Assembly (NCBI RefSeq): GCF_036373705.1
Contig: NC_089863.1
Coordinates: 30,464,227 to 30,528,226, forward strand
Source: Amia ocellicauda
Lineage: Eukaryota; Chordata; Actinopteri; Amiiformes; Amiidae
Length of the DNA stretch: 64,000 nt
Direction of reading: 5' to 3'
Position numbers and translations under genes: made by a program. This document shows, one piece after another, positions 1 through 64,000 of the stretch (its first letter is position 1; the number at the start of each line of letters is the position of its first letter). A model generated the notes under the pieces. It saw nothing but the letters and a program-made list of their open reading frames with translations. It made no database searches and had not been told where the DNA came from.

Positions 1-723
1 TGGCTTCCATTTGAAGAATCTCGGTGCATCATCTTAATGCCATAATCTCTGAGAAAGCTCAGGAAAAGACAGGAAAGGAAAAAATAACTATGTGAAGGGA
101 AAAAACACTGTGTGCTTATAGAAGGAGTCACAGGTTCTGTTGTACACAAACTTGGAAAATGACTGAGCTGGGGGTTGGTGCCAAATTGTGGTGCCAAAGG
201 AGGAGTTAAATTCCTCTGAGTTACTTAACCAAAGTTTATGTCATGACATTACAGTGAATCAAAGACTGCGATGACATCACTGCACACAGTTTTTGTCTCT
301 TTTCTTTCATTTGTATCTGTTAAATACATAACAGTAGGCCTACATAGAACATACTTACAGGATAACTTTGTTTCTATTCATTGGTAGGTCCTTGTAGGAA
401 GACAATAAGAAATATTGAAATACCGGACAGCACTACAAACTGATTCACACATTTCTGCATTGTTTCTTTTTATCAATACGATCAGTTAAGCAAGAACAAA
501 CCACAACGTGGCCTGCTATGGGATTCACACTTCTAGTCTGTATGTTAAGAGAGCAGCAAATTATATTAGTAAAGACAGTCCTGTGACAGACAATAGGTGT
601 GAGTATTACAAGTGACAGTAGAGGGACTCTACTTTAGAACAGTGTATAGGAGCATAGTTGAGAAACCAGCCTCTTCATGTTGAATTGATCAATTATTCAC
701 AGAAATACACACTCTCCACTTAC
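1..723. other. Non-coding stretch left of the LRR exon
   Basis: No exon, transposon end or RNA gene was recognised. It is most simply intron or 3' flank of the minus-strand NLR gene whose LRR exon starts at 897. The gene may continue beyond the left window edge. Confidence 0.4.
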
Positions 724-897
724 AGCAGTTTCTCTAGTTTACAGTTGGGATCCTCCAGTACAGCGGAGAGCTTTGCCACTCCTGAGTCCCCTGGGTGATT
801 GTAGCTCAGATCCAGCTCTCTCAGAGTTGAGGGGTTTGAACGCAGAGTTGAGGCCAGAGCTGCACAGCCTTCCTCTCTGATTTGACAGCCCGACAGC
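724..897 (-). CDS. Leucine-rich-repeat exon of an NLR (NLRC3-like) gene
   Basis: A 174-bp exon (58 codons' worth) on the minus strand, bounded by a good acceptor (CTTCTGCAG at the 897/898 edge) and donor GTAAGT (718-723). Read from phase 2 it is open and gives an LRR of the ribonuclease-inhibitor type found in fish NLRs. Key motifs are SGCQIREEGCAALAS, LRELDLSYN and LEDPNCKLEKL. In the family such exons are repeated one per LRR and form the ligand-sensing solenoid C-terminal to NACHT. It has exactly the length and phase of the exon at 7622-7795, so both belong to the same exon class and probably the same gene. The frame is intact here, but the NACHT exon upstream delivers the wrong phase, so it may not be translated in this frame. 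Confidence 0.8.
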
Positions 898-959
898 CTG
901 CAGAAGGAGACACAATCTCACATAATTTTGTTTCACAATATGATAAAGGTGATCACTCA

Positions 960-1857
960 GAATAACTATGTAATGATTTGCAGTGACCCTTCAAGTGACA
1001 AGTGGACCCAAACCATGCCAGGAAAATGCCCCCACAGCATAACAGAGCCTCCGGACCGCCTCACTGTAGTGGTCAAGCAGTCAGGCCTGTAGCGTTCTCT
1101 TGGTGTCACCACACATGCACTCGCCCACTTGTCCAGAACACGAGCCAGCTGGGCAGCTCCTGCCATTTGTACCCTCATAATGACCTTTCTTTCAAAGTCA
1201 CTTAGATCCTTTCCTGTGGTGAAGGATGACTCATCTGACCATATAACTTTTTCCACATCTATGTAGACCAGTGCCTACATGGTTTTTGCACCACTGAACT
1301 GTCTAATGTGCATTTGTCTTTGTAATGAGGGGTTTATGCACTGCAGCCCTACAATAATATCCCTCTCTGTGTCATTCTCGACAGACTGTTCTTGCTGACA
1401 CAGTCTGATCACATCCTGCATTGACATTCTCAGTCACCAGGGAAAGAGTTGCTCTTCTGTTTTCTATACAATTTCCTTACATATCGCAGTAATGCACGGG
1501 CATCACGGTCATCAAATGTGCGCTTTCTAAAACAATTTCCAACCCTATCGACTGATGTCTTTCCCAAAGATCTAAATGCAGATGTAACTTCAGTCACTGT
1601 TCCTATTGAAACACTCCTGCCATTTGTACCCCAATAATGACCCCTCTTTCAAAGTCACTTTAGATCATTTCCTCTTGCTTTCTTGATCCAAAATCGAGGT
1701 CAACTGGACCTGCTCAGCATTTTTATACATGCCACAGAGCCTGATAGGATGTGAATTGCTTAATTGTATCATGCATTACACCTGTTTGGAGGCATCTGCA
1801 TTTGTTATGTTCCTCCAGTCAGGTATTTACTTTAATTTGTCACCTATCTGTATGTTC
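960..1857 (-). mobile_element. Decayed Tc1-like element
   Basis: Minus-strand reading gives broken Tc1 transposase pieces, including VIWSDESSF (first catalytic Asp block), GGSVMLWG and DFERKVIMRVQMAGA (DNA-binding start). The end near 1834-1857 (ctttaatttgtcacc) matches the terminal inverted repeat of the element at 22064-25708, so both belong to one family. Many frame breaks are visible and no complete protein is possible. It lies in an intron or flank of the NLR gene. Confidence 0.65.
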
Positions 1858-3630
1858 AATAGTCTAGCTACTGTGGTGAAGTGTGTGAATTTAAGACACA
1901 AGGGAGGTATGTCAGCCTACACCTGTCCAAAGCCTTAGTCCCCTATAAGGCCACCAGTACCAGTATCAAGCCCTCTAGAGGTCTGAAGAAAGTCACCTCC
2001 CCAAGAACACCTCGTGCAACTCATCTGTTGCCAAACACAGGTGCAGTCAATTACGCTTATAAAATGGCTAGGGAGAGGAGAGGAAGGCTGAGAATCTACA
2101 GAGAATCTGTGAGTCACGAAACTGTAATACAGTGAATGGAGAAATGGCATAAAATCTAATTTGTGTTGCCTATGTAAGAGAACAACTTAGATTTCTATCC
2201 TGCTGGCCATTCTCTACTCTTACATTAAAGAAAACAAAACTACACAGAGGTTATGTAGACTCAAATTAATTTGCAGACAGACCTGAAGTAGTTCAGATAA
2301 ACAGCATAATTGTAATTAATTAATGCAATAAAATAATTAAATAATCATATAGTGTAAATATAAATTAATAAATCTTTTTCCCTTCTCATTATAAAGCAAA
2401 ACTGCTTCTTGTTCGAGCTCTGTCAAATTGGATGGGGATCCAATTTCCCCACATCTGGAATCAAATCTACAATGCCGAAATGGCCGTTATTATGGTCATG
2501 TTTCAAAATGGACAAATCAAAATATAGTGATGACACTTCTGGCTAAGGTACTATTAATTAAATGAACAAGGCCATCAGTGGTAGTTTTCCAAATGTGGGT
2601 GCTGCACTTTTCTTTTAACCTTACCTGTGACTGGCAACTGCAGCGATTCAGGTCAAACGCCTACACACACAAAAATATATTTGGCAGTGGAAACATGCAA
2701 CAAGTCAAAAAAATTATAAAACATAATCTTTCAAATGTTAATTAGATGTGGTTAAATTATTTGACGTGTTCATTTGCAATGAATACAATCCCAATCATCA
2801 CACCTGTGCTGCCGAATACAATTCCTCAGATAGTTCTTTGAGTTTCAGAATGAATTTAAAATTAATAATGCGTTAATATGTTTAATTGCATTTCGCTATT
2901 TTGAGAATTCTGTGCACCCATGAACCACAGATGCAATCGTGATGGAGAAGAAAGGTGAATTAATGAATGGCTGTTTCTGTTTTAAAACACTTTGAGATGG
3001 TTAAATGGACAAAAACAAATGTATATGATCTCAGTAAAGGTTACTTTCAGTATCATAGAAGCACATGAAGGCTGAGCTGTCACTTAAAACTAATCACCTT
3101 AGCTATCACCTAAAAGTGCTAGTCAAGGTGGTGTACAGTGTCAGTGATAATAATATAGAAGAGAGCAGCATTATCTTCTGAAAATGGAAATGTAACTAGT
3201 TTGTCTGAGGAACTGGCTCAGTGAGAAGAAATAGGTGACCTGCAGTACTTTGGTTTTAGTTCCTGTATTGAACCTATGCCTTTAAAAGTATTTTTAACTG
3301 TATTGACTTTTTCAGTTTACTTAAATTAATCTGATGATCTAAATACATTTACAGGGGACATTTTTCAGTACATTTATTATCATGAAAGGAGATCAATTTG
3401 ATGGTTAGCACCACCTTGTGGTAAGCTGTAGCAATTGCTTGTAGTTTGCTTTCTCAGTATTCCTGCCTTGAGTTATTAGAATTGTCTGATTGGTTCCCTT
3501 TAGTCACATTGCAAGCTCAAAGTGTATTCTGCTTTTTTACACAGAAAAGTCATACAGAATGTATTCTGTCTCTCACAATCTTATTCCATCTGTTAAACTC
3601 TGAAGAAACTTTGTTTGTAAGTTATTTAAT
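1858..3630. other. Non-coding, AT-rich interval
   Basis: Nothing identifiable: no splice-bounded open exon and no transposon terminus was recognised. Probably intronic for the minus-strand NLR gene. Confidence 0.4.
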
Positions 3631-3970
3631 AAGAAACATAAGAAGAAACATAAGAAAGTTTACAAACGAGAGGAGGCCATTCAACCCATCGTGCTCTTTT
3701 GGTGTCCATTAATAAGGACAAGGATCCCATCCAGTCTGACTTCAAATGTTCCCAAATTTTCAGCTTCTACCACATCACTTTTGTGAGTTTGTTACAGATT
3801 GTGACAACTGGTTTGATGTGGTTGATGCCTTTCATGATTTTGAAGACTTGAATCAAGTCCCCACGTAGTCTCCTCTGTTCCAGGATGAAAAGGTTCAGGT
3901 CCCTCAGTCTCTAAGTATGACTTTCCCTTCAGACCTGGAATAAGTCTGGTTGCTCTCCTCTGAACTGCCT

Positions 3971-4977
3971 CTAGAGCAGCGATATCTTTCTTGAAGTGTG
4001 GAGCACAGAACTGTACACAGTATCCAGATGAGGTCTAACTAGTGCATTGTACAGTCTGAACATTACTGACCTTGTTTTAAATTCTACACTTTTGACAATA
4101 TACCCTAACATCCTGTTTGCCTTTTTTATTGCTTCCCCACATTGTTTGGATGGAGAAAGTGAGGAGTCCACATAGATTTCATCTAGTTCTATTCATCCCA
4201 TAGTGTAATTATAGTGGACATTCTTGTTACCTGCATGTATTACCTTGCACTTGTCCACATTGAATTTCATCTGCAATGTGTCGGCCCACAACTGAATATT
4301 ATCTAAGTCCCTCTGAATAGCCTGTGCTGCCGAGATTGTATCTGCTGAGCCACCTATTTTAGTATCATGTAAATTTGACACGTTTGTTAACTATCCCAGG
4401 GTCCAGATCATTAATATAGATTAAAAAAAGCACAGGCCCTAGTACTGATCCCTGTGGAACTCCACTAACAACCTCAGTCCAGTTAGAAGCAACTCCTCTA
4501 ATCGATACCCTCTGTTTCCTATACATCAACCAGTTCATAATCCATCTACTTACATTACCCTGAATGCCTGCAGCTTTCAATTTGAAGATCAGTCTTTGGT
4601 GTGGAACCTTATCAAAAGCTTTTTGAAATCTAAGTATATCATATCATATGCGTTCACATGATCTACAGCTGCAGTTGCATGTTAAAAAAACTCCACTAAA
4701 TTAGTAAGACATGATCTGCCTCATCTAAACCCATGTTGACTATCTCCAAGAATATGGTTTTTATTAAGATGCTCCTCTATTTTCTATCTAATCATTTTTC
4801 CAACATTTTACAGGTGATGCAGGTGAGACTGATTGGCCTGTAATTTCCTGGCTGAGTTTTGTTCCCTTTCTTGTGGATTGGTATGACATTAGCTGTCTTC
4901 CAGTCAGTTGGCACATCCCCTATTCTAAGTGTCTTTTGGAATATTTGAGTTAGCGGCCTATAAATGATTTCCCTCAT
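3971..4977 (-). pseudogene. LINE reverse-transcriptase remnants
   Basis: Four short open pieces in different frames together follow the order of a LINE RT. They carry DWKTANVIPIHKKG and NYRPISLT (fingers), [19 protein letters not shown] (palm), then DTKIGGSAD and the thumb block KCKVIHAGN. The FADD catalytic box that should precede DTKIG is destroyed by a frame break. The closely matching intact version is at 31479-32486 on the other strand. Confidence 0.7.
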
Positions 4978-5186
4978 TTCCTTAAGTACTTATGGAGAGA
5001 TCCTATCTGGCCAAGGTGATTAGTTTGTTTTTAATTCTGCTAGTCCCTTTAGTACCTCCTCCTCATTTATCCTGATCTCTCTAAGGTTTTGACTGGACTG
5101 GTTGTTAACCTGTGGCATGTCATCTCTTTTTTTCTTTTGTAAAAACCTCTGTGAAATACTCATTCAGAACATTTGCCACATCTTGT

Positions 5187-6020
5187 TCATTTTCCAAGAT
5201 ACTTCAATTTTTGCCCTTTATCTGTTTTACTTTCCTCCTTTATTGACCTCTTGCTGTTATAGTATTGAAAAAAGCTCTTTGCATTAGTTTTAGCTCCAAG
5301 AGCTATGTTTCTTTCTATTTCCCCTCTTTGCTTTCCTGATCCCTTTCTTAAGATCTTTTTGCAGCTCAACATATTCTTTGTATTTTGTTTAATCTCTATC
5401 CCTTTTGTATGCGCTATACAACATTTTCTTTCTCTTGATATTTTTTTGCATACCTCTATTAAACCATTTAGGACAATGTTGGTCCTCACTTTGCTAAATT
5501 TTGGTACAAATTTCTCCTGAGCCTTAAGTAGTATATTCTTAAAATATAACCATCCATCAACTGAATCTGTATCCAGTGTGCTCCAGTCTACCTCTTCTAA
5601 GTGCTGCCTCATACCTTCAAGGTTTCCTTTTCTAAAATTGTAGACCATTGTTTTAGACTTGCTCCTTGTTTTTTTAAAGTATGCCTCAAAGCTAACCATA
5701 TTGTGAACACAGTTTGCCATTGGTTCTCTAACTAGTGTCCCTCTGACTCTGTCGATGCATGCACTCTCCCTGGTTGGTTCTCTGACAAATTGAGTTAGAA
5801 AGCAGTCATTTACCATCTCAACCATTTCTATTTCTGCTTCTGTAGTCCTGACTGGGCTTACCCAGTCTATGTTTGGGGAATTGAAATCCCACATTATAAT
5901 AGCCACATCCTTGCTACATGCAGTCCTGATTATACTGTACAATGCAACATCTTTCTGAATATCTGAGTTGGGTGGTCTGTAACACACTCCTACCACTAAT
6001 CCTCCAGATATTTTATTCAA
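5187..6020 (-). pseudogene. LINE endonuclease-domain fragment
   Basis: A 277-codon open stretch resembling the second half of an apurinic/apyrimidinic-type LINE endonuclease and the linker to RT. GVCYRPPNSD and WDFNSPNIDW correspond to the conserved YRPP and GDFN blocks. The Gly of GDFN is Trp here, which would be expected to damage activity. The frame breaks before the RT pieces further left. It is part of the CR1-like element. Confidence 0.65.
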
Positions 6021-6624
6021 AAGTTGAACCTACAAAGATTCTGTTTCATTACTAGGATCTCATTTGAATTCTTCTGCCTCAATGTCATTTCTGACATATA
6101 ATGCTACCCCACCCCCTCTTCAATTTTGCCTGTCTCTCGTAAATTGTGTGTATCCTTTCAACTTGTATTCATCCCCATCATTTTCTGTAAGCCATGTTTC
6201 CATCACTCCTACAACATCATAGTCACATGCCAGCACTGTTGCTTCTAGGTCTAACATCTTGTCCCTCCTGGCATTGAGGTACAAACACTTCAGGACTTTC
6301 CTACTAGCAGTTTCCCTTGGTTTTCTTTCCTTAGTGGAACATCTCCCATTGTCAGAGCTCCCTGCCCCCCTGGTCCCTAGTTTATAAGATTCTCAATTAC
6401 TCTGCACATACACTCTCCCAATGCATTAGCCCCTCTTCTGTTTAGATGTCCGGTTTGTACAGGTCCCATCTATCCCAGAAGAAAGACCAATGCTCCATAA
6501 ACCTAAAACCCTCGTGTTAAACTTTCTCATCTCAGCCTGTCTCCCTGGCCATGCACGTGGTACCGGAAGTATTTCAGAGAAAACTACCGTGGAGGTTCTG
6601 CTCTTTAGTTTTGTTCCTAACTCT

Positions 6625-7011
6625 TTAAATTTGTCTTGCAGCTTGGACCATGACCAATGGATTCCCCCTGGCTTTGGCCAGTAGTCCGTCTACTAGTTTA
6701 GGGAGATCTGCAACATGAGCACCAGTCAGGCAAGATACCATGCTGGTTTCCTTATCACTAGAACATACTGTGTGATCTACACCTCTAAGGATTGAGTCTC
6801 CTACTATAACTACCTCCCTCTTCTGGGGGGGAGTGGGCACCATGGTGCTCTGGTTCTCAACTGCCCTCCCATCACCCTCTGGGCTGTCACTGTCCAACTC
6901 GGTGTTCAGCAGTTGGAACCTGTTGGGCATTTCTAGCTCTTGGGATGTCTCTAAGGGTTGTGCGGACCCTTTTCTGTATTTGTTACAGTGTAGATAAACA
7001 GCTGACCTCAT
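6625..7011 (-). pseudogene. CR1-like ORF1 fragment with esterase motif
   Basis: An open stretch of 128 codons. The block VVIVGDSILRGVD contains the GDS signature of the SGNH-hydrolase domain known from CR1 ORF1 proteins, followed by a cysteine-containing segment (SCLTGAHVADLPKL). The N-terminal gag-like part expected before it is absent or unrecognisable. It ends before the endonuclease frame, so it is a remnant of the element described at 3631-7015. Confidence 0.6.
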
Positions 7012-7015
7012 TGTT

Positions 7016-7621
7016 ACATGGTAGCATGGCTGTTGAGTTTAGTTAATAATTGTGATGCAATTATATAATTAAAAAATCATACATTTTAAAGGTAATGTCT
7101 TTACATGTATTTACATTGTATACTTACTTATGGAATCTAATTGAGAAGATTGTTTGTATATGTTGTCATTTCAGTTCACAAATAGTAGGATTAAGTGCTG
7201 TGATAATATACATGTTACTCAGGACATGCAAGTAAACTGCCTAAACCTTACTTCAGCACCTGGGTCTTCATTCAATCCTTAGAGTCCTCATCCTCAGTGT
7301 TTAGCTATCTGTCTACTCATGCAGAGCCATGCATGAGGGGGACAGAATATTTATAATGAAGCAGTAGAAACCTCTTGAGAATATGGAAACAATTTTGTGA
7401 CCATTTTTGATGGCATTGCTGGAATTCTTATTAAAACAACATTTGTGTGGAATAATTTAATATTATTTAATTTTGCTGGAATTACACAATTGTCATGTTA
7501 ATGTGTGATTAAATATGTGATTAATCAGGATTAATTAGTAAAAAAATAGAGATTAATGTGATTTAAAAAATTAATTATTTTACAGCCCTATTGTGAATAT
7601 ATTATACTCTACATTCCTCAC
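7016..7621. other. Non-coding interval with a probable hAT-type MITE end
   Basis: The interval has no gene. Around 7500-7592 an AT-rich tract with repeated gattaa motifs ends in tttacagccctatt. This resembles the terminus of non-autonomous hAT elements common in fish. The partner terminus was not found, so this is a fragment at best. Confidence 0.3.
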
Positions 7622-7795
7622 CCCAGTCTCTGTAGTTTACAGTTGGGATCCTTCAGTCCAGCAGAGAGCAGCTTCACTCCTGAGTCCCCCAGGTCATTGT
7701 CCCTCAGCTCCAGCTCTCTCAGCTGGCAGTGGTCTGCACTGAGAGCTGAAGCCAGAGCTTCACACGACCCCTCTGAGAGATTACAGCTGCCCAGC
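7622..7795 (-). CDS. Leucine-rich-repeat exon of an NLR (NLRC3-like) gene
   Basis: A 174-bp minus-strand exon with acceptor CTCTCCACAG and donor GTGAGG (7616-7621). Read from phase 2 it is open throughout and encodes an LRR with [33 protein letters not shown] and [11 protein letters not shown]. This is the fish NLR/RNase-inhibitor pattern with its conserved Cys and Asn ladder. It has the same length and phase as the exon at 724-897 and lies about 3 kb downstream of the NACHT exon, as expected in an NLR gene. The NACHT exon ends in phase 1, so normal splicing into this exon would shift the frame and meet a stop inside it. Confidence 0.82.
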
Positions 7796-8619
7796 CTGTG
7801 GAGAGTGAGAACAAGTAGATTTGATTACAGGTACTTATGATACCTAATCAACTTTGCAACACATCTTCTAAAACAACATAATGAGTTTGATAGCTTGAGA
7901 CTAATAGATCAGTTAGTCTGCTCATGTAAACTTAGACCTATAAATAACAGTTTAATTTAAATCTGACTCCACCTTTATCTGACTTTGCCCCTGCTTTCTC
8001 CTCTGTCTCTATCGCTAACTGTATTTTGATCTACAGGCCTCCCATGTGGTGCATCCAGTAAAAGTACTGTATATATGAAACCCAGAAAAAAAAAAAAAGA
8101 ATTTGTGAAAAAAATCTAAAGAACATTGTTCTTGACAGAACCTCTTCCAACTGCCAACTGCAACTCCTATTGCTTTCAGGAGAAAACAGAAAAGCTCAAG
8201 ATTAATATGAAACTAACACAGAAATGCTCACAGCTGTGGTCCATGCAAAGTGAAAAGACTTCCTTGACTAAAAAATAATGCCATAGCCACCCTCCAACAA
8301 ATGGCAAGGCAATGTTTAGACTCCTTGTGGGGAAATGAGTGTTTGTCTATCCAGAATTGTGAAGATACAGTATGGGTGACATCAGAGGGATGTAGTGGTA
8401 TAAACATTTGTCCTACTGTGAAAGGTACTGCTTACCACAGATCCCACCCTGAATAAATAAACAATGATCAAGCCAAGCAAATGGATTGCAAGATTGACCA
8501 TTACACATAATTCTTTATCGAAAATTAAGTGTTTAACTCAGCCTTAAGTTTGATGGAGGACATCCTAGTTTTACCTTGACTTGTCTTGACTGAGGAGTTT
8601 AGTTAACAGAATGACAAAC
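7796..8619. other. Non-coding intron interval
   Basis: No exon or element boundary recognised. It lies between the NACHT and LRR exons of the minus-strand NLR gene. Confidence 0.4.
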
Positions 8620-9240
8620 TCCCCTGTGGTAAAGTGTCTGCAGGAGAAGGAATCCCTGCAGAATTGATCAAATGTAACAAAGATGTCCTGAAGCTCCAGC
8701 TGTTAATATTATACTGGCAAGAAAGATGCGTTTCTTAAGACCTTCATGATCTGAACATAATCCCCCTGTAAAAGATCAAAGGAGACCATGGCAACTGCAA
8801 TATCTACAATGCCATCTCTTCTTTGTATTGGAGGAAAACTCTTCGCTTACTTTGCCAACTTACAATACTGCAAAACATATTATCTGGAGTTCCAGTGCAG
8901 GTTTTGGGCAGACTGGTCTACTATTGACATGATATTCTCTGAAATAATTGCAGGAAACTAAACCAAGGATTCAAACCAGCAGAAGAAGGTTTTATTTGCA
9001 CATATTCTCAAATGGAAACTTGTACCAAATCAAAACTCCGTAAAACTACACTTCAGGAACTTTTCTTCGCAGATGTTGTACTTGTCAGTCACACTGATGA
9101 ATGGTTACATAGTCTCATCTTCAAATTCTCAACCTCAGAGATTGCAGAGATTGTGGTCTTACTATATGCCTGAAGAAGACTGTTTTCATGCATTAGGAGT
9201 CATGAATGCCCTCTTCAATCCTCTTCTTTTGACACCAAAA
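8620..9240 (+). mobile_element. Decayed non-LTR reverse-transcriptase relic
   Basis: Plus-strand translation in shifting frames shows blocks that follow a LINE RT. These are a GIPAE-like start near 8650, a KIKGDHGNCN-type block near 8780, and a FADVVLVSHTDEW-like block near 9070-9110 standing where FADD is expected. Stops and frameshifts are frequent. The family differs from the CR1-like copies. The identification rests on the order of motifs only. Confidence 0.45.
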
Positions 9241-9290
9241 ACATTGTCATTCAGGAAATGACACACTTACACACTTACACTGGATGAGGA

Positions 9291-9780
9291 GCTCAATTGT
9301 CACACTCACAGGCTAACCCAAGTTCGCCGCCAGAGGTCCCCGTTGCCTCATTTCTGACAGACTCCTCTCTTTACTCTTAGCTATCCTGATTATTGAATTA
9401 TCAATTTAATCACTTAGAGTAATTAGTCACACCCGATTACCACTCCACAATCTTCAGCCCCCTTATTTAAACACCTCTCCAGCTCGCATTCAAAGCAAAA
9501 TCTTGTCAAACACCAGTGTTACAATTCTAAGCCTTTCCCAGTGTTTTTGCCTCACATGTTCCTGATCTTAGCTATTTACCTTTTTGACTGCGTTCTTCGG
9601 ATTACCCTTTACCTGTTCACATTATCTTCAACCTGAAGCCTGTCTATTGACCTCGACCCTTGGATTGCCTACTTTACGTTTACCAGCTCTAGACCTCCGC
9701 ACATCTCTTGGTTACAATTTCAATCCGTGCCTGGGTCCTCTTCCCTTGGCTTCTTCCCATTACATGAATATTTGCAGGTG
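9291..9780 (+). mobile_element. Possible Gypsy-type LTR relic
   Basis: The segment begins with a cgccgccagaggtcc motif, followed by pyrimidine-rich sequence with a TATTTAAA-like box near 9466. The same motif type recurs at about 17868 on this strand and, reversed, near 31350 next to a Gypsy gag, where it lies in an LTR-like stretch. No gag or pol is attached here. Boundaries are uncertain. Confidence 0.35.
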
Positions 9781-10732
9781 AGATTGAACAAAAAGCTTTC
9801 AGTAAAAAATAAATTATTAAACAGTATGTTTTCAGTACCTTGCTGTTTGACAGTGAAACATTAACCACAGATTCTCATCAGGTGAGATGACATTTGTGGT
9901 GTTTCCTATTGATAGAATATTTTGATGTTCTTGACAAGGGTCTGTAACCCGTGTTTTAATTAAATGACATCTGTCCATACAGGAAATCCAGGTAAACAAA
10001 TGTACGTAACGATTAGAACATTAATATTGAAGCTGGGATTAATTAGGCATCACAACAATAATAACAACAACAACATAGGGGGACAAAATATCTTCCTTCT
10101 AATATTCGACCCACAACAGTGTTTGTCCCTGGAAAACCTCGAATTAGAATTGATTCAAGGATTTGATACTGATTGTAAATCAGAAATGGACAAACACCTA
10201 CCATATGTAAAATATCTGTAAAAATATTGAAAATGAAAGACTATCTGTCCAATTTGTGGATGCTGAAACATGTATTTCTTCTGGTTTAACCAACTGAGAA
10301 TGTTTGCATAGCATATCAAATTATAATGTACTGTTGGAAGCTGATCTGGAGGACTGAACCTGCAACATTGCTGTCCCCATCTTTATTATAAAACATTTAA
10401 AACTTTCCATTTAATTTATGATATTGCTTGTGAATTGACGTGCACCACTGTCTTGTGATTATTTGTAGGAACTGTATTCACTTTATTTTTTGGAACAGTA
10501 AACTGTTCTATACAGGCATTTGGGAATCCCACTCTGAACATATGAACTTTAAAGTTATAGTACAGGGCACCAAATTAAACTTGTAAAAAATGTGTGCTTT
10601 GCCACTGAAATAAACCCTTTCAAGTATAAAGTTTGAATCACACTGAACTACAACTTCATTGCAACAGGACAGAATAATTAATCTGAGTAAAAACCATCTG
10701 TAAGGCTATGTCATGTTTATACAGATACTTAC
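9781..10732. other. Non-coding intron interval
   Basis: Apart from a short interrupted AAC/AAT microsatellite around 10050-10076, nothing was recognised. It lies directly downstream (minus sense) of the NACHT exon donor. Confidence 0.4.
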
Positions 10733-11680
10733 AGAGCTTTCTAGAATTCATGATGACTGGCAGCAGCTTCAGACAACCTTCTTCTGTTCTGCTGTACTTC
10801 CCCAAGTCAAACTCATCTAACGAGTCTTCTGATGTCAGCAGCAGAAACGCCAGTGCTGACCACTGTTCAGATGAGAGCTTTCTTTTTGAATGGCTTCCAG
10901 AACTGAGGAAATCACTCTTCTTAAAATATTCCTCTTTCTGATCATCATTAAACCCTCGTACCTCTGTAACCTGGTGGACGCACTCAGCAGGGATCTGATT
11001 GGCCGCTGCTGGCCGAGAGGTTATCCAGAGCAGGACAGAGGGAAGCAGATTCCCCCAGATGAAGTTTGTCAGCAACACATCCACAGTCAATGATTGTGTC
11101 ACATCATGCCAGATCTGATTTTCATGAAAATGTAATGGAAGCCGGCTTTCATCCAGGCCATCAAGGATGATCAAAACTTTGTAATCTCCTGACTCAATAT
11201 TTCCAACCTCTTTTAGTTCAGGGTGGTAGTGGTAAAGAAGGTCCAGCAGACTGTATATTTCTTCCTTCATCAAATTTAGGCCACGGAAAGGAAGAAAGAA
11301 TATGAAATGAATATCCTGATTAGCTTCTCCAGTTGCCCAGTCCAGAATGAACTTTTGCACAGAAACAGTTTTTCCAATGCCAGCAATCCCCTTTGTCAGC
11401 ACAGTTCTAATAGTGTTTTCCTGGCCAGGTAAGGGTTTAAAAATGTCATTGCATTTGATTGCTGTCTCTTGTAAGGGTTTCCTTTTGGTTGTCATCTCAA
11501 TCTGCCTCACCTCATGTTCTTTATTGATTCCTCCACTGTCACCCTCTGTGATGTAGAGCTCAGTGTAAATATTATTGAGGAGGGTGCGCTCCCCTGCCTC
11601 AGCTATGCCTTCAAAGACACATTGAAACCGCTTCTTCAGGATTAATTTATGTTTCTCTTGGACTCTTCTCAAGGTGTTGT
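10733..11680 (-). pseudogene. FISNA-NACHT exon of a fish NLR gene, internally deleted and out of phase
   Basis: A 948-bp exon with acceptor TTTCTTTTTCAG and donor GTAAGT (10727-10732). Read from phase 1 it is open. The first ~70 residues are the fish-specific NACHT-associated (FISNA) domain ([35 protein letters not shown]). The NACHT core follows, with Walker A GIAGIGKT and Walker [11 protein letters not shown]. In the family these bind ATP and drive oligomerisation of cytosolic sensors. After [15 protein letters not shown] the sequence jumps straight to the end of the helical region ([21 protein letters not shown]). The winged-helix and most HD segments, some hundreds of residues in relatives, are absent. 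The last codons (SRK then CTC T) look one base short of the family SRKAL, so the exon ends in phase 1 while the LRR exons need phase 2. Both defects argue for a pseudogene. Confidence 0.85.
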
Positions 11681-12611
11681 CTGAAAAAGAAAAAGAAATC
11701 TCAAACTCATACAGTACCTTGACATTGTTTTATTAAAATAGCCTGTTATTGGGAAAGGTTGAATAGATGATGTATTCATATTTCAGAAGTTTAAGGATAA
11801 AATGTAATTTACCAAAAGTATATTTAAGACACAGCAGTAAATGGTATAATGTAACATTTACATGCAGTGACAGTCTGATTAGTTTGTCGGGTCACTCTTT
11901 TGATGGGACCCATAATGTTTCAGACTGACTTTAATTCCCTTTATTTTTGTGTATAGGGCAGTTTGTCAAAAGCTTTTGCACTGATACAGTAGAATACATG
12001 TTCCTACTTTTAGACTGGTTTGTCTTGACTTGTCTTTTCCTGGGTGACTTATTGGATCTTTCTGTGTGCAAATCCTCAGAATGATCTGTCAGTTTAGTCA
12101 CAGCTTTCCTCACCGCCTGGACAGAGAAAGCAGTAACACTGGTTCAGGGTGTGGGTGTTATAATTGGGGCCCTGTGTTTTAAGCAACGTGCTTTTGATGG
12201 CTGAACTTCATTCTTCCCCACGCAAGGTGGCCATGTAGTCTGCTTAATTAAACCACTTAGATTAATAATCTCCAGATTCCTTTTATCATCTCAGTGTTTT
12301 TATTAAGGCACATTGACGTGTTGATTAAGCAGCAGCAGGTGCGGACATTTATTTAAAGGGACATTAAACTCTTTATTACTAAAACATCTTATTCAATATA
12401 ATTTGTTAGAATCACTAAATACATAATTCAAATGTTTTACTGTATTATTGGAGACACATCATAGTAACATATAGTAAAAAATGACCCCCCCTGCACATGA
12501 CAAAGATAACATCCTAATGCAAGGTTGTTCACAAAATCACATAGTGACTTACAGTTTTATGAAAGAAAATGTATCCTATAAAATTTAAGCATCGTCAGCT
12601 GGTTAACCTAC
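11681..12611. other. Non-coding intron interval
   Basis: No exon or mobile-element end recognised. A 60-codon basic open stretch (11931-12113, minus) has no splice sites or motif that would support it. Confidence 0.4.
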
Positions 12612-12635
12612 CTTCTGTCAGAGATTGACATTTAT
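12612..12635 (-). CDS. Candidate 24-bp NLR mini-exon preceding FISNA
   Basis: A 24-nt segment bounded by acceptor GTGTTTTTACAG and donor GTAGGT on the minus strand. It ends in phase 1 (GAA G) and joins the FISNA exon, which starts AC AAC ACC, to give KCQSLTE followed by DNTLRRVQE. The phase match and the polypyrimidine acceptor are the evidence. Its own incoming phase is 2, while the B-box exon at 15874-16161 ends in phase 0, so another exon or damage must lie between them. Confidence 0.45.
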
Positions 12636-12821
12636 CTGTAAAAACACATCCATCAGAAGAAACACGTATTTCAGCACCTACAGAATTACTAACAACTGAC
12701 AAATATCTTTTAGCCTTTCGTGTTAAACTGGGAAATAATTATTCAGCTTTAATGCAAAATAATTATATACAGTTAAGTCCATAAATATTTGGAAAGTGAC
12801 ACAATTGTCATTTTGACTATA

Positions 12822-14012
12822 CACTCACCTAAAGGATTATTAGGAACACCATACTAATACTGTGTTTGACCCCCTTTCGCCTTCAGAACTGCCTTAATTC
12901 TACGTGGCATTGATTCAACAAGGTGCTGAAAGCATTCTTTAGAAATGTTCGGCCATATTGATAGGATAGCATCTTGCAGTTGATGGAGATTTGTGGGATG
13001 CACATCCAGGGCACGAAGCTCCCGTTCCACCACATCCCAAAGATGCTCTATTGGGTTGAGATCTGGTGACTGTGGGGGCCAGTTTAGTACAGTGAACTCA
13101 TTGTCATGTTCAAGAAACCAATTTGAAATGATTCGACCTTTGTGACATGGTGCATTATCCTGCTGGAAGTAGCCATCAGAGGATGGGTACATGGTGGTCA
13201 TAAAGGGATGGACATGGTCAGAAACAATGCTCAGGTAGGCCGTGGCATTTAAACGATGCCCAATTGGCACTAAGGAGCCTAAAGTGTGCCAAGAAAACAT
13301 CCCCCACACCATTACACCACCACCACCAGCCTGCACAGTGGTAACAAGGCATGATGGATCCATGTTCTCATTCTGTTTACGCCAAATTCTGACTCTACCA
13401 TCTGAATGTCTCAACAGAAATCGAGACTCATCAGACCAGGCAACATTTTTCCAGTCTTCAACTGTCCAATTTTGGTGAGCTTGTGCAAATTGTAGCCTCT
13501 TTTTCCTATTTGTAGTGGAGATGAGTGGTACCTGGTGGGGTCTTCTGCTGTTGTAGCCCATCTGCCTCAAGGTAGTACGTGTTGTGGCTTCACAAATGGT
13601 TATTTCAGTCAAAGTTGCTCTTCTATCAGCTTGAATCAGTCGGCCCATTCTCCTCTGACCTCTAGCATCAACAAGGCATTTTCGCCCACAGGACTGCCGC
13701 ATACTGGATGTTTTTCCCTTTTCACACCATTCTTTGTAAACCCTAGAAATGGTTGTGCGTGAAAATCCCAGTAACTGAGCAGATTGTGAAATACTCAGAC
13801 CGGCCCGTCTGGCACCAACAACCATGCCACGCTCAAAATTGCTTAAATCACCTTTCTTTCCCATTCAGACATTCAGTTTGGAGTTCAGGAGATTGTCTTG
13901 ACCAGGACCACACCCCTAAATGCATTGAAGCAACTGCCATGTGATTGGTTGGTTAGATAATTGCATTAATGAGAAATTGAACAGGTGTTCCTAATAATCC
14001 TTTAGGTGAGTG
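12822..14012 (-). mobile_element. Tc1-like element, almost intact (copy 1)
   Basis: Perfect 29-bp terminal inverted repeats (12822-12850 and 13984-14012, beginning CACTCACCTAAAGG) flanked by the TA target duplication at 12820-12821 and 14013-14014. It carries one minus-strand transposase ORF. It is inserted in the older element that begins at 12770. A sister copy lies at 27803-29017 in the opposite orientation. Confidence 0.93.
12854..13864 (-). CDS. Tc1-like transposase
   Basis: A 336-aa open frame from MGKKGDLSNFERGMVV to the stop just inside the terminal repeat. Residues ~1-110 are the paired helix-turn-helix DNA-binding region (LSISQSAQLLGFSRTTISRV) with a basic linker. The catalytic DDE domain follows, with Asp in AWSDESRFL, Asp in FQQDNAPCHKG and Glu in [12 protein letters not shown] (DD34E spacing). 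Compared with the sister copy at 27951, ten residues (TRYNRGMQQS) are missing by an exact 30-bp in-frame deletion after LTEIT. The catalytic triad is complete, but the lost segment lies in the second DNA-binding subdomain. Activity is therefore doubtful. Confidence 0.88.
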   Translation of the reverse strand: MGKKGDLSNFERGMVVGARRAGLSISQSAQLLGFSRTTISRVYKEWCEKGKTSSMRQSCGRKCLVDARGQRRMGRLIQADRRATLTEITICEATTRTTLRQMGYNSRRPHQVPLISTTNRKKRLQFAQAHQNWTVEDWKNVAWSDESRFLLRHSDGRVRIWRKQNENMDPSCLVTTVQAGGGGVMVWGMFSWHTLGSLVPIGHRLNATAYLSIVSDHVHPFMTTMYPSSDGYFQQDNAPCHKGRIISNWFLEHDNEFTVLNWPPQSPDLNPIEHLWDVVERELRALDVHPTNLHQLQDAILSIWPNISKECFQHLVESMPRRIKAVLKAKGGQTQY

Positions 14013-14830
14013 TATATGCCACCACAATGGATATGAAAGGAAACAATCAAAATGTGCTTTAAGTGTAGACTTTTATCTTAATTTGAAGGTAGTTACATCC
14101 AAATTGGGTGAACGGCATAGGAATTACACCCATTTTTATATGTGGTCCCCCCAATTTTAGGGGCTCAAAAGTAATCGGACAGACTAACATAATCATGAAT
14201 TAAATTATGAGTTTCAATTGGTTGCAAATCACCAGATGCTGGGTTTCTTCTCTGGTGATGCTCTCCAGGCCTGTACTGCAGCTGTCTTTAGTTCCTGCTT
14301 GTTCTTGGGGCATATTGCCTTCAGTTTTGCCTTCAGCAAATGAAATGCATCCTCAATTGGATTCAGGTCAGGTGATTGACTTTCCACTTCTTCACCTTAA
14401 AATAGTCTTAGGTTGCTTTTGCAGTATTCCTTAGTTAGTAACCAGTTCCCTTGGCAGCCATACATGCCCATGCCATAACATGTTTCACAGATGAGGTGGT
14501 ATGCTTCAGATCATGAGCAGTTTCTTCCCTTCTCCATACACTTCCCTTCCCACCATTCTGGTATGAATAAATTGATCTAAGTTGATCGTTGTCTCATCTG
14601 TCCATAGGATGTTATTCCAGAACTGTACAGGTTCTTTAGATGGTCTTCCTGTTTTTGGGGCTTACTAATGGTTTACATCCTGTGGTAAAGCCTCTGTATT
14701 TACTCTGGTGAAGTCTTCTCTTGACTGACTTTGACACAGATATGACTACCTTCTGGAGGGTGTTCTTGATCTGAACTGTTGTGAAGGGGTTTTTCTTCAC
14801 CAGGGAAATAGTTCATCCACAGTTGTTTTA

Positions 14831-15873
14831 GCAATTAAACTCGAAAAATGTAATTGTATGCCTTGATCATGTAACTGTCATTATCAGAGACAAATCCAGT
14901 CACATTATTAAAGTTAACTTCAAAGCACTTTAAGATTTCACAGCGCCGTGCCCCTGATAAGTGCACATGAATCGTTAGGCTAATACTACTTTCAGTTCGG
15001 AGATATTCAGTAGTCCTTGGAAAACAATACAGTTTTCTCATTATTTAATGCAGGTTGCCTATTTAACTTATATTTGAAAGACACTTGTATGCTATGTTAA
15101 TATGTTAATATTTCTTTTGAAACTAATTATTGGGACAGGAGTTTGGAGACAGGAAATCTTGTTCCCACTGAATTCGGTGGGTTCTCAGTTAAACTTGGCA
15201 GTAACAAATGCTCACAAGACAATGAACAAAAGGACAGTGTGCTCCTTGCACACAAATAAAATTCATCCCACACACAGAATAAAAGCAATGATTATACGTA
15301 TTCAGAAAAGCATTGATTATTCATATTAAAATGCAATGGTATACATATTAAAGAAAAGCATTGATAATGCATATGAACCCTTCGATTTCCTGTGCAGTTA
15401 TGAGGTTTGAAGCTGTTTAACCCATGTTGTAATTATTTTTTTCTTTATTGAAAGAGTTACAGTGCAGACAAGGACATACGCTGTTTAACAAAAAAAAAAT
15501 GCACCAGTGAATGCCATAATTTATAGTATTGTCTTTATTTATTTAATGAGTTAGTTATTTATTATTTATTTATTTTAACCAATCACACTCTTTATAAGTC
15601 TGACTTTTATAGTCTACTTCTAATATATACTTTTATTTTATGATGGAACAAACCAACCAATACAGCAATACATTAGCAGGTTTGCAAAAAGGTAGAAAGA
15701 ATCGTCAGGTGGTTTCATTCAACTTAGAATTAGTTAATGTTGACATGAGATTCAGACAGAAACTCTCAACTAAAATAACTGAAAGGGAAATCAGAACAAC
15801 TAGCAGAGAGAAGCACTACATATTTTGCAGAGTTCTGATATTTTATGGCAGATGAATGACTATAGCTCTTTAC
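14831..15873. other. Non-coding intron interval
   Basis: AT-rich, with repeated tattaatgttaat-type text and short duplicated phrases (aaaagcattgat at about 15306 and 15355). No exon or element end recognised. Confidence 0.35.
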
Positions 15874-16161
15874 CTGATCTATGTATGTGTCATGGCTCTT
15901 GTGTTTCTCCACGGCACACCGGCTGCAGATCCAACTCTGGTCGGTCTGACAGAACACCTCCAGAGCTCGGCGGTGCTGCTGGCACAGTCTGTGCTCCAGG
16001 TCTCCAGTTGTGTCCTCCAGTCTGTGTGTCTGCAGGGCGCTGTGTAGTGCTGCCGGACGTGAGTCTCACAGTAGGAGGCAGTGCAGGTCAGACAGGATTT
16101 CACAGCCCTGCTCTTCCTCCCAGTGCATAAATCACAGGCCACATCTCCAGGCCTGGCATAG
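15874..16161 (-). pseudogene. B-box zinc-finger exon (TRIM/NLR type) with a frame break
   Basis: The exon is bounded by acceptor CTGTTCACAG and donor GTAAAG (15868-15873). The first part reads [26 protein letters not shown] and VRQHYTA, a B-box 1 with its Cys/His ligands. After GCGCC the reading frame shifts. The second B-box is in another frame and reads [36 protein letters not shown]. Together they match the B-box1-B-box2 pair of fish TRIM-type proteins, where zinc fingers mediate protein contacts. A 1-nt loss (or equivalent) between the boxes is the simplest explanation. No RING and no SPRY were found nearby. Its position between NLR N-terminal exons and the NACHT exon, on the same strand, suggests it is an NLR exon rather than a separate TRIM gene. 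A decayed finTRIM fragment is the alternative. Confidence 0.72.
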
Positions 16162-16384
16162 CTGTGAACAGAGATTTCTACTTTTCAGATTACTAATACA
16201 TCTGTGTAAATGTGCAAATCTAATTCAGTCCCCATTCAATCCTATAATTGGAATTGACAGATGCATCAGATTTGCAGAATAGGAACTGGAATTGATTAGA
16301 TTGAAGCCAAGCAGAACTGGAATTTAACAAAATTCAATCCAACCTCTAATAAGTAGACTTCACAGAGTTCAAAATGTCAACTCA

Positions 16385-16630
16385 GGCCTCCCGAGTGGCT
16401 TAAGTACAAACTGAGCCCTATTAGCTGTGGTTTGCTGGTGTGATCCCAGCTCATGTCATTGTGACCTGGAGTGGGAGGGGGGGCTCATCGCTAACAGGCA
16501 TTCCCTGATACCTGGATGCCTGCAGGTTTCCAATTCTACCGAGGGGGACATGCCTCTACAATTGCTGCTGAACCTCCTGTGCAGGCTGTGTAGCCTGCAG
16601 TGTGTAAAATGACGGGTGGCTCGAGGGTGT
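16385..16630 (+). mobile_element. tRNA-derived SINE-like element
   Basis: The start gcctcccgagtggcttaagt resembles the tRNA-like head of fish SINEs, with an A-box-like gagtggcttaagt. A B-box-like ggtgtgatcccag follows about 40 bases later. A non-tRNA body and a tail ending near gggtgtgggaaataagg follow. It is diverged and flanking duplications were not resolved. Confidence 0.45.
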
Positions 16631-17059
16631 GGGAAATAAGGATCACAGTCTTACTTTCTCACCTTCCCAAAGTGTTGGCATTTCTGAAAAATGCCCATGT
16701 AAAATACCACTTGGAATTTGCAAAACAACATGGGAAAAGATTCTGTGGTCTTATGAAACAAAAATGTCTGTAGGGCTTTGTTAAAATGAATACAAAACCA
16801 AAAACACTCCTGGAACATAAAAAGTGAAACTGCCACAACCATGCATCACAGTAGGGATGGTATTACGTTTGTGATGTGCTGTGTTGCACTCACTTTTAGC
16901 ATTTAGCATCTCACAATTAGCAATTTACTGCAAATATCACCTTGCTAGCAAAGTTTTCCCCAGTGGTTTCTTATAACTTTGCCTATTGGTTTGATATATC
17001 CTCTGTACATGGCTGGGCTATCTTCACAAAGTTTTTTGTATAGATGTACAATACCTTAC
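16631..17059. other. Non-coding intron interval
   Basis: No exon or repeat terminus recognised between the SINE and the N-terminal NLR exon at 17060-17165. Confidence 0.35.
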
Positions 17060-17165
17060 CTTGGGTCAGAAAGGAAGCACTCTGCACTGGATTGGTGTAT
17101 ACTGTCTTTCACTTCTCATAGACAGACAGCTGGACACAGGTGACTCTGCTCTCTCCAGTGGGTCT
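17060..17165 (-). pseudogene. NLR N-terminal repeat exon, decayed
   Basis: A 106-bp segment with acceptor CTGCTTACAG and donor GTAAGG (17054-17059). One frame reads ERAESPVSSCLSMRSERQ, the Ser/Pro/Met-rich peptide motif repeated at the N-terminus of fish NLR proteins. It is a paralogue of the exon at 18366-18479, which is 114 bp. The 8-bp shortfall is not a multiple of three, and a TGA follows in the motif frame. It is therefore probably non-functional. Confidence 0.6.
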
Positions 17166-17839
17166 CTGTAAGCAGATGATGCAAGCATGCAGACCTTTTG
17201 TATAGCTGGACAATCTATGGAAATTCAGTTTTAATGGGGGGATTGAGAGAAAAAACAAACTAATACATCAATAGATTATGTCAAATGTATTCATTCTAAG
17301 ACTCTAAGATTTGAAGATTCATTCTAAGTAGTGACACCTATAACTTCACCTATATATACAGTGGTGCAAGTAGGTAGTGTCCAGTACTTCATAACAGTAT
17401 AACATCTTGATACTACATTGCATAATTAAGTTTCTTTTCAGATATACATTTTAAAGATCAAATATATTAAATTAAATTATCACATTAGCATCACATATGC
17501 ATGTCTCAACTGTGGCAGGGTACACTTGTCAATTAAAATTGTCATGGTAAGGTATCAATGTTGGATGGTGATAAAACAAACTGCAGTGTGGAATTTAAAT
17601 TGGTGGAAACAATAAATTGAATACCACTAGTTTTTAGGTTGCAATAAAAATGGCAGACAGATATATATATTGTTCAATCTTGTTTCAATTTTGAGAATCC
17701 ATTAAATAACTTTTTTCACATTCTTCTGTTTTATATGTTTCAATGAATATCTTAAATATTTTATTATCGATTATTTTCATACTATCTGTTCTTATTTGGT
17801 GCATTTGGAGATATCTTTAAAGGGCCTGTGTGACATCTA
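17166..17839. other. Non-coding intron interval
   Basis: AT-rich sequence with no recognised exon or element. Confidence 0.35.
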
Positions 17840-18040
17840 CAGCCTGACTATTCCCGGTTCCGCCGCCAGAGGCCACCCTAGCCTTACCTTCTTTAGTCTT
17901 GGCTCCCTGATCTCTGCTTCCAATCATTCTATCATTCAATCATCTTCCCAGTTTCATCAGTTACAATTCCTACATGTTTCATATTCCCTCATTAGTCCTT
18001 GTATTTATACTCCATATGTCTCCATTTAATTCCAGAATTT
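17840..18040 (+). mobile_element. Possible Gypsy-type LTR fragment
   Basis: It contains ccgccgccagaggcc followed by pyrimidine-rich text and a tatttatactcc box near 18001. This is the same arrangement as at 9291-9780 and, reversed, near 31350. No internal region is present, so a solo or truncated LTR is the best reading. Confidence 0.35.
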
Positions 18041-18365
18041 AAAGGGACATAATTTATTTCAAATAGTTTTGAGATAGACACATATGTATTTAACTGATGT
18101 GAAATACCACCCCAACTGATATTTTCAGTTTATTATAGATGGTGGGTCAAAGTTAAAAGTGAATAGCTGTGTTTTTTGTACATATCCATATTCCTCTAGA
18201 GATATCATTAATTCAGTAAATATGATATAACAAAACCTAATCTGGTAAAAGGGCAAAACAGCTGCTCTGCCTCTTCAGAATGTCTGTGGGATATCTCAGG
18301 AAACCAGAGCACCCAGATAAAACACACATGGACCCAGGGAGTGAAATACAAAATTGAAACCTCAC

Positions 18366-18479
18366 CTTCGGTCACAGGAGGATCAATCTGCACTGAACTT
18401 GATTGGTGGACTCATTGAGTTATCACTCCTCATAGACAGACAGCTGGGCACAGGTGACTCTGCTCTTTCCAGCGTGACT
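18366..18479 (-). pseudogene. NLR N-terminal repeat exon with an in-frame stop
   Basis: A 114-bp segment with an acceptor ending GGTTATAG and donor GTGAGG (18360-18365). The frame reads VTLERAESPVPSCLSMRSD then NSMSPPIKFSAD and a TGA. This peptide is the recurrent N-terminal motif of fish NLRs (xSPVPSCxSMKSD in relatives, from general knowledge of the family). Only one related exon (17060-17165) lies nearby, so two of these repeats remain. The stop within the exon supports loss of function of the whole gene. Confidence 0.62.
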
Positions 18480-18880
18480 CTATAACCAGATGTAGCATTA
18501 TGTTGGGTGTATTTTGATAAGAGCATTTTAGCTCTGAGCTGAAGCACTGATCTAAAGAAGACCTCTCCCCCCCAAAGTTATCAGATTTCCTTAACTCATC
18601 AGCTTGGAACTGGTTTACATCAAAGTGACAGTTTTGGGGAGGATGGCACAGAGAATAGGCCAAATAGTTTGGAATCCTGCTATGAGATGTCTGGAGAAAG
18701 GGGCCTGTAGGTAATAAAAAACTATTTGAAATGGACGAGAGCCGAAATCCAGACACAGAGCTACGAACCTGGGCCAACCGGCATTTCCAAAAGATGGCAT
18801 GGATTGACATCAGTCATAAATCAAGCCCCCCTCCAATAGGACACTGGGGGCTGAAACCAAAATCCAATCTCAAAAACTCA
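18480..18880. other. Non-coding intron interval
   Basis: A 126-codon open stretch on the minus strand (18430-18810) overlaps the N-terminal exon but has no motif or start context. I treat it as chance. Confidence 0.3.
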
Positions 18881-20260
18881 AGAACCAATCACCTATTGAT
18901 CTGACAGACTATAAAGAACAGCGCACGGTCTCTCTCTCTCTCTCTCTCTCTCACCTGAACCAGTAACTCGCTGCCACAGCTCAACCTGTAGCTCTGTTGC
19001 CCGAACCGGAACCAGAAACCAACCAAGTCTTTGCCGGCAACAGAAGAGTTAAACTGGGAGAAGGAGATTGAGCCGTACGAAAAATTATTTTAAAGGACTT
19101 TATTAAATAAAGAACTTTACAGACTGCGCATGCCCGCCTGTGCCCACCTGATCAGTGGAGTTTTACAGCTGGACAATTGACTAAGTCGACTGAATACGAA
19201 AGTGTCAGTCATTTAAATAACTATTGAGTCTTAAGAAACTTGACCCTTGGAACAAACAGGGCCCTGCTTTCCTCAAAGACTTTGTCTTCAAGTAACTACG
19301 GTGGAAACCCTGCTTACAAAGAAGATTTTGTGCACAACCTTGGAGCCTTCAAACCAGAGGAAAATCTGTTTGGAAAAGACTCTACTTTCGCGAAACCCCA
19401 ACTTCCAGGTGCATCGACTGAGTGGAAGTTCTTGGACAAAGCCAAACCTTTGCCTTTGTTCCAAACCACACGGACCTCGTGCCGTGTGCTGTTATCTGAG
19501 CCCGAAGCCAGAGAGGCCTCTCTGCGACGAAGTTCAGATAAGTTTAACAGTTTGGAGTTTGTGATTCATGACATTTGAGAAATCAATTAGAAATGTTAAT
19601 CTGTGATTCATAACTCTAGAATGTGTAATATCATTTAGTTTTCTTAAATATGTGTGTTGCATTAAACTGTTTTGTTGATAATTTTAGAAATAAAATCTGT
19701 CAACGCCGAGAAATATCTTCTCATTCCTGTTTAAACTGTTTAGTCTGAAATTGACACAAGGTGGCCCTGCCTATCCTTAATCATTGAATAATAATCAGTT
19801 AAGGGAAATTGTGGTAACATTTAATGATATTATCTTTCTCGGCACCTAAACGTAAATGAGATTGATATATATATATAACGAGAAGTTACCTGACATAAAT
19901 ACTAACCTGCATAGTTATTTAATGTCTGACTAACAATACTAATGAGAGACTCACCTTCGTCTTACTAAGCGGTATTGTAGTCAATGTGTTTATAACCTTT
20001 TTTGTTTAACGATTTGTGTTATCATATGCGATCCCATGGTCTTTGATTTGGTCACGGAAGTGATTTGTCTTTGATTTGTTGATCTAGACTTGAATTTTAA
20101 TTAGTTTTTCCCTTTTGTATAATTAGTGTAGTGCTACATTTAGTCTTTGTTTTCGAATACATTTGACAATTTATATCTTTGGAATTGGTGTCTTCGTCCA
20201 ATTATTACGGAAATTGAGTTCTACAAGATTCCAGGATTCGTGATAAGGTGATACTATAAA
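18881..20260 (+). mobile_element. Putative LTR-like block (unassigned)
   Basis: It has the signals of a retroelement LTR: a TATAAAG box at about 18910, a (TC)n tract, an aataaag poly(A)-type signal near 19105 and a long leader-like region. A 112-codon open stretch at 19240-19578 matches nothing I recognise. The matching second LTR and any gag/pol are absent from the window. Exact ends and family are unknown. A host promoter/UTR is an alternative. Confidence 0.25.
18929..18952. repeat. (TC)n microsatellite
   Basis: An uninterrupted TC dinucleotide run of about 24 bases, directly downstream of the TATAAAG box at 18910. Confidence 0.95.
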
Positions 20261-20528
20261 TTCACAGGTGTGCTGAAAGGGAATGTTGAATTTTTATGGG
20301 TAATCAGCTGAATTCAGATGCTCTGCTTTCCTTGACTGTCTGATGTGTGTTTGTCCTCACAGATAAGGCCTAGCTTACATAGCATGTTTACAATAGAGAA
20401 ATGTAAAATAATAGTAGTCAAACCTCCCTAGACTACTCTATTTAATTACAGTAATATTACATAAATAACTCAATGACAGATTAATACTCAGTACCCATGC
20501 ACTAGAGTAGATGCTCTGTCTCATCCAT

Positions 20529-20621
20529 TCAGAGCCATTCTGCCACTCGCATCTCTTTTTCTCTCGTGATCTCAGGGCCTGTGGCTGCATCGTGGGCCTC
20601 TGGCTCCTTAGAGAGACTCAT
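20529..20621 (-). pseudogene. Possible NLR first coding exon (MSLS start)
   Basis: A minus-strand ATG at 20621 begins MSLSKEPEAHDAATG, resembling the MSLS start common in fish NLR proteins. It runs 30 codons to a TGA. Upstream, an acceptor-like TATGCAATGCAG precedes a GATCC-starting leader. No convincing donor was seen before the stop, so either the exon is decayed or the resemblance is accidental. Its place, upstream of the two N-terminal repeat exons on the same strand, favours the NLR reading. Confidence 0.35.
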
Positions 20622-20759
20622 CTCAGAGGCAGCTCTCCCTCCTCGGGATGTTGGGCTGGGGCAGATCAGGGGGTGTCCAGGATCAGCACACTTGCAGAAA
20701 CACACACCATAAACACAGTGAGAGACAGTCCCGGATCCTGCATTGCATACTAACATCAG

Positions 20760-22063
20760 CTCAATGAAGAAGGACAGAGGGGGATATTTTTCTTTAATTA
20801 TAATATTTTAAATTGACATTTGTTGCATTTCCGTGAAAATTTTTTGTTTTTCCCAGTTATATTAATGAGCTTTTCTAATTTTCTTTCCAGATCTCTTATG
20901 TTGTTGTTGGTCCTGTATTTCAGACTGTCAGCATTATTGTTAGTAAACCTCAACAATAAAATCCTAAATCACAATTATGGCCACTGCAAAAATATTATGG
21001 TAATCAACTGCTGTCCAAAATAGTACGTCCTTTTTTGTGCTATTGTCCTAAATATCGTACAAAACACAGACTATAATTAATTATTAATTAATTGTATACA
21101 AATCTCTAGTTGTGTTTCAGATACTATAAAAATCACAAGATCTAGTGAAAATAATGAAGTAAATACACACATCTGAATCTGACTGGAAGTTACCTTACTG
21201 GAAGGAAACTGGTTTTATTCTCAGGAAAGCAACTTGTACATGAAGGGGTTAAGGCAGAACCAGAAAACAACAGGTCTTCACAGGGCTATGTTGGTCTTGG
21301 AAGTGATAGCCTTAACCCAACTGAAATATTGCATGTGCTTCACATAAAATTGCAACCAATATAAAAACTCCAGAAGATGTTCCAGATTGATTGGACACAG
21401 AGATATATGTAGTGTATTTTTTTTCAGGATACATATATCCATGTGCACAGTGAATTCACTTTCCTGAATATTCCATTATTAATATCAACATACCACGTGT
21501 CACCCTTTAATAAAAGAGACCTTTCAATTTATCCTAACTATTTTATTTTAAATTATATCTGGCATCTGAATTGCCAACACACATATTTCCTCTCTTCAAC
21601 TTCTCTCCTGCAAGCACTTCACTTGTGTCTGCTCACTAGTGTGGACACTTTTCCAAAAATAAAAACGTTTAATATGGTCAAATTAAGATAAATTACAGAT
21701 TCTATATTTAATCTAACCAAAATTATGAAACAACACCTTGTGTTATTATTCAATATTCATAGAATTTAAAGTCTTATACATATTTGATAATATTATTAAG
21801 AGTGGTGTAAGTAGGGCTGCGCCGATATATCGGTTGCTTATCGTATTGGGGATCAGGGAGAAACTACATTATCAACCGATAATGTTTACCAATACTTATG
21901 CTTGTCGCATATAATGCTGTGATGCATAAACCGTGAGACAGTAAAGTATTTGCTGTGATGTGTAATGTGCGATCTGTAGCAGTAAATATGTCTCAAAGGT
22001 GTGTTATGTTTTTGTTTTGTTTTTCATTTCCAAAAATAACATCCGAACAGCTGGACATAGTTA
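20760..22063. other. Non-coding interval with a hAT-like fragment
   Basis: No gene. At about 21813 the text agggctgcgccgatatat resembles the terminus of non-autonomous hAT elements in fish. No partner end was seen. The remainder is AT-rich and unassigned. Confidence 0.3.
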
Positions 22064-22301
22064 TATACAGATGGGTGACAAATTAAAGGAAAAAAACAGA
22101 ATAAATGAGTGGAGGAACGAATGCAGATGCCTCCAAACAATTAAGCAATTATCATGCTCTGATTTTGGATCAAGATGGCAAGAGGAAAGTGACTTTGAAA
22201 GAGGGGTCATTATTGGGGCACGAATGGCAGGAGCTTCAGTCACACAGATGCTCAGCTGGCTAGTGTTCTAATACTAAAAAGGTCTTACTTTAAGTCTTAG
22301 C

Positions 22302-22705
22302 CTTAGGCCCTGTGTCCACCCCGGCGCTCGTCTGAAAGCCCCGGGCTGCAAGCGTTTGACAGCACTTTGGAGGCACAGCACTGTTTCAGTGCAATGATAT
22401 GGAATATCCACGGAGAGGACGTAGAGAGAGAGGACGGACAGTCAATGTGGTGTTTGTCCCGCCCCTCCTCCGCTGTGATTGGACAGCTGGGTAAAAAGTG
22501 ACAGTGACGAGCGCAGCGTTTTACTCAAAGTTGAAAATTTTTCTACTCTCGGCGACCAGACAAAAACGCGCAGCGCTCAGCGTGAAAAGACGCTCAGCGC
22601 CGCGTCACGCTGCCGGCGCTTTAAAAACGCGGCGCTCCCATTGCAAACAATTGAGAAAACACGGCGACCTCAGGCAAAAACGCTTTGGTGGACACACGGC
22701 CTGAG
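22302..22705. mobile_element. MITE with short terminal inverted repeats
   Basis: The ends cttaggccctgtgtccacc and, inverted, ctcaggccgtgtgtccacc are near-perfect inverted repeats enclosing about 404 bp. The interior is GC-rich, unlike its surroundings, with several gcgctc/cagcg motifs and no ORF of note. It sits inside the split Tc1 relic. A clear target duplication was not seen, so the superfamily is undecided (hAT is plausible). Confidence 0.6.
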
Positions 22706-23194
22706 TATTGTGAAATTGGACTTGCGTAAGATCTCGCGGGTCCTACGTTAGCCCTGGCTTACCTGATGTTTCTAAGCAGCAAAGTCTGGTCTTATTATTT
22801 TTGTTAAGAATGGAAAAAAACATAATGGCTGCTTGTAAAGTAAAAAATACAAATTTCACCTAAGATGGAAAAACTTGCGATGGTTGTTCAACTAATCATA
22901 AGAAAACGGGTAAATATGGGGGAAAATGCTGACAAAAATAAACGCAAATGCCATCAACCCCGCGGTAGTGCACACTGTAAATGTAGTGCAGAAGTGCACA
23001 AGGGTGTGGAGGAATGTTAATTGGGTGATTGATAGGTGAAAAAAGAACAATGAAGGGAAAGGAAAGACAGGGAGACAGCGGCCTCTAGTGGAGAGAGAGG
23101 GTGTTGGCTTAAAACCCTGACAGTACAACCCCCTCCAAGCTCGGCGTAGCCGAAATGGGTCAGACATGGCAGGGAGGGCCATAGGACAGGGACT

Positions 23195-23403
23195 GGGTCG
23201 GGAGGTCTGGGAGGAGGCCACTATCGGGAATGGGTCGGGAGGTCTGGGAGGCAGCCATAGGACAGGAGCAGGGTCCGGTGGCTGGGAAGGCGGCCATAGG
23301 ATTAGGACAGGGTCCAGAGGTCTAGTAGGCGGCCCCAGGACGGGAGTGGGGTCAGGAGGTCTGCAAGAGGGCCACTGGGCAGAGGCAGGGTGCAGGTCAG
23401 GCG
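23195..23403. repeat. 39-bp minisatellite, about five copies
   Basis: Units begin gggtcgggaggtctgggagg and repeat every 36-39 bases through gggtgcaggtcagg. On the minus strand the 39-bp unit encodes a 13-residue Pro-rich repeat (PDPxPVLxPP-like), which keeps a 184-codon frame open (22892-23446). No other sign of coding was seen. The open frame follows from the 3n unit length. Confidence 0.8.
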
Positions 23404-25708
23404 GAGGATGTGCTGGACACACTGGAGGCAAATTCAAAATTAACAAAAAAAATAATTAATATATGTTGCTTATTTTACAGCTGTTTTACCGACTACATAA
23501 CAACAGGACATTTACTGTACTTATTTAATTCCAGATTCTGAAGATGTCAGCCCCACTCAAACTAAACAAAGAAAATCTAGGTTCAAAGACATGACCTTTA
23601 CGTTGAAGTGTTGGAACTACAGAAGGGAAATATTTTGTTGTAAAGGGAACAACTTGATCTAGAAATCAAAATGTTAAAAGGGGAAGGAGAAAAGTATTAT
23701 TGTAATTTATTAAGAGTTGTCGGTTGTTAATACAGCTGTCATTCTTTATAATAGATACTAGATTATAGATTTGAATTTATATTGTAATAATTCACCTAAA
23801 GTATGAATACAGTTTTTATTAATTAAACATTTCAGTGTCAAATTAGTTGCAACTATTATTAGTTAAACTTCCATTACTTTGTATGTACACCCCTTCATTT
23901 AAAAAAATCTAAATTACCTCAGTTAAATTATGTCAGTTTCTATAGCAAGAGATACCTTTTTCCCATTTAAGCCTGGTGTAGAGTAGGCTTAAAAAATTTC
24001 TTAAATTTAATACCAAACTGATTCTAATTTTTTTTGTGCAACATGCCTATTTATTTTGGGCTTAAATTTAAGTCTAAGACCTAAACAAATGGTCTTAAAA
24101 GCATTTAAGACCTTTTGTGCAACTGGCCCCTGGACAAGTGGGCGAGTGCATGTGTGGGACACCAAGAGAACGGCACAGGCCTGACTGCTTGGCCCCTACA
24201 GTGATGGGGTCCGGAGTAGTGTTTCCAGCCCAGGGACCCAGGGCAAATTCTCAAACCCCGCGCCCGGGTTTGGCATTGGTATAAAACCAGGGTTGACGAG
24301 AAAAAACAAAACAAAAAAATCATACTTGCGTGCACAGCGCAACAGCAAACTCTTGTACTTATACTTATACTTTTCTGTATTTTTTCATTTGGTGAGAAGA
24401 TTGAAGCGGGAATGTTGATTCAGTAAGCTGTCGGCAAAACCTACAATACAATTGAGCACTATTGCATAATACGAGGAGTTCAAGAAACATGTTCCAATCC
24501 TAGCTTGGTTTGGTTCTATTTCCTACAAGAAGTAAACGGCCAATCAGCCAAATGCAAAAAGCATGCAAACAAGGTATTGCAAACAGCTGGGGGCTCTACA
24601 GGTTCGCTTCTATTTATACAAATGATCAATACATAATAATATTATTTATATTATTATAAATAATAATATTGCAATATAACTGAGTTTGTGTTTAATTTCA
24701 GCTCCACATAAAATACAGACACAAAAAACGCATTTATTATTTTACTTATTTAGTATTACCTTGTTGATATGGCCAGTGGTTCTAGTTTAATTAATAAAAT
24801 AACAGGAAAAAAATAAGACTTCAGGAGTTCAGTCAACTAATACGTTTTATGTGTCCAACAGTGTGTGACAGGGTGAGGTGTGGGCCTGCAAGGTATCGTG
24901 GCATGCACGCTGCACTGAAAGCGTTGTATAATCGCATTTGAGAGAGAGATCCTCCCCCATATTTTTTTAGATAACAAGCTATATTTTTATGCTTTTTTAT
25001 GTACTCTGGCACCTTACTTACATTCAAAGTACATGTCTTAATAATTGAAAAATGTAAATGTGTAGGCCAACCTCAAAAACTGTTGTTTTCTTTCAAGTTT
25101 AATTATGTTAATGATGTTAAAATAGTAGTAGTTGTTAGTAATTTGTATTAGTATTGAGTAGAAACAGAATACTTCATAACTGCTATCATTAAACATTTAT
25201 TGACACGCTACACTACCAAACTAGACAAAAACTGTTACATGTATTTATGTTAACATTAGTTTGTTGGAATTCTACTATTATTTTATCTCACTCATACACA
25301 CACACATCTCAGATACAGTTCATACAGTGTAGTGCTGCACTGTTCACCTCTCCATCATCTGCTGCTGTCTGACTCTGTACAGGCATGATGAGTAGCATTA
25401 GCATTTTAGCTAATACAAATTGCTTCACTCATTAATGACTCTCTCTGACACACAAATACACAAAGTAACACCAAATAGTTGTTACCAGTTTCCATGCTAT
25501 GGCCTTCACACTCACCAGATCTCAGCCCAATTGAACACCTATGGGAGATTTTGGACCGACGTCTCCACCGACGTAGATCAAAACACTGAATGAGGGAATA
25601 TCTCTTTGAAGAATGGTGTTCATCCCTCCAGTAGAGTCCAGAGACTCATAGAATCTTACTGAGACACTTTATGTTGGTTTTTCCTTTAATTTGTCACCCG
25701 TCTATATA

Positions 25709-27577
25709 TCCATATTAGTTACTTTTTATTTGCTTTTTCAACTTATATTATGACCCACGTTACAATTATACATTTCTGACAAATACTGTCATCTGCTAAA
25801 AAAAAATCCCTAAAAAGTGTAGCCAGGTGGTAAATTTGGATATAGTTAATTTCCTTGTAGTTTAGTTTCCTTGTGTTGTATTTAGATTTAATTAATTTAT
25901 GTATAAACTTATTAAGCTTTATACAGTTTGAAGTTTGCATACCCATTGATTGGTCATTTAAAAGGGTAGAAAAGGAAAGTGTTAAAACTAATTTGTGGAC
26001 CGCAGAGAAACGAATACAAAGATTAATCTAAATGGTGACATCTCTAAGGTCTTTCTCACCTCCACCGCCACTAGGGGCCGCTGTTCCGTATAAGTTATTA
26101 GGTTAAGTTAAGCACTTCCTTTTTCATTGCGTTTCTGGGTAGAGCTGAATGGGGAGAGTGATGCAAGATGGATGCTGTGGTGCATCGGAGCTAATCGCGG
26201 GTAAATCTCCAATTTAGTTATGTAAATGTAAATGTATACACGTTTATATATTTATAATCTTTGATATGTGAACATATTACATGTTTTAGGTGTTTATCGT
26301 GACGGATGCCTTGAGTTAATGAAGTAACCTGATGTCTCCTCGTGGTTAGCGAAGGTAATCAATCCAAACGATTTGAAATTCACATTGGGGTTTTACTTTT
26401 GTACTTATATTTAAAAGACTGATATTTTAATTCAAGAGTGTTGGTGTTAGTGCCTTTTTTTCCTGTTAAATCTAATTCAGGAACAGCTGTATAAGTGAAT
26501 TGTAGTGGAAGTAAACGTATGCACACGTGAGATACAGTGGGCTTAATAGATGTGTTCTGTATTTTGTCTTTGTCTTCATAGAGCTGTAAGCCCACTGCCG
26601 TATTGGTTAGTATTGTTGTGTATTATCTTGTATTGTTTTTATTTTATATCCTGTACCTCGTATGTCCTATAGTAAATTCATTTCATGCCAATTTAGAAAG
26701 GCCATTTGCACACCCTCTCAGCAACATATAACAAAAATAAAGAACCCCCAAAGAAGTTAATGTGTCCTGTGTAGTTTATCAATTTCACGGGCTACAAAAG
26801 AAAAACAGAATGTAATACTTTTTTTTTTTTTTTTCAAAATAGGTTTATAGTGGAACTAATTGTAATCTTGAAATGTGTATACATTTTTATGTTGTTGCAG
26901 TGTTGACAACAACCCTGTTTTTACAGAACACAATTTATTCTGCACATCTGCTTATTAAATGACCAGTTGTGTTTCTACTGTTGCACTCAATGCTACTACA
27001 TGTATAGTAGGTAAATGCCTAAATAAAGTGTTACCATATTTTTAAATGTGATTATGGACAGCTAAAATGGTATATTCAATTTAATCAACCAATGCTTGAT
27101 TCACCTTCTCTTAACATGACTTGTCATGTGATGAAGAATACTAGATTTGAATGCCTACTCACATACTGCACAAACGTTGTTTCATTACAGACCTGTCATC
27201 ACAGTCCAGACAAAAAATAATTCTTCACTATTTAAACTTGATTGATCTCCATCCAGATCCATTAATCTATTCACACCAAATGGTTTCAGAATGGTTTTGT
27301 CTTACCTGGTGCACTTCTGATATTGTTTTCCCAGATGTTTTCAAATGCTCTTTGGAAAGGAAAGTATTTTTCATATCCCTCCCTGTAAACTTTGTACTTG
27401 CAAGATGGAATCAATATCTCAGTGTCGGTTAATAATGAACTTCAGAGATGCATGATTATACACTTACATGTACATTCCATATATATAAAGGCTGGCATAG
27501 CGTGGACCCACATTTTTAAAAAGCCCTGGACAATAGTTCATGCGGTGTGATAAAAAAGGAACTATTTTTATCCATAC
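25709..27577. other. Non-coding interval
   Basis: It contains a phrase cgccactaggggccgctgtt at about 26064, of the kind seen in fish LTRs, and a 17-18-base T run at about 26817. No exon or complete element was recognised. Confidence 0.35.
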
Positions 27578-27735
27578 ATATGGTGGAAGGTAGGGTGCAC
27601 CCTGGACAGGATGTTAGTCCATCACATGGCAGCACTCCCATACAGACATGGGAGAACATGCATTGTCGCCACTTTCTATTGACTCTTCAATAACCCACCC
27701 TGAATTCCCTGGCAGGCAGACAAGATCCCCAGGGC
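27578..27735 (+). mobile_element. Fragment of a fish L2-type LINE/SINE 3' tail
   Basis: The text gtgcaccctggacaggatgt followed by tagtccatcacatggc is the widely shared tail motif (caccctggacagg…cagtccatc) of fish L2-type LINEs and the SINEs that borrow it. Only the tail is present. Confidence 0.5.
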
Positions 27736-27802
27736 ACCAACACAAGGACAATATTACATATACAATTATAAAATAAATGCAATAACTAAAAGCTACATTA
27801 TA

Positions 27803-29017
27803 CACTCACCTAAAGGATTATTAGGAACACCTGTTCAATTTCTCATTAATGCAATTATCTAACCAACCAATCACATGGCAGTTGCTTCAATGCATTTAGG
27901 GGTGTGGTCCTGGTCAAGACAATCTCCTGAACTCCAAACTGAATGTCTGAATGGGAAAGAAAGGTGATTTAAGCAATTTTGAGCGTGGCATGGTTGTTGG
28001 TGCCAGACGGGCCGGTCTGAGTATTTCACAATCTGCTCAGTTACTGGGATTTTCACGCACAACCATTTCTAGGGTTTACAAAGAATGGTGTGAGAAGGGA
28101 AAACATCTAGTATGCGGCAGTCCTGTGGGCGAAAATGCCTTGTTGATGCTAGAGGTCAGAGGAGAATGGGCCGACTGATTCAAGCTGATAGAAGAGCAAC
28201 TTTGACTGAAATAACCACTCGTTACAACCGAGGTATGCAGCAAAGCATTTGTGAAGCCACAACACGTACAACCTTGAGGCGGATGGGCTACAACAGCAGA
28301 AGACCCCACCGGGTACCACTCATCTCCACTACAAATAGGAAAAAGAGGCTACAATTTGCACAAGCTCACCAAAATTGGTGAGAAGACTGGAAAAATGTTG
28401 CCTGGTCTGATGAGTCGATTTCTGTTGAGACATTCAGATGGTAGAGTCAGAATTTGGTGTAAACAGAATGAGAACATGGATCCATCATGCCTTGTTACCA
28501 CTGTGCAGGCTGGTGGTGGTGGTGTAATGGTGTGGGGGATGTTTTCTTGGCACACTTTAGGCCCCTTAGTGCCAATTGGGCATCGTTTAAATGCCACGGC
28601 CTACCTGAGCATTGTTTCTGACCATGTCCATCCCTTTATGACCACCATGTACCCATCCTCTGATGGCTACTTCCAGCAGGATAATGCACCATGTCACAAA
28701 GGTCGAATCATTTCAAATTGGTTTCTTGAACATGACAATGAGTTCACTGTACTAAACTGGCCCCCACAGTCACCAGATCTCAACCCAATAGCGCATCTTT
28801 GGGATGTGGTGGAACGGGAGCTTCGTGCCCTGGATGTGCATCCCACAAATCTCCATCAACTGCAAGATGCTATCCTATCAATATGGGCCAACATTTCTAA
28901 AGAATGCTTTCAGCACCTTGTTGAATCAATGCCACGTAGAATTAAGGCAGTTCTGAAGGCGAAAGGGGGTCAAACACAGTATTAGTATGGTGTTCCTAAT
29001 AATCCTTTAGGTGAGTG
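27803..29017 (+). mobile_element. Tc1-like element, decayed (copy 2)
   Basis: It has the same terminal inverted repeats as 12822-14012 (CACTCACCTAAAGG… to …CCTTTAGGTGAGTG), flanked by TA at 27801-27802 and 29018-29019. It lies in the opposite orientation to copy 1 and is 24 bp longer, mainly because it keeps 30 bp that copy 1 has lost. Confidence 0.92.
27951..28985 (+). pseudogene. Tc1-like transposase, broken
   Basis: It starts MGKKGDLSNFERGMVV like copy 1 but has a 1-nt loss after EKGK (near 28100). A TGA replaces the TVEDW junction near 28379, and a 2-nt loss lies in the SDESRF block near 28417. The catalytic Glu of NPIEHLWD is Ala (NPIAHLWD, near 28790). The second Asp block QQDNAPCHKG is intact. 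It retains the segment TRYNRGMQQS that copy 1 lacks. No active protein is possible. Confidence 0.88.
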
Positions 29018-29019
29018 TA

Positions 29020-29599
29020 TTATAAATCAGGGAACAAATAAAGGCTTAGCCCTAAGGCCATACTGTTACTTGCCCATACCATATATACAAATAAATCATA
29101 AATTAGTTAATGTTTGTGACCTATTTATTTTTATCTTTTAGATTGTGATTGTCTATTAATAAGGCAGGAAGTCTCTCCATTGTAATATTCTCTCAATTGC
29201 AGGTCTTGGCACTCAAAATGCAACTTGCTAACAATGTTTTGATTGTAGTTTTGATAAGAAGTGCACATTTGTATATAAAATTAACATTAAAGGCAAATGT
29301 TTTATTGGTGCATTGTAATTAATATTACCTTACAATTATTACTGTACATTTGCAAGAGCAGAATCTTTTTGCACGTATAAACAAACATGTAAACTTTCCA
29401 AGTACCCACCAATTATTCTGCTTTTGGCAGACTGCACATTTCTAGGGTTGAGAAATGGTAAGGCATTTTCCCTGGCTGTGAATAATGAAGCTGAATGACA
29501 AACCTGAAATATGTTCTAATTTAAATGCATCTGTGCCCCCACACTCAACTCCTCTTCAAATGCTCCAAGCAACTACTCCAAATCTACTTCTCTTTAAAC
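29020..29599. other. Non-coding interval
   Basis: AT-rich; nothing recognised. Confidence 0.4.
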
Positions 29600-31380
29600 C
29601 CTCTTTTTTATGTCACATGTGGGTTTTTGTGGGTTCAGCCTTATCTTGAGAATACAGGTGATGTGGACTGACGGATAATCCCCAGGTCCAGAGCCTGATG
29701 TACTCCTCCATGGCCTGTGATTCTGGGAGGGAGAGAGGGTAAAAGTGACCACTTAGAGGAGAGGTGCCCGAAAGGAGGTCAATGGCACAGATCAATGTGG
29801 TGGCAAACGGGAAGCCTGGGTTTTGCTGAAGACCTCTGCTAGGTCAGTGTGTTCTGGGGGAATCTGTGTTGGTGAGGAGACAAGGGGGCTAGGATGAGAC
29901 AGAAAAATGGTTTTGACCCCAGGATATTATGTCCCATATCTGCTCCAGGGGAGTTGATCACCAGAAAGGGAAGCTATTCTGAATGAAGCAGACCAATGGA
30001 CATGGTGAGGGGCTTGTCTTTTGGGAAACCGGGCCGGAACCAATGTGCTGGTTGTTGACAGCACCGACACCGAAAGGAGGCACACACGGTGAGAGAGGGA
30101 TTTGGCGTTTCATCACTGTCGCCCTGGTGATAAAATTCCCAGCAGAACCAGAGTAAAGCAGAGCATAAACAAAGACGTGTTTATCACTGAGCAGGATCCA
30201 AGCCAGAACATGACATTGAGCCGGAGTGACAAGCAGGCAAAGTGTTGCACTCACAGGGTCGTCGGGGGAAATGAAGGAGGAGCCAGAATGACTCGGACAT
30301 GCATCCCAAAAATGCCCAGACTGTCCACAATAGAAGAATGTTGCTGTTGAGAGCTTCGTCTCGGCACACAAGCTCAGAACAGTAAGGAGAGCATGATCAC
30401 CCCATCCGCTGCTTGCTGTCAGGGTGTGGAATTTCAGGGAGTAATCCGTAGCAGATGAGGTGTCCTGGTGTAGTGCGAGGAGTTGTTTCCCGGCGTCTCT
30501 CTCTTCCGCTGGGTCTTGAAAGCCATCCTCAAAATTAGTAAGAAAGGCAGTGAGGGACCTTGTAGTCTCACCTTGTTGCTCCCAGACAGCAGAAGCCCAC
30601 CTGAGCGCTTTCCCGGTCAGGAGGATGACAATGAAGGTGTTCATAGCCTCCTCGGTATGGAAGGACATAGGCAGGTGAGCGAAATCCAATTTACACTGTA
30701 GTACAATGCCCTTGCAGTGTTCTGGGGAACATCGTATTTCGCTGGAACAGCCAGCTGGACCACCCTGACAGGAGCTGCAGGGGCAGCAGCAGGAGCCAGA
30801 GCAGCCATCACCAGATTGTAAGGTATGCGCTTGAGAAGCTGGTCCAAGACAGTCTCAACTCGTGGAGCACGGCCCCCTGGGTGGAGAGGGTGGTCAACAC
30901 CGCTGGGTCCATTAGCAGTGAAGTTTTCTGTCACAGTCTGCGAGACAGTGGAAAGGGGGACCCAATTGCAGGGTGAGGTAGAGGTGGTCAATTAAGCAAG
31001 GGTCAGATACCAGCGAGACAGGGCAAACAAAGGCAAGGCAAGATGTAGTCATGGTCACAAGCTAGGGTCAGGCGATCAGGCAAACAGGGAATCAAAGGAA
31101 GTCCAAGGTCATGGTCAAGAGGTAAAGCTGGAGGTCGAGGATACAAAGGATATTACAAGGCACAAGGAGACTGCTTGGAGATGTAGGTAAACTGACAAAA
31201 CTTCTCAGTTAGTGAGAGTCAGGGAGATGTTTATAAAGGCTGGTGGGAGAAGCAGATGATGGAGTGGAAGCAGGTGTGCGATGAAGATGAAATGATCAAC
31301 TGAATGAAAGCTGATAGAGAAGACAGTTATGGAGAGGGCGATGGCGACCTCTGGTGGGGACATATGGAGATGCATTTATT
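29600..31380 (-). mobile_element. Truncated Ty3/Gypsy-type element (LTR, leader, gag)
   Basis: Minus-strand order: an LTR-like segment from about 31380, with a ccagaggtcgccatcgcc motif near 31350 and a TTTATAAAC box near 31230, then a leader, then gag. The element stops after a protease-like start. RT, RNase H, integrase and the second LTR are missing. The ends are approximate. Confidence 0.65.
29958..30991 (-). pseudogene. Gypsy-type gag(-protease) with a frameshift
   Basis: The N-terminal part (30991-30720) contains a proline/alanine-rich stretch and ends VPAKYD. The frame then changes to HCKGIVLQCKLDFAHLPMSF, the gag core. A CCHC knuckle FYCGQSGHFWDACP follows at about residue 118 of the second frame. 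Next comes a retropepsin-like ALLYSGSAGNFI, in which the catalytic D of DSG is Y. This is the layout of Gypsy elements and of their domesticated relatives. The frameshift and the lost catalytic Asp indicate decay rather than domestication. Confidence 0.65.
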
Positions 31381-31478
31381 CTGTGCTGTAATGCAGGGAT
31401 TCCCTGTATGGCGGTGGAACGGGGGTTCTGAAGGTTAAAACCTGCTGTAATGAACTGTAATGTAGCAGTACAATACAA

Positions 31479-32486
31479 TTGGAAATTGTAGGCATTCAGG
31501 GTAATGTAAGTCGATGGATTATGAACTGGTTGATGTATAGGAAACAGAGGGTGTCGATTAGAGGAGTCACTTCTAACTGGAACGAGGTTGTTAGTGGAGT
31601 TCCACAGGGATCAGTACTAGGGCCTTTGCTTTTTCTAATCTATATTAATGATCTGGACTCTGGGATAGTTAGCAAACTTGTCAAATTTGCAGATGATACT
31701 AAAATAGGTGGCTCAGCAGATACAATCTCGGCAGCACAGGTTATTCAAAGGGACTTAGATAATATTCAGTTGTGGGCCGACACCTGGCAAATGAAATTCA
31801 ATGTGGACAAGTGCAAGGTAATACATGCAGGTAACAAAAATGTCCACTGTAATTACACTATAGGAGGTACAGATCTAGATGAAGTAACGCATGAGAAAGA
31901 CCTAGGAGTCTATGTGGACTCCTCACTTTCTCCATCCAAGCAATGTGGGGAAGCAATAAAAAAGGCGAACAGAATGCTACGGTATATTGTCAAAAGTGTA
32001 GAATTTAAAACAAGGGAAGTAATGTTAAGACTGTACAATGCGCTAGTTAGACCTCATCTGGAATACTGTGTACAGTTCTGGGCACCACACTTGCTGCTTG
32101 CTGCTCTAGAGGCAGTTCAGAGGAGAGCAACCAGACTTATTCCAGGTCTGAAGGGAAAGTCCTACTCGGAGAGACTGAGGGAACTGAACCTTTTCACCCT
32201 GGAACAGAGGAGACTACGTAGGGACTTGATCCAAGTCTTCAAAGTCATGAAAGGCATCGACCACATCAAAACAGAGGAGCTTTTCCAGATCAGCAGGGAC
32301 ACACGCACCCGGGGACACAAATGGAAATTGGGCTTCAAGGCATTCAAAATGGAAAACAGGAGACACTTCTTTACACAGAGAGTAGTCACAATCTGGAATA
32401 AACTACCCAGCGATGTGGTAGAAGCTGAAAGTTTGGGAACATTTAAAAATAGACTGGATAGGATCCTTGGATCACTTAGATATTAA
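31479..32486 (+). CDS. CR1-like reverse transcriptase, C-terminal two-thirds
   Basis: 335 codons without interruption from the truncation point to [22 protein letters not shown] is followed by the catalytic FADD block (KLVKFADDTKIGG), the thumb motif KCKVIHAGNKNV, and the C-terminal region with RPHLEYCVQFW and WNKLPSDVVEAES. The fingers and the endonuclease are missing, so it cannot be an active protein. There is no genuine ATG at the start: the frame opens because the insertion begins in it. Compared with the minus-strand copy, FADD is intact. Confidence 0.82.
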   Translation: MEIVGIQGNVSRWIMNWLMYRKQRVSIRGVTSNWNEVVSGVPQGSVLGPLLFLIYINDLDSGIVSKLVKFADDTKIGGSADTISAAQVIQRDLDNIQLWADTWQMKFNVDKCKVIHAGNKNVHCNYTIGGTDLDEVTHEKDLGVYVDSSLSPSKQCGEAIKKANRMLRYIVKSVEFKTREVMLRLYNALVRPHLEYCVQFWAPHLLLAALEAVQRRATRLIPGLKGKSYSERLRELNLFTLEQRRLRRDLIQVFKVMKGIDHIKTEELFQISRDTRTRGHKWKLGFKAFKMENRRHFFTQRVVTIWNKLPSDVVEAESLGTFKNRLDRILGSLRY

Positions 32487-32561
32487 TGGACACCAAACAA
32501 GCATGATGGGTCAAATGGCCTCCTCTCGTTTGTAAACTTTCTTATGTTCTTATGTTCTTAA
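31479..32561 (+). mobile_element. 5'-truncated CR1-like LINE with open RT frame
   Basis: Homology to the element at 3631-7015 begins abruptly at gtaggcattcagggt and continues to a 3' end with two TTATGTTC-type repeats (about 32541-32559). Truncation at the 5' side is the normal outcome of target-primed reverse transcription. The open frame suggests recent insertion. Confidence 0.85.
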
Positions 32562-33169
32562 TAAACAACCCATTTCTTGTTTTGTATTTGGCCTAATACA
32601 GGTTACAATTAAGTTGTAGATAACTTTTTGGGTCAGCAAACTAGACATGCTACTGTTGATTGACTTGCTAAGTGCTGTAGAAGAATAATAATATTGACCT
32701 GACTGAAGTTTTAATATACAGTTCACACTCCGCAGTAGCCTACACGGCAGTCCCCCGAATAAAATAATCATGTAAAATAATTGTGACCGTTCTGGTGGGT
32801 GAAATAAACTTTTTATGTCTACAAACTGATGGTTCTTTCTGAAAAATAGGGTGATGGGGCCATTGAAAGTGCATAAAATGTTATGTATTAATGATTTTCG
32901 TGACTTTTCTGATTTCCCACATTGACTTCCATCAAAGCAGCTTCAGAGTTAGCACCCCCGTGACGTCAGGGTATATTTTTTTATCTCCAATTTCTGGTTC
33001 ATAGAATGAGCTGGACATGAAAAACTCCATAGAATATGTTTCTACTTATAGAATAACCTGAGAAAATATAGATTTACTCTGTAAATAATGTATTTCGTGA
33101 CAATAAGATCTGCATAAGTAATAGGTTTATAAAAACACAGGAAACCGAGCATTAACTACCGAATACAGA
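32562..33169. other. Non-coding interval
   Basis: Nothing recognised between the LINE tail and the MITE. Confidence 0.4.
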
Positions 33170-33465
33170 AATCTCTAACCCTGGTCCTGTAGAGCCTCAA
33201 TCCACTTAATCTTATAGGTCACTCTAAATCACCAATTTCCACAATTTCCAAATACTGGGAACACATCAGTTATTCATCAATTAAGCAACCCAATAAGGAT
33301 ATTTTTGCTTCGAGAGGCTCCAATGGCATCTAAAGGACTGAATTTACAAAACAGCCTGCATAATTGTGCAGAATGAAATACTTCCAGGTGTTTATAAACT
33401 GGTGATAGAAGGTGACCTCTGAACCCTGTTGGATAGGGGCTCTCCAGGATCAGGGTTGGAGACCA
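33170..33465. mobile_element. MITE with TIR 'tctctaaccctggtcctg'
   Basis: The left end atctctaaccctggtcctgt and right end ccaggatcagggttggagac are imperfect inverted repeats enclosing about 300 bp. Sequence of the form ccaaccctggtcctggagagc is a very common fish non-autonomous DNA transposon terminus. No ORF. Confidence 0.55.
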
Positions 33466-35002
33466 CTGACCTAATAACATATTAACTGCAGTGTACATTT
33501 ACCACTGCAGCATTTAAAGGTCAGTCTTAGCACTATAGAAATGATCCTGCGTTAATTAAAAACAAATCGGAAACTTAGTTACAAAAAAAATTGCATGGAA
33601 AGGAGAGGAGGTTGATTTTCATTTATTACAACATTTGAACACTAGAGGGCAACATATAAAGCTAAAGGGCCTACAATTTTTTTTATTAATTGACTTATCA
33701 GAATAAATTTTTAAAAATGCCTTTATATTTTTAGATTTATTTTCACTATTATTATTATATGCTTTATGTATAATTGTTAAATATATTTATATTTATATAT
33801 TCAATATATATTGATTGGATATTATTTTCGTCATCTCATGATGATTTGTTGCTTTAATTATCATTGCCTTTTGCTGGTGTGATTTGATTGTGTCCATGTT
33901 TTACATGTTTTCTGTGTTACAGACTTTGACTGGAGGCACCTGAGCTGATTAGGGCACTGCCCAGCTTCCATTGACTAGGAGGAAAACAGGTGAGTATCGT
34001 TTCTAAACCTGGGCGATCTGGCTTCAAAAAGGGACAGCTAGTTGGGACAGCGGGTACACAAAGCACACTGAAATAGCAACATTAAACATTCCTGGTAGGA
34101 CGCAGGAAAGTGGTGGCAGCACCAGTGAAAAAGGTCCAAGAGTACCCAGGCTCTGCCATTGTTTTGGCTGGGCAGATTGGAATACTTGCTTTATTGAAGA
34201 GGGAACTGGACTGTCGAAGCTACATGAGTGAATGGCAAACAAGTTAGTGCTTTCATTGATTTCAGCAATGCCCCCTGGAAGAATATCGCCACAAATCTGG
34301 TTTCTATAGCCTTACAGTAAATCGTGTTTTTAAAATGTATGATCCTATTGCTAAAGCTAACATTTAAATCTTTAAAAAATGTACCATAATATGAAGTACA
34401 AATGTGAAATTTATTAAAACATTGTTCTGAATTGGTGGAGTTTGCCTAGATGGATGCTACTTGGCAAAATAATCTGGGAAGTGCCAATACATTAATTTGT
34501 ACATTTTGGATTTCAATACCAATTTGTTTAGGTTATATAGCCCACTCCTTTTAAACCTTCACCCCTAAGCAGTGGACCGACCTTCCCACTGAGGTCATGA
34601 CCACATGTCCCAGACCACCTTCTGGCAATATCAAGACACCTGTGTATTACTGCTGTATTACAGGTACAGTTTAATCCCCTGGGTGGCTCAGCACTTTATT
34701 ATGCATTTTATTAAACTCTGATTCTGCCCTTGCACACTTTTGTATGGTTAGCACTTCTTTCATTGTACTACAGCTTCTCCTATGCCTGACCTTCCCTTTA
34801 GCACATATCTAAGACTTAACTGTTATGTCATTTTTTACAAGGTTTGCTTATTGTATTTTGTCCTGATTGTATGCACTTTTGTAAAGCTTTAAAATGTTTC
34901 TTGTGTGAACTGTAAATTGCACTGGATGAAGGGCGTCTGCTATGAAATATCAGTTTGCAATAACAGATCCCATATATAAAACAGTTTGAATCAAATACTA
35001 TA
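33466..35002. other. Non-coding interval with a weak exon candidate
   Basis: At about 34568-34671 a stretch after ag reads QWTDLPTEVMTTCPRPPSG… and ends at acag|gtacag. At 33923-33989 a 67-bp segment lies between ttacag and a perfect gtgagt donor, but it has stops in all frames. Either could be an upstream (5') exon of the plus-strand gene that starts at 36766. The evidence is only splice-site-like. Confidence 0.2.
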
Positions 35003-35226
35003 CAGTGAGGGAAAAAAGTATTTGATCCCCTGCTGATTTTGTACGTTTGCCCACTGACAAAGAAATGATCAGTCTATAATTTTAATGGTAGGTGTATTTT
35101 AACAGTGAGAGACAGAATAACAACAAACAAATCCAGAAAAATGAATTTCTTGTTATAAATTGATTTGCATGTTAATGAGTGAAATAAGTATTTGATCCCC
35201 TATCAATCAGCAAGATTTCTGGCTCC

Positions 35227-35323
35227 CAGGTGTCTTTTATACAGGTAACGAGCTGAGATTAGGAGCACTCTCTTAAAGGGAGTGCTCCTAATCTCAGCTT
35301 GTTACCTGTATAAAAGACACCTG
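35227..35323. repeat. Long near-perfect palindrome in the Tc1 leader
   Basis: Two 44-bp arms (starting caggtgtcttttatacaggt) are reverse complements with one mismatch, around a 9-bp loop. As RNA or single strand it would form a strong hairpin just before the transposase start at 35366. Confidence 0.9.
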
Positions 35324-35365
35324 TCCACAGAAGCAATCAATCAATCAGATTCCAAACTCTCCACC

Positions 35366-36356
<991 letters not shown>

Positions 36357-36765
36357 GTCGAAGGGGTCAAATACTTATTTCCCTCATTAACATGCAAATC
36401 AATTTATAACTTTTTTTAAATGCGTTTTTCTGGATTTGTATGTTGTTGTTCTGTCTCTCACTGATAAAATACACCTACCATTAAAATTATAGACTGATCA
36501 TTTCTTTGTCAGTGAGCAAACGTACAAAATACTTTTGTCCCTCACTGTAGCTGTTATTATATCAATGTTATGTCAAAAACACAGGGGCCCATAGGAAAAA
36601 GTCTGTTTTAGGCCTTTTAACCCCAGTGTCCAAACATAAAATGTTATTCTCTTACACCCCCTGTTAAACTCAATGCAAACACATCCAATAATTAGATGTT
36701 TGTCCCTGAAGCGGGACATTATCTGTTGGACTTAACATAACCCCTTTCCGTCTTCTCATCCACAG

Positions 36766-37040
36766 GTTAAGAAGCAAAAAACCCGCCGGGTTTTCGGGCA
36801 TGCACAGATCGCCCTCAATGCCGAGGAGTTTGGGTGGATGGAGGAATACCTCGGCATTCGGGGCAATCTGCCTGGTGGAGATTCAGACTTTTTTTTCTTC
36901 AGTTCAAATGGGGGGCCTTAGAAAGGCCTCTTGGAGGCCTTCATGGCCCATTGGGAAGGCATGGGACTGCCAGGGACACCGTCGTTCGAAATAATCAGAG
37001 CGTCCATCAGCACATGCATAAGTCATTCAACCTCATTGTG
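36766..37040 (+). pseudogene. Exon A: recombinase-like domain with in-frame TAG
   Basis: It opens after acceptor cttctcatccacag with KKQKTRRVFGHAQI and EFGWMEEYLGIRGNLP, then FFFFSSNGG, P, stop (36919-36921). The same frame continues with KGLLEAFMAHWEGMGLPG and SFEIIRASIST. The flow of homology across the TAG indicates a nonsense change (for example from CAG) rather than the true end. The downstream edge is approximate, because none of the GT dinucleotides near 37022-37056 gives phase 0. Confidence 0.5.
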
Positions 37041-37100
37041 TATTCACAAGTTCTCGTGGAAACAAAACAGAACATGCACTTATTTTACTTTTTCTTCCAG

Positions 37101-37481
37101 GCAAGCCGTGCCCTCTCAAAGAAAAACAAAGGCCAAGTACATAGACATATGTGCCATGATGAAGCAACAGCAGACACATTTTACGTTGCAGAAAACAGTG
37201 TGGAGGAAGCTTGGAAAATACAGAAACTTATTGAGCAGTCCCTAATTTCCTCCTCTGCCCCAGTTGACTCTGGAGAGCAGGAGGAGAGTGAGGCATCGGG
37301 GTCAGAGGGGGGACAGCTCCCTTCGACTCCTAGGAGGAAGAGGAGGGCCCCAATTCACCTTTCAATTGAGGGGGAGGGAGTGGCATCAGGGTCAGTGTGG
37401 GGACAGCTCCCTTCACCTCCAAGGAGGAAAAGGAGGGCCCCCCTTCACCTTTCAAGTGAGGAGGAGGAGGAGGAGGAAAGG
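37101..37481 (+). CDS. Exon B: recombinase end, basic/acidic linker
   Basis: 127 codons in phase 0 after acceptor tttttcttccag. It reads ASRALSKKNKGQVHRH and MCHDEATADTFYV (His…Tyr of a tyrosine recombinase), then EEAWKIQKLIEQSL, then a Ser/Glu tail. A 90-bp tandem duplication (37311 and 37401) gives GQLPSTPRRKRRAP and GQLPSPPRRKRRAP. It ends in a run of Glu before a weak donor GTCAGT. Confidence 0.55.
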
Positions 37482-37639
37482 GTCAGTGATATTTTTGGTG
37501 TTTTAGTCCACTTAGTAAAAGTCATAAAATATTCATATTTTTACAAATAAATGTATAGCTATTCATGTCTGTGTAAAATAGTTCCAGCATATACTCTTTT
37601 GAAATGGACTAAATCCAAACTTGTTACACTGTGTCACAG

Positions 37640-37799
37640 GAACCCAGGACGCCAACCAGCATGGTCCAGCTGGAGCACTGTTACTCTGTGTTGAAAAACA
37701 TCCCGGCCCCCACCGCTGCCAGGAGAGGAGCCAGGAGGAACCTGGCAGTTGAGATAGGGGGCACTGACACAGAGGAAGCGGCAGGCGCTGGGCAGTCTG
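37640..37799 (+). CDS. Exon C of the recombinase-like gene
   Basis: 160 bp between acceptor tgtgtcacag and donor gtgagt. Phase 0 in, phase 1 out. Only this frame is open (the other two contain TGA). It reads EPRTPTSMVQLEHCYSVLK and a basic ARRGARRNLAVEI segment. Confidence 0.6.
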
Positions 37800-37955
37800 G
37801 TGAGTGATATGCATTGGTTATTTTCTCACCTGCTAAGTCATGTTGTGTTACAAATATAGCTGTTTCACTGATGTCATCTTTTTCCTGTCAGTTTGTGTTA
37901 GTGGGTGGTTAAATTGATGTAAATAGTTTGTTCTTGTCTCTGTGTTTTGTGTCAG

Positions 37956-38164
37956 GACCAGACCAACCCTTACCCCTCCAGCCTGACCTCCCCTCATCTC
38001 CCCTTGCCAACCCACTCTCAGCGGTCTCCTCCACCTACAGCTCCCCGTCCTCCTACAGTGGGGATTTCTATTTGAGGGATTGGGAGGTGGATGGCCAGGG
38101 GGAGATAATCCGGTTGACTGAGGGTGAGGAGGGGCAAAGTTTTGTATTGGAGGTCTTAGATTCG
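37956..38164 (+). CDS. Exon D of the recombinase-like gene
   Basis: 209 bp between acceptor ttttgtgtcag and donor gtaaga, in at phase 1 and out at phase 0. A Pro/Ser-rich start (PDQPLPLQPDLPSSPLANP) is followed by a tyrosine/acidic segment SGDFYLRDWEVDGQGEIIRL. The codon joins cleanly to exon C (TCT G|GA). Confidence 0.6.
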
Positions 38165-38286
38165 GTAAGAACGAATCAGTATTATATATATATATATTTT
38201 TTTATGAGTAACAGATAAAAAAACAAGAATCAACATCACCAATATGTGTATAGCTCAGCAAATCACACAATATAATCACTGTGCAG

Positions 38287-38361
38287 GACATGGATACACA
38301 AAATATGGCGGAGGGTGTCACAGAAGTAGGAGGACAGGTGGAAAGGGAGCAGCTGCCATTG
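38287..38361 (+). CDS. Exon E of the recombinase-like gene
   Basis: 75 bp (25 codons), phase 0 to 0, with acceptor cactgtgcag and donor gtaaga. It reads DMDTQNMAEGVTEVGG… . The introns on both sides share about 80 bp of similar sequence starting at their donors. Confidence 0.5.
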
Positions 38362-38376
38362 GTAAGATTGAATCTG

Positions 38377-38379
<3 letters not shown>

Positions 38380-38424
<45 letters not shown>
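38380..38424. repeat. (AT)n microsatellite
   Basis: An AT dinucleotide run of about 45 bases in the intron between exons E and F. A shorter run lies at the matching place (about 38182-38197) in the preceding intron. Confidence 0.9.
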
Positions 38425-38426
<2 letters not shown>

Positions 38427-38503
38427 CTTTATGAGTAAAAGATAAAAAACAATAATTGATTGCACTGTTATGTTTGTATGTCATGCAAATTTGTTTTCTT
38501 CAG

Positions 38504-38548
38504 GTCTCTCCCCTACCAAAGACATTTCAGGGGTGGAAAAGCAAGGTG
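38504..38548 (+). CDS. Exon F of the recombinase-like gene
   Basis: 45 bp (15 codons), phase 0 to 0, with acceptor gttttcttcag and donor gtaagt. It reads VSPLPKTFQGWKSKV. Confidence 0.5.
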
Positions 38549-38689
38549 GTAAGTGGTAAGTATTCTGCATATAAATGTACTAATCTGATTGTATCAATGT
38601 GTACCAGCACCACCATGAATGCCATAGTGGATTTAACATTACAGTGCAATGATCTAATAACATAGTTTATGCATTGTCTTTTATTTTAG

Positions 38690-38782
38690 AAAAGGAGGTC
38701 TCTTGAGTACCCCCCTGAAGTACGTAATATGATAATTCATACCTTTCATGGCCTTTGGGACGGGGACTTCACCACCTCGATT
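38690..38782 (+). CDS. Exon G of the recombinase-like gene
   Basis: 93 bp (31 codons), phase 0 to 0, with acceptor ttttattttag and donor gtaagt. It reads KRRSLEYPPEVRNMIIHTF then HGLWDGDFTTSI. Confidence 0.5.
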
Positions 38783-38978
38783 GTAAGTTTATGATGAACT
38801 GTGTTCGTGATGCTAACATTACTAATCCTGCATGTGTTTCCCACACCAATTCCTTACCCATTCAATTATCAATGGACACTCACTACACATTGATATTTGC
38901 CTTAATATTCAGCTGTGTCTTTCATTTTTTTTACCATTTCTCCTTCTCACTGTTATAATTTTTGTGTTCTTGAATTAG

Positions 38979-39032
38979 ATCCAGAGGGTTCTCCAATCTC
39001 AGCCAGAGGTCCTTGCTGAACTCAAGAGATGA
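38979..39032 (+). CDS. Exon H, terminal exon of the recombinase-like gene
   Basis: 54 bp after acceptor cttgaattag. It reads IQRVLQSQPEVLAELKR and the TGA stop. The next clear AATAAA is about 430 bp downstream near 39460. Confidence 0.5.
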   Translation: MQRVLQSQPEVLAELKR

Positions 39033-39505
39033 AACTATACAATTCATAACATCCGTTATTTCATAAGAAAAATCTAAATAAGTTTAATTGTTATACATCA
39101 TTTACATCATTTACATTTATTTAGCAAACTACCTTATACAGGGCAACTTATATTTTTACCCATTTATACAGCTGGGCATTTTACTGGAGCAATCCAAGTG
39201 AAGTACCTAGCTTTAAGATATAGCAGCAGTGTCCCACCCTGTATTCAGAACCCACAACCTTCCAGTTACAAGAACCCTCACACTGATGCCTTACGTGATA
39301 AAAATGACCAACTGATTAAGGGAAATCACTGATATGGTACTTTTCATTACAGGGAGATGGCTGGCTGATCTTGTGCCTCCATGGGCTACACATGGGGATG
39401 TGGACAGTTTTTTTTTTTTTTTTTTGCAGTGTATGTGTGCACAACATTGTCAAACAAAAAATAAATTTGTTAAAATTATATATATATGTGTTGTGTGATT
39501 TTTGA
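39033..39505. other. 3' flank of the recombinase-like gene, non-coding
   Basis: It contains a T run at about 39407-39425 and an aataaa at about 39460. Nothing else recognised. Confidence 0.4.
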
Positions 39506-39887
39506 GAGTGGATAGGACCATGGGAAGTATGTTTGCCAGGGTGCCAAGGACCAACACAGTGCACATCTATGGTCTGACGCCATACACACAGACCACCTTA
39601 ACAAGTCCCTACCATCTGCCCCTTTGAATACAGGCATCTGACATTGGGACACAGACATGCCAGGGTACATTGGGGGTGCTCACCTAGAATTTGGAGTGGA
39701 TAGGACCATGGGAAGCCTGTTAGGTTAGAATTCATGTTACAAAGATAGTGATTTACATGACATGATTGGATGTATGGATGCCATACACAAAGATCACTTT
39801 CAAAAGTTCCTAAAACCTGCCCCTTTGAAGAGAGGGTTCCATCTATACTTCCCATGGTCCCATCCACTCCAAATTTTAGGTGGGCAC
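39506..39887. repeat. 188-bp direct repeat and 40-bp inverted repeat at the array edge
   Basis: The phrase gagtggataggaccatggga occurs at 39506 and 39694 (period 188). The following text is also diverged-repeated (gccatacaca…, ctgcccctttgaa). An arm at 39676-39715 (starting gtgctcacctagaatttgga) is repeated in reverse complement at 39848-39887. The right arm ends four bases into the first lectin repeat unit. It is probably a decayed satellite-like or foldback repeat. Confidence 0.75.
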
Positions 39888-40092
39888 ACAAAGCTAGAAG
39901 TGTCCCCATATGCCATAGAACCATTGGCAAGAAGTGAAGTCAAGGCAAATGGGGTCTTAGGATAAACCATTTCTAGACCAAACATTGGTGCACATTTGGC
40001 TTCATGGCATCAGCTAAGATGGGAGTAGTGGAGAGTACACATTAAGGCAGAGAAGCTTGACAAAACAGATGGTCAGTCCATTTTCCTAGAGC

Positions 40093-40098
40093 TTTATT
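40093..40098 (-). terminator. Poly(A) signal of lectin copy 1
   Basis: AATAAA on the minus strand about 110 bases after the stop codon. The same site recurs at 46975-46980, 53839-53844 and 60628-60633 for copies 2-4. Confidence 0.7.
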
Positions 40099-40207
40099 AT
40101 TAACACATGGAACAAAGATTACAGAGCATGTGGAAGCCAGAGAAGTACACTTCTCCCAAAGCCATGTCAACTCAAAAGTAGCATCAGCCTACACAGGAGG
40201 CCAACAT

Positions 40208-41455
40208 TTACTCAGATGGCAGGGCTTCAGAGAACCTGCACTTCTGGACTTCGCCACTTCTGCAGATAATCCAGAGGACTCCACGATCATACGACACATG
40301 GCTGCTTATGCCAGCTACCCTTAGATGTTCCCACCCACTGCCAAAGGGGTTACAGGCACTGACACCAATCCTGAAAGGCAAAAGGGAGAAGTCAGGAGCC
40401 AGAGCATTGAGGCTTCTAGACATGGTCCAAACAAGCCCCTTGACAGGATCACACCCTTGTCCAGTCAGTTCATACAGAGGCTATGGTCAAGCATTTCACA
40501 ACCTTCCTCTCCCCAGTCCAGTTCGACTAGCCATTCAAACCCATCCATTAGCAGCATAACCTGCTCACATTCAACAGCTGGAACCTCACCTTTTGAATAC
40601 CGAGCCATGTTTGTTCACTCCATGCACTTCACCATCTGCGCTCACTTCCACCATGGACAGGGAGCCTGGAATGCGGTACCACTTCTCAGGGCCAGGACAG
40701 GAATTCCCACTGACACCCAGCTTGACGTGGATTTCATCTAGCTTGTTCACTCCCCAGCACCCAACAGGCCCACAGGAGTAGTACTTGAGCTCGCCTGGGA
40801 CGGCCATCCAGGACACACTGCCAGAGCCATCGTAGCTCAGTGCAGGCCTGTGGTTTAGACAGACAATGCCACTGGAGGGATTGCAGCCCACCACAAACTT
40901 GTCCCCACCAGCATCAATCTGGATCAGGTTGCCTGCCAGAGGAATGAAAGAGGGTCTACAGCAAGAATGTGACCTGATGGACAGCTGGTGCAGGTCGAGA
41001 TTTTAAGCAAGGGATGCAGTAGATCACATCCAGGCCATACCTGGATTCACCTGGACCCAGCCTTTTTGAAACCACTTGAAGACCAGGCCATCAAGGCCAA
41101 CTCTCCAGAGCCCAGCAGGCCCTACACTGACATGTTTACCAGATGCCTCTAGGTCAACCCAACCATCGTCACGGAAGTCCACAACTTTGCCCTCTTTCGA
41201 GATGCCACACACTCTGCCAGCACCAGCATCAATCTGCTTCAGGACACCAGGGACAGCCTCACAGTGCAGGGCTTCAGCTACCCACACTGAAGGGAGAGGG
41301 ATCCATTAGAGCAGTACACAGTCACCATCTCCATGTGCATGTGCATCTCAAGTGGAATACATTTCATCTCCATAACAAAGAGGATTTATATTTCAAACAA
41401 GCTTACCAATGCCAGAACCCACCAACAAAACCACACCAACAATCCCTCCTTTCAT
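40208..41455 (-). CDS. Fish-egg lectin (tectonin family), copy 1
   Basis: Four exons on the minus strand: 41407-41455, 41041-41286, 40590-40932, 40208-40370 (49+246+343+163 = 801 bp, 266 aa), all with GT-AG borders and matching phases 1, 1, 2. Residues 1-22 form a signal peptide (MKGGIVGVVLLVGSGI…), with likely cleavage after AEA before LHC. The rest carries about five tectonin/β-propeller repeats: GVLKQIDAGAGRVCGI, HVSVGPAGLWRVG, NLIQIDAGGDKFVVG, ELKYYSCGPVGCWGVN, SMVEVSADGEVHGVN and a final HVSYDRGVLWIICRSGEVQKC. Fish-egg lectins are secreted egg/serum proteins that bind sugars such as bacterial cell-wall glycans. Their paired Cys stabilise the propeller. This start is the only ATG before a hydrophobic stretch ending in a clean donor (GTAAGC). 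Copy 1 ends ALPSE. Confidence 0.93.
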
Positions 41456-41507
41456 GGTTGCTATCACTCTCAGAGAATTGATATATTAGAACTGTTCACA
41501 CACAGGC

Positions 41508-41516
41508 ATTTAAATA
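41508..41516 (-). promoter_or_regulatory. TATA box of lectin copy 1
   Basis: TATTTAAAT on the minus strand, 53 bases before the ATG, so transcription would start near 41480 with a very short leader. A CAGGTG E-box (41537-41542) lies about 20 bases further upstream and a CCAAT box at 41642-41646. Confidence 0.65.
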
Positions 41517-42173
41517 CCCCGGTCCACCGCTAGACACACCTGTCTAATCGCTGGTTAATTGATTAATTGAGATGCACAGCGGCAATGAAATGAGGGACCT
41601 GATTAGTGATAATCCTCTTAATGAATTCAACCTGTAAGACCATTGGCCAGGGTAGATGACATGGCAAGTGGCACCACTGCTCTGACAATTAAATGATTAA
41701 CATAATTCATGAAAGACTGCATGTTTTTAGCCACACATGGCTATGACTGCCACCGATACTTATTAACTCTCATATTCCAGCTGCTGTTTAAGTTCTAACT
41801 GTGTTTGTTGATTTCTAGTCCGTATTGGGTCAGTTGAGTCATGACTTTGTGTCATGTTTCAATGGAGTGATTCCAGGATACATTTGCCACTACTAACTGG
41901 AATTAACTGGCAGTTAGGTTTGAATCATACTTATGCAAATCTGTTGCTGGCAATACACAGAACCTGGCACATGAATTGGATGAATTACATACATTAAGGG
42001 AATATGTCTTACTAATGTGGAAGAAACTCAGCCTTCAATCAGGTTAGTGCGTTTGATGAACAATGAATCGAAAACCATACAAAGTTGCTCTGACGCGATA
42101 CAAAAAGACAGAGGCTTTTATTCACAAAAGTAAACAAAGATCTGGTTATAATTAAGCCATTTCTGTGCTGTCT

Positions 42174-42612
42174 TTAAAGCAAGCTAAGCAGAAGATATTT
42201 ATGTATGGATGACAGTTCCCAGGCCAATGCATAGATAAGGGAAGAGACCCTTAAATCACACAGTTCGACATCGTCTGCCAGATGCACATAATTTTTCAAA
42301 GAGCGATCAAGGTACCTCCTGGCCTGATTTGAATCTTGACATATCTTCAAGTATACAGGCAGTAAAGCCTTGCAAAGAGAGACATTCAAGTCTTCCTTCC
42401 ACACTTACATCTTTCATATCTTTATATATCTTTAAATAATCTGCATAACAAATATGTCTACAACAGTGTATGCATTCATAAACACTATTTCTTTTAGTGT
42501 ATTTTATAACAGTAGCAGTGACAGTGACAGTGATGTCCCCTGTGAACAAGAGCAAGTACTTGACACTGCATGAAATTAAAAGTTTACTGAGCTGCACTCT
42601 TTGTAAACTCAA
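42174..42612 (-). other. Overlapping open stretches judged non-coding
   Basis: Two minus-strand open stretches (76 and 101 codons) recur in all units. A 1-base indel (ccttgcaaag in units 1 and 4, ccttggcaaag in units 2 and 3) changes their frames between copies, and no splice logic links them. I regard them as chance. Confidence 0.5.
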
Positions 42613-42949
42613 GTCATCTACAAATGTACACAGTGTGTAAACTGCTTTGTAAACATTACGTTTACACTGTTTACAAAGATCTGCTAACCTAGTAGCTCAC
42701 CATGTATATTTGTACAGCTGGTTTCACAATCAGTTTACAGAGTAATGTAAAGTGTAAACTTCAGGTTCACAAACATATACATCACCTTTGGCTAGTTGCA
42801 AACATTACATTTACAAAAGTTAAATTACACAGCATTGTAGGTCATCAGGTTTAGAAATGTTAAACTTTAGGCTTGTGTTCAGCTTGCACAGCAGTGTAGT
42901 ATGTAAACTGAGTAACCACGTGTCTAGCCACCTGTAGTTACTTGTAAAC
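42592..42949. promoter_or_regulatory. Dense GTAAAC/GTTTAC cluster (unit 1)
   Basis: Ten GTAAAC hexamers (either strand) in 358 bp, at 42592, 42603, 42637, 42649, 42660, 42669, 42733, 42754, 42903 and 42944. Fewer than one is expected by chance. Two (42649, 42669) extend to GTAAACA, the forkhead-type core. Equivalent blocks occur in units 2, 3 and 4 (starting about 49456, 56329 and 63102). Either a regulatory cluster or a decayed short tandem repeat. Confidence 0.4.
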
Positions 42950-43774
42950 GGAGTGTGGCTTTTTGCTCTCTTTTGGTTTCACTAAACAATGCAGGAATAA
43001 CATAGGGAGGCAGAATCAAAAGCCATTGAACTTTGTTTGACACAGAACAGATGCATGAACTTGACTGAAGCGACACTCTCAACTGACTGACTCTGAACTT
43101 CTATCTCACCTGAAACTGAAACTCTAATCTGATATGTGGGATCCGGGCACCCCTGTTTAAGTCGTTGTACCATGTGACTGGATCCCTCAATTAAGGAGCC
43201 CCCTGTGTTCCTGCGCCGGGCCAACTCCTGACCCCAGAACTAACTAATCCCCCACTACCAACAGTAACACAAGCACATGCACAACACGTGAACATTACAC
43301 ACACACCTGCCCCACATGTCCCCACAGTCCCAGATCACTACAATATGAATTGTGAGAAAGATGTCACCACAGCAGAGGCGCAGATACAGGTTGCAAAATT
43401 AAAACAATACTTTAAATGAACAAAAACAAACAGCTAAAACGGAAAACAAATACAAAATAAGCACAAGTTGCCAGGCTGAGCCGCTCCTTCACTAGTGGTG
43501 TTACGCTCGAAGCAGGCTTCACGATGCAGTACCAACACATCCGAAGCACAATGTATCGATACAGTGTGTCACAGTCCTGTGACACCTTGCCAGAAATCAT
43601 GTGATCACTGCAAACAAAGCTTCATTACGTCACACCTGCATCTAACAGTGAGGAATTGGTGTTCAATCCGTGTGGGCTTACCAAACCCCTGTAATGCTTA
43701 AAGAGGTCTGAACCACCTCAAATCCAAGGGTTATAGAGAGGAGACAGATTTGTGGTCGCTACAGAATACATTTA

Positions 43775-43880
43775 TTGAGAGAGAGCCAGAGAGAGCTAGA
43801 GATATATAGTTAGACAGACGTACAGATTGCGATAGAAGATAGGGAGATAGATAGAGATATAGATTTAAAGACAGTAATAA
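43775..43880. repeat. GA/GATA-rich low-complexity tract (unit 1)
   Basis: Runs of gagaga, agatagatagagatatag and related text. The same tract lies at about 50640-50745 and 57430-57535 in units 2 and 3. Confidence 0.8.
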
Positions 43881-45639
43881 AGACATGGATTTAGCCATAG
43901 ATTGATAGATATTTTTGGACATTTTTTTCACATAACCTAAATTGAGCCACATATCAGAGATGCTGATGGGTTCATTTGTATATTGCCTCACGGATGTTTC
44001 AAGTACTGCAGCCTTTCGAATCACTCAATACAGTCGCACTACCATGTATTCACCAGCTGATGCCACTATGGAGTGAATGTATGGAGTACTTTGAAGCAGC
44101 AAACCCTTTTCTAGGTGCAATAGCTTCAAATGGTTCAATGCTTCTGAAAGGTTTGTATCCCCACCACTAACCTTCACTGGCTTCTGCTATTTATAGCTTT
44201 TCTGTTTCCACAGCCACTCTACTCCCTACTCTCCACTCCCTTTCATGGGAATGAAATGAGACACAGAGATTAATAACTGCCATCAGTTACCTAACAAGTA
44301 TTTTGTTGAAGGAGCTGGTGTAATCATGATTTTAATGGTCTCAGATATTTAAGTTAGATAAAAAGGAAAGAGATAAGCACATTGTTTTGAAAGTTTGACA
44401 GCTCCACACAAAAATAGAGTGTTTACACTAGGAAGTAAACACAGGAGATATGATGCTGCTGATGACAGCTGAGTGCTAAATAATGTGTGGTTGTGATCAA
44501 TTATTATTATTTTGAATTGTCCCTATACTGGAAACCTTATAGATTGTGTGAATGTCAACTACTGTACTTGTGATAGAGATGCCTTTCATAAGGAGGATCT
44601 CTGACATTGTGCGAACCACACATTGTGTCTTCAGATGACGGATTTATTCCATATGGCAGATATGCACATTATGAATCGTATCCTGAAGGAACCGACGTTT
44701 GACCCGTAGTGGCAAAGGTGCATACTGAGAAGATGCTGGTGTTACAGTAGGCCAAGGGCGCGGCTTTAAAGACAGCCACACGGCATCTTGAACAGACCGA
44801 TGTTGCAGTCCACAACTCCAAAGTGATGGTTGACTGAGTGGAGAAAAAACTTAAAATATTATAATTGAAGGTTTCCCAGATTATATGAATGTACAATACA
44901 TTGTGAAACAGCTGTGCTGTGGCATCCACAGTAGCATATAATCTTGTACTGATAGTTTAATTTATAATGTACTTTTGGTGGAGATGTCAAATTATTCAAA
45001 TGAACAGAACAAGAGCCATGAAGAAAGAATAAGTATGTATTATGTAGGTAGTAACTGGGGATTTACTTTTATGACCTGGGGCAGGATGAAACATAATTTG
45101 AGACGCACTGTAAAGCTCCAGGAATTTGTGATGACCACTGCAATTTCCATAAGAGATCTCAATATTCAGAAAGGTGTAGTTATGACATTATTGTTTGACT
45201 GACCAAGCAAAGAAAAGGACATTGCTCTCCCCTGATTATTTGAATACCTCACCGTAAATACATACACACCTCGTAGGTGGCAGACTGGGATGGATGGGAA
45301 CTGAAAACACAGCACCAGACCACCTGCCCCTCAGGAGGAAGAAATTATTGTAACTGACAAACACGATTCTTTTGGCTTCATTCTGCTTCGCTCTATTACT
45401 AACTGGAGGGACTGAAGAGCTGGTATTAATGTTTTGAATAAACTTTATAATGGTTTACATTAATGTTTGAAATACTAATATGTCAACAGAGCCAATTGTA
45501 TTAATGGTCAAGCAACCAAATGTTAGCAAGGCTGTTTTTATGAGTGCTGACGCTGCAGAAGTCCCTCCCAGCATTTTCTTCAAGGTTTTCTGTGGCTTAT
45601 CTTAAGGCTAGGGAGGTCACATCATGGTTATTGATTAAC

Positions 45640-46250
45640 AGATGTTAAAGATGACCATGGGACTGGACCTCCCCCAGTATATCAAAGGAAGCCATCTGGT
45701 TTCCACATCCCACACCTTCCCCCAGGAAGACAACCATGAACATTACAAGGGCCAGAAACCTGACCTTGAGGCAACACTTCTTGGAAACATGTGACTGACC
45801 CTGCCCACAGAACCACATGTCATGCTTCCTATAAAAGCTGTTAACTCTTGCTGTTCAGAGAGACTCCACTCAGGTGGAGAGCTTCCATGTCAGGGCCTTC
45901 CAGGCCGGACATGTTAAATAAATACATTATCTTCTGTGCTTGAAGACTTCAATTCTATACCTGGGTTCAACAGATACTTTATCAGTGACTGTATTATTAT
46001 GCATGTGGTGGACTGAACTGGTACAACTGGTTTAGATTGAGATCAAACTTTTTGAGATCACTTTTGACAGATAAGACTAACCTATTGTCTATCAAGAGAT
46101 ACAAAAAGGCTTCTTTCAACTCACATCACAAGTTCTTTTTCTTCACTTCATGTGACAGGAGGGCTCAGAGTTAACCTGTACTTATATTTTGTGCAATAAA
46201 CTTCTTAATTCTTCACCAGTCTATAGTGGGATTTACTGTAACCACTACTG
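45640..46250 (+). mobile_element. LTR-like block inside each unit
   Basis: It has TATAAAA at 45830-45836, an AATAAA at 45917-45922 and a second at 46195-46200, arranged like a promoter-R-poly(A) block of an LTR. No gag/pol is attached, so if real it is a solo LTR amplified with the unit (also at about 52500-53115 and 59290-59905). A promoter for an unseen plus-strand transcript is the alternative. Confidence 0.3.
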
Positions 46251-47089
46251 AACGAGGGCAGATCATTTCATAAATGCTCTCTACCGTTAGTGAAAGGATT
46301 CAACATCTTATCACATTGCTCATTGGTGAAAGAAGCAGGAGATTGTATTGGCTTAGGAAGTTTATCTCAGGGGTCCAATGCCCACAGTTGCCTCCCCTCC
46401 TTTCCAACTATTTTGGCTACAGTAGCCAACCATTAGAAGCTGGAATAGGATCCAGGAGACACTGTGACGAGTCCACACAATGAAAGGGTCAGTATGGAAT
46501 GTGGAAAGGGTGTGACTTGCTGGTTTCCTGTTCAGCACAACTATAAATTATGGTTTGAATGATCAAATGGGCTTCTAGGTTTCCCCACCCTAGAGAGGTC
46601 AGATCTATATCCAATAGGACATCCTTGTGAGGCTATGCTGAAGAGAGGAGAGAAATCCTCATGCCTCAAGAAGCTTATGCATACTGGGCTCCCCACCCCC
46701 CCCATACAGTATCAAGGCTCAATCTGCCATGCCATGGGCACAGCAGAGGTGGACTGTGCTTGCATGCACACAAAGCTAGAAGTGTCCCCATATGCCATAG
46801 AACCATTGGCAAGAAGTGAAGTCAAGGCAAATGGGGTCTTAGGATAAACCATTTCTAGACCAAACATTGGTGCACATTTGGCTTCATGGCATCAGCTAAG
46901 ATGGGAGTAGTGGAGAGTACACATTAAGGCAGAGAAGCTTGACAAAACAGATGGTCAGTCCATTTTCCTAGAGCTTTATTATTAACACATGGAACAAAGA
47001 TTACAGAGCATGTGGAAGCCAGAGAAGTACACTTCTCCCAAAGCCATGTCAACTCAAAAGTAGCATCAGCCTACACAGGAGGCCAACAT

Positions 47090-48337
47090 TTACTCAGATA
47101 GCAGGGCTTCAGAGAACCTGCACTTCTGGACTTCGCCACTTCTGCAGATAATCCAGAGGACTCCACGATCATACGACACATGGCTGCTTATGCCAGCTAC
47201 CCTTAGATGTTCCCACCCACTGCCAAAGGGGTTACAGGCACTGACACCAATCCTGAAAGGCAAAAGGGAGAAGTCAGGAGCCAGAGCATTGAGGCTTCTA
47301 GACATGGTCCAAACAAGCCCCTTGACAGGATCACACCCTTGTCCAGTCAGTTCATACAGAGGCTATGGTCAAGCATTTCACAACCTTCCTCTCCCCAGTC
47401 CAGTTCGACTAGCCATTCAAACCCATCCATTAGCAGCATAACCTGCTCACATTCAACAGCTGGAACCTCACCTTTTGAATACCGAGCCATGTTTGTTCAC
47501 TCCATGCACTTCACCATCTGCGCTCACTTCCACCATGGACAGGGAGCCTGGAATGCGGTACCACTTCTCAGGGCCAGGACAGGAATTCCCACTGACACCC
47601 AGCTTGACGTGGATTTCATCTAGCTTGTTCACTCCCCAGCACCCAACAGGCCCACAGGAGTAGTACTTGAGCTCGCCTGGGACGGCCATCCAGGACACAC
47701 TGCCAGAGCCATCGTAGCTCAGTGCAGGCCTGTGGTTTAGACAGACAATGCCACTGGAGGGATTGCAGCCCACCACAAACTTGTCCCCACCAGCATCAAT
47801 CTGGATCAGGTTGCCTGCCAGAGGAATGAAAGAGGGTCTACAGCAAGAATGTGACCTGATGGACAGCTGGTGCAGGTCGAGATTTTAAGCAAGGGATGCA
47901 GTAGATCACATCCAGGCCTTACCTGGATTCACCTGGACCCAGCCTTTTTGAAACCACTTGAAGACCAGGCCATCAAGGCCAACTCTCCAGAGCCCAGCAG
48001 GCCCTACACTGACATGTTTACCAGATGCCTCTAGGTCAACCCAACCATCGTCACGGAAGTCCACAACTTTGCCCTCTTTCGAGATGCCACACACTCTGCC
48101 AGCACCAGCATCAATCTGCTTCAGGACACCAGGGACAGCCTCACAGTGCAGGGCTTCAGCTACCCACACTGAAGGGAGAGGGATCCATTAGAGCAGTACA
48201 CAGTCACCATCTCCATGTGCATGTGCATCTCAAGTGGAATACATTTAATCTCCATAACAAAGAGGATTTATATTTCAAACAAGCTTACCAATACCAGAAC
48301 CCACCAACAAAACCACACCAACAATCCCTCCTTTCAT
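47090..48337 (-). CDS. Fish-egg lectin, copy 2
   Basis: Exons 48289-48337, 47923-48168, 47472-47814 and 47090-47252; same lengths and phases as copy 1, intact. The predicted protein differs from copies 1 and 3 only at residue 264 (Pro to Leu, end ALLSE). Exon 1 has one silent change (GGC to GGT). The exon 2 donor is GTAAGG here but GTATGG in the other three copies, a closer match to consensus. Confidence 0.93.
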
Positions 48338-48389
48338 GGTTGCTATCACTCTCAGAGAATTGATATATTAGAACTGTTCACACACAGGC

Positions 48390-48398
48390 ATTTAAATA
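48390..48398 (-). promoter_or_regulatory. TATA box of lectin copy 2
   Basis: Same TATTTAAAT at the same distance from the ATG as in copy 1, with the E-box and CCAAT box conserved. Confidence 0.65.
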
Positions 48399-51300
48399 CC
48401 CCGGTCCACCGCTAGACACACCTGTCTAATCGCTGGTTAATTGATTAATTGAGATGCACAGTGGCAATGAAATGAGGGACCTGATTAGTGATAATCCTCT
48501 TAATGAATTCAACCTGTAAGACCATTGGCCAGGGTAGATGACATGGCAAGTGGCACCACTGCTCTGACAATTAAATGATTAACATAATTCATGAAAGACT
48601 GCATGTTTTTAGCCACACATGGCTGACTGCCACCGATACTTATTAACTCTCATATTCCAGCTGCTGTTTGAGTTCTAACTGTGTTTGTTGATTTCTAGTC
48701 CGTATTGGGTCAGTTGAGTCATGACTTTGTGTCATGTTTCAATGGAGTGATTCCAGGATACATTTGCCACTACTAACTGGAATTAACTGGCAGTTAGGTT
48801 TGAATCATACTTATGCAAATCTGTTGCTGGCAATACACAGAACCTGGCACATGAATTGGATGAATTACATACATTAAGGGAATATGTCTTACTAATGTGG
48901 AAGAAACTCAGCCTTCAATCAGGTTAGTGCGTTTCTTGAACAATGAATCGAAAACCATACAAAGTTGCTCTGACGTGATACAAAAAGACAGAGTAAACAA
49001 AGATCTGGTTATAATTAAACCATTTTCTGTGCTGTCTTTAAAGCAAGCTAAGCAGAAGATATTTATGTATGGATGACAGTTCCCAGGCCAATGCATAGAT
49101 AAGGGAAGAGACCCTTAAATCACACAGTTCGACATCGTCTGCCAGATGCACATAATTTTTCAAAGAGCGATCAAGGTACCTCCTGGCCTGATTCGAATCT
49201 TGACATATCTTCAAGTATACAGGCAGTAAAGCCTTGGCAAAGAGAGACATTCAAGTCTTCCTTCCACACTTACATCTTTCATATCTTTATATATCTTTAA
49301 ATAATCTGCATAACAAATATGTCTACAACAGTGTATGCATTCATAAACAGTATTTCTTTTAGTGTATTTTATAACAGTAGCAGTGACAGTGACAGTGATG
49401 TCCCCTGTGAACAAGAGCAAGTACTTGACACTGCATGAAATTAAAAGTTTACTGAGCTGCACTCTTTGTAAACTCAAGTCATCTACAAATGTACACAGTG
49501 TGTAAACTGCTTTGTAAACATTACGTTTACACTGTTTACAAAGATCTGCTAACCTAGTAGCTCACCATGTATATTTGTACAGCTGGTTTCACACTCAGTT
49601 TACAGAGTAATGTAAAGTTTAAACTTTAGGTTCACAAACATATACATCACCTTTGGCTAGTTGCAAACATTACATTTACAAAAGTTAAATTACACAGCAT
49701 TGTAGGTCATCAGGTTTAGAAATGTTAAACTTTAGGCTTGTGTTCAGCTTGCACAGCAGTGTAGTATGTAAACTGAGTAACCACGTGTCTAGCCACCTGT
49801 AGTTACTTGTAAACGGAGTGTGGCTTTTTGCTCTCTTTTGGTTTCACTAAACAATGCAGGAATAACATAGGGAGGCAGAATCAAAAGCCATTGAACTTTG
49901 TTTGACACAGAACAGATGCATGAACTTGACTGAAGCGACACTCTCAACTGACTGACTCTGAACTTCTATCTCACCTGAAACTGAAACTCTAATCTGATAT
50001 GTGGGATCCGGGCACCCCTGTTTAAGTCGTTGTACCATGTGACTGGATCCCTCAATTAAGGAGCCCCCTGTGTTCCTGCGCCGGGCCAACTCCTGACCCC
50101 AGAACTAACTAATCCCCCACTACCAACAGTAACACAAGCACATGCACAACACGTGAACATTACACACACACCTGCCCCACATGTCCCCCCAGTCCCAGAT
50201 CACTACAATATGAATTGTGAGAAAGATGTCACCACAGCAGAGGCGCAGATACAGGTTGCAAAATTAAAACAATACTTTAAATGAACAAAAACAAACAGCT
50301 AAAACGGAAAACAAATACAAAATAAGCACAAGTTGCCAGGCTGAGCCGCTCCTTCACTAGTGGTGTTACGCTCGAAGCAGGCTTCACGATGCAGTACCAA
50401 CACATCCGAAGCACAATGTATCGATACAGTGTGTCACAGTCCTGTGACACCTTGCCAGAAATCATGTGATCACTGCAAACAAAGCTTCATTACGTCACAC
50501 CTGCATCTAACAGTGAGGAATTGGTGTTCAATCCGTGTGGGCTTACCAAACCCCTGTAATGCTTAAAGAGGTCTGAACCACCTCAAATCCAAGGGTTATA
50601 GAGAGGAGACAGATTTGTGGTCGCTACAGAATACATTTATTGAGAGAGAGCCAGAGAGAGCTAGAGATATATAGTTAGACAGACGTACAGATTGCGATAG
50701 AAGATAGGGAGATAGATAGAGATATAGATTTAAAGACAGTAATAAAGACATGGATTTAGCCATAGATTGATAGATATTTTTGGACATTTTTTTCACATAA
50801 CCTAAATTGAGCCACATATCAGAGATGCTGATGGGTTCATTTGTATATTGCCTCACGGATGTTTCAAGTACTGCAGCCTTTCGAATCACTCAATACAGTC
50901 GCACTACCATGTATTCACCAGCTGATGCCACTATGGAGTGAATGTATGGAGTACTTTGAAGCAGCAAACCCTTTTCTAGGTGCAATAGCTTCAAATGGTT
51001 CAATGCTTCTGAAAGGTTTGTATCCCCACCACTAACCTTCACTGGCTTCTGCTATTTATAGCTTTTCTGTTTCCACAGCCACTCTACTCCCTACTCTCCA
51101 CTCCCTTTCATGGGAATGAATTGAGACACAGAGATTAATAACTGCCATCAGTTACCTAACAAGTATTTTGTTGAAGGAGCTGGTGTAATCATGATTTTAA
51201 TGGTCTCAGATATTTAAGTTAGATAAAAAGGAAAGAGATAAGCACATTGTTTTGAAAGTTTGACAGCTCCACACAAAAATAGAGTGTTTACACTAGGAAG

Positions 51301-53953
51301 TAAACACAGGAGATATGATGCTGCTGATGACAGCTGAGTGCTAAATAATGTGTGGTTGTGATCAATTATTATTATTTTGAATTGTCCCTATACTGGAAAC
51401 CTTATAGATTGTGTGAATGTCAACTACTGTACTTGTGATAGAGATGCCTTTCATAAGGAGGATCTCTGACGTTGTGCGAACCACACATTGTGTCTTCAGA
51501 TGACGGATTTATTCCATATGGCAGATATGCACATTATGAATCGTATCCTGAAGGAACCGACGTTTGACCCGTAGTGGCAAAGGTGCATACTGAGAAGATG
51601 CTGGTGTTACAGTAGGCCGAGGGCGCTGCTTTAAAGACAGCCACACGGCATCTTGAACAGACCGATGTTGCAGTCCACAACTCCAAAGTGATGGTTGACT
51701 GAGTGGAGAAAAAACTTAAAATATTATAATTGAAGGTTTCCCAGATTATATGAATGTACAATACATTGTGAAACAGCTGTGCTGTGGCATCCACAGTAGC
51801 ATATAATCTTGTACTGATAGTTTAATTTATAATGTACTTTTGGTGGAGATGTCAAATTATTCAAATGAACAGAACAAGAGCCATGAAGAAAGAATAAGTA
51901 TGTATTATGTAGGTAGTAACTGGGGATTTACTTTTATGACCTGGGGCAGGATGAAACATAATTTGAGACGCACTGTAAAGCTCCAGGAATTTGTGATGAC
52001 CACTGCAATTTCCATAAGAGATCTCAATATTCAGAAAGGTGTAGTTATGACATTATTGTTTGACTGATCAAGCAAAGAAAAGGACATTGCTCTCCCCTGA
52101 TTATTTGAATACCTCACCGTAAATACATACACACCTCGTAGGTGGCAGACTGGGATGGATGGGAACTGAAAACACAGCACCAGACCACCTGCCCCTCAGG
52201 AGGAAGAAATTATTGTAACTGACAAACACGATTCTTTTGGCTTCATTCTGCTTCGCTCTATTACTAACTGGAGGGACTGAAGAGCCGGTATTAATGTTTT
52301 GAATAAACTTTATAATGGTTTACATTAATGTTTGAAATACTAATATGTCAACAGAGCCAATTGTATTAATGGTCAAGCAACCAAATGTTAGCAAGGCTGT
52401 TTTTATGAGTGCTGACGCTGCAGAAGTCCCTCCCAGCATTTTCTTCAAGGTTTTCTGTGGCTTATATTAAGGCTAGGGAGGTCACATCATGGTTATTGAT
52501 TAACAGATGTTAAAGATGACCATGGGACTGGACCTCCCCCAGTATATCAAAGGAAGCCATCTGGTTTCCACATCCCACACCTTCCCCCAGGAAGACAACC
52601 ATGAACATTACAAGGGCCAGAAACCTGACCTTGAGGCAACACTTCTTGGAAACATGTGACTGACCCTGCCCACAGAACCACATGTCATGCTTCCTATAAA
52701 AGCTGTTAACTCTTGCTGTTCAGAGAGACTCCACTCAGGTGGAGAGCTTCCATGTCAGGGCCTTCCAGGCCGGACATGTTAAATAAATACATTATCTTCT
52801 GTGCTTGAAGACTTCAATTCTATACCTGGGTTCAACAGATACTTTATCTGTGACTGTATTATTATGCATGTGGTGGACTGAACTGGTACAACTGGTTTAG
52901 ATTGAGATCAAACTTTTTGAGATCACTTTTGACAGATAAGACTAACCTATTGTCTATCAAGAGATACAAAAAGGCTTCTTTCAACTCACATCACAAGTTC
53001 TTTTTCTTCACTTCATGTGACAGGAGGGCTCAGAGTTAACCTGTACTTATATTTTGTGCAATAAACTTCTTAATTCTTCACCAGTCTATAGTGGGATTTA
53101 CTGTAACCACTACTGAACGAGGGCAGATCATTTCATAAATGCTCTCTACCGTTAGTGAAAGGATTCAACATCTTATCACATTGCTCATTGGTGAAAGAAG
53201 CAGGAGATTGTATTGGCTTAGGAAGTTTATCTCAGGGGTCCAATGCCCACAGCTGCCTCCCCTCCTTTCCAACTATTTTGGCTACAGTAGCCAACCATTA
53301 GAAGCTGGAATAGGATCCAGGAGACACTGTGACGAGTCCACACAATGAAAGGGTCAGTATGGAATGTGGAAAGGGTGTGACTTGCTTGTTTCCTGTTCAG
53401 CACAACTATAAATTATGGTTTGAATGATCAAATGGGCTTCTAGGTTTCCCCACCCTAGAGAGGTCAGATCTATATCCAATAAGACATCCTTGTGAGGCTA
53501 TGCTGAAGAGAGGAGAGAAATCCTCATGCCTCAAGAAGCTTATGCATACAGGGCTCCCCACCCCCCCATACAGTATCAAGGCTCAATCTGCCATGCCATG
53601 GGCACAGCAGAGGTGGACTGTGCTTGCATGCACACAAAGCTAGAAGTGTCCCCATATGCCATAGAACCACTGGCAAGAAGTGAAGTCAAGGCAAATGGGG
53701 TCTTAGGATAAACCATTTCTAGACCAAACATTGGTGCACATTTGGCTTCATGGCATCAGCTAAGATGGGAGTAGTGGAGAGTACACATTAAGGCAGAGAA
53801 GCTTGACAAAACAGATGGTCAGTCCATTTTCCTAGAGCTTTATTATTAACACATGGAACAAAGATTACAGAGCATGTGGAAGCCAGAGAAGTACACTTCT
53901 CCCAAAGCCATGTCAACTCAAAAGTAGCATCAGCCTACACAGGAGGCCAACAT

Positions 53954-55201
53954 TTACTCAGATGGCAGGGCTTCAGAGAACCTGCACTTCTGGACTTCGC
54001 CACTTCTGCAGATAATCCAGAGGACTCCACGATCATACGACACATGGCTGCTTATGCCAGCTACCCTTAGATGTTCCCACCCACTGCCAAAGGGGTTACA
54101 GGCACTGACACCAATCCTGAAAGGCAAAAGGGAGAAGTCAGGAGCCAGAGCATTGAGGCTTCTAGACATGGTCCAAACAAGCCCCTTGACAGGATCACAC
54201 CCTTGTCCAGTCAGTTCATACAGAGGCTATGGTCAAGCATTTCACAACCTTCCTCTCCCCAGTCCAGTTCGACTAGCCATTCAAACCCATCCATTAGCAG
54301 CATAACCTGCTCACATTCAACAGCTGGAACCTCACCTTTTGAATACCGAGCCATGTTTGTTCACTCCATGCACTTCACCATCTGCGCTCACTTCCACCAT
54401 GGACAGGGAGCCTGGAATGCGGTACCACTTCTCAGGGCCAGGACAGGAATTCCCACTGACACCCAGCTTGACGTGGATTTCATCTAGCTTGTTCACTCCC
54501 CAGCACCCAACAGGCCCACAGGAGTAGTACTTGAGCTCGCCTGGGACGGCCATCCAGGACACACTGCCAGAGCCATCGTAGCTCAGTGCAGGCCTGTGGT
54601 TTAGACAGACAATGCCACTGGAGGGATTGCAGCCCACCACAAACTTGTCCCCACCAGCATCAATCTGGATCAGGTTGCCTGCCAGAGGAATGAAAGAGGG
54701 TCTACAGCAAGAATGTGACCTGATGGACAGCTGGTGCAGGTCGAGATTTTAAGCAAGGGATGCAGTAGATCACATCCAGGCCATACCTGGATTCACCTGG
54801 ACCCAGCCTTTTTGAAACCACTTGAAGACCAGGCCATCAAGGCCAACTCTCCAGAGCCCAGCAGGCCCTACACTGACATGTTTACCAGATGCCTCTAGGT
54901 CAACCCAACCATCGTCACGGAAGTCCACAACTTTGCCCTCTTTCGAGATGCCACACACTCTGCCAGCACCAGCATCAATCTGCTTCAGGACACCAGGGAC
55001 AGCCTCACAGTGCAGGGCTTCAGCTACCCACACTGAAGGGAGAGGGATCCATTAGAGCAGTACACAGTCACCATCTCCATGTGCATGTGCATCTCAAGTG
55101 GAATACATTTCATCTCCATAACAAAGAGGATTTATATTTCAAACAAGCTTACCAATGCCAGAACCCACCAACAAAACCACACCAACAATCCCTCCTTTCA
55201 T
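53954..55201 (-). CDS. Fish-egg lectin, copy 3
   Basis: Exons 55153-55201, 54787-55032, 54336-54678 and 53954-54116. Coding sequence intact, predicted protein identical to copy 1 (end ALPSE). Introns and flanks are also almost the same as copy 1, so identity here reflects recent duplication or conversion rather than selection on the protein. Confidence 0.93.
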
Positions 55202-55253
55202 GGTTGCTATCACTCTCAGAGAATTGATATATTAGAACTGTTCACACACAGGC

Positions 55254-55262
55254 ATTTAAATA
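55254..55262 (-). promoter_or_regulatory. TATA box of lectin copy 3
   Basis: Same TATTTAAAT, spacing and upstream boxes as copy 1. Confidence 0.65.
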
Positions 55263-58200
55263 CCCCGGTCCACCGCTAGACACACCTGTCTAATCGCTGG
55301 TTAATTGATTAATTGAGATGCACAGCGGCAATGAAATGAGGGACCTGATTAGTGATAATCCTCTTAATGAATTCAACCTGTAAGACCATTGGCCAGGGTA
55401 GATGACATGGCAAGTGGCACCACTGCTCTGACAATTAAATGATTAACATAATTCATGAAAGACTGCATGTTTTTAGCCACACATGGCTATGACTGCCACC
55501 GATACTTATTAACTCTCATATTCCAGCTGCTGTTTAAGTTCTAACTGTGTTTGTTGATTTCTAGTCCGTATTGGGTCAGTTGAGTCATGACTTTGTGTCA
55601 TGTTTCAATGGAGTGATTCCAGGATACATTTGCCACTACTAACTGGAATTAACTGGCAGTTAGGTTTGAATCATACTTATGCAAATCTGTTGCTGGCAAT
55701 ACACAGAACCTGGCACATGAATTGGATGAATTACATACATTAAGGGAATATGTCTTACTAATGTGGAAGAAACTCAGCCTTCAATCAGGTTAGTGCGTTT
55801 GATGAACAATGAATCGAAAACCATACAAAGTTGCTCTGACGCGATACAAAAAGACAGAGGCTTTTATTCACAAAAGTAAACAAAGATCTGGTTATAATTA
55901 AGCCATTTCTGTGCTGTCTTTAAAGCAAGCTAAGCAGAAGATATTTATGTATGGATGACAGTTCCCAGGCCAATGCATAGATAAGGGAAGAGACCCTTAA
56001 ATCACACAGTTCGACATCGTCTGCCAGATGCACATAATTTTTCAAAGAGCGATCAAGGTACCTCCTGGCCTGATTCGAATCTTGACATATCTTCAAGTAT
56101 ACAGGCAGTAAAGCCTTGGCAAAGAGAGACATTCAAGTCTTCCTTCCACACTTACATCTTTCATATCTTTATATATCTTTAAATAATCTGCATAACAAAT
56201 ATGTCTACAACAGTGTATGCATTCATAAACAGTATTTCTTTTAGTGTATTTTATAACAGTAGCAGTGACAGTGACAGTGATGTCCCCTGTGAACAAGAGC
56301 AAGTACTCGACACTGCATGAAATTAAAAGTTTACTGAGCTGCACTCTTTGTAAACTCAAGTCATCTACAAATGTACACAGTGTGTAAACTGCTTTGTAAA
56401 CATTACGTTTACACTGTTTACAAAGATCTGCTAACCTAGTAGCTCACCATGTATATTTGTACAGCTGGTTTCACAATCAGTTTACAGAGTAATGTAAAGT
56501 GTAAACTTCAGGTTCACAAACATATACATCACCTTTGGCTAGTTGCAAACATTACATTTACAAAAGTTAAATTACACAGCATTGTAGGTCATCAGGTTTA
56601 GAAATGTTAAACTTTAGGCTTGTGTTCAGCTTGCACAGCAGTGTAGTATGTAAACTGAGTAACCACGTGTCTAGCCACCTGTAGTTACTTGTAAACGGAG
56701 TGTGGCTTTTTGCTCTCTTTTGGTTTCACTAAACAATGCAGGAATAACATAGGGAGGCAGAATCAAAAGCCATTGAACTTTGTTTGACACAGAACAGATG
56801 CATGAACTTGACTGAAGCGACACTCTCAACTGACTGACTCTGAACTTCTATCTCACCTGAAACTGAAACTCTAATCTGATATGTGGGATCCGGGCACCCC
56901 TGTTTAAGTCGTTGTACCATGTGACTGGATCCCTCAATTAAGGAGCCCCCTGTGTTCCTGCGCCGGGCCAACTCCTGACCCCAGAACTAACTAATCCCCC
57001 ACTACCAACAGTAACACAAGCACATGCACAACACGTGAACATTACACACACACCTGCCCCACATGTCCCCACAGTCCCAGATCACTACAATATGAATTGT
57101 GAGAAAGATGTCACCACAGCAGAGGCGCAGATACAGGTTGCAAAATTAAAACAATACTTTAAATGAACAAAAACAAACAGCTAAAACGGAAAACAAATAC
57201 AAAATAAGCACAAGTTGCCAGGCTGAGCCGCTCCTTCACTAGTGGTGTTACGCTCGAAGCAGGCTTCACGATGCAGTACCAACACATCCGAAGCACAATG
57301 TATCGATACAGTGTGTCACAATCCGTGTGGGCTTACCAAACCCCTGTAATGCTTAAAGAGGTCTGAACCACCTCAAATCCAAGGGTTATAGAGAGGAGAC
57401 AGATTTGTGGTCGCTACAGAATACATTTATTGAGAGAGAGCCAGAGAGAGCTAGAGATATATAGTTAGACAGACGTACAGATTGCGATAGAAGATAGGGA
57501 GATAGATAGAGATATAGATTTAAAGACAGTAATAAAGACATGGATTTAGCCATAGATTGATAGATATTTTTGGACATTTTTTTCACATAACCTAAATTGA
57601 GCCACATATCAGAGATGCTGATGGGTTCATTTGTATATTGCCTCACGGATGTTTCAAGTACTGCAGCCTTTCGAATCACTCAATACAGTCGCACTACCAT
57701 GTATTCACCAGCTGATGCCACTATGGAGTGAATGTATGGAGTACTTTGAAGCAGCAAACCCTTTTCTAGGTGCAATAGCTTCAAATGGTTCAATGCTTCT
57801 GAAAGGTTTGTATCCCCATCACTAACCTTCACTGGCTTCTGCTATTTATAGCTTTTCTGTTTCCACAGCCACTCTACTCCCTACTCTCCACTCCCTTTCA
57901 TGGGAATGAATTGAGACACAGAGATTAATAACTGCCATCAGTTACCTAACAAGTATTTTGTTGAAGGAGCTGGTGTAATCATGATTTTAATGGTCTCAGA
58001 TATTTAAGTTAGATAAAAAGGAAAGAGATAAGCACATTGTTTTGAAAGTTTGACAGCTCCACACAAAAATAGAGTGTTTACACTAGGAAGTAAACACAGG
58101 AGATATGATGCTGCTGATGACAGCTGAGTGCTAAATAATGTGTGGTTGTGTTCAATTATTATTATTTTGAATTGTCCCTATACTGGAAACCTTATAGATT

Positions 58201-60742
58201 GTGTGAATGTCAACTACTGTACTTGTGATAGAGATGCCTTTCATAAAAGGATCTCTGACGTTGTGCGAACCACACATTGTGTCTTCAGATGACGGATTTA
58301 TTCCATATGGCAGATATGCACATTATGAATCGTATCCTGAAGGAACCGACGTTTGACCCGTAGTGGCAAAGGTGCATACTGAGAAGATGCTGGTGTTACA
58401 GTAGGCCGAGGGCGCTGCTTTAAAGACAGCCACACGGCATCTTGAACAGACCGATGTTGCAGTCCACAACGCCAAAGTGATGGTTGACTGAGTGGAGAAA
58501 AAACTTAAAATATTATAATTGAAGGTTTCCCAGATTATATGAATGTACAATACATTGTGAAACAGCTGTGCTGTGGCATCCACAGTAGCATATAATCTTG
58601 TACTGATAGTTTAATTTATAATGTACTTTTGGTGGAGATGTCAAATTATTCAAATGAACAGAACAAGAGCCATGAAGAAAGAATAAGTATGTATTATGTA
58701 GGTAGTAACTGGGGATTTACTTTTATGACCTGGGGCAGGATGAAACATAATTTGAGACGCACTGTAAAGCTCCAGGAATTTGTGATGACCACTGCAAATT
58801 CCATAAGAGATCTCAATATTCAGAAAGGTGTAGTTATGACATTATTGTTTGACTGACCAAGCAAAGAAAAGGACATTGCTCTCCCCTGATTATTTGAATA
58901 CCTCACCGTAAATACATACACACCTCGTAGGTGGCAGACTGGGATGGATGGGAACTGAAAACACAGCACCAGACCACCTGCCCCTCAGGAGGAAGAAATT
59001 ATTGTAACTGACAAACACGATTCTTTTGGCTTCATTCTGCTTCACTCTATTACTAACTGGAGGGACTGAAGAGCCGGTATTCATGTTTTGAATAAACTTT
59101 ATAATGGTTTACATTAATGTTTGAAATACTAATATGTCAACAGAGCCAATTGTATTAATGGTCAAGCAACCAAATGTTAGCAAGGCTGTTTTTATGAGTG
59201 CTGACGCTGCAGAAGTCCCTCCCAGCATTTGCTTCAAGGTTTTCTGTGGCTTATCTTAAGGCTAGGGAGGTCACATCATGGTTATTGATTAACAGATGTT
59301 AAAGATGACCATGGGACTGGACCTCCCCCAGTATATCAAAGGAAGCCATCTGGTTTCCACATCCCACACCTTCCCCCAGAAAGACAACCATGAACATTAC
59401 AAGGGCCAGAAACCTGACCTTGAGGCAACACTTCTTGGAAACATGTGACTGACCCTGCCCACAGAACCACATGTCATGCTTCCTATAAAAGCTGTTAACT
59501 CTTGCTGTTCAGAGAGACTCCACTCAGGTGGAGAGCTTCCATGTCAGGGCCTTCCAGGCCGGACATGTTAAATAAATACATTATCTTCTGTGCTTGAAGA
59601 CTTCAATTCTATACCTGGGTTCAACAGATACTTTATCAGTGACTGTATTATTATGCATGTGGTGGACTGAACTGGTACAACTGGTTTAGATTGAGATCAA
59701 ACTTTTTGAGATCACTTTTGACAGATAAGACTAACCTATTGTCTATCAAGAGATACAAAAAGGCTTCTTTCAACTCACATCACAAGTTCTTTTTCTTCAC
59801 TTCATGTGACAGGAGGGCTCAGAGTTAACCTGTACTTATATTTTGTGCAATAAACTTCTTAATTCTTCACCAGTCTATAGTGGGATTTACTGTAACCACT
59901 ACTGAACGAGGGCAGATCATTTCATAAATGCTCTCTACCGTTAGTGAAAGGATTCAACATCTTATCACATTGCTCATTGGTGAAAGAAGCAGGAGATTGT
60001 ATTGGCTTAGGAAGTTTATCTCAGGGGTCCAATGCCCACAGCTGCCTCCCCTCCTTTCCAACTATTTTGGCTACAGTAGCCAACCATTAGAAGCTGGAAT
60101 AGGATCCAGGAGACACTGTGACGAGTCCACACAATGAAAGGGTCAGTATGGAATGTGGAAAGGGTGTGACTTGCTTGTTTCCTGTTCAGCACAACTATAA
60201 ATTATGGTTTGAATGATCAAATGGGCTTCTAGGTTTCCCCACCCTAGAGAGGTCAGATCTATATCCAATAAGACATCCTTGTGAGGCTATGCTGAAGAGA
60301 GGAGAGAAATCCTCATGCCTCAAGAAGCTTATGCATACAGGGCTCCCCACCCCCCCATACAGTATCAAGGCTCAATCTGCCATGCCATGGGCACAGCAGA
60401 GGTGGACTGTGCTTGCATGCACACAAAGCTAGAAGTGTCCCCATATGCCATAGAACCACTGGCAAGAAGTGAAGTCAAGGCAAATGGGGTCTTAGGATAA
60501 ACCATTTCTAGACCAAACATTGGTGCACATTTGGCTTCATGGCATCAGCTAAGATGGGAGTAGTGGAGAGTACACATTAAGGCAGAGAAGCTTGACAAAA
60601 CAGATGGTCAGTCCATTTTCCTAGAGCTTTATTATTAACACATGGAACAAAGATTACAGAGCATGTGGAAGCCAGAGAAGTACACTTCTCCCAAAGCCAT
60701 GTCAACTCAAAAGTAGCATCAGCCTACACAAGAGGCCAACAT

Positions 60743-61990
60743 TTACTCAGATAGCAGGGCTTCAGAGAACCTGCACTTCTGGACTTCGCCACTTCTGCAG
60801 ATAATCCAGAGGACTCCACGATCATACGACACATGGCTGCTTATGCCAGCTACCCTTAGATGTTCCCACCCACTGCCAAAGGGGTTACAGGCACTGACAC
60901 CAATCCTGAAAGGCAAAAGGGAGAAGTCAGGAGCCAGAGCATTGAGGCTTCTAGACATGGTCCAAACAAGCCCCTTGACAGGATCACACCCTTGTCCAGT
61001 CAGTTCATACAGAGGCTATGGTCAAGCATTTCACAACCTTCCTCTCCCCAGTCCAGTTCGACTAGCCATTCAAACCCATCCATTAGCAGCATAACCTGCT
61101 CACATTCAACAGCTGGAACCTCACCTTTTGAATACCGAGCCATGTTTGTTCACTCCATGCACTTCACCATCTGCGCTCACTTCCACCATGGACAGGGAGC
61201 CTGGAATGCGGTACCACTTCTCAGGGCCAGGACAGGAATTCCCACTGACACCCAGCTTGACGTGGATTTCATCTAGCTTGTTCACTCCCCAGCACCCAAC
61301 AGGCCCACAGGAGTAGTACTTGAGCTCGCCTGGGACGGCCATCCAGGACACACTGCCAGAGCCATCGTAGCTCAGTGCAGGCCTGTGGTTTAGACAGACA
61401 ATGCCACTGGAGGGATTGCAGCCCACCACAAACTTGTCCCCACCAGCATCAATCTGGATCAGGTTGCCTGCCAGAGGAATGAAAGAGGGTCTACAGCAAG
61501 AATGTGACCTGATGGACAGCTGGTGCAGGTCGAGATTTTAAGCAAGGGATGCAGTAGATCACATCCAGGCCATACCTGGATTCACCTGGACCCAGCCTTT
61601 TTGAAACCACTTGAAGACCAGGCCATCAAGGCCAACTCTCCAGAGCCCAGCAGGCCCTACACTGACATGTTTACCAGATGCCTCTAGGTCAACCCAACCA
61701 TCGTCACGGAAGTCCACAACTTTGCCCTCTTTCGAGATGCCACACACTCTGCCAGCACCAGCATCAATCTGCTTCAGGACACCAGGGACAGCCTCACAGT
61801 GCAGGGCTTCAGCTACCCACACTGAAGGGAGAGGGATCCATTAGAGCAGTACACAGTCACCATCTCCATGTGCATGTGCATCTCAAGTGGAATACATTTC
61901 ATCTCCATAACAAAGAGGATTTATATTTCAAACAAGCTTACCAATGCCAGAACCCACCAACAAAACCACACCAACAATCCCTCCTTTCAT
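60743..61990 (-). CDS. Fish-egg lectin, copy 4
   Basis: Exons 61942-61990, 61576-61821, 61125-61467 and 60743-60905. Intact; predicted protein identical to copy 2 (Leu at residue 264). The exon 2 donor is GTATGG. Its full promoter region is inside the window. Confidence 0.93.
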
Positions 61991-62042
61991 GGTTGCTATC
62001 ACTCTCAGAGAATTGATATATTAGAACTGTTCACACACAGGC

Positions 62043-62051
62043 ATTTAAATA
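62043..62051 (-). promoter_or_regulatory. TATA box of lectin copy 4
   Basis: Same TATTTAAAT, spacing and upstream boxes as copy 1. Confidence 0.65.
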
Positions 62052-64000
62052 CCCCGGTCCACCGCTAGACACACCTGTCTAATCGCTGGTTAATTGATTA
62101 ATTGAGATGCACAGCGGCAATGAAATGAGGGACCTGATTAGTGATAATCCTCTTAATGAATTCAACCTGTAAGACCATTGGCCAGGGTAGATGACATGGC
62201 AAGTGGCACCACTGCTCTGACAATTAAATGATTAACATAATTCATGAAAGACTGCATGTTTTTAGCCACACATGGCTATGACTGCCACCGATACTTATTA
62301 ACTCTCATATTCCAGCTGCTGTTTGAGTTCTAACTGTGTTTGTTGATTTCTAGTCCGTATTGGGTCAGTTGAGTCATGACTTTGTGTCATGTTTCAATGG
62401 AGTGATTCCAGGATACATTTGCCACTACTAACTGGAATTAACTGGCAGTTAGGTTTGAATCATACTTATGCAAATCTGTTGCTGGCAATACACAGAACCT
62501 GGCACATGAATTGGATGAATTACATACATTAAGGGAATATGTCTTACTAATGTGGAAGAAACTCAGCCTTCAATCAGGTTAGTGCGTTTGTTGAACAATG
62601 AATCGAAAACCATACAAAGTTGCTCTGACGTGATACAAAAAGGCAGAGTAAACAAAGATCTGGTTATAATTAAACCATTTTCTGTGCTGTCTTTAAAGCA
62701 AGCTAAGCAGAAGATATTTATGTATGGATGACAGTTCCCAGGCCAATGCATAGATAAGGGAAGAGACCCTTAAATCACACAGTTCGACATCGTCTGCCAG
62801 ATGCACATAATTTTTCAAAGAGCGATCAAGGTACCTCCTGGCCTGATTCGAATCTTGACATATCTTCAAGTATACAGGCAGTAAAGCCTTGCAAAGAGAG
62901 ACATTCAAGTCTTCCTTCCACACTTACATCTTTCATATCTTTATATATCTTTAAATAATCTGCATAACAAATATGTCTACAACAGTGTATGCATTCATAA
63001 ACAGTATTTCTTTTAGTGTATTTTATAACAGTAGCAGTGACAGTGACAGTGATGTCCCCTGTGAACAAGAGCAAGTACTCGACACTGCATGAAATTAAAA
63101 GTTTACTGAGCTGCACTCTTTGTAAACTCAAGTCATCTACAAATGTACACAGTGTGTAAACTGCTTTGTAAACATTACGTTTACACTGTTTACAAAGATC
63201 TGCTAACCTAGTAGCTCACCATGTATATTTGTACAGCTGGTTTCACAATCAGTTTACAGAGTAATGTAAAGTGTAAACTTCAGGTTCACAAACATATACA
63301 TCACCTTTGGCTAGTTGCAAACATTACATTTACAAAAGTTAAATTACACAGCATTGTAGGTCATCAGGTTTAGAAATGTTAAACTTTAGGCTTGTGTTCA
63401 GCTTGCACAGCAGTGTAGTATGTAAACTGAGTAACCACGTGTCTAGCCACCTGTAGTTACTTGTAAACGGAGTGTGGCTTTTTGCTCTCTTTTGGTTTCA
63501 CTAAACAATGCAGGAATAACATAGGGAGGCAGAATCAAAAGCCATTGAACTTTGTTTGACACAGAACAGATGCATGAACTTGACTGAAGCGACACTCTCA
63601 ACTGACTGACTCTGAACTTCTATCTCACCTGAAACTGAAACTCTAATCTGATATGTGGGATCCGGGCACCCCTGTTTAAGTCGTTGTACCATGTGACTGG
63701 ATCCCTCAATTAAGGAGCCCCCTGTGTTCCTGCGCCGGGCCAACTCCTGACCCCAGAACTAACTAATCCCCCACTACCAACAGTAACACAAGCACATGCA
63801 CAACACGTGAACATTACACACACACCTGCCCCACATGTCCCCACAGTCCCAGATCACTACAATATGAATTGTGAGAAAGATGTCACCACAGCAGAGGCGC
63901 AGATACAGGTTGCAAAATTAAAACAATACTTTAAATGAACAAAAACAAACAGCTAAAACGGAAAACAAATACAAAATAAGCACAAGTTGCCAGGCTGAGC

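Follow-up and report, generated by a model that had tools for sequence, protein, structure and literature searches.

Evidence for a recent tandem array of predicted fish-egg lectin genes and for exchange among its units in Amia ocellicauda

The fish-egg lectin of carp (FEL, fishelectin; PDB 4ruq, 4rus; Tectonin family PF19193) is described in the available passages of PMC9316650 as a six-bladed propeller, with a structure also solved with N-acetylglucosamine. The same passages class it among the C-type lectins, for which the Tectonin match reported below gives no support. The available text of PMC13079451, citing earlier work, describes zebrafish fish-egg lectin as an opsonin of maternal origin. 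It is stated there to interact with bacteria of both Gram types, positive and negative, and its injection into embryos to improve their survival under bacterial attack. Fish-egg lectins are present in zebrafish egg and perivitelline-fluid proteomes (PMC5690628, PMC13079451). Excerpts of these two sources count several fish-egg-lectin-like proteins, four (PMC5690628) or two (PMC13079451); by their name they fall in the same family as the lectin studied here, and they are reported as proteins. Siberian sturgeon proteomics lists a fish-egg lectin where it deals with the proteins of ovarian fluid and eggs (PMC11077782). Excerpts from other studies place a fish-egg lectin among the most abundant stomach proteins of Atlantic salmon (PMC10761930) and report one as raised in inflamed fish gut (PMC5093735). 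The available part of the mucosal-lectin review PMC6100423 names tectonin-type lectins, and no passage on fish-egg lectins was found in it. Among the titles and abstract openings listed in searches of the open-licence literature, none was recognised as describing an array of fish-egg lectin genes or the copy number of one; PMC10620220 names fish egg lectin and gene duplication.

Self-BLAST of the window (the whole stretch of DNA that was analysed, 64,000 nucleotides) returned long direct repeats from position 39884 through the window end at 64000, made up of units lying head to tail (Table 1). Because of the length and identity of these repeats, which are too long and too alike, chance is excluded. 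A sequence-only reading of the locus had claimed four complete lectin genes in near-identical tandem units of 6.8-6.9 kb, and self-BLAST and alignment agree with it. It had also claimed that the array continues past the window, as is indeed seen where unit 4 reaches the window end. The right edge of the array thus lies beyond the window, and the copy number of at least four is a lower bound. All three internal junctions (units 1-2, 2-3 and 3-4) were identical across the 60 bases compared at each, and the left array edge is the sole edge joined to different DNA.

Table 1. Coordinates of the array units, their genes and gene signals, and associated elements. Gene coordinates run from start to stop codon.
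Feature	Position	Strand	Description	Basis
Unit 1	39884..46765		6882 bp, complete	self-BLAST, alignment, junctions
Unit 2	46766..53629		6864 bp, complete	self-BLAST, alignment, junctions
Unit 3	53630..60418		6789 bp, complete; without the 92-bp stretch of units 1 and 2	self-BLAST, alignment, junctions
Unit 4	60419..64000		first 3582 bp, then window end	self-BLAST, alignment
Lectin gene 1	40208..41455	-	exons 41455-41407, 41286-41041, 40932-40590, 40370-40208; 266 aa, Pro264	
Lectin gene 2	47090..48337	-	exons 48337-48289, 48168-47923, 47814-47472, 47252-47090; 266 aa, Leu264	
Lectin gene 3	53954..55201	-	exons 55201-55153, 55032-54787, 54678-54336, 54116-53954; 266 aa, Pro264	
Lectin gene 4	60743..61990	-	exons 61990-61942, 61821-61576, 61467-61125, 60905-60743; 266 aa, Leu264	
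TATA-like box GTATTTAAAT	gene 1: 41508..41517; genes 2-4: first base 48399, 55263, 62052	-		
AATAAA	gene 1: 40093..40098; genes 2-4: first base 46980, 53844, 60633	-	gene 1: about 110 nt past stop	
LTR-like element	45643..45969	+	327 bp, TG...CA, flanked on each side by ACAGA, within unit 1	
Inverted-repeat arms	39676-39715 and 39848-39887		40 bp, 93% complementary	

Each unit carries one four-exon gene, all four on the minus strand (a point on which the sequence-only reading was silent), with 801 coding bases including the stop and GT/AG boundaries at every intron. The coding sequences of genes 1 and 3 are identical, and only two coding differences exist across the four copies: a silent one at codon 15 (unit 2) and the Pro/Leu change at 264, the sole amino-acid difference. 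Both the Pro264 and Leu264 forms of the sequence-only reading were therefore recovered, in units 1/3 and 2/4, respectively, and its view that splice sites, TATA and poly(A) signals are kept in all four copies was confirmed by the GT/AG introns, the GTATTTAAAT box and AATAAA. The 120 bases 5' of the start codon show no difference among the four copies, and the 150 bases 3' of the stop contain one variable base, in unit 4. Upstream of the TATA box lies an A/T-rich stretch that may resemble an HNF1 site. A later exon-4 acceptor (255 aa) was rejected, as it leaves a gap against the carp protein that the acceptor of the 266-aa model closes. A 138-aa plus-strand open reading frame in each unit (e.g. 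40325-40741) was taken as a shadow frame, since its unit 1 copy has no Pfam match and it overlaps the last two exons (3 and 4) of the minus-strand lectin gene together with the intron that separates them. No older, diverged lectin copies were detected elsewhere in the window, where tblastn matches outside the array had E>=0.85 with the 255-aa model, 11 residues short, as query.

The encoded protein is predicted to be a fish-egg lectin of the Tectonin family (Pfam Tectonin, E=3.7e-69). In the Pro264 form as in the Leu264 form, the PF19193 match covers residues 32-249 with 232.9 bits against a cut-off of 30. Pfam also gave a match to Hyd_WA, a propeller repeat (E=8.4e-08). Alignment to the carp fish-egg lectin 4ruq (E=2.1e-56) is nearly end to end, with residues 23-259 on carp residues 1-236 of 238, and 100 of 233 aligned residues are identical (43%). 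Seven of the ten cysteines are common to the carp lectin. The Amia lectin differs from it in lacking one carp cysteine, in having three extra ones (Cys43, Cys115 and Cys219), which may form extra disulphides, and in being encoded by at least four tandem gene copies. Tectonin 2 (PDB 5fsb, 5fsc) has the same repeat type but is a partial and distant match (E=1.2e-16). The N-terminus, inspected visually and aligned with the mature carp chain, is hydrophobic and ends in VAEA ahead of the position that pairs with carp residue 1. Because this position is residue 23, a signal peptide of approximately residues 1-22 is predicted, and the fold would be a six-bladed beta-propeller. A search of viral contigs with six exact peptide patterns gave no relative of the lectin, and no DNA closely similar to unit 1 was found in phage records.

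Repeats occur both in the array and at its left edge. We infer that the LTR-like element of unit 1 is a solo LTR; it is probably older than the amplification, because no indel is found among units 1-3 within 45643-45969. The right arm of the inverted repeat extends over the initial 4 bases of unit 1. It belongs to a nest of direct and inverted repeats at the left array edge (39506-39887), which may be a MITE and may have had a role in the first duplication. No short-period tandem repeats were found in 39000-64000, and the window contained no Rfam match at gathering score and no tRNA according to ARAGORN.

Outside the array, Pfam searches of the window returned a FISNA-NACHT frame, Tc1-like transposases, and retroelement reverse-transcriptase, endonuclease and gag fragments, a content in keeping with a fish genome. 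The open frame at 10656-11672 (-) carries FISNA (E=2.8e-33) and NACHT (E=3.9e-29), which we take to be domains as in fish NLR immune receptors. Two Tc1-like copies, 98-99% identical and separated by about 14 kb, face opposite ways at 12819-14016 (336-aa transposase frame) and 27799-29020 (209-aa frame), and such an opposed pair could favour inversion of the intervening DNA. A different Tc1-like transposase frame (270 aa) is found at 35544-36356 (+). Two further sequences of about 800 bp, at 3808-4582 and 31477-32274, are inverted relative to each other and share 90% identity; the latter overlaps a frame with a reverse-transcriptase match.

Pairwise divergence among the units was 0.20-0.41% of aligned bases. 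Counted over ungapped alignment columns, SNPs numbered 28/6862 between units 1 and 2, 22/6788 between units 1 and 3, and 28/6770 between units 2 and 3; for unit 4 they numbered 11/3581, 13/3580 and 7/3581 against units 1, 2 and 3, respectively. The unit alignment contains seven indels: one of 92 bp, absent from unit 3 (unit 4 stops short of that position), a 17-bp deletion common to units 2 and 4, one 2-bp indel in unit 2, and four of a single base. At least two of these four sit in runs of one base, and one-base indels in such runs could be read errors. Taken together, the 41 SNPs (22 transitions, 19 transversions) against 7 indels form a SNP-heavy spectrum, whereas read errors would be expected to produce mostly indels.

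The order of variants along the unit is mosaic. Among units 1-3 there are 46 variants (39 SNPs and 7 indels), each singling out one unit. When the alignment was divided at column 3690 (the right part starting there), unit 2 was the odd unit in 17 of the 22 left variants vs 3 of the 24 right ones, and units 1 and 3 together were odd in 5 of 22 vs 21 of 24. A runs test showed the variant order to be strongly clumped: it contained 18 runs, where 20,000 shuffles averaged 31.0 (P=5e-5). For the best split point of that order, 5,000 shuffles gave P=0.0006. Two-two splits among the four units conflict, and all three kinds are present: two SNPs unite units 1 and 2 against 3 and 4, one one-base indel unites 1 and 4 against 2 and 3, and seven variants unite 1 and 3 against 2 and 4. 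A single tree without exchange fits this pattern poorly, and unequal crossing-over or conversion fits it well. Duplication of a dimer of units 1 and 2 as a block was rejected, as the A-B-A-B likeness is confined to the left part of the unit.

We propose that one original fish-egg lectin gene, together with about 5.6 kb of the DNA around it, would have been duplicated head to tail, and that unequal crossing-over would then have expanded the array to at least four units. Further crossing-over, along with gene conversion, would keep the units alike and shuffle their variants. The sequence-only reading had itself named haplotype duplication as what would overturn it, that is, an assembly artefact in which two haplotypes of a shorter array, of one or two units, were laid end to end and copy number is overstated. 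Two joined haplotypes would likewise produce the A-B-A-B order seen in the gene-bearing part: there, units 1 and 3 have identical coding sequence and only 4 SNPs in 3598 bases, and units 2 and 4 share Leu264 and the 17-bp deletion. However, units 2 and 4 differ at 13/3580 positions, and in the rest of the unit it is units 1 and 3 that are most different (18/3190, vs 12/3283 for units 1 and 2 and 12/3190 for units 2 and 3); the left-right difference for units 1 and 3 has P=0.001, in a comparison picked after seeing the data. Haplotypes joined exactly at a unit junction would, moreover, still require at least one real tandem junction unless all three were chimeric. The mosaic variants and the three identical internal junctions thus weigh against the view that two haplotypes were simply concatenated, which is the less likely explanation and, in our judgement, quite improbable. 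We regard the array as real: a member of a known lectin family was recently amplified in tandem, and exchange among the resulting units is well supported. We hold it highly probable that complete lectin genes form a true tandem array shaped by such exchange, a judgement that concerns structure and does not extend to function.

As to function, each gene would encode a secreted six-bladed beta-propeller lectin that, in eggs, at mucosal surfaces or in both places, may bind sugars on microbes and mark these for uptake; a higher gene number would give more lectin protein. The sequence-only reading had spoken of dosage amplification, which, taken as an adaptive claim, the present data do not bear out. 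In the part shared by all four units, variable sites numbered 2/801 in coding vs 18/2778 in non-coding sequence (Fisher P=0.28). With neutral rates taken from the non-coding part (18 SNPs, 4 indels), 2 coding changes were seen against 5.2 expected (P of <=2 = 0.11), and the absence of any nonsense, splice or indel change in the copies has P ~0.24 under neutrality. Purifying selection on the copies was therefore not detectable from coding vs non-coding variation in the four units, and a young age would by itself roughly account for how intact and how alike they are. Intact copies are weak evidence for dosage selection, because they are expected about one time in four without it, and dosage is a reasonable guess, no more. 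Neutral copy-number expansion, in which the array is real but without benefit and some copies may be silent, is compatible with the same structure and rivals the dosage reading only. It is consistent with the chance intactness expected at such low divergence and with the lack of a significant coding reduction; the shortfall of coding changes and the identity of the 120 upstream bases point the other way, neither significantly, and we regard neutral expansion as a serious possibility, if slightly short of an even one. The labels "egg" and "storage" derive from the family name. One relative is described as an opsonin, and relatives are also found in stomach and gut, so the array lectin may act in either setting. 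A lectin whose main role is defence of the mucosa or stomach instead of the egg would also be compatible with the array structure, and this view rivals the egg reading only. The abundance of fish-egg lectin in Atlantic salmon stomach (PMC10761930) and its increase in inflamed fish gut (PMC5093735), as stated in the excerpts cited above, would favour such a role, but the zebrafish egg and perivitelline-fluid and sturgeon egg and ovarian-fluid proteomes (PMC5690628, PMC13079451, PMC11077782) speak against it; we hold it to be possible though somewhat doubtful.

Copy-number variation between individuals is plausible. Units so alike are expected to collapse in short-read assemblies, leading to an undercount. 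That the array is long, with a copy number that differs between individuals and determines how much of an antimicrobial opsonin eggs or mucus contain, we consider unlikely at present. Salivary amylase is a known dosage system, and the lectin array would be its innate-defence counterpart. If copy number proves real and variable, the locus would offer a clean case for gene-number tuning of the dose of a maternal or mucosal antimicrobial lectin in fish.
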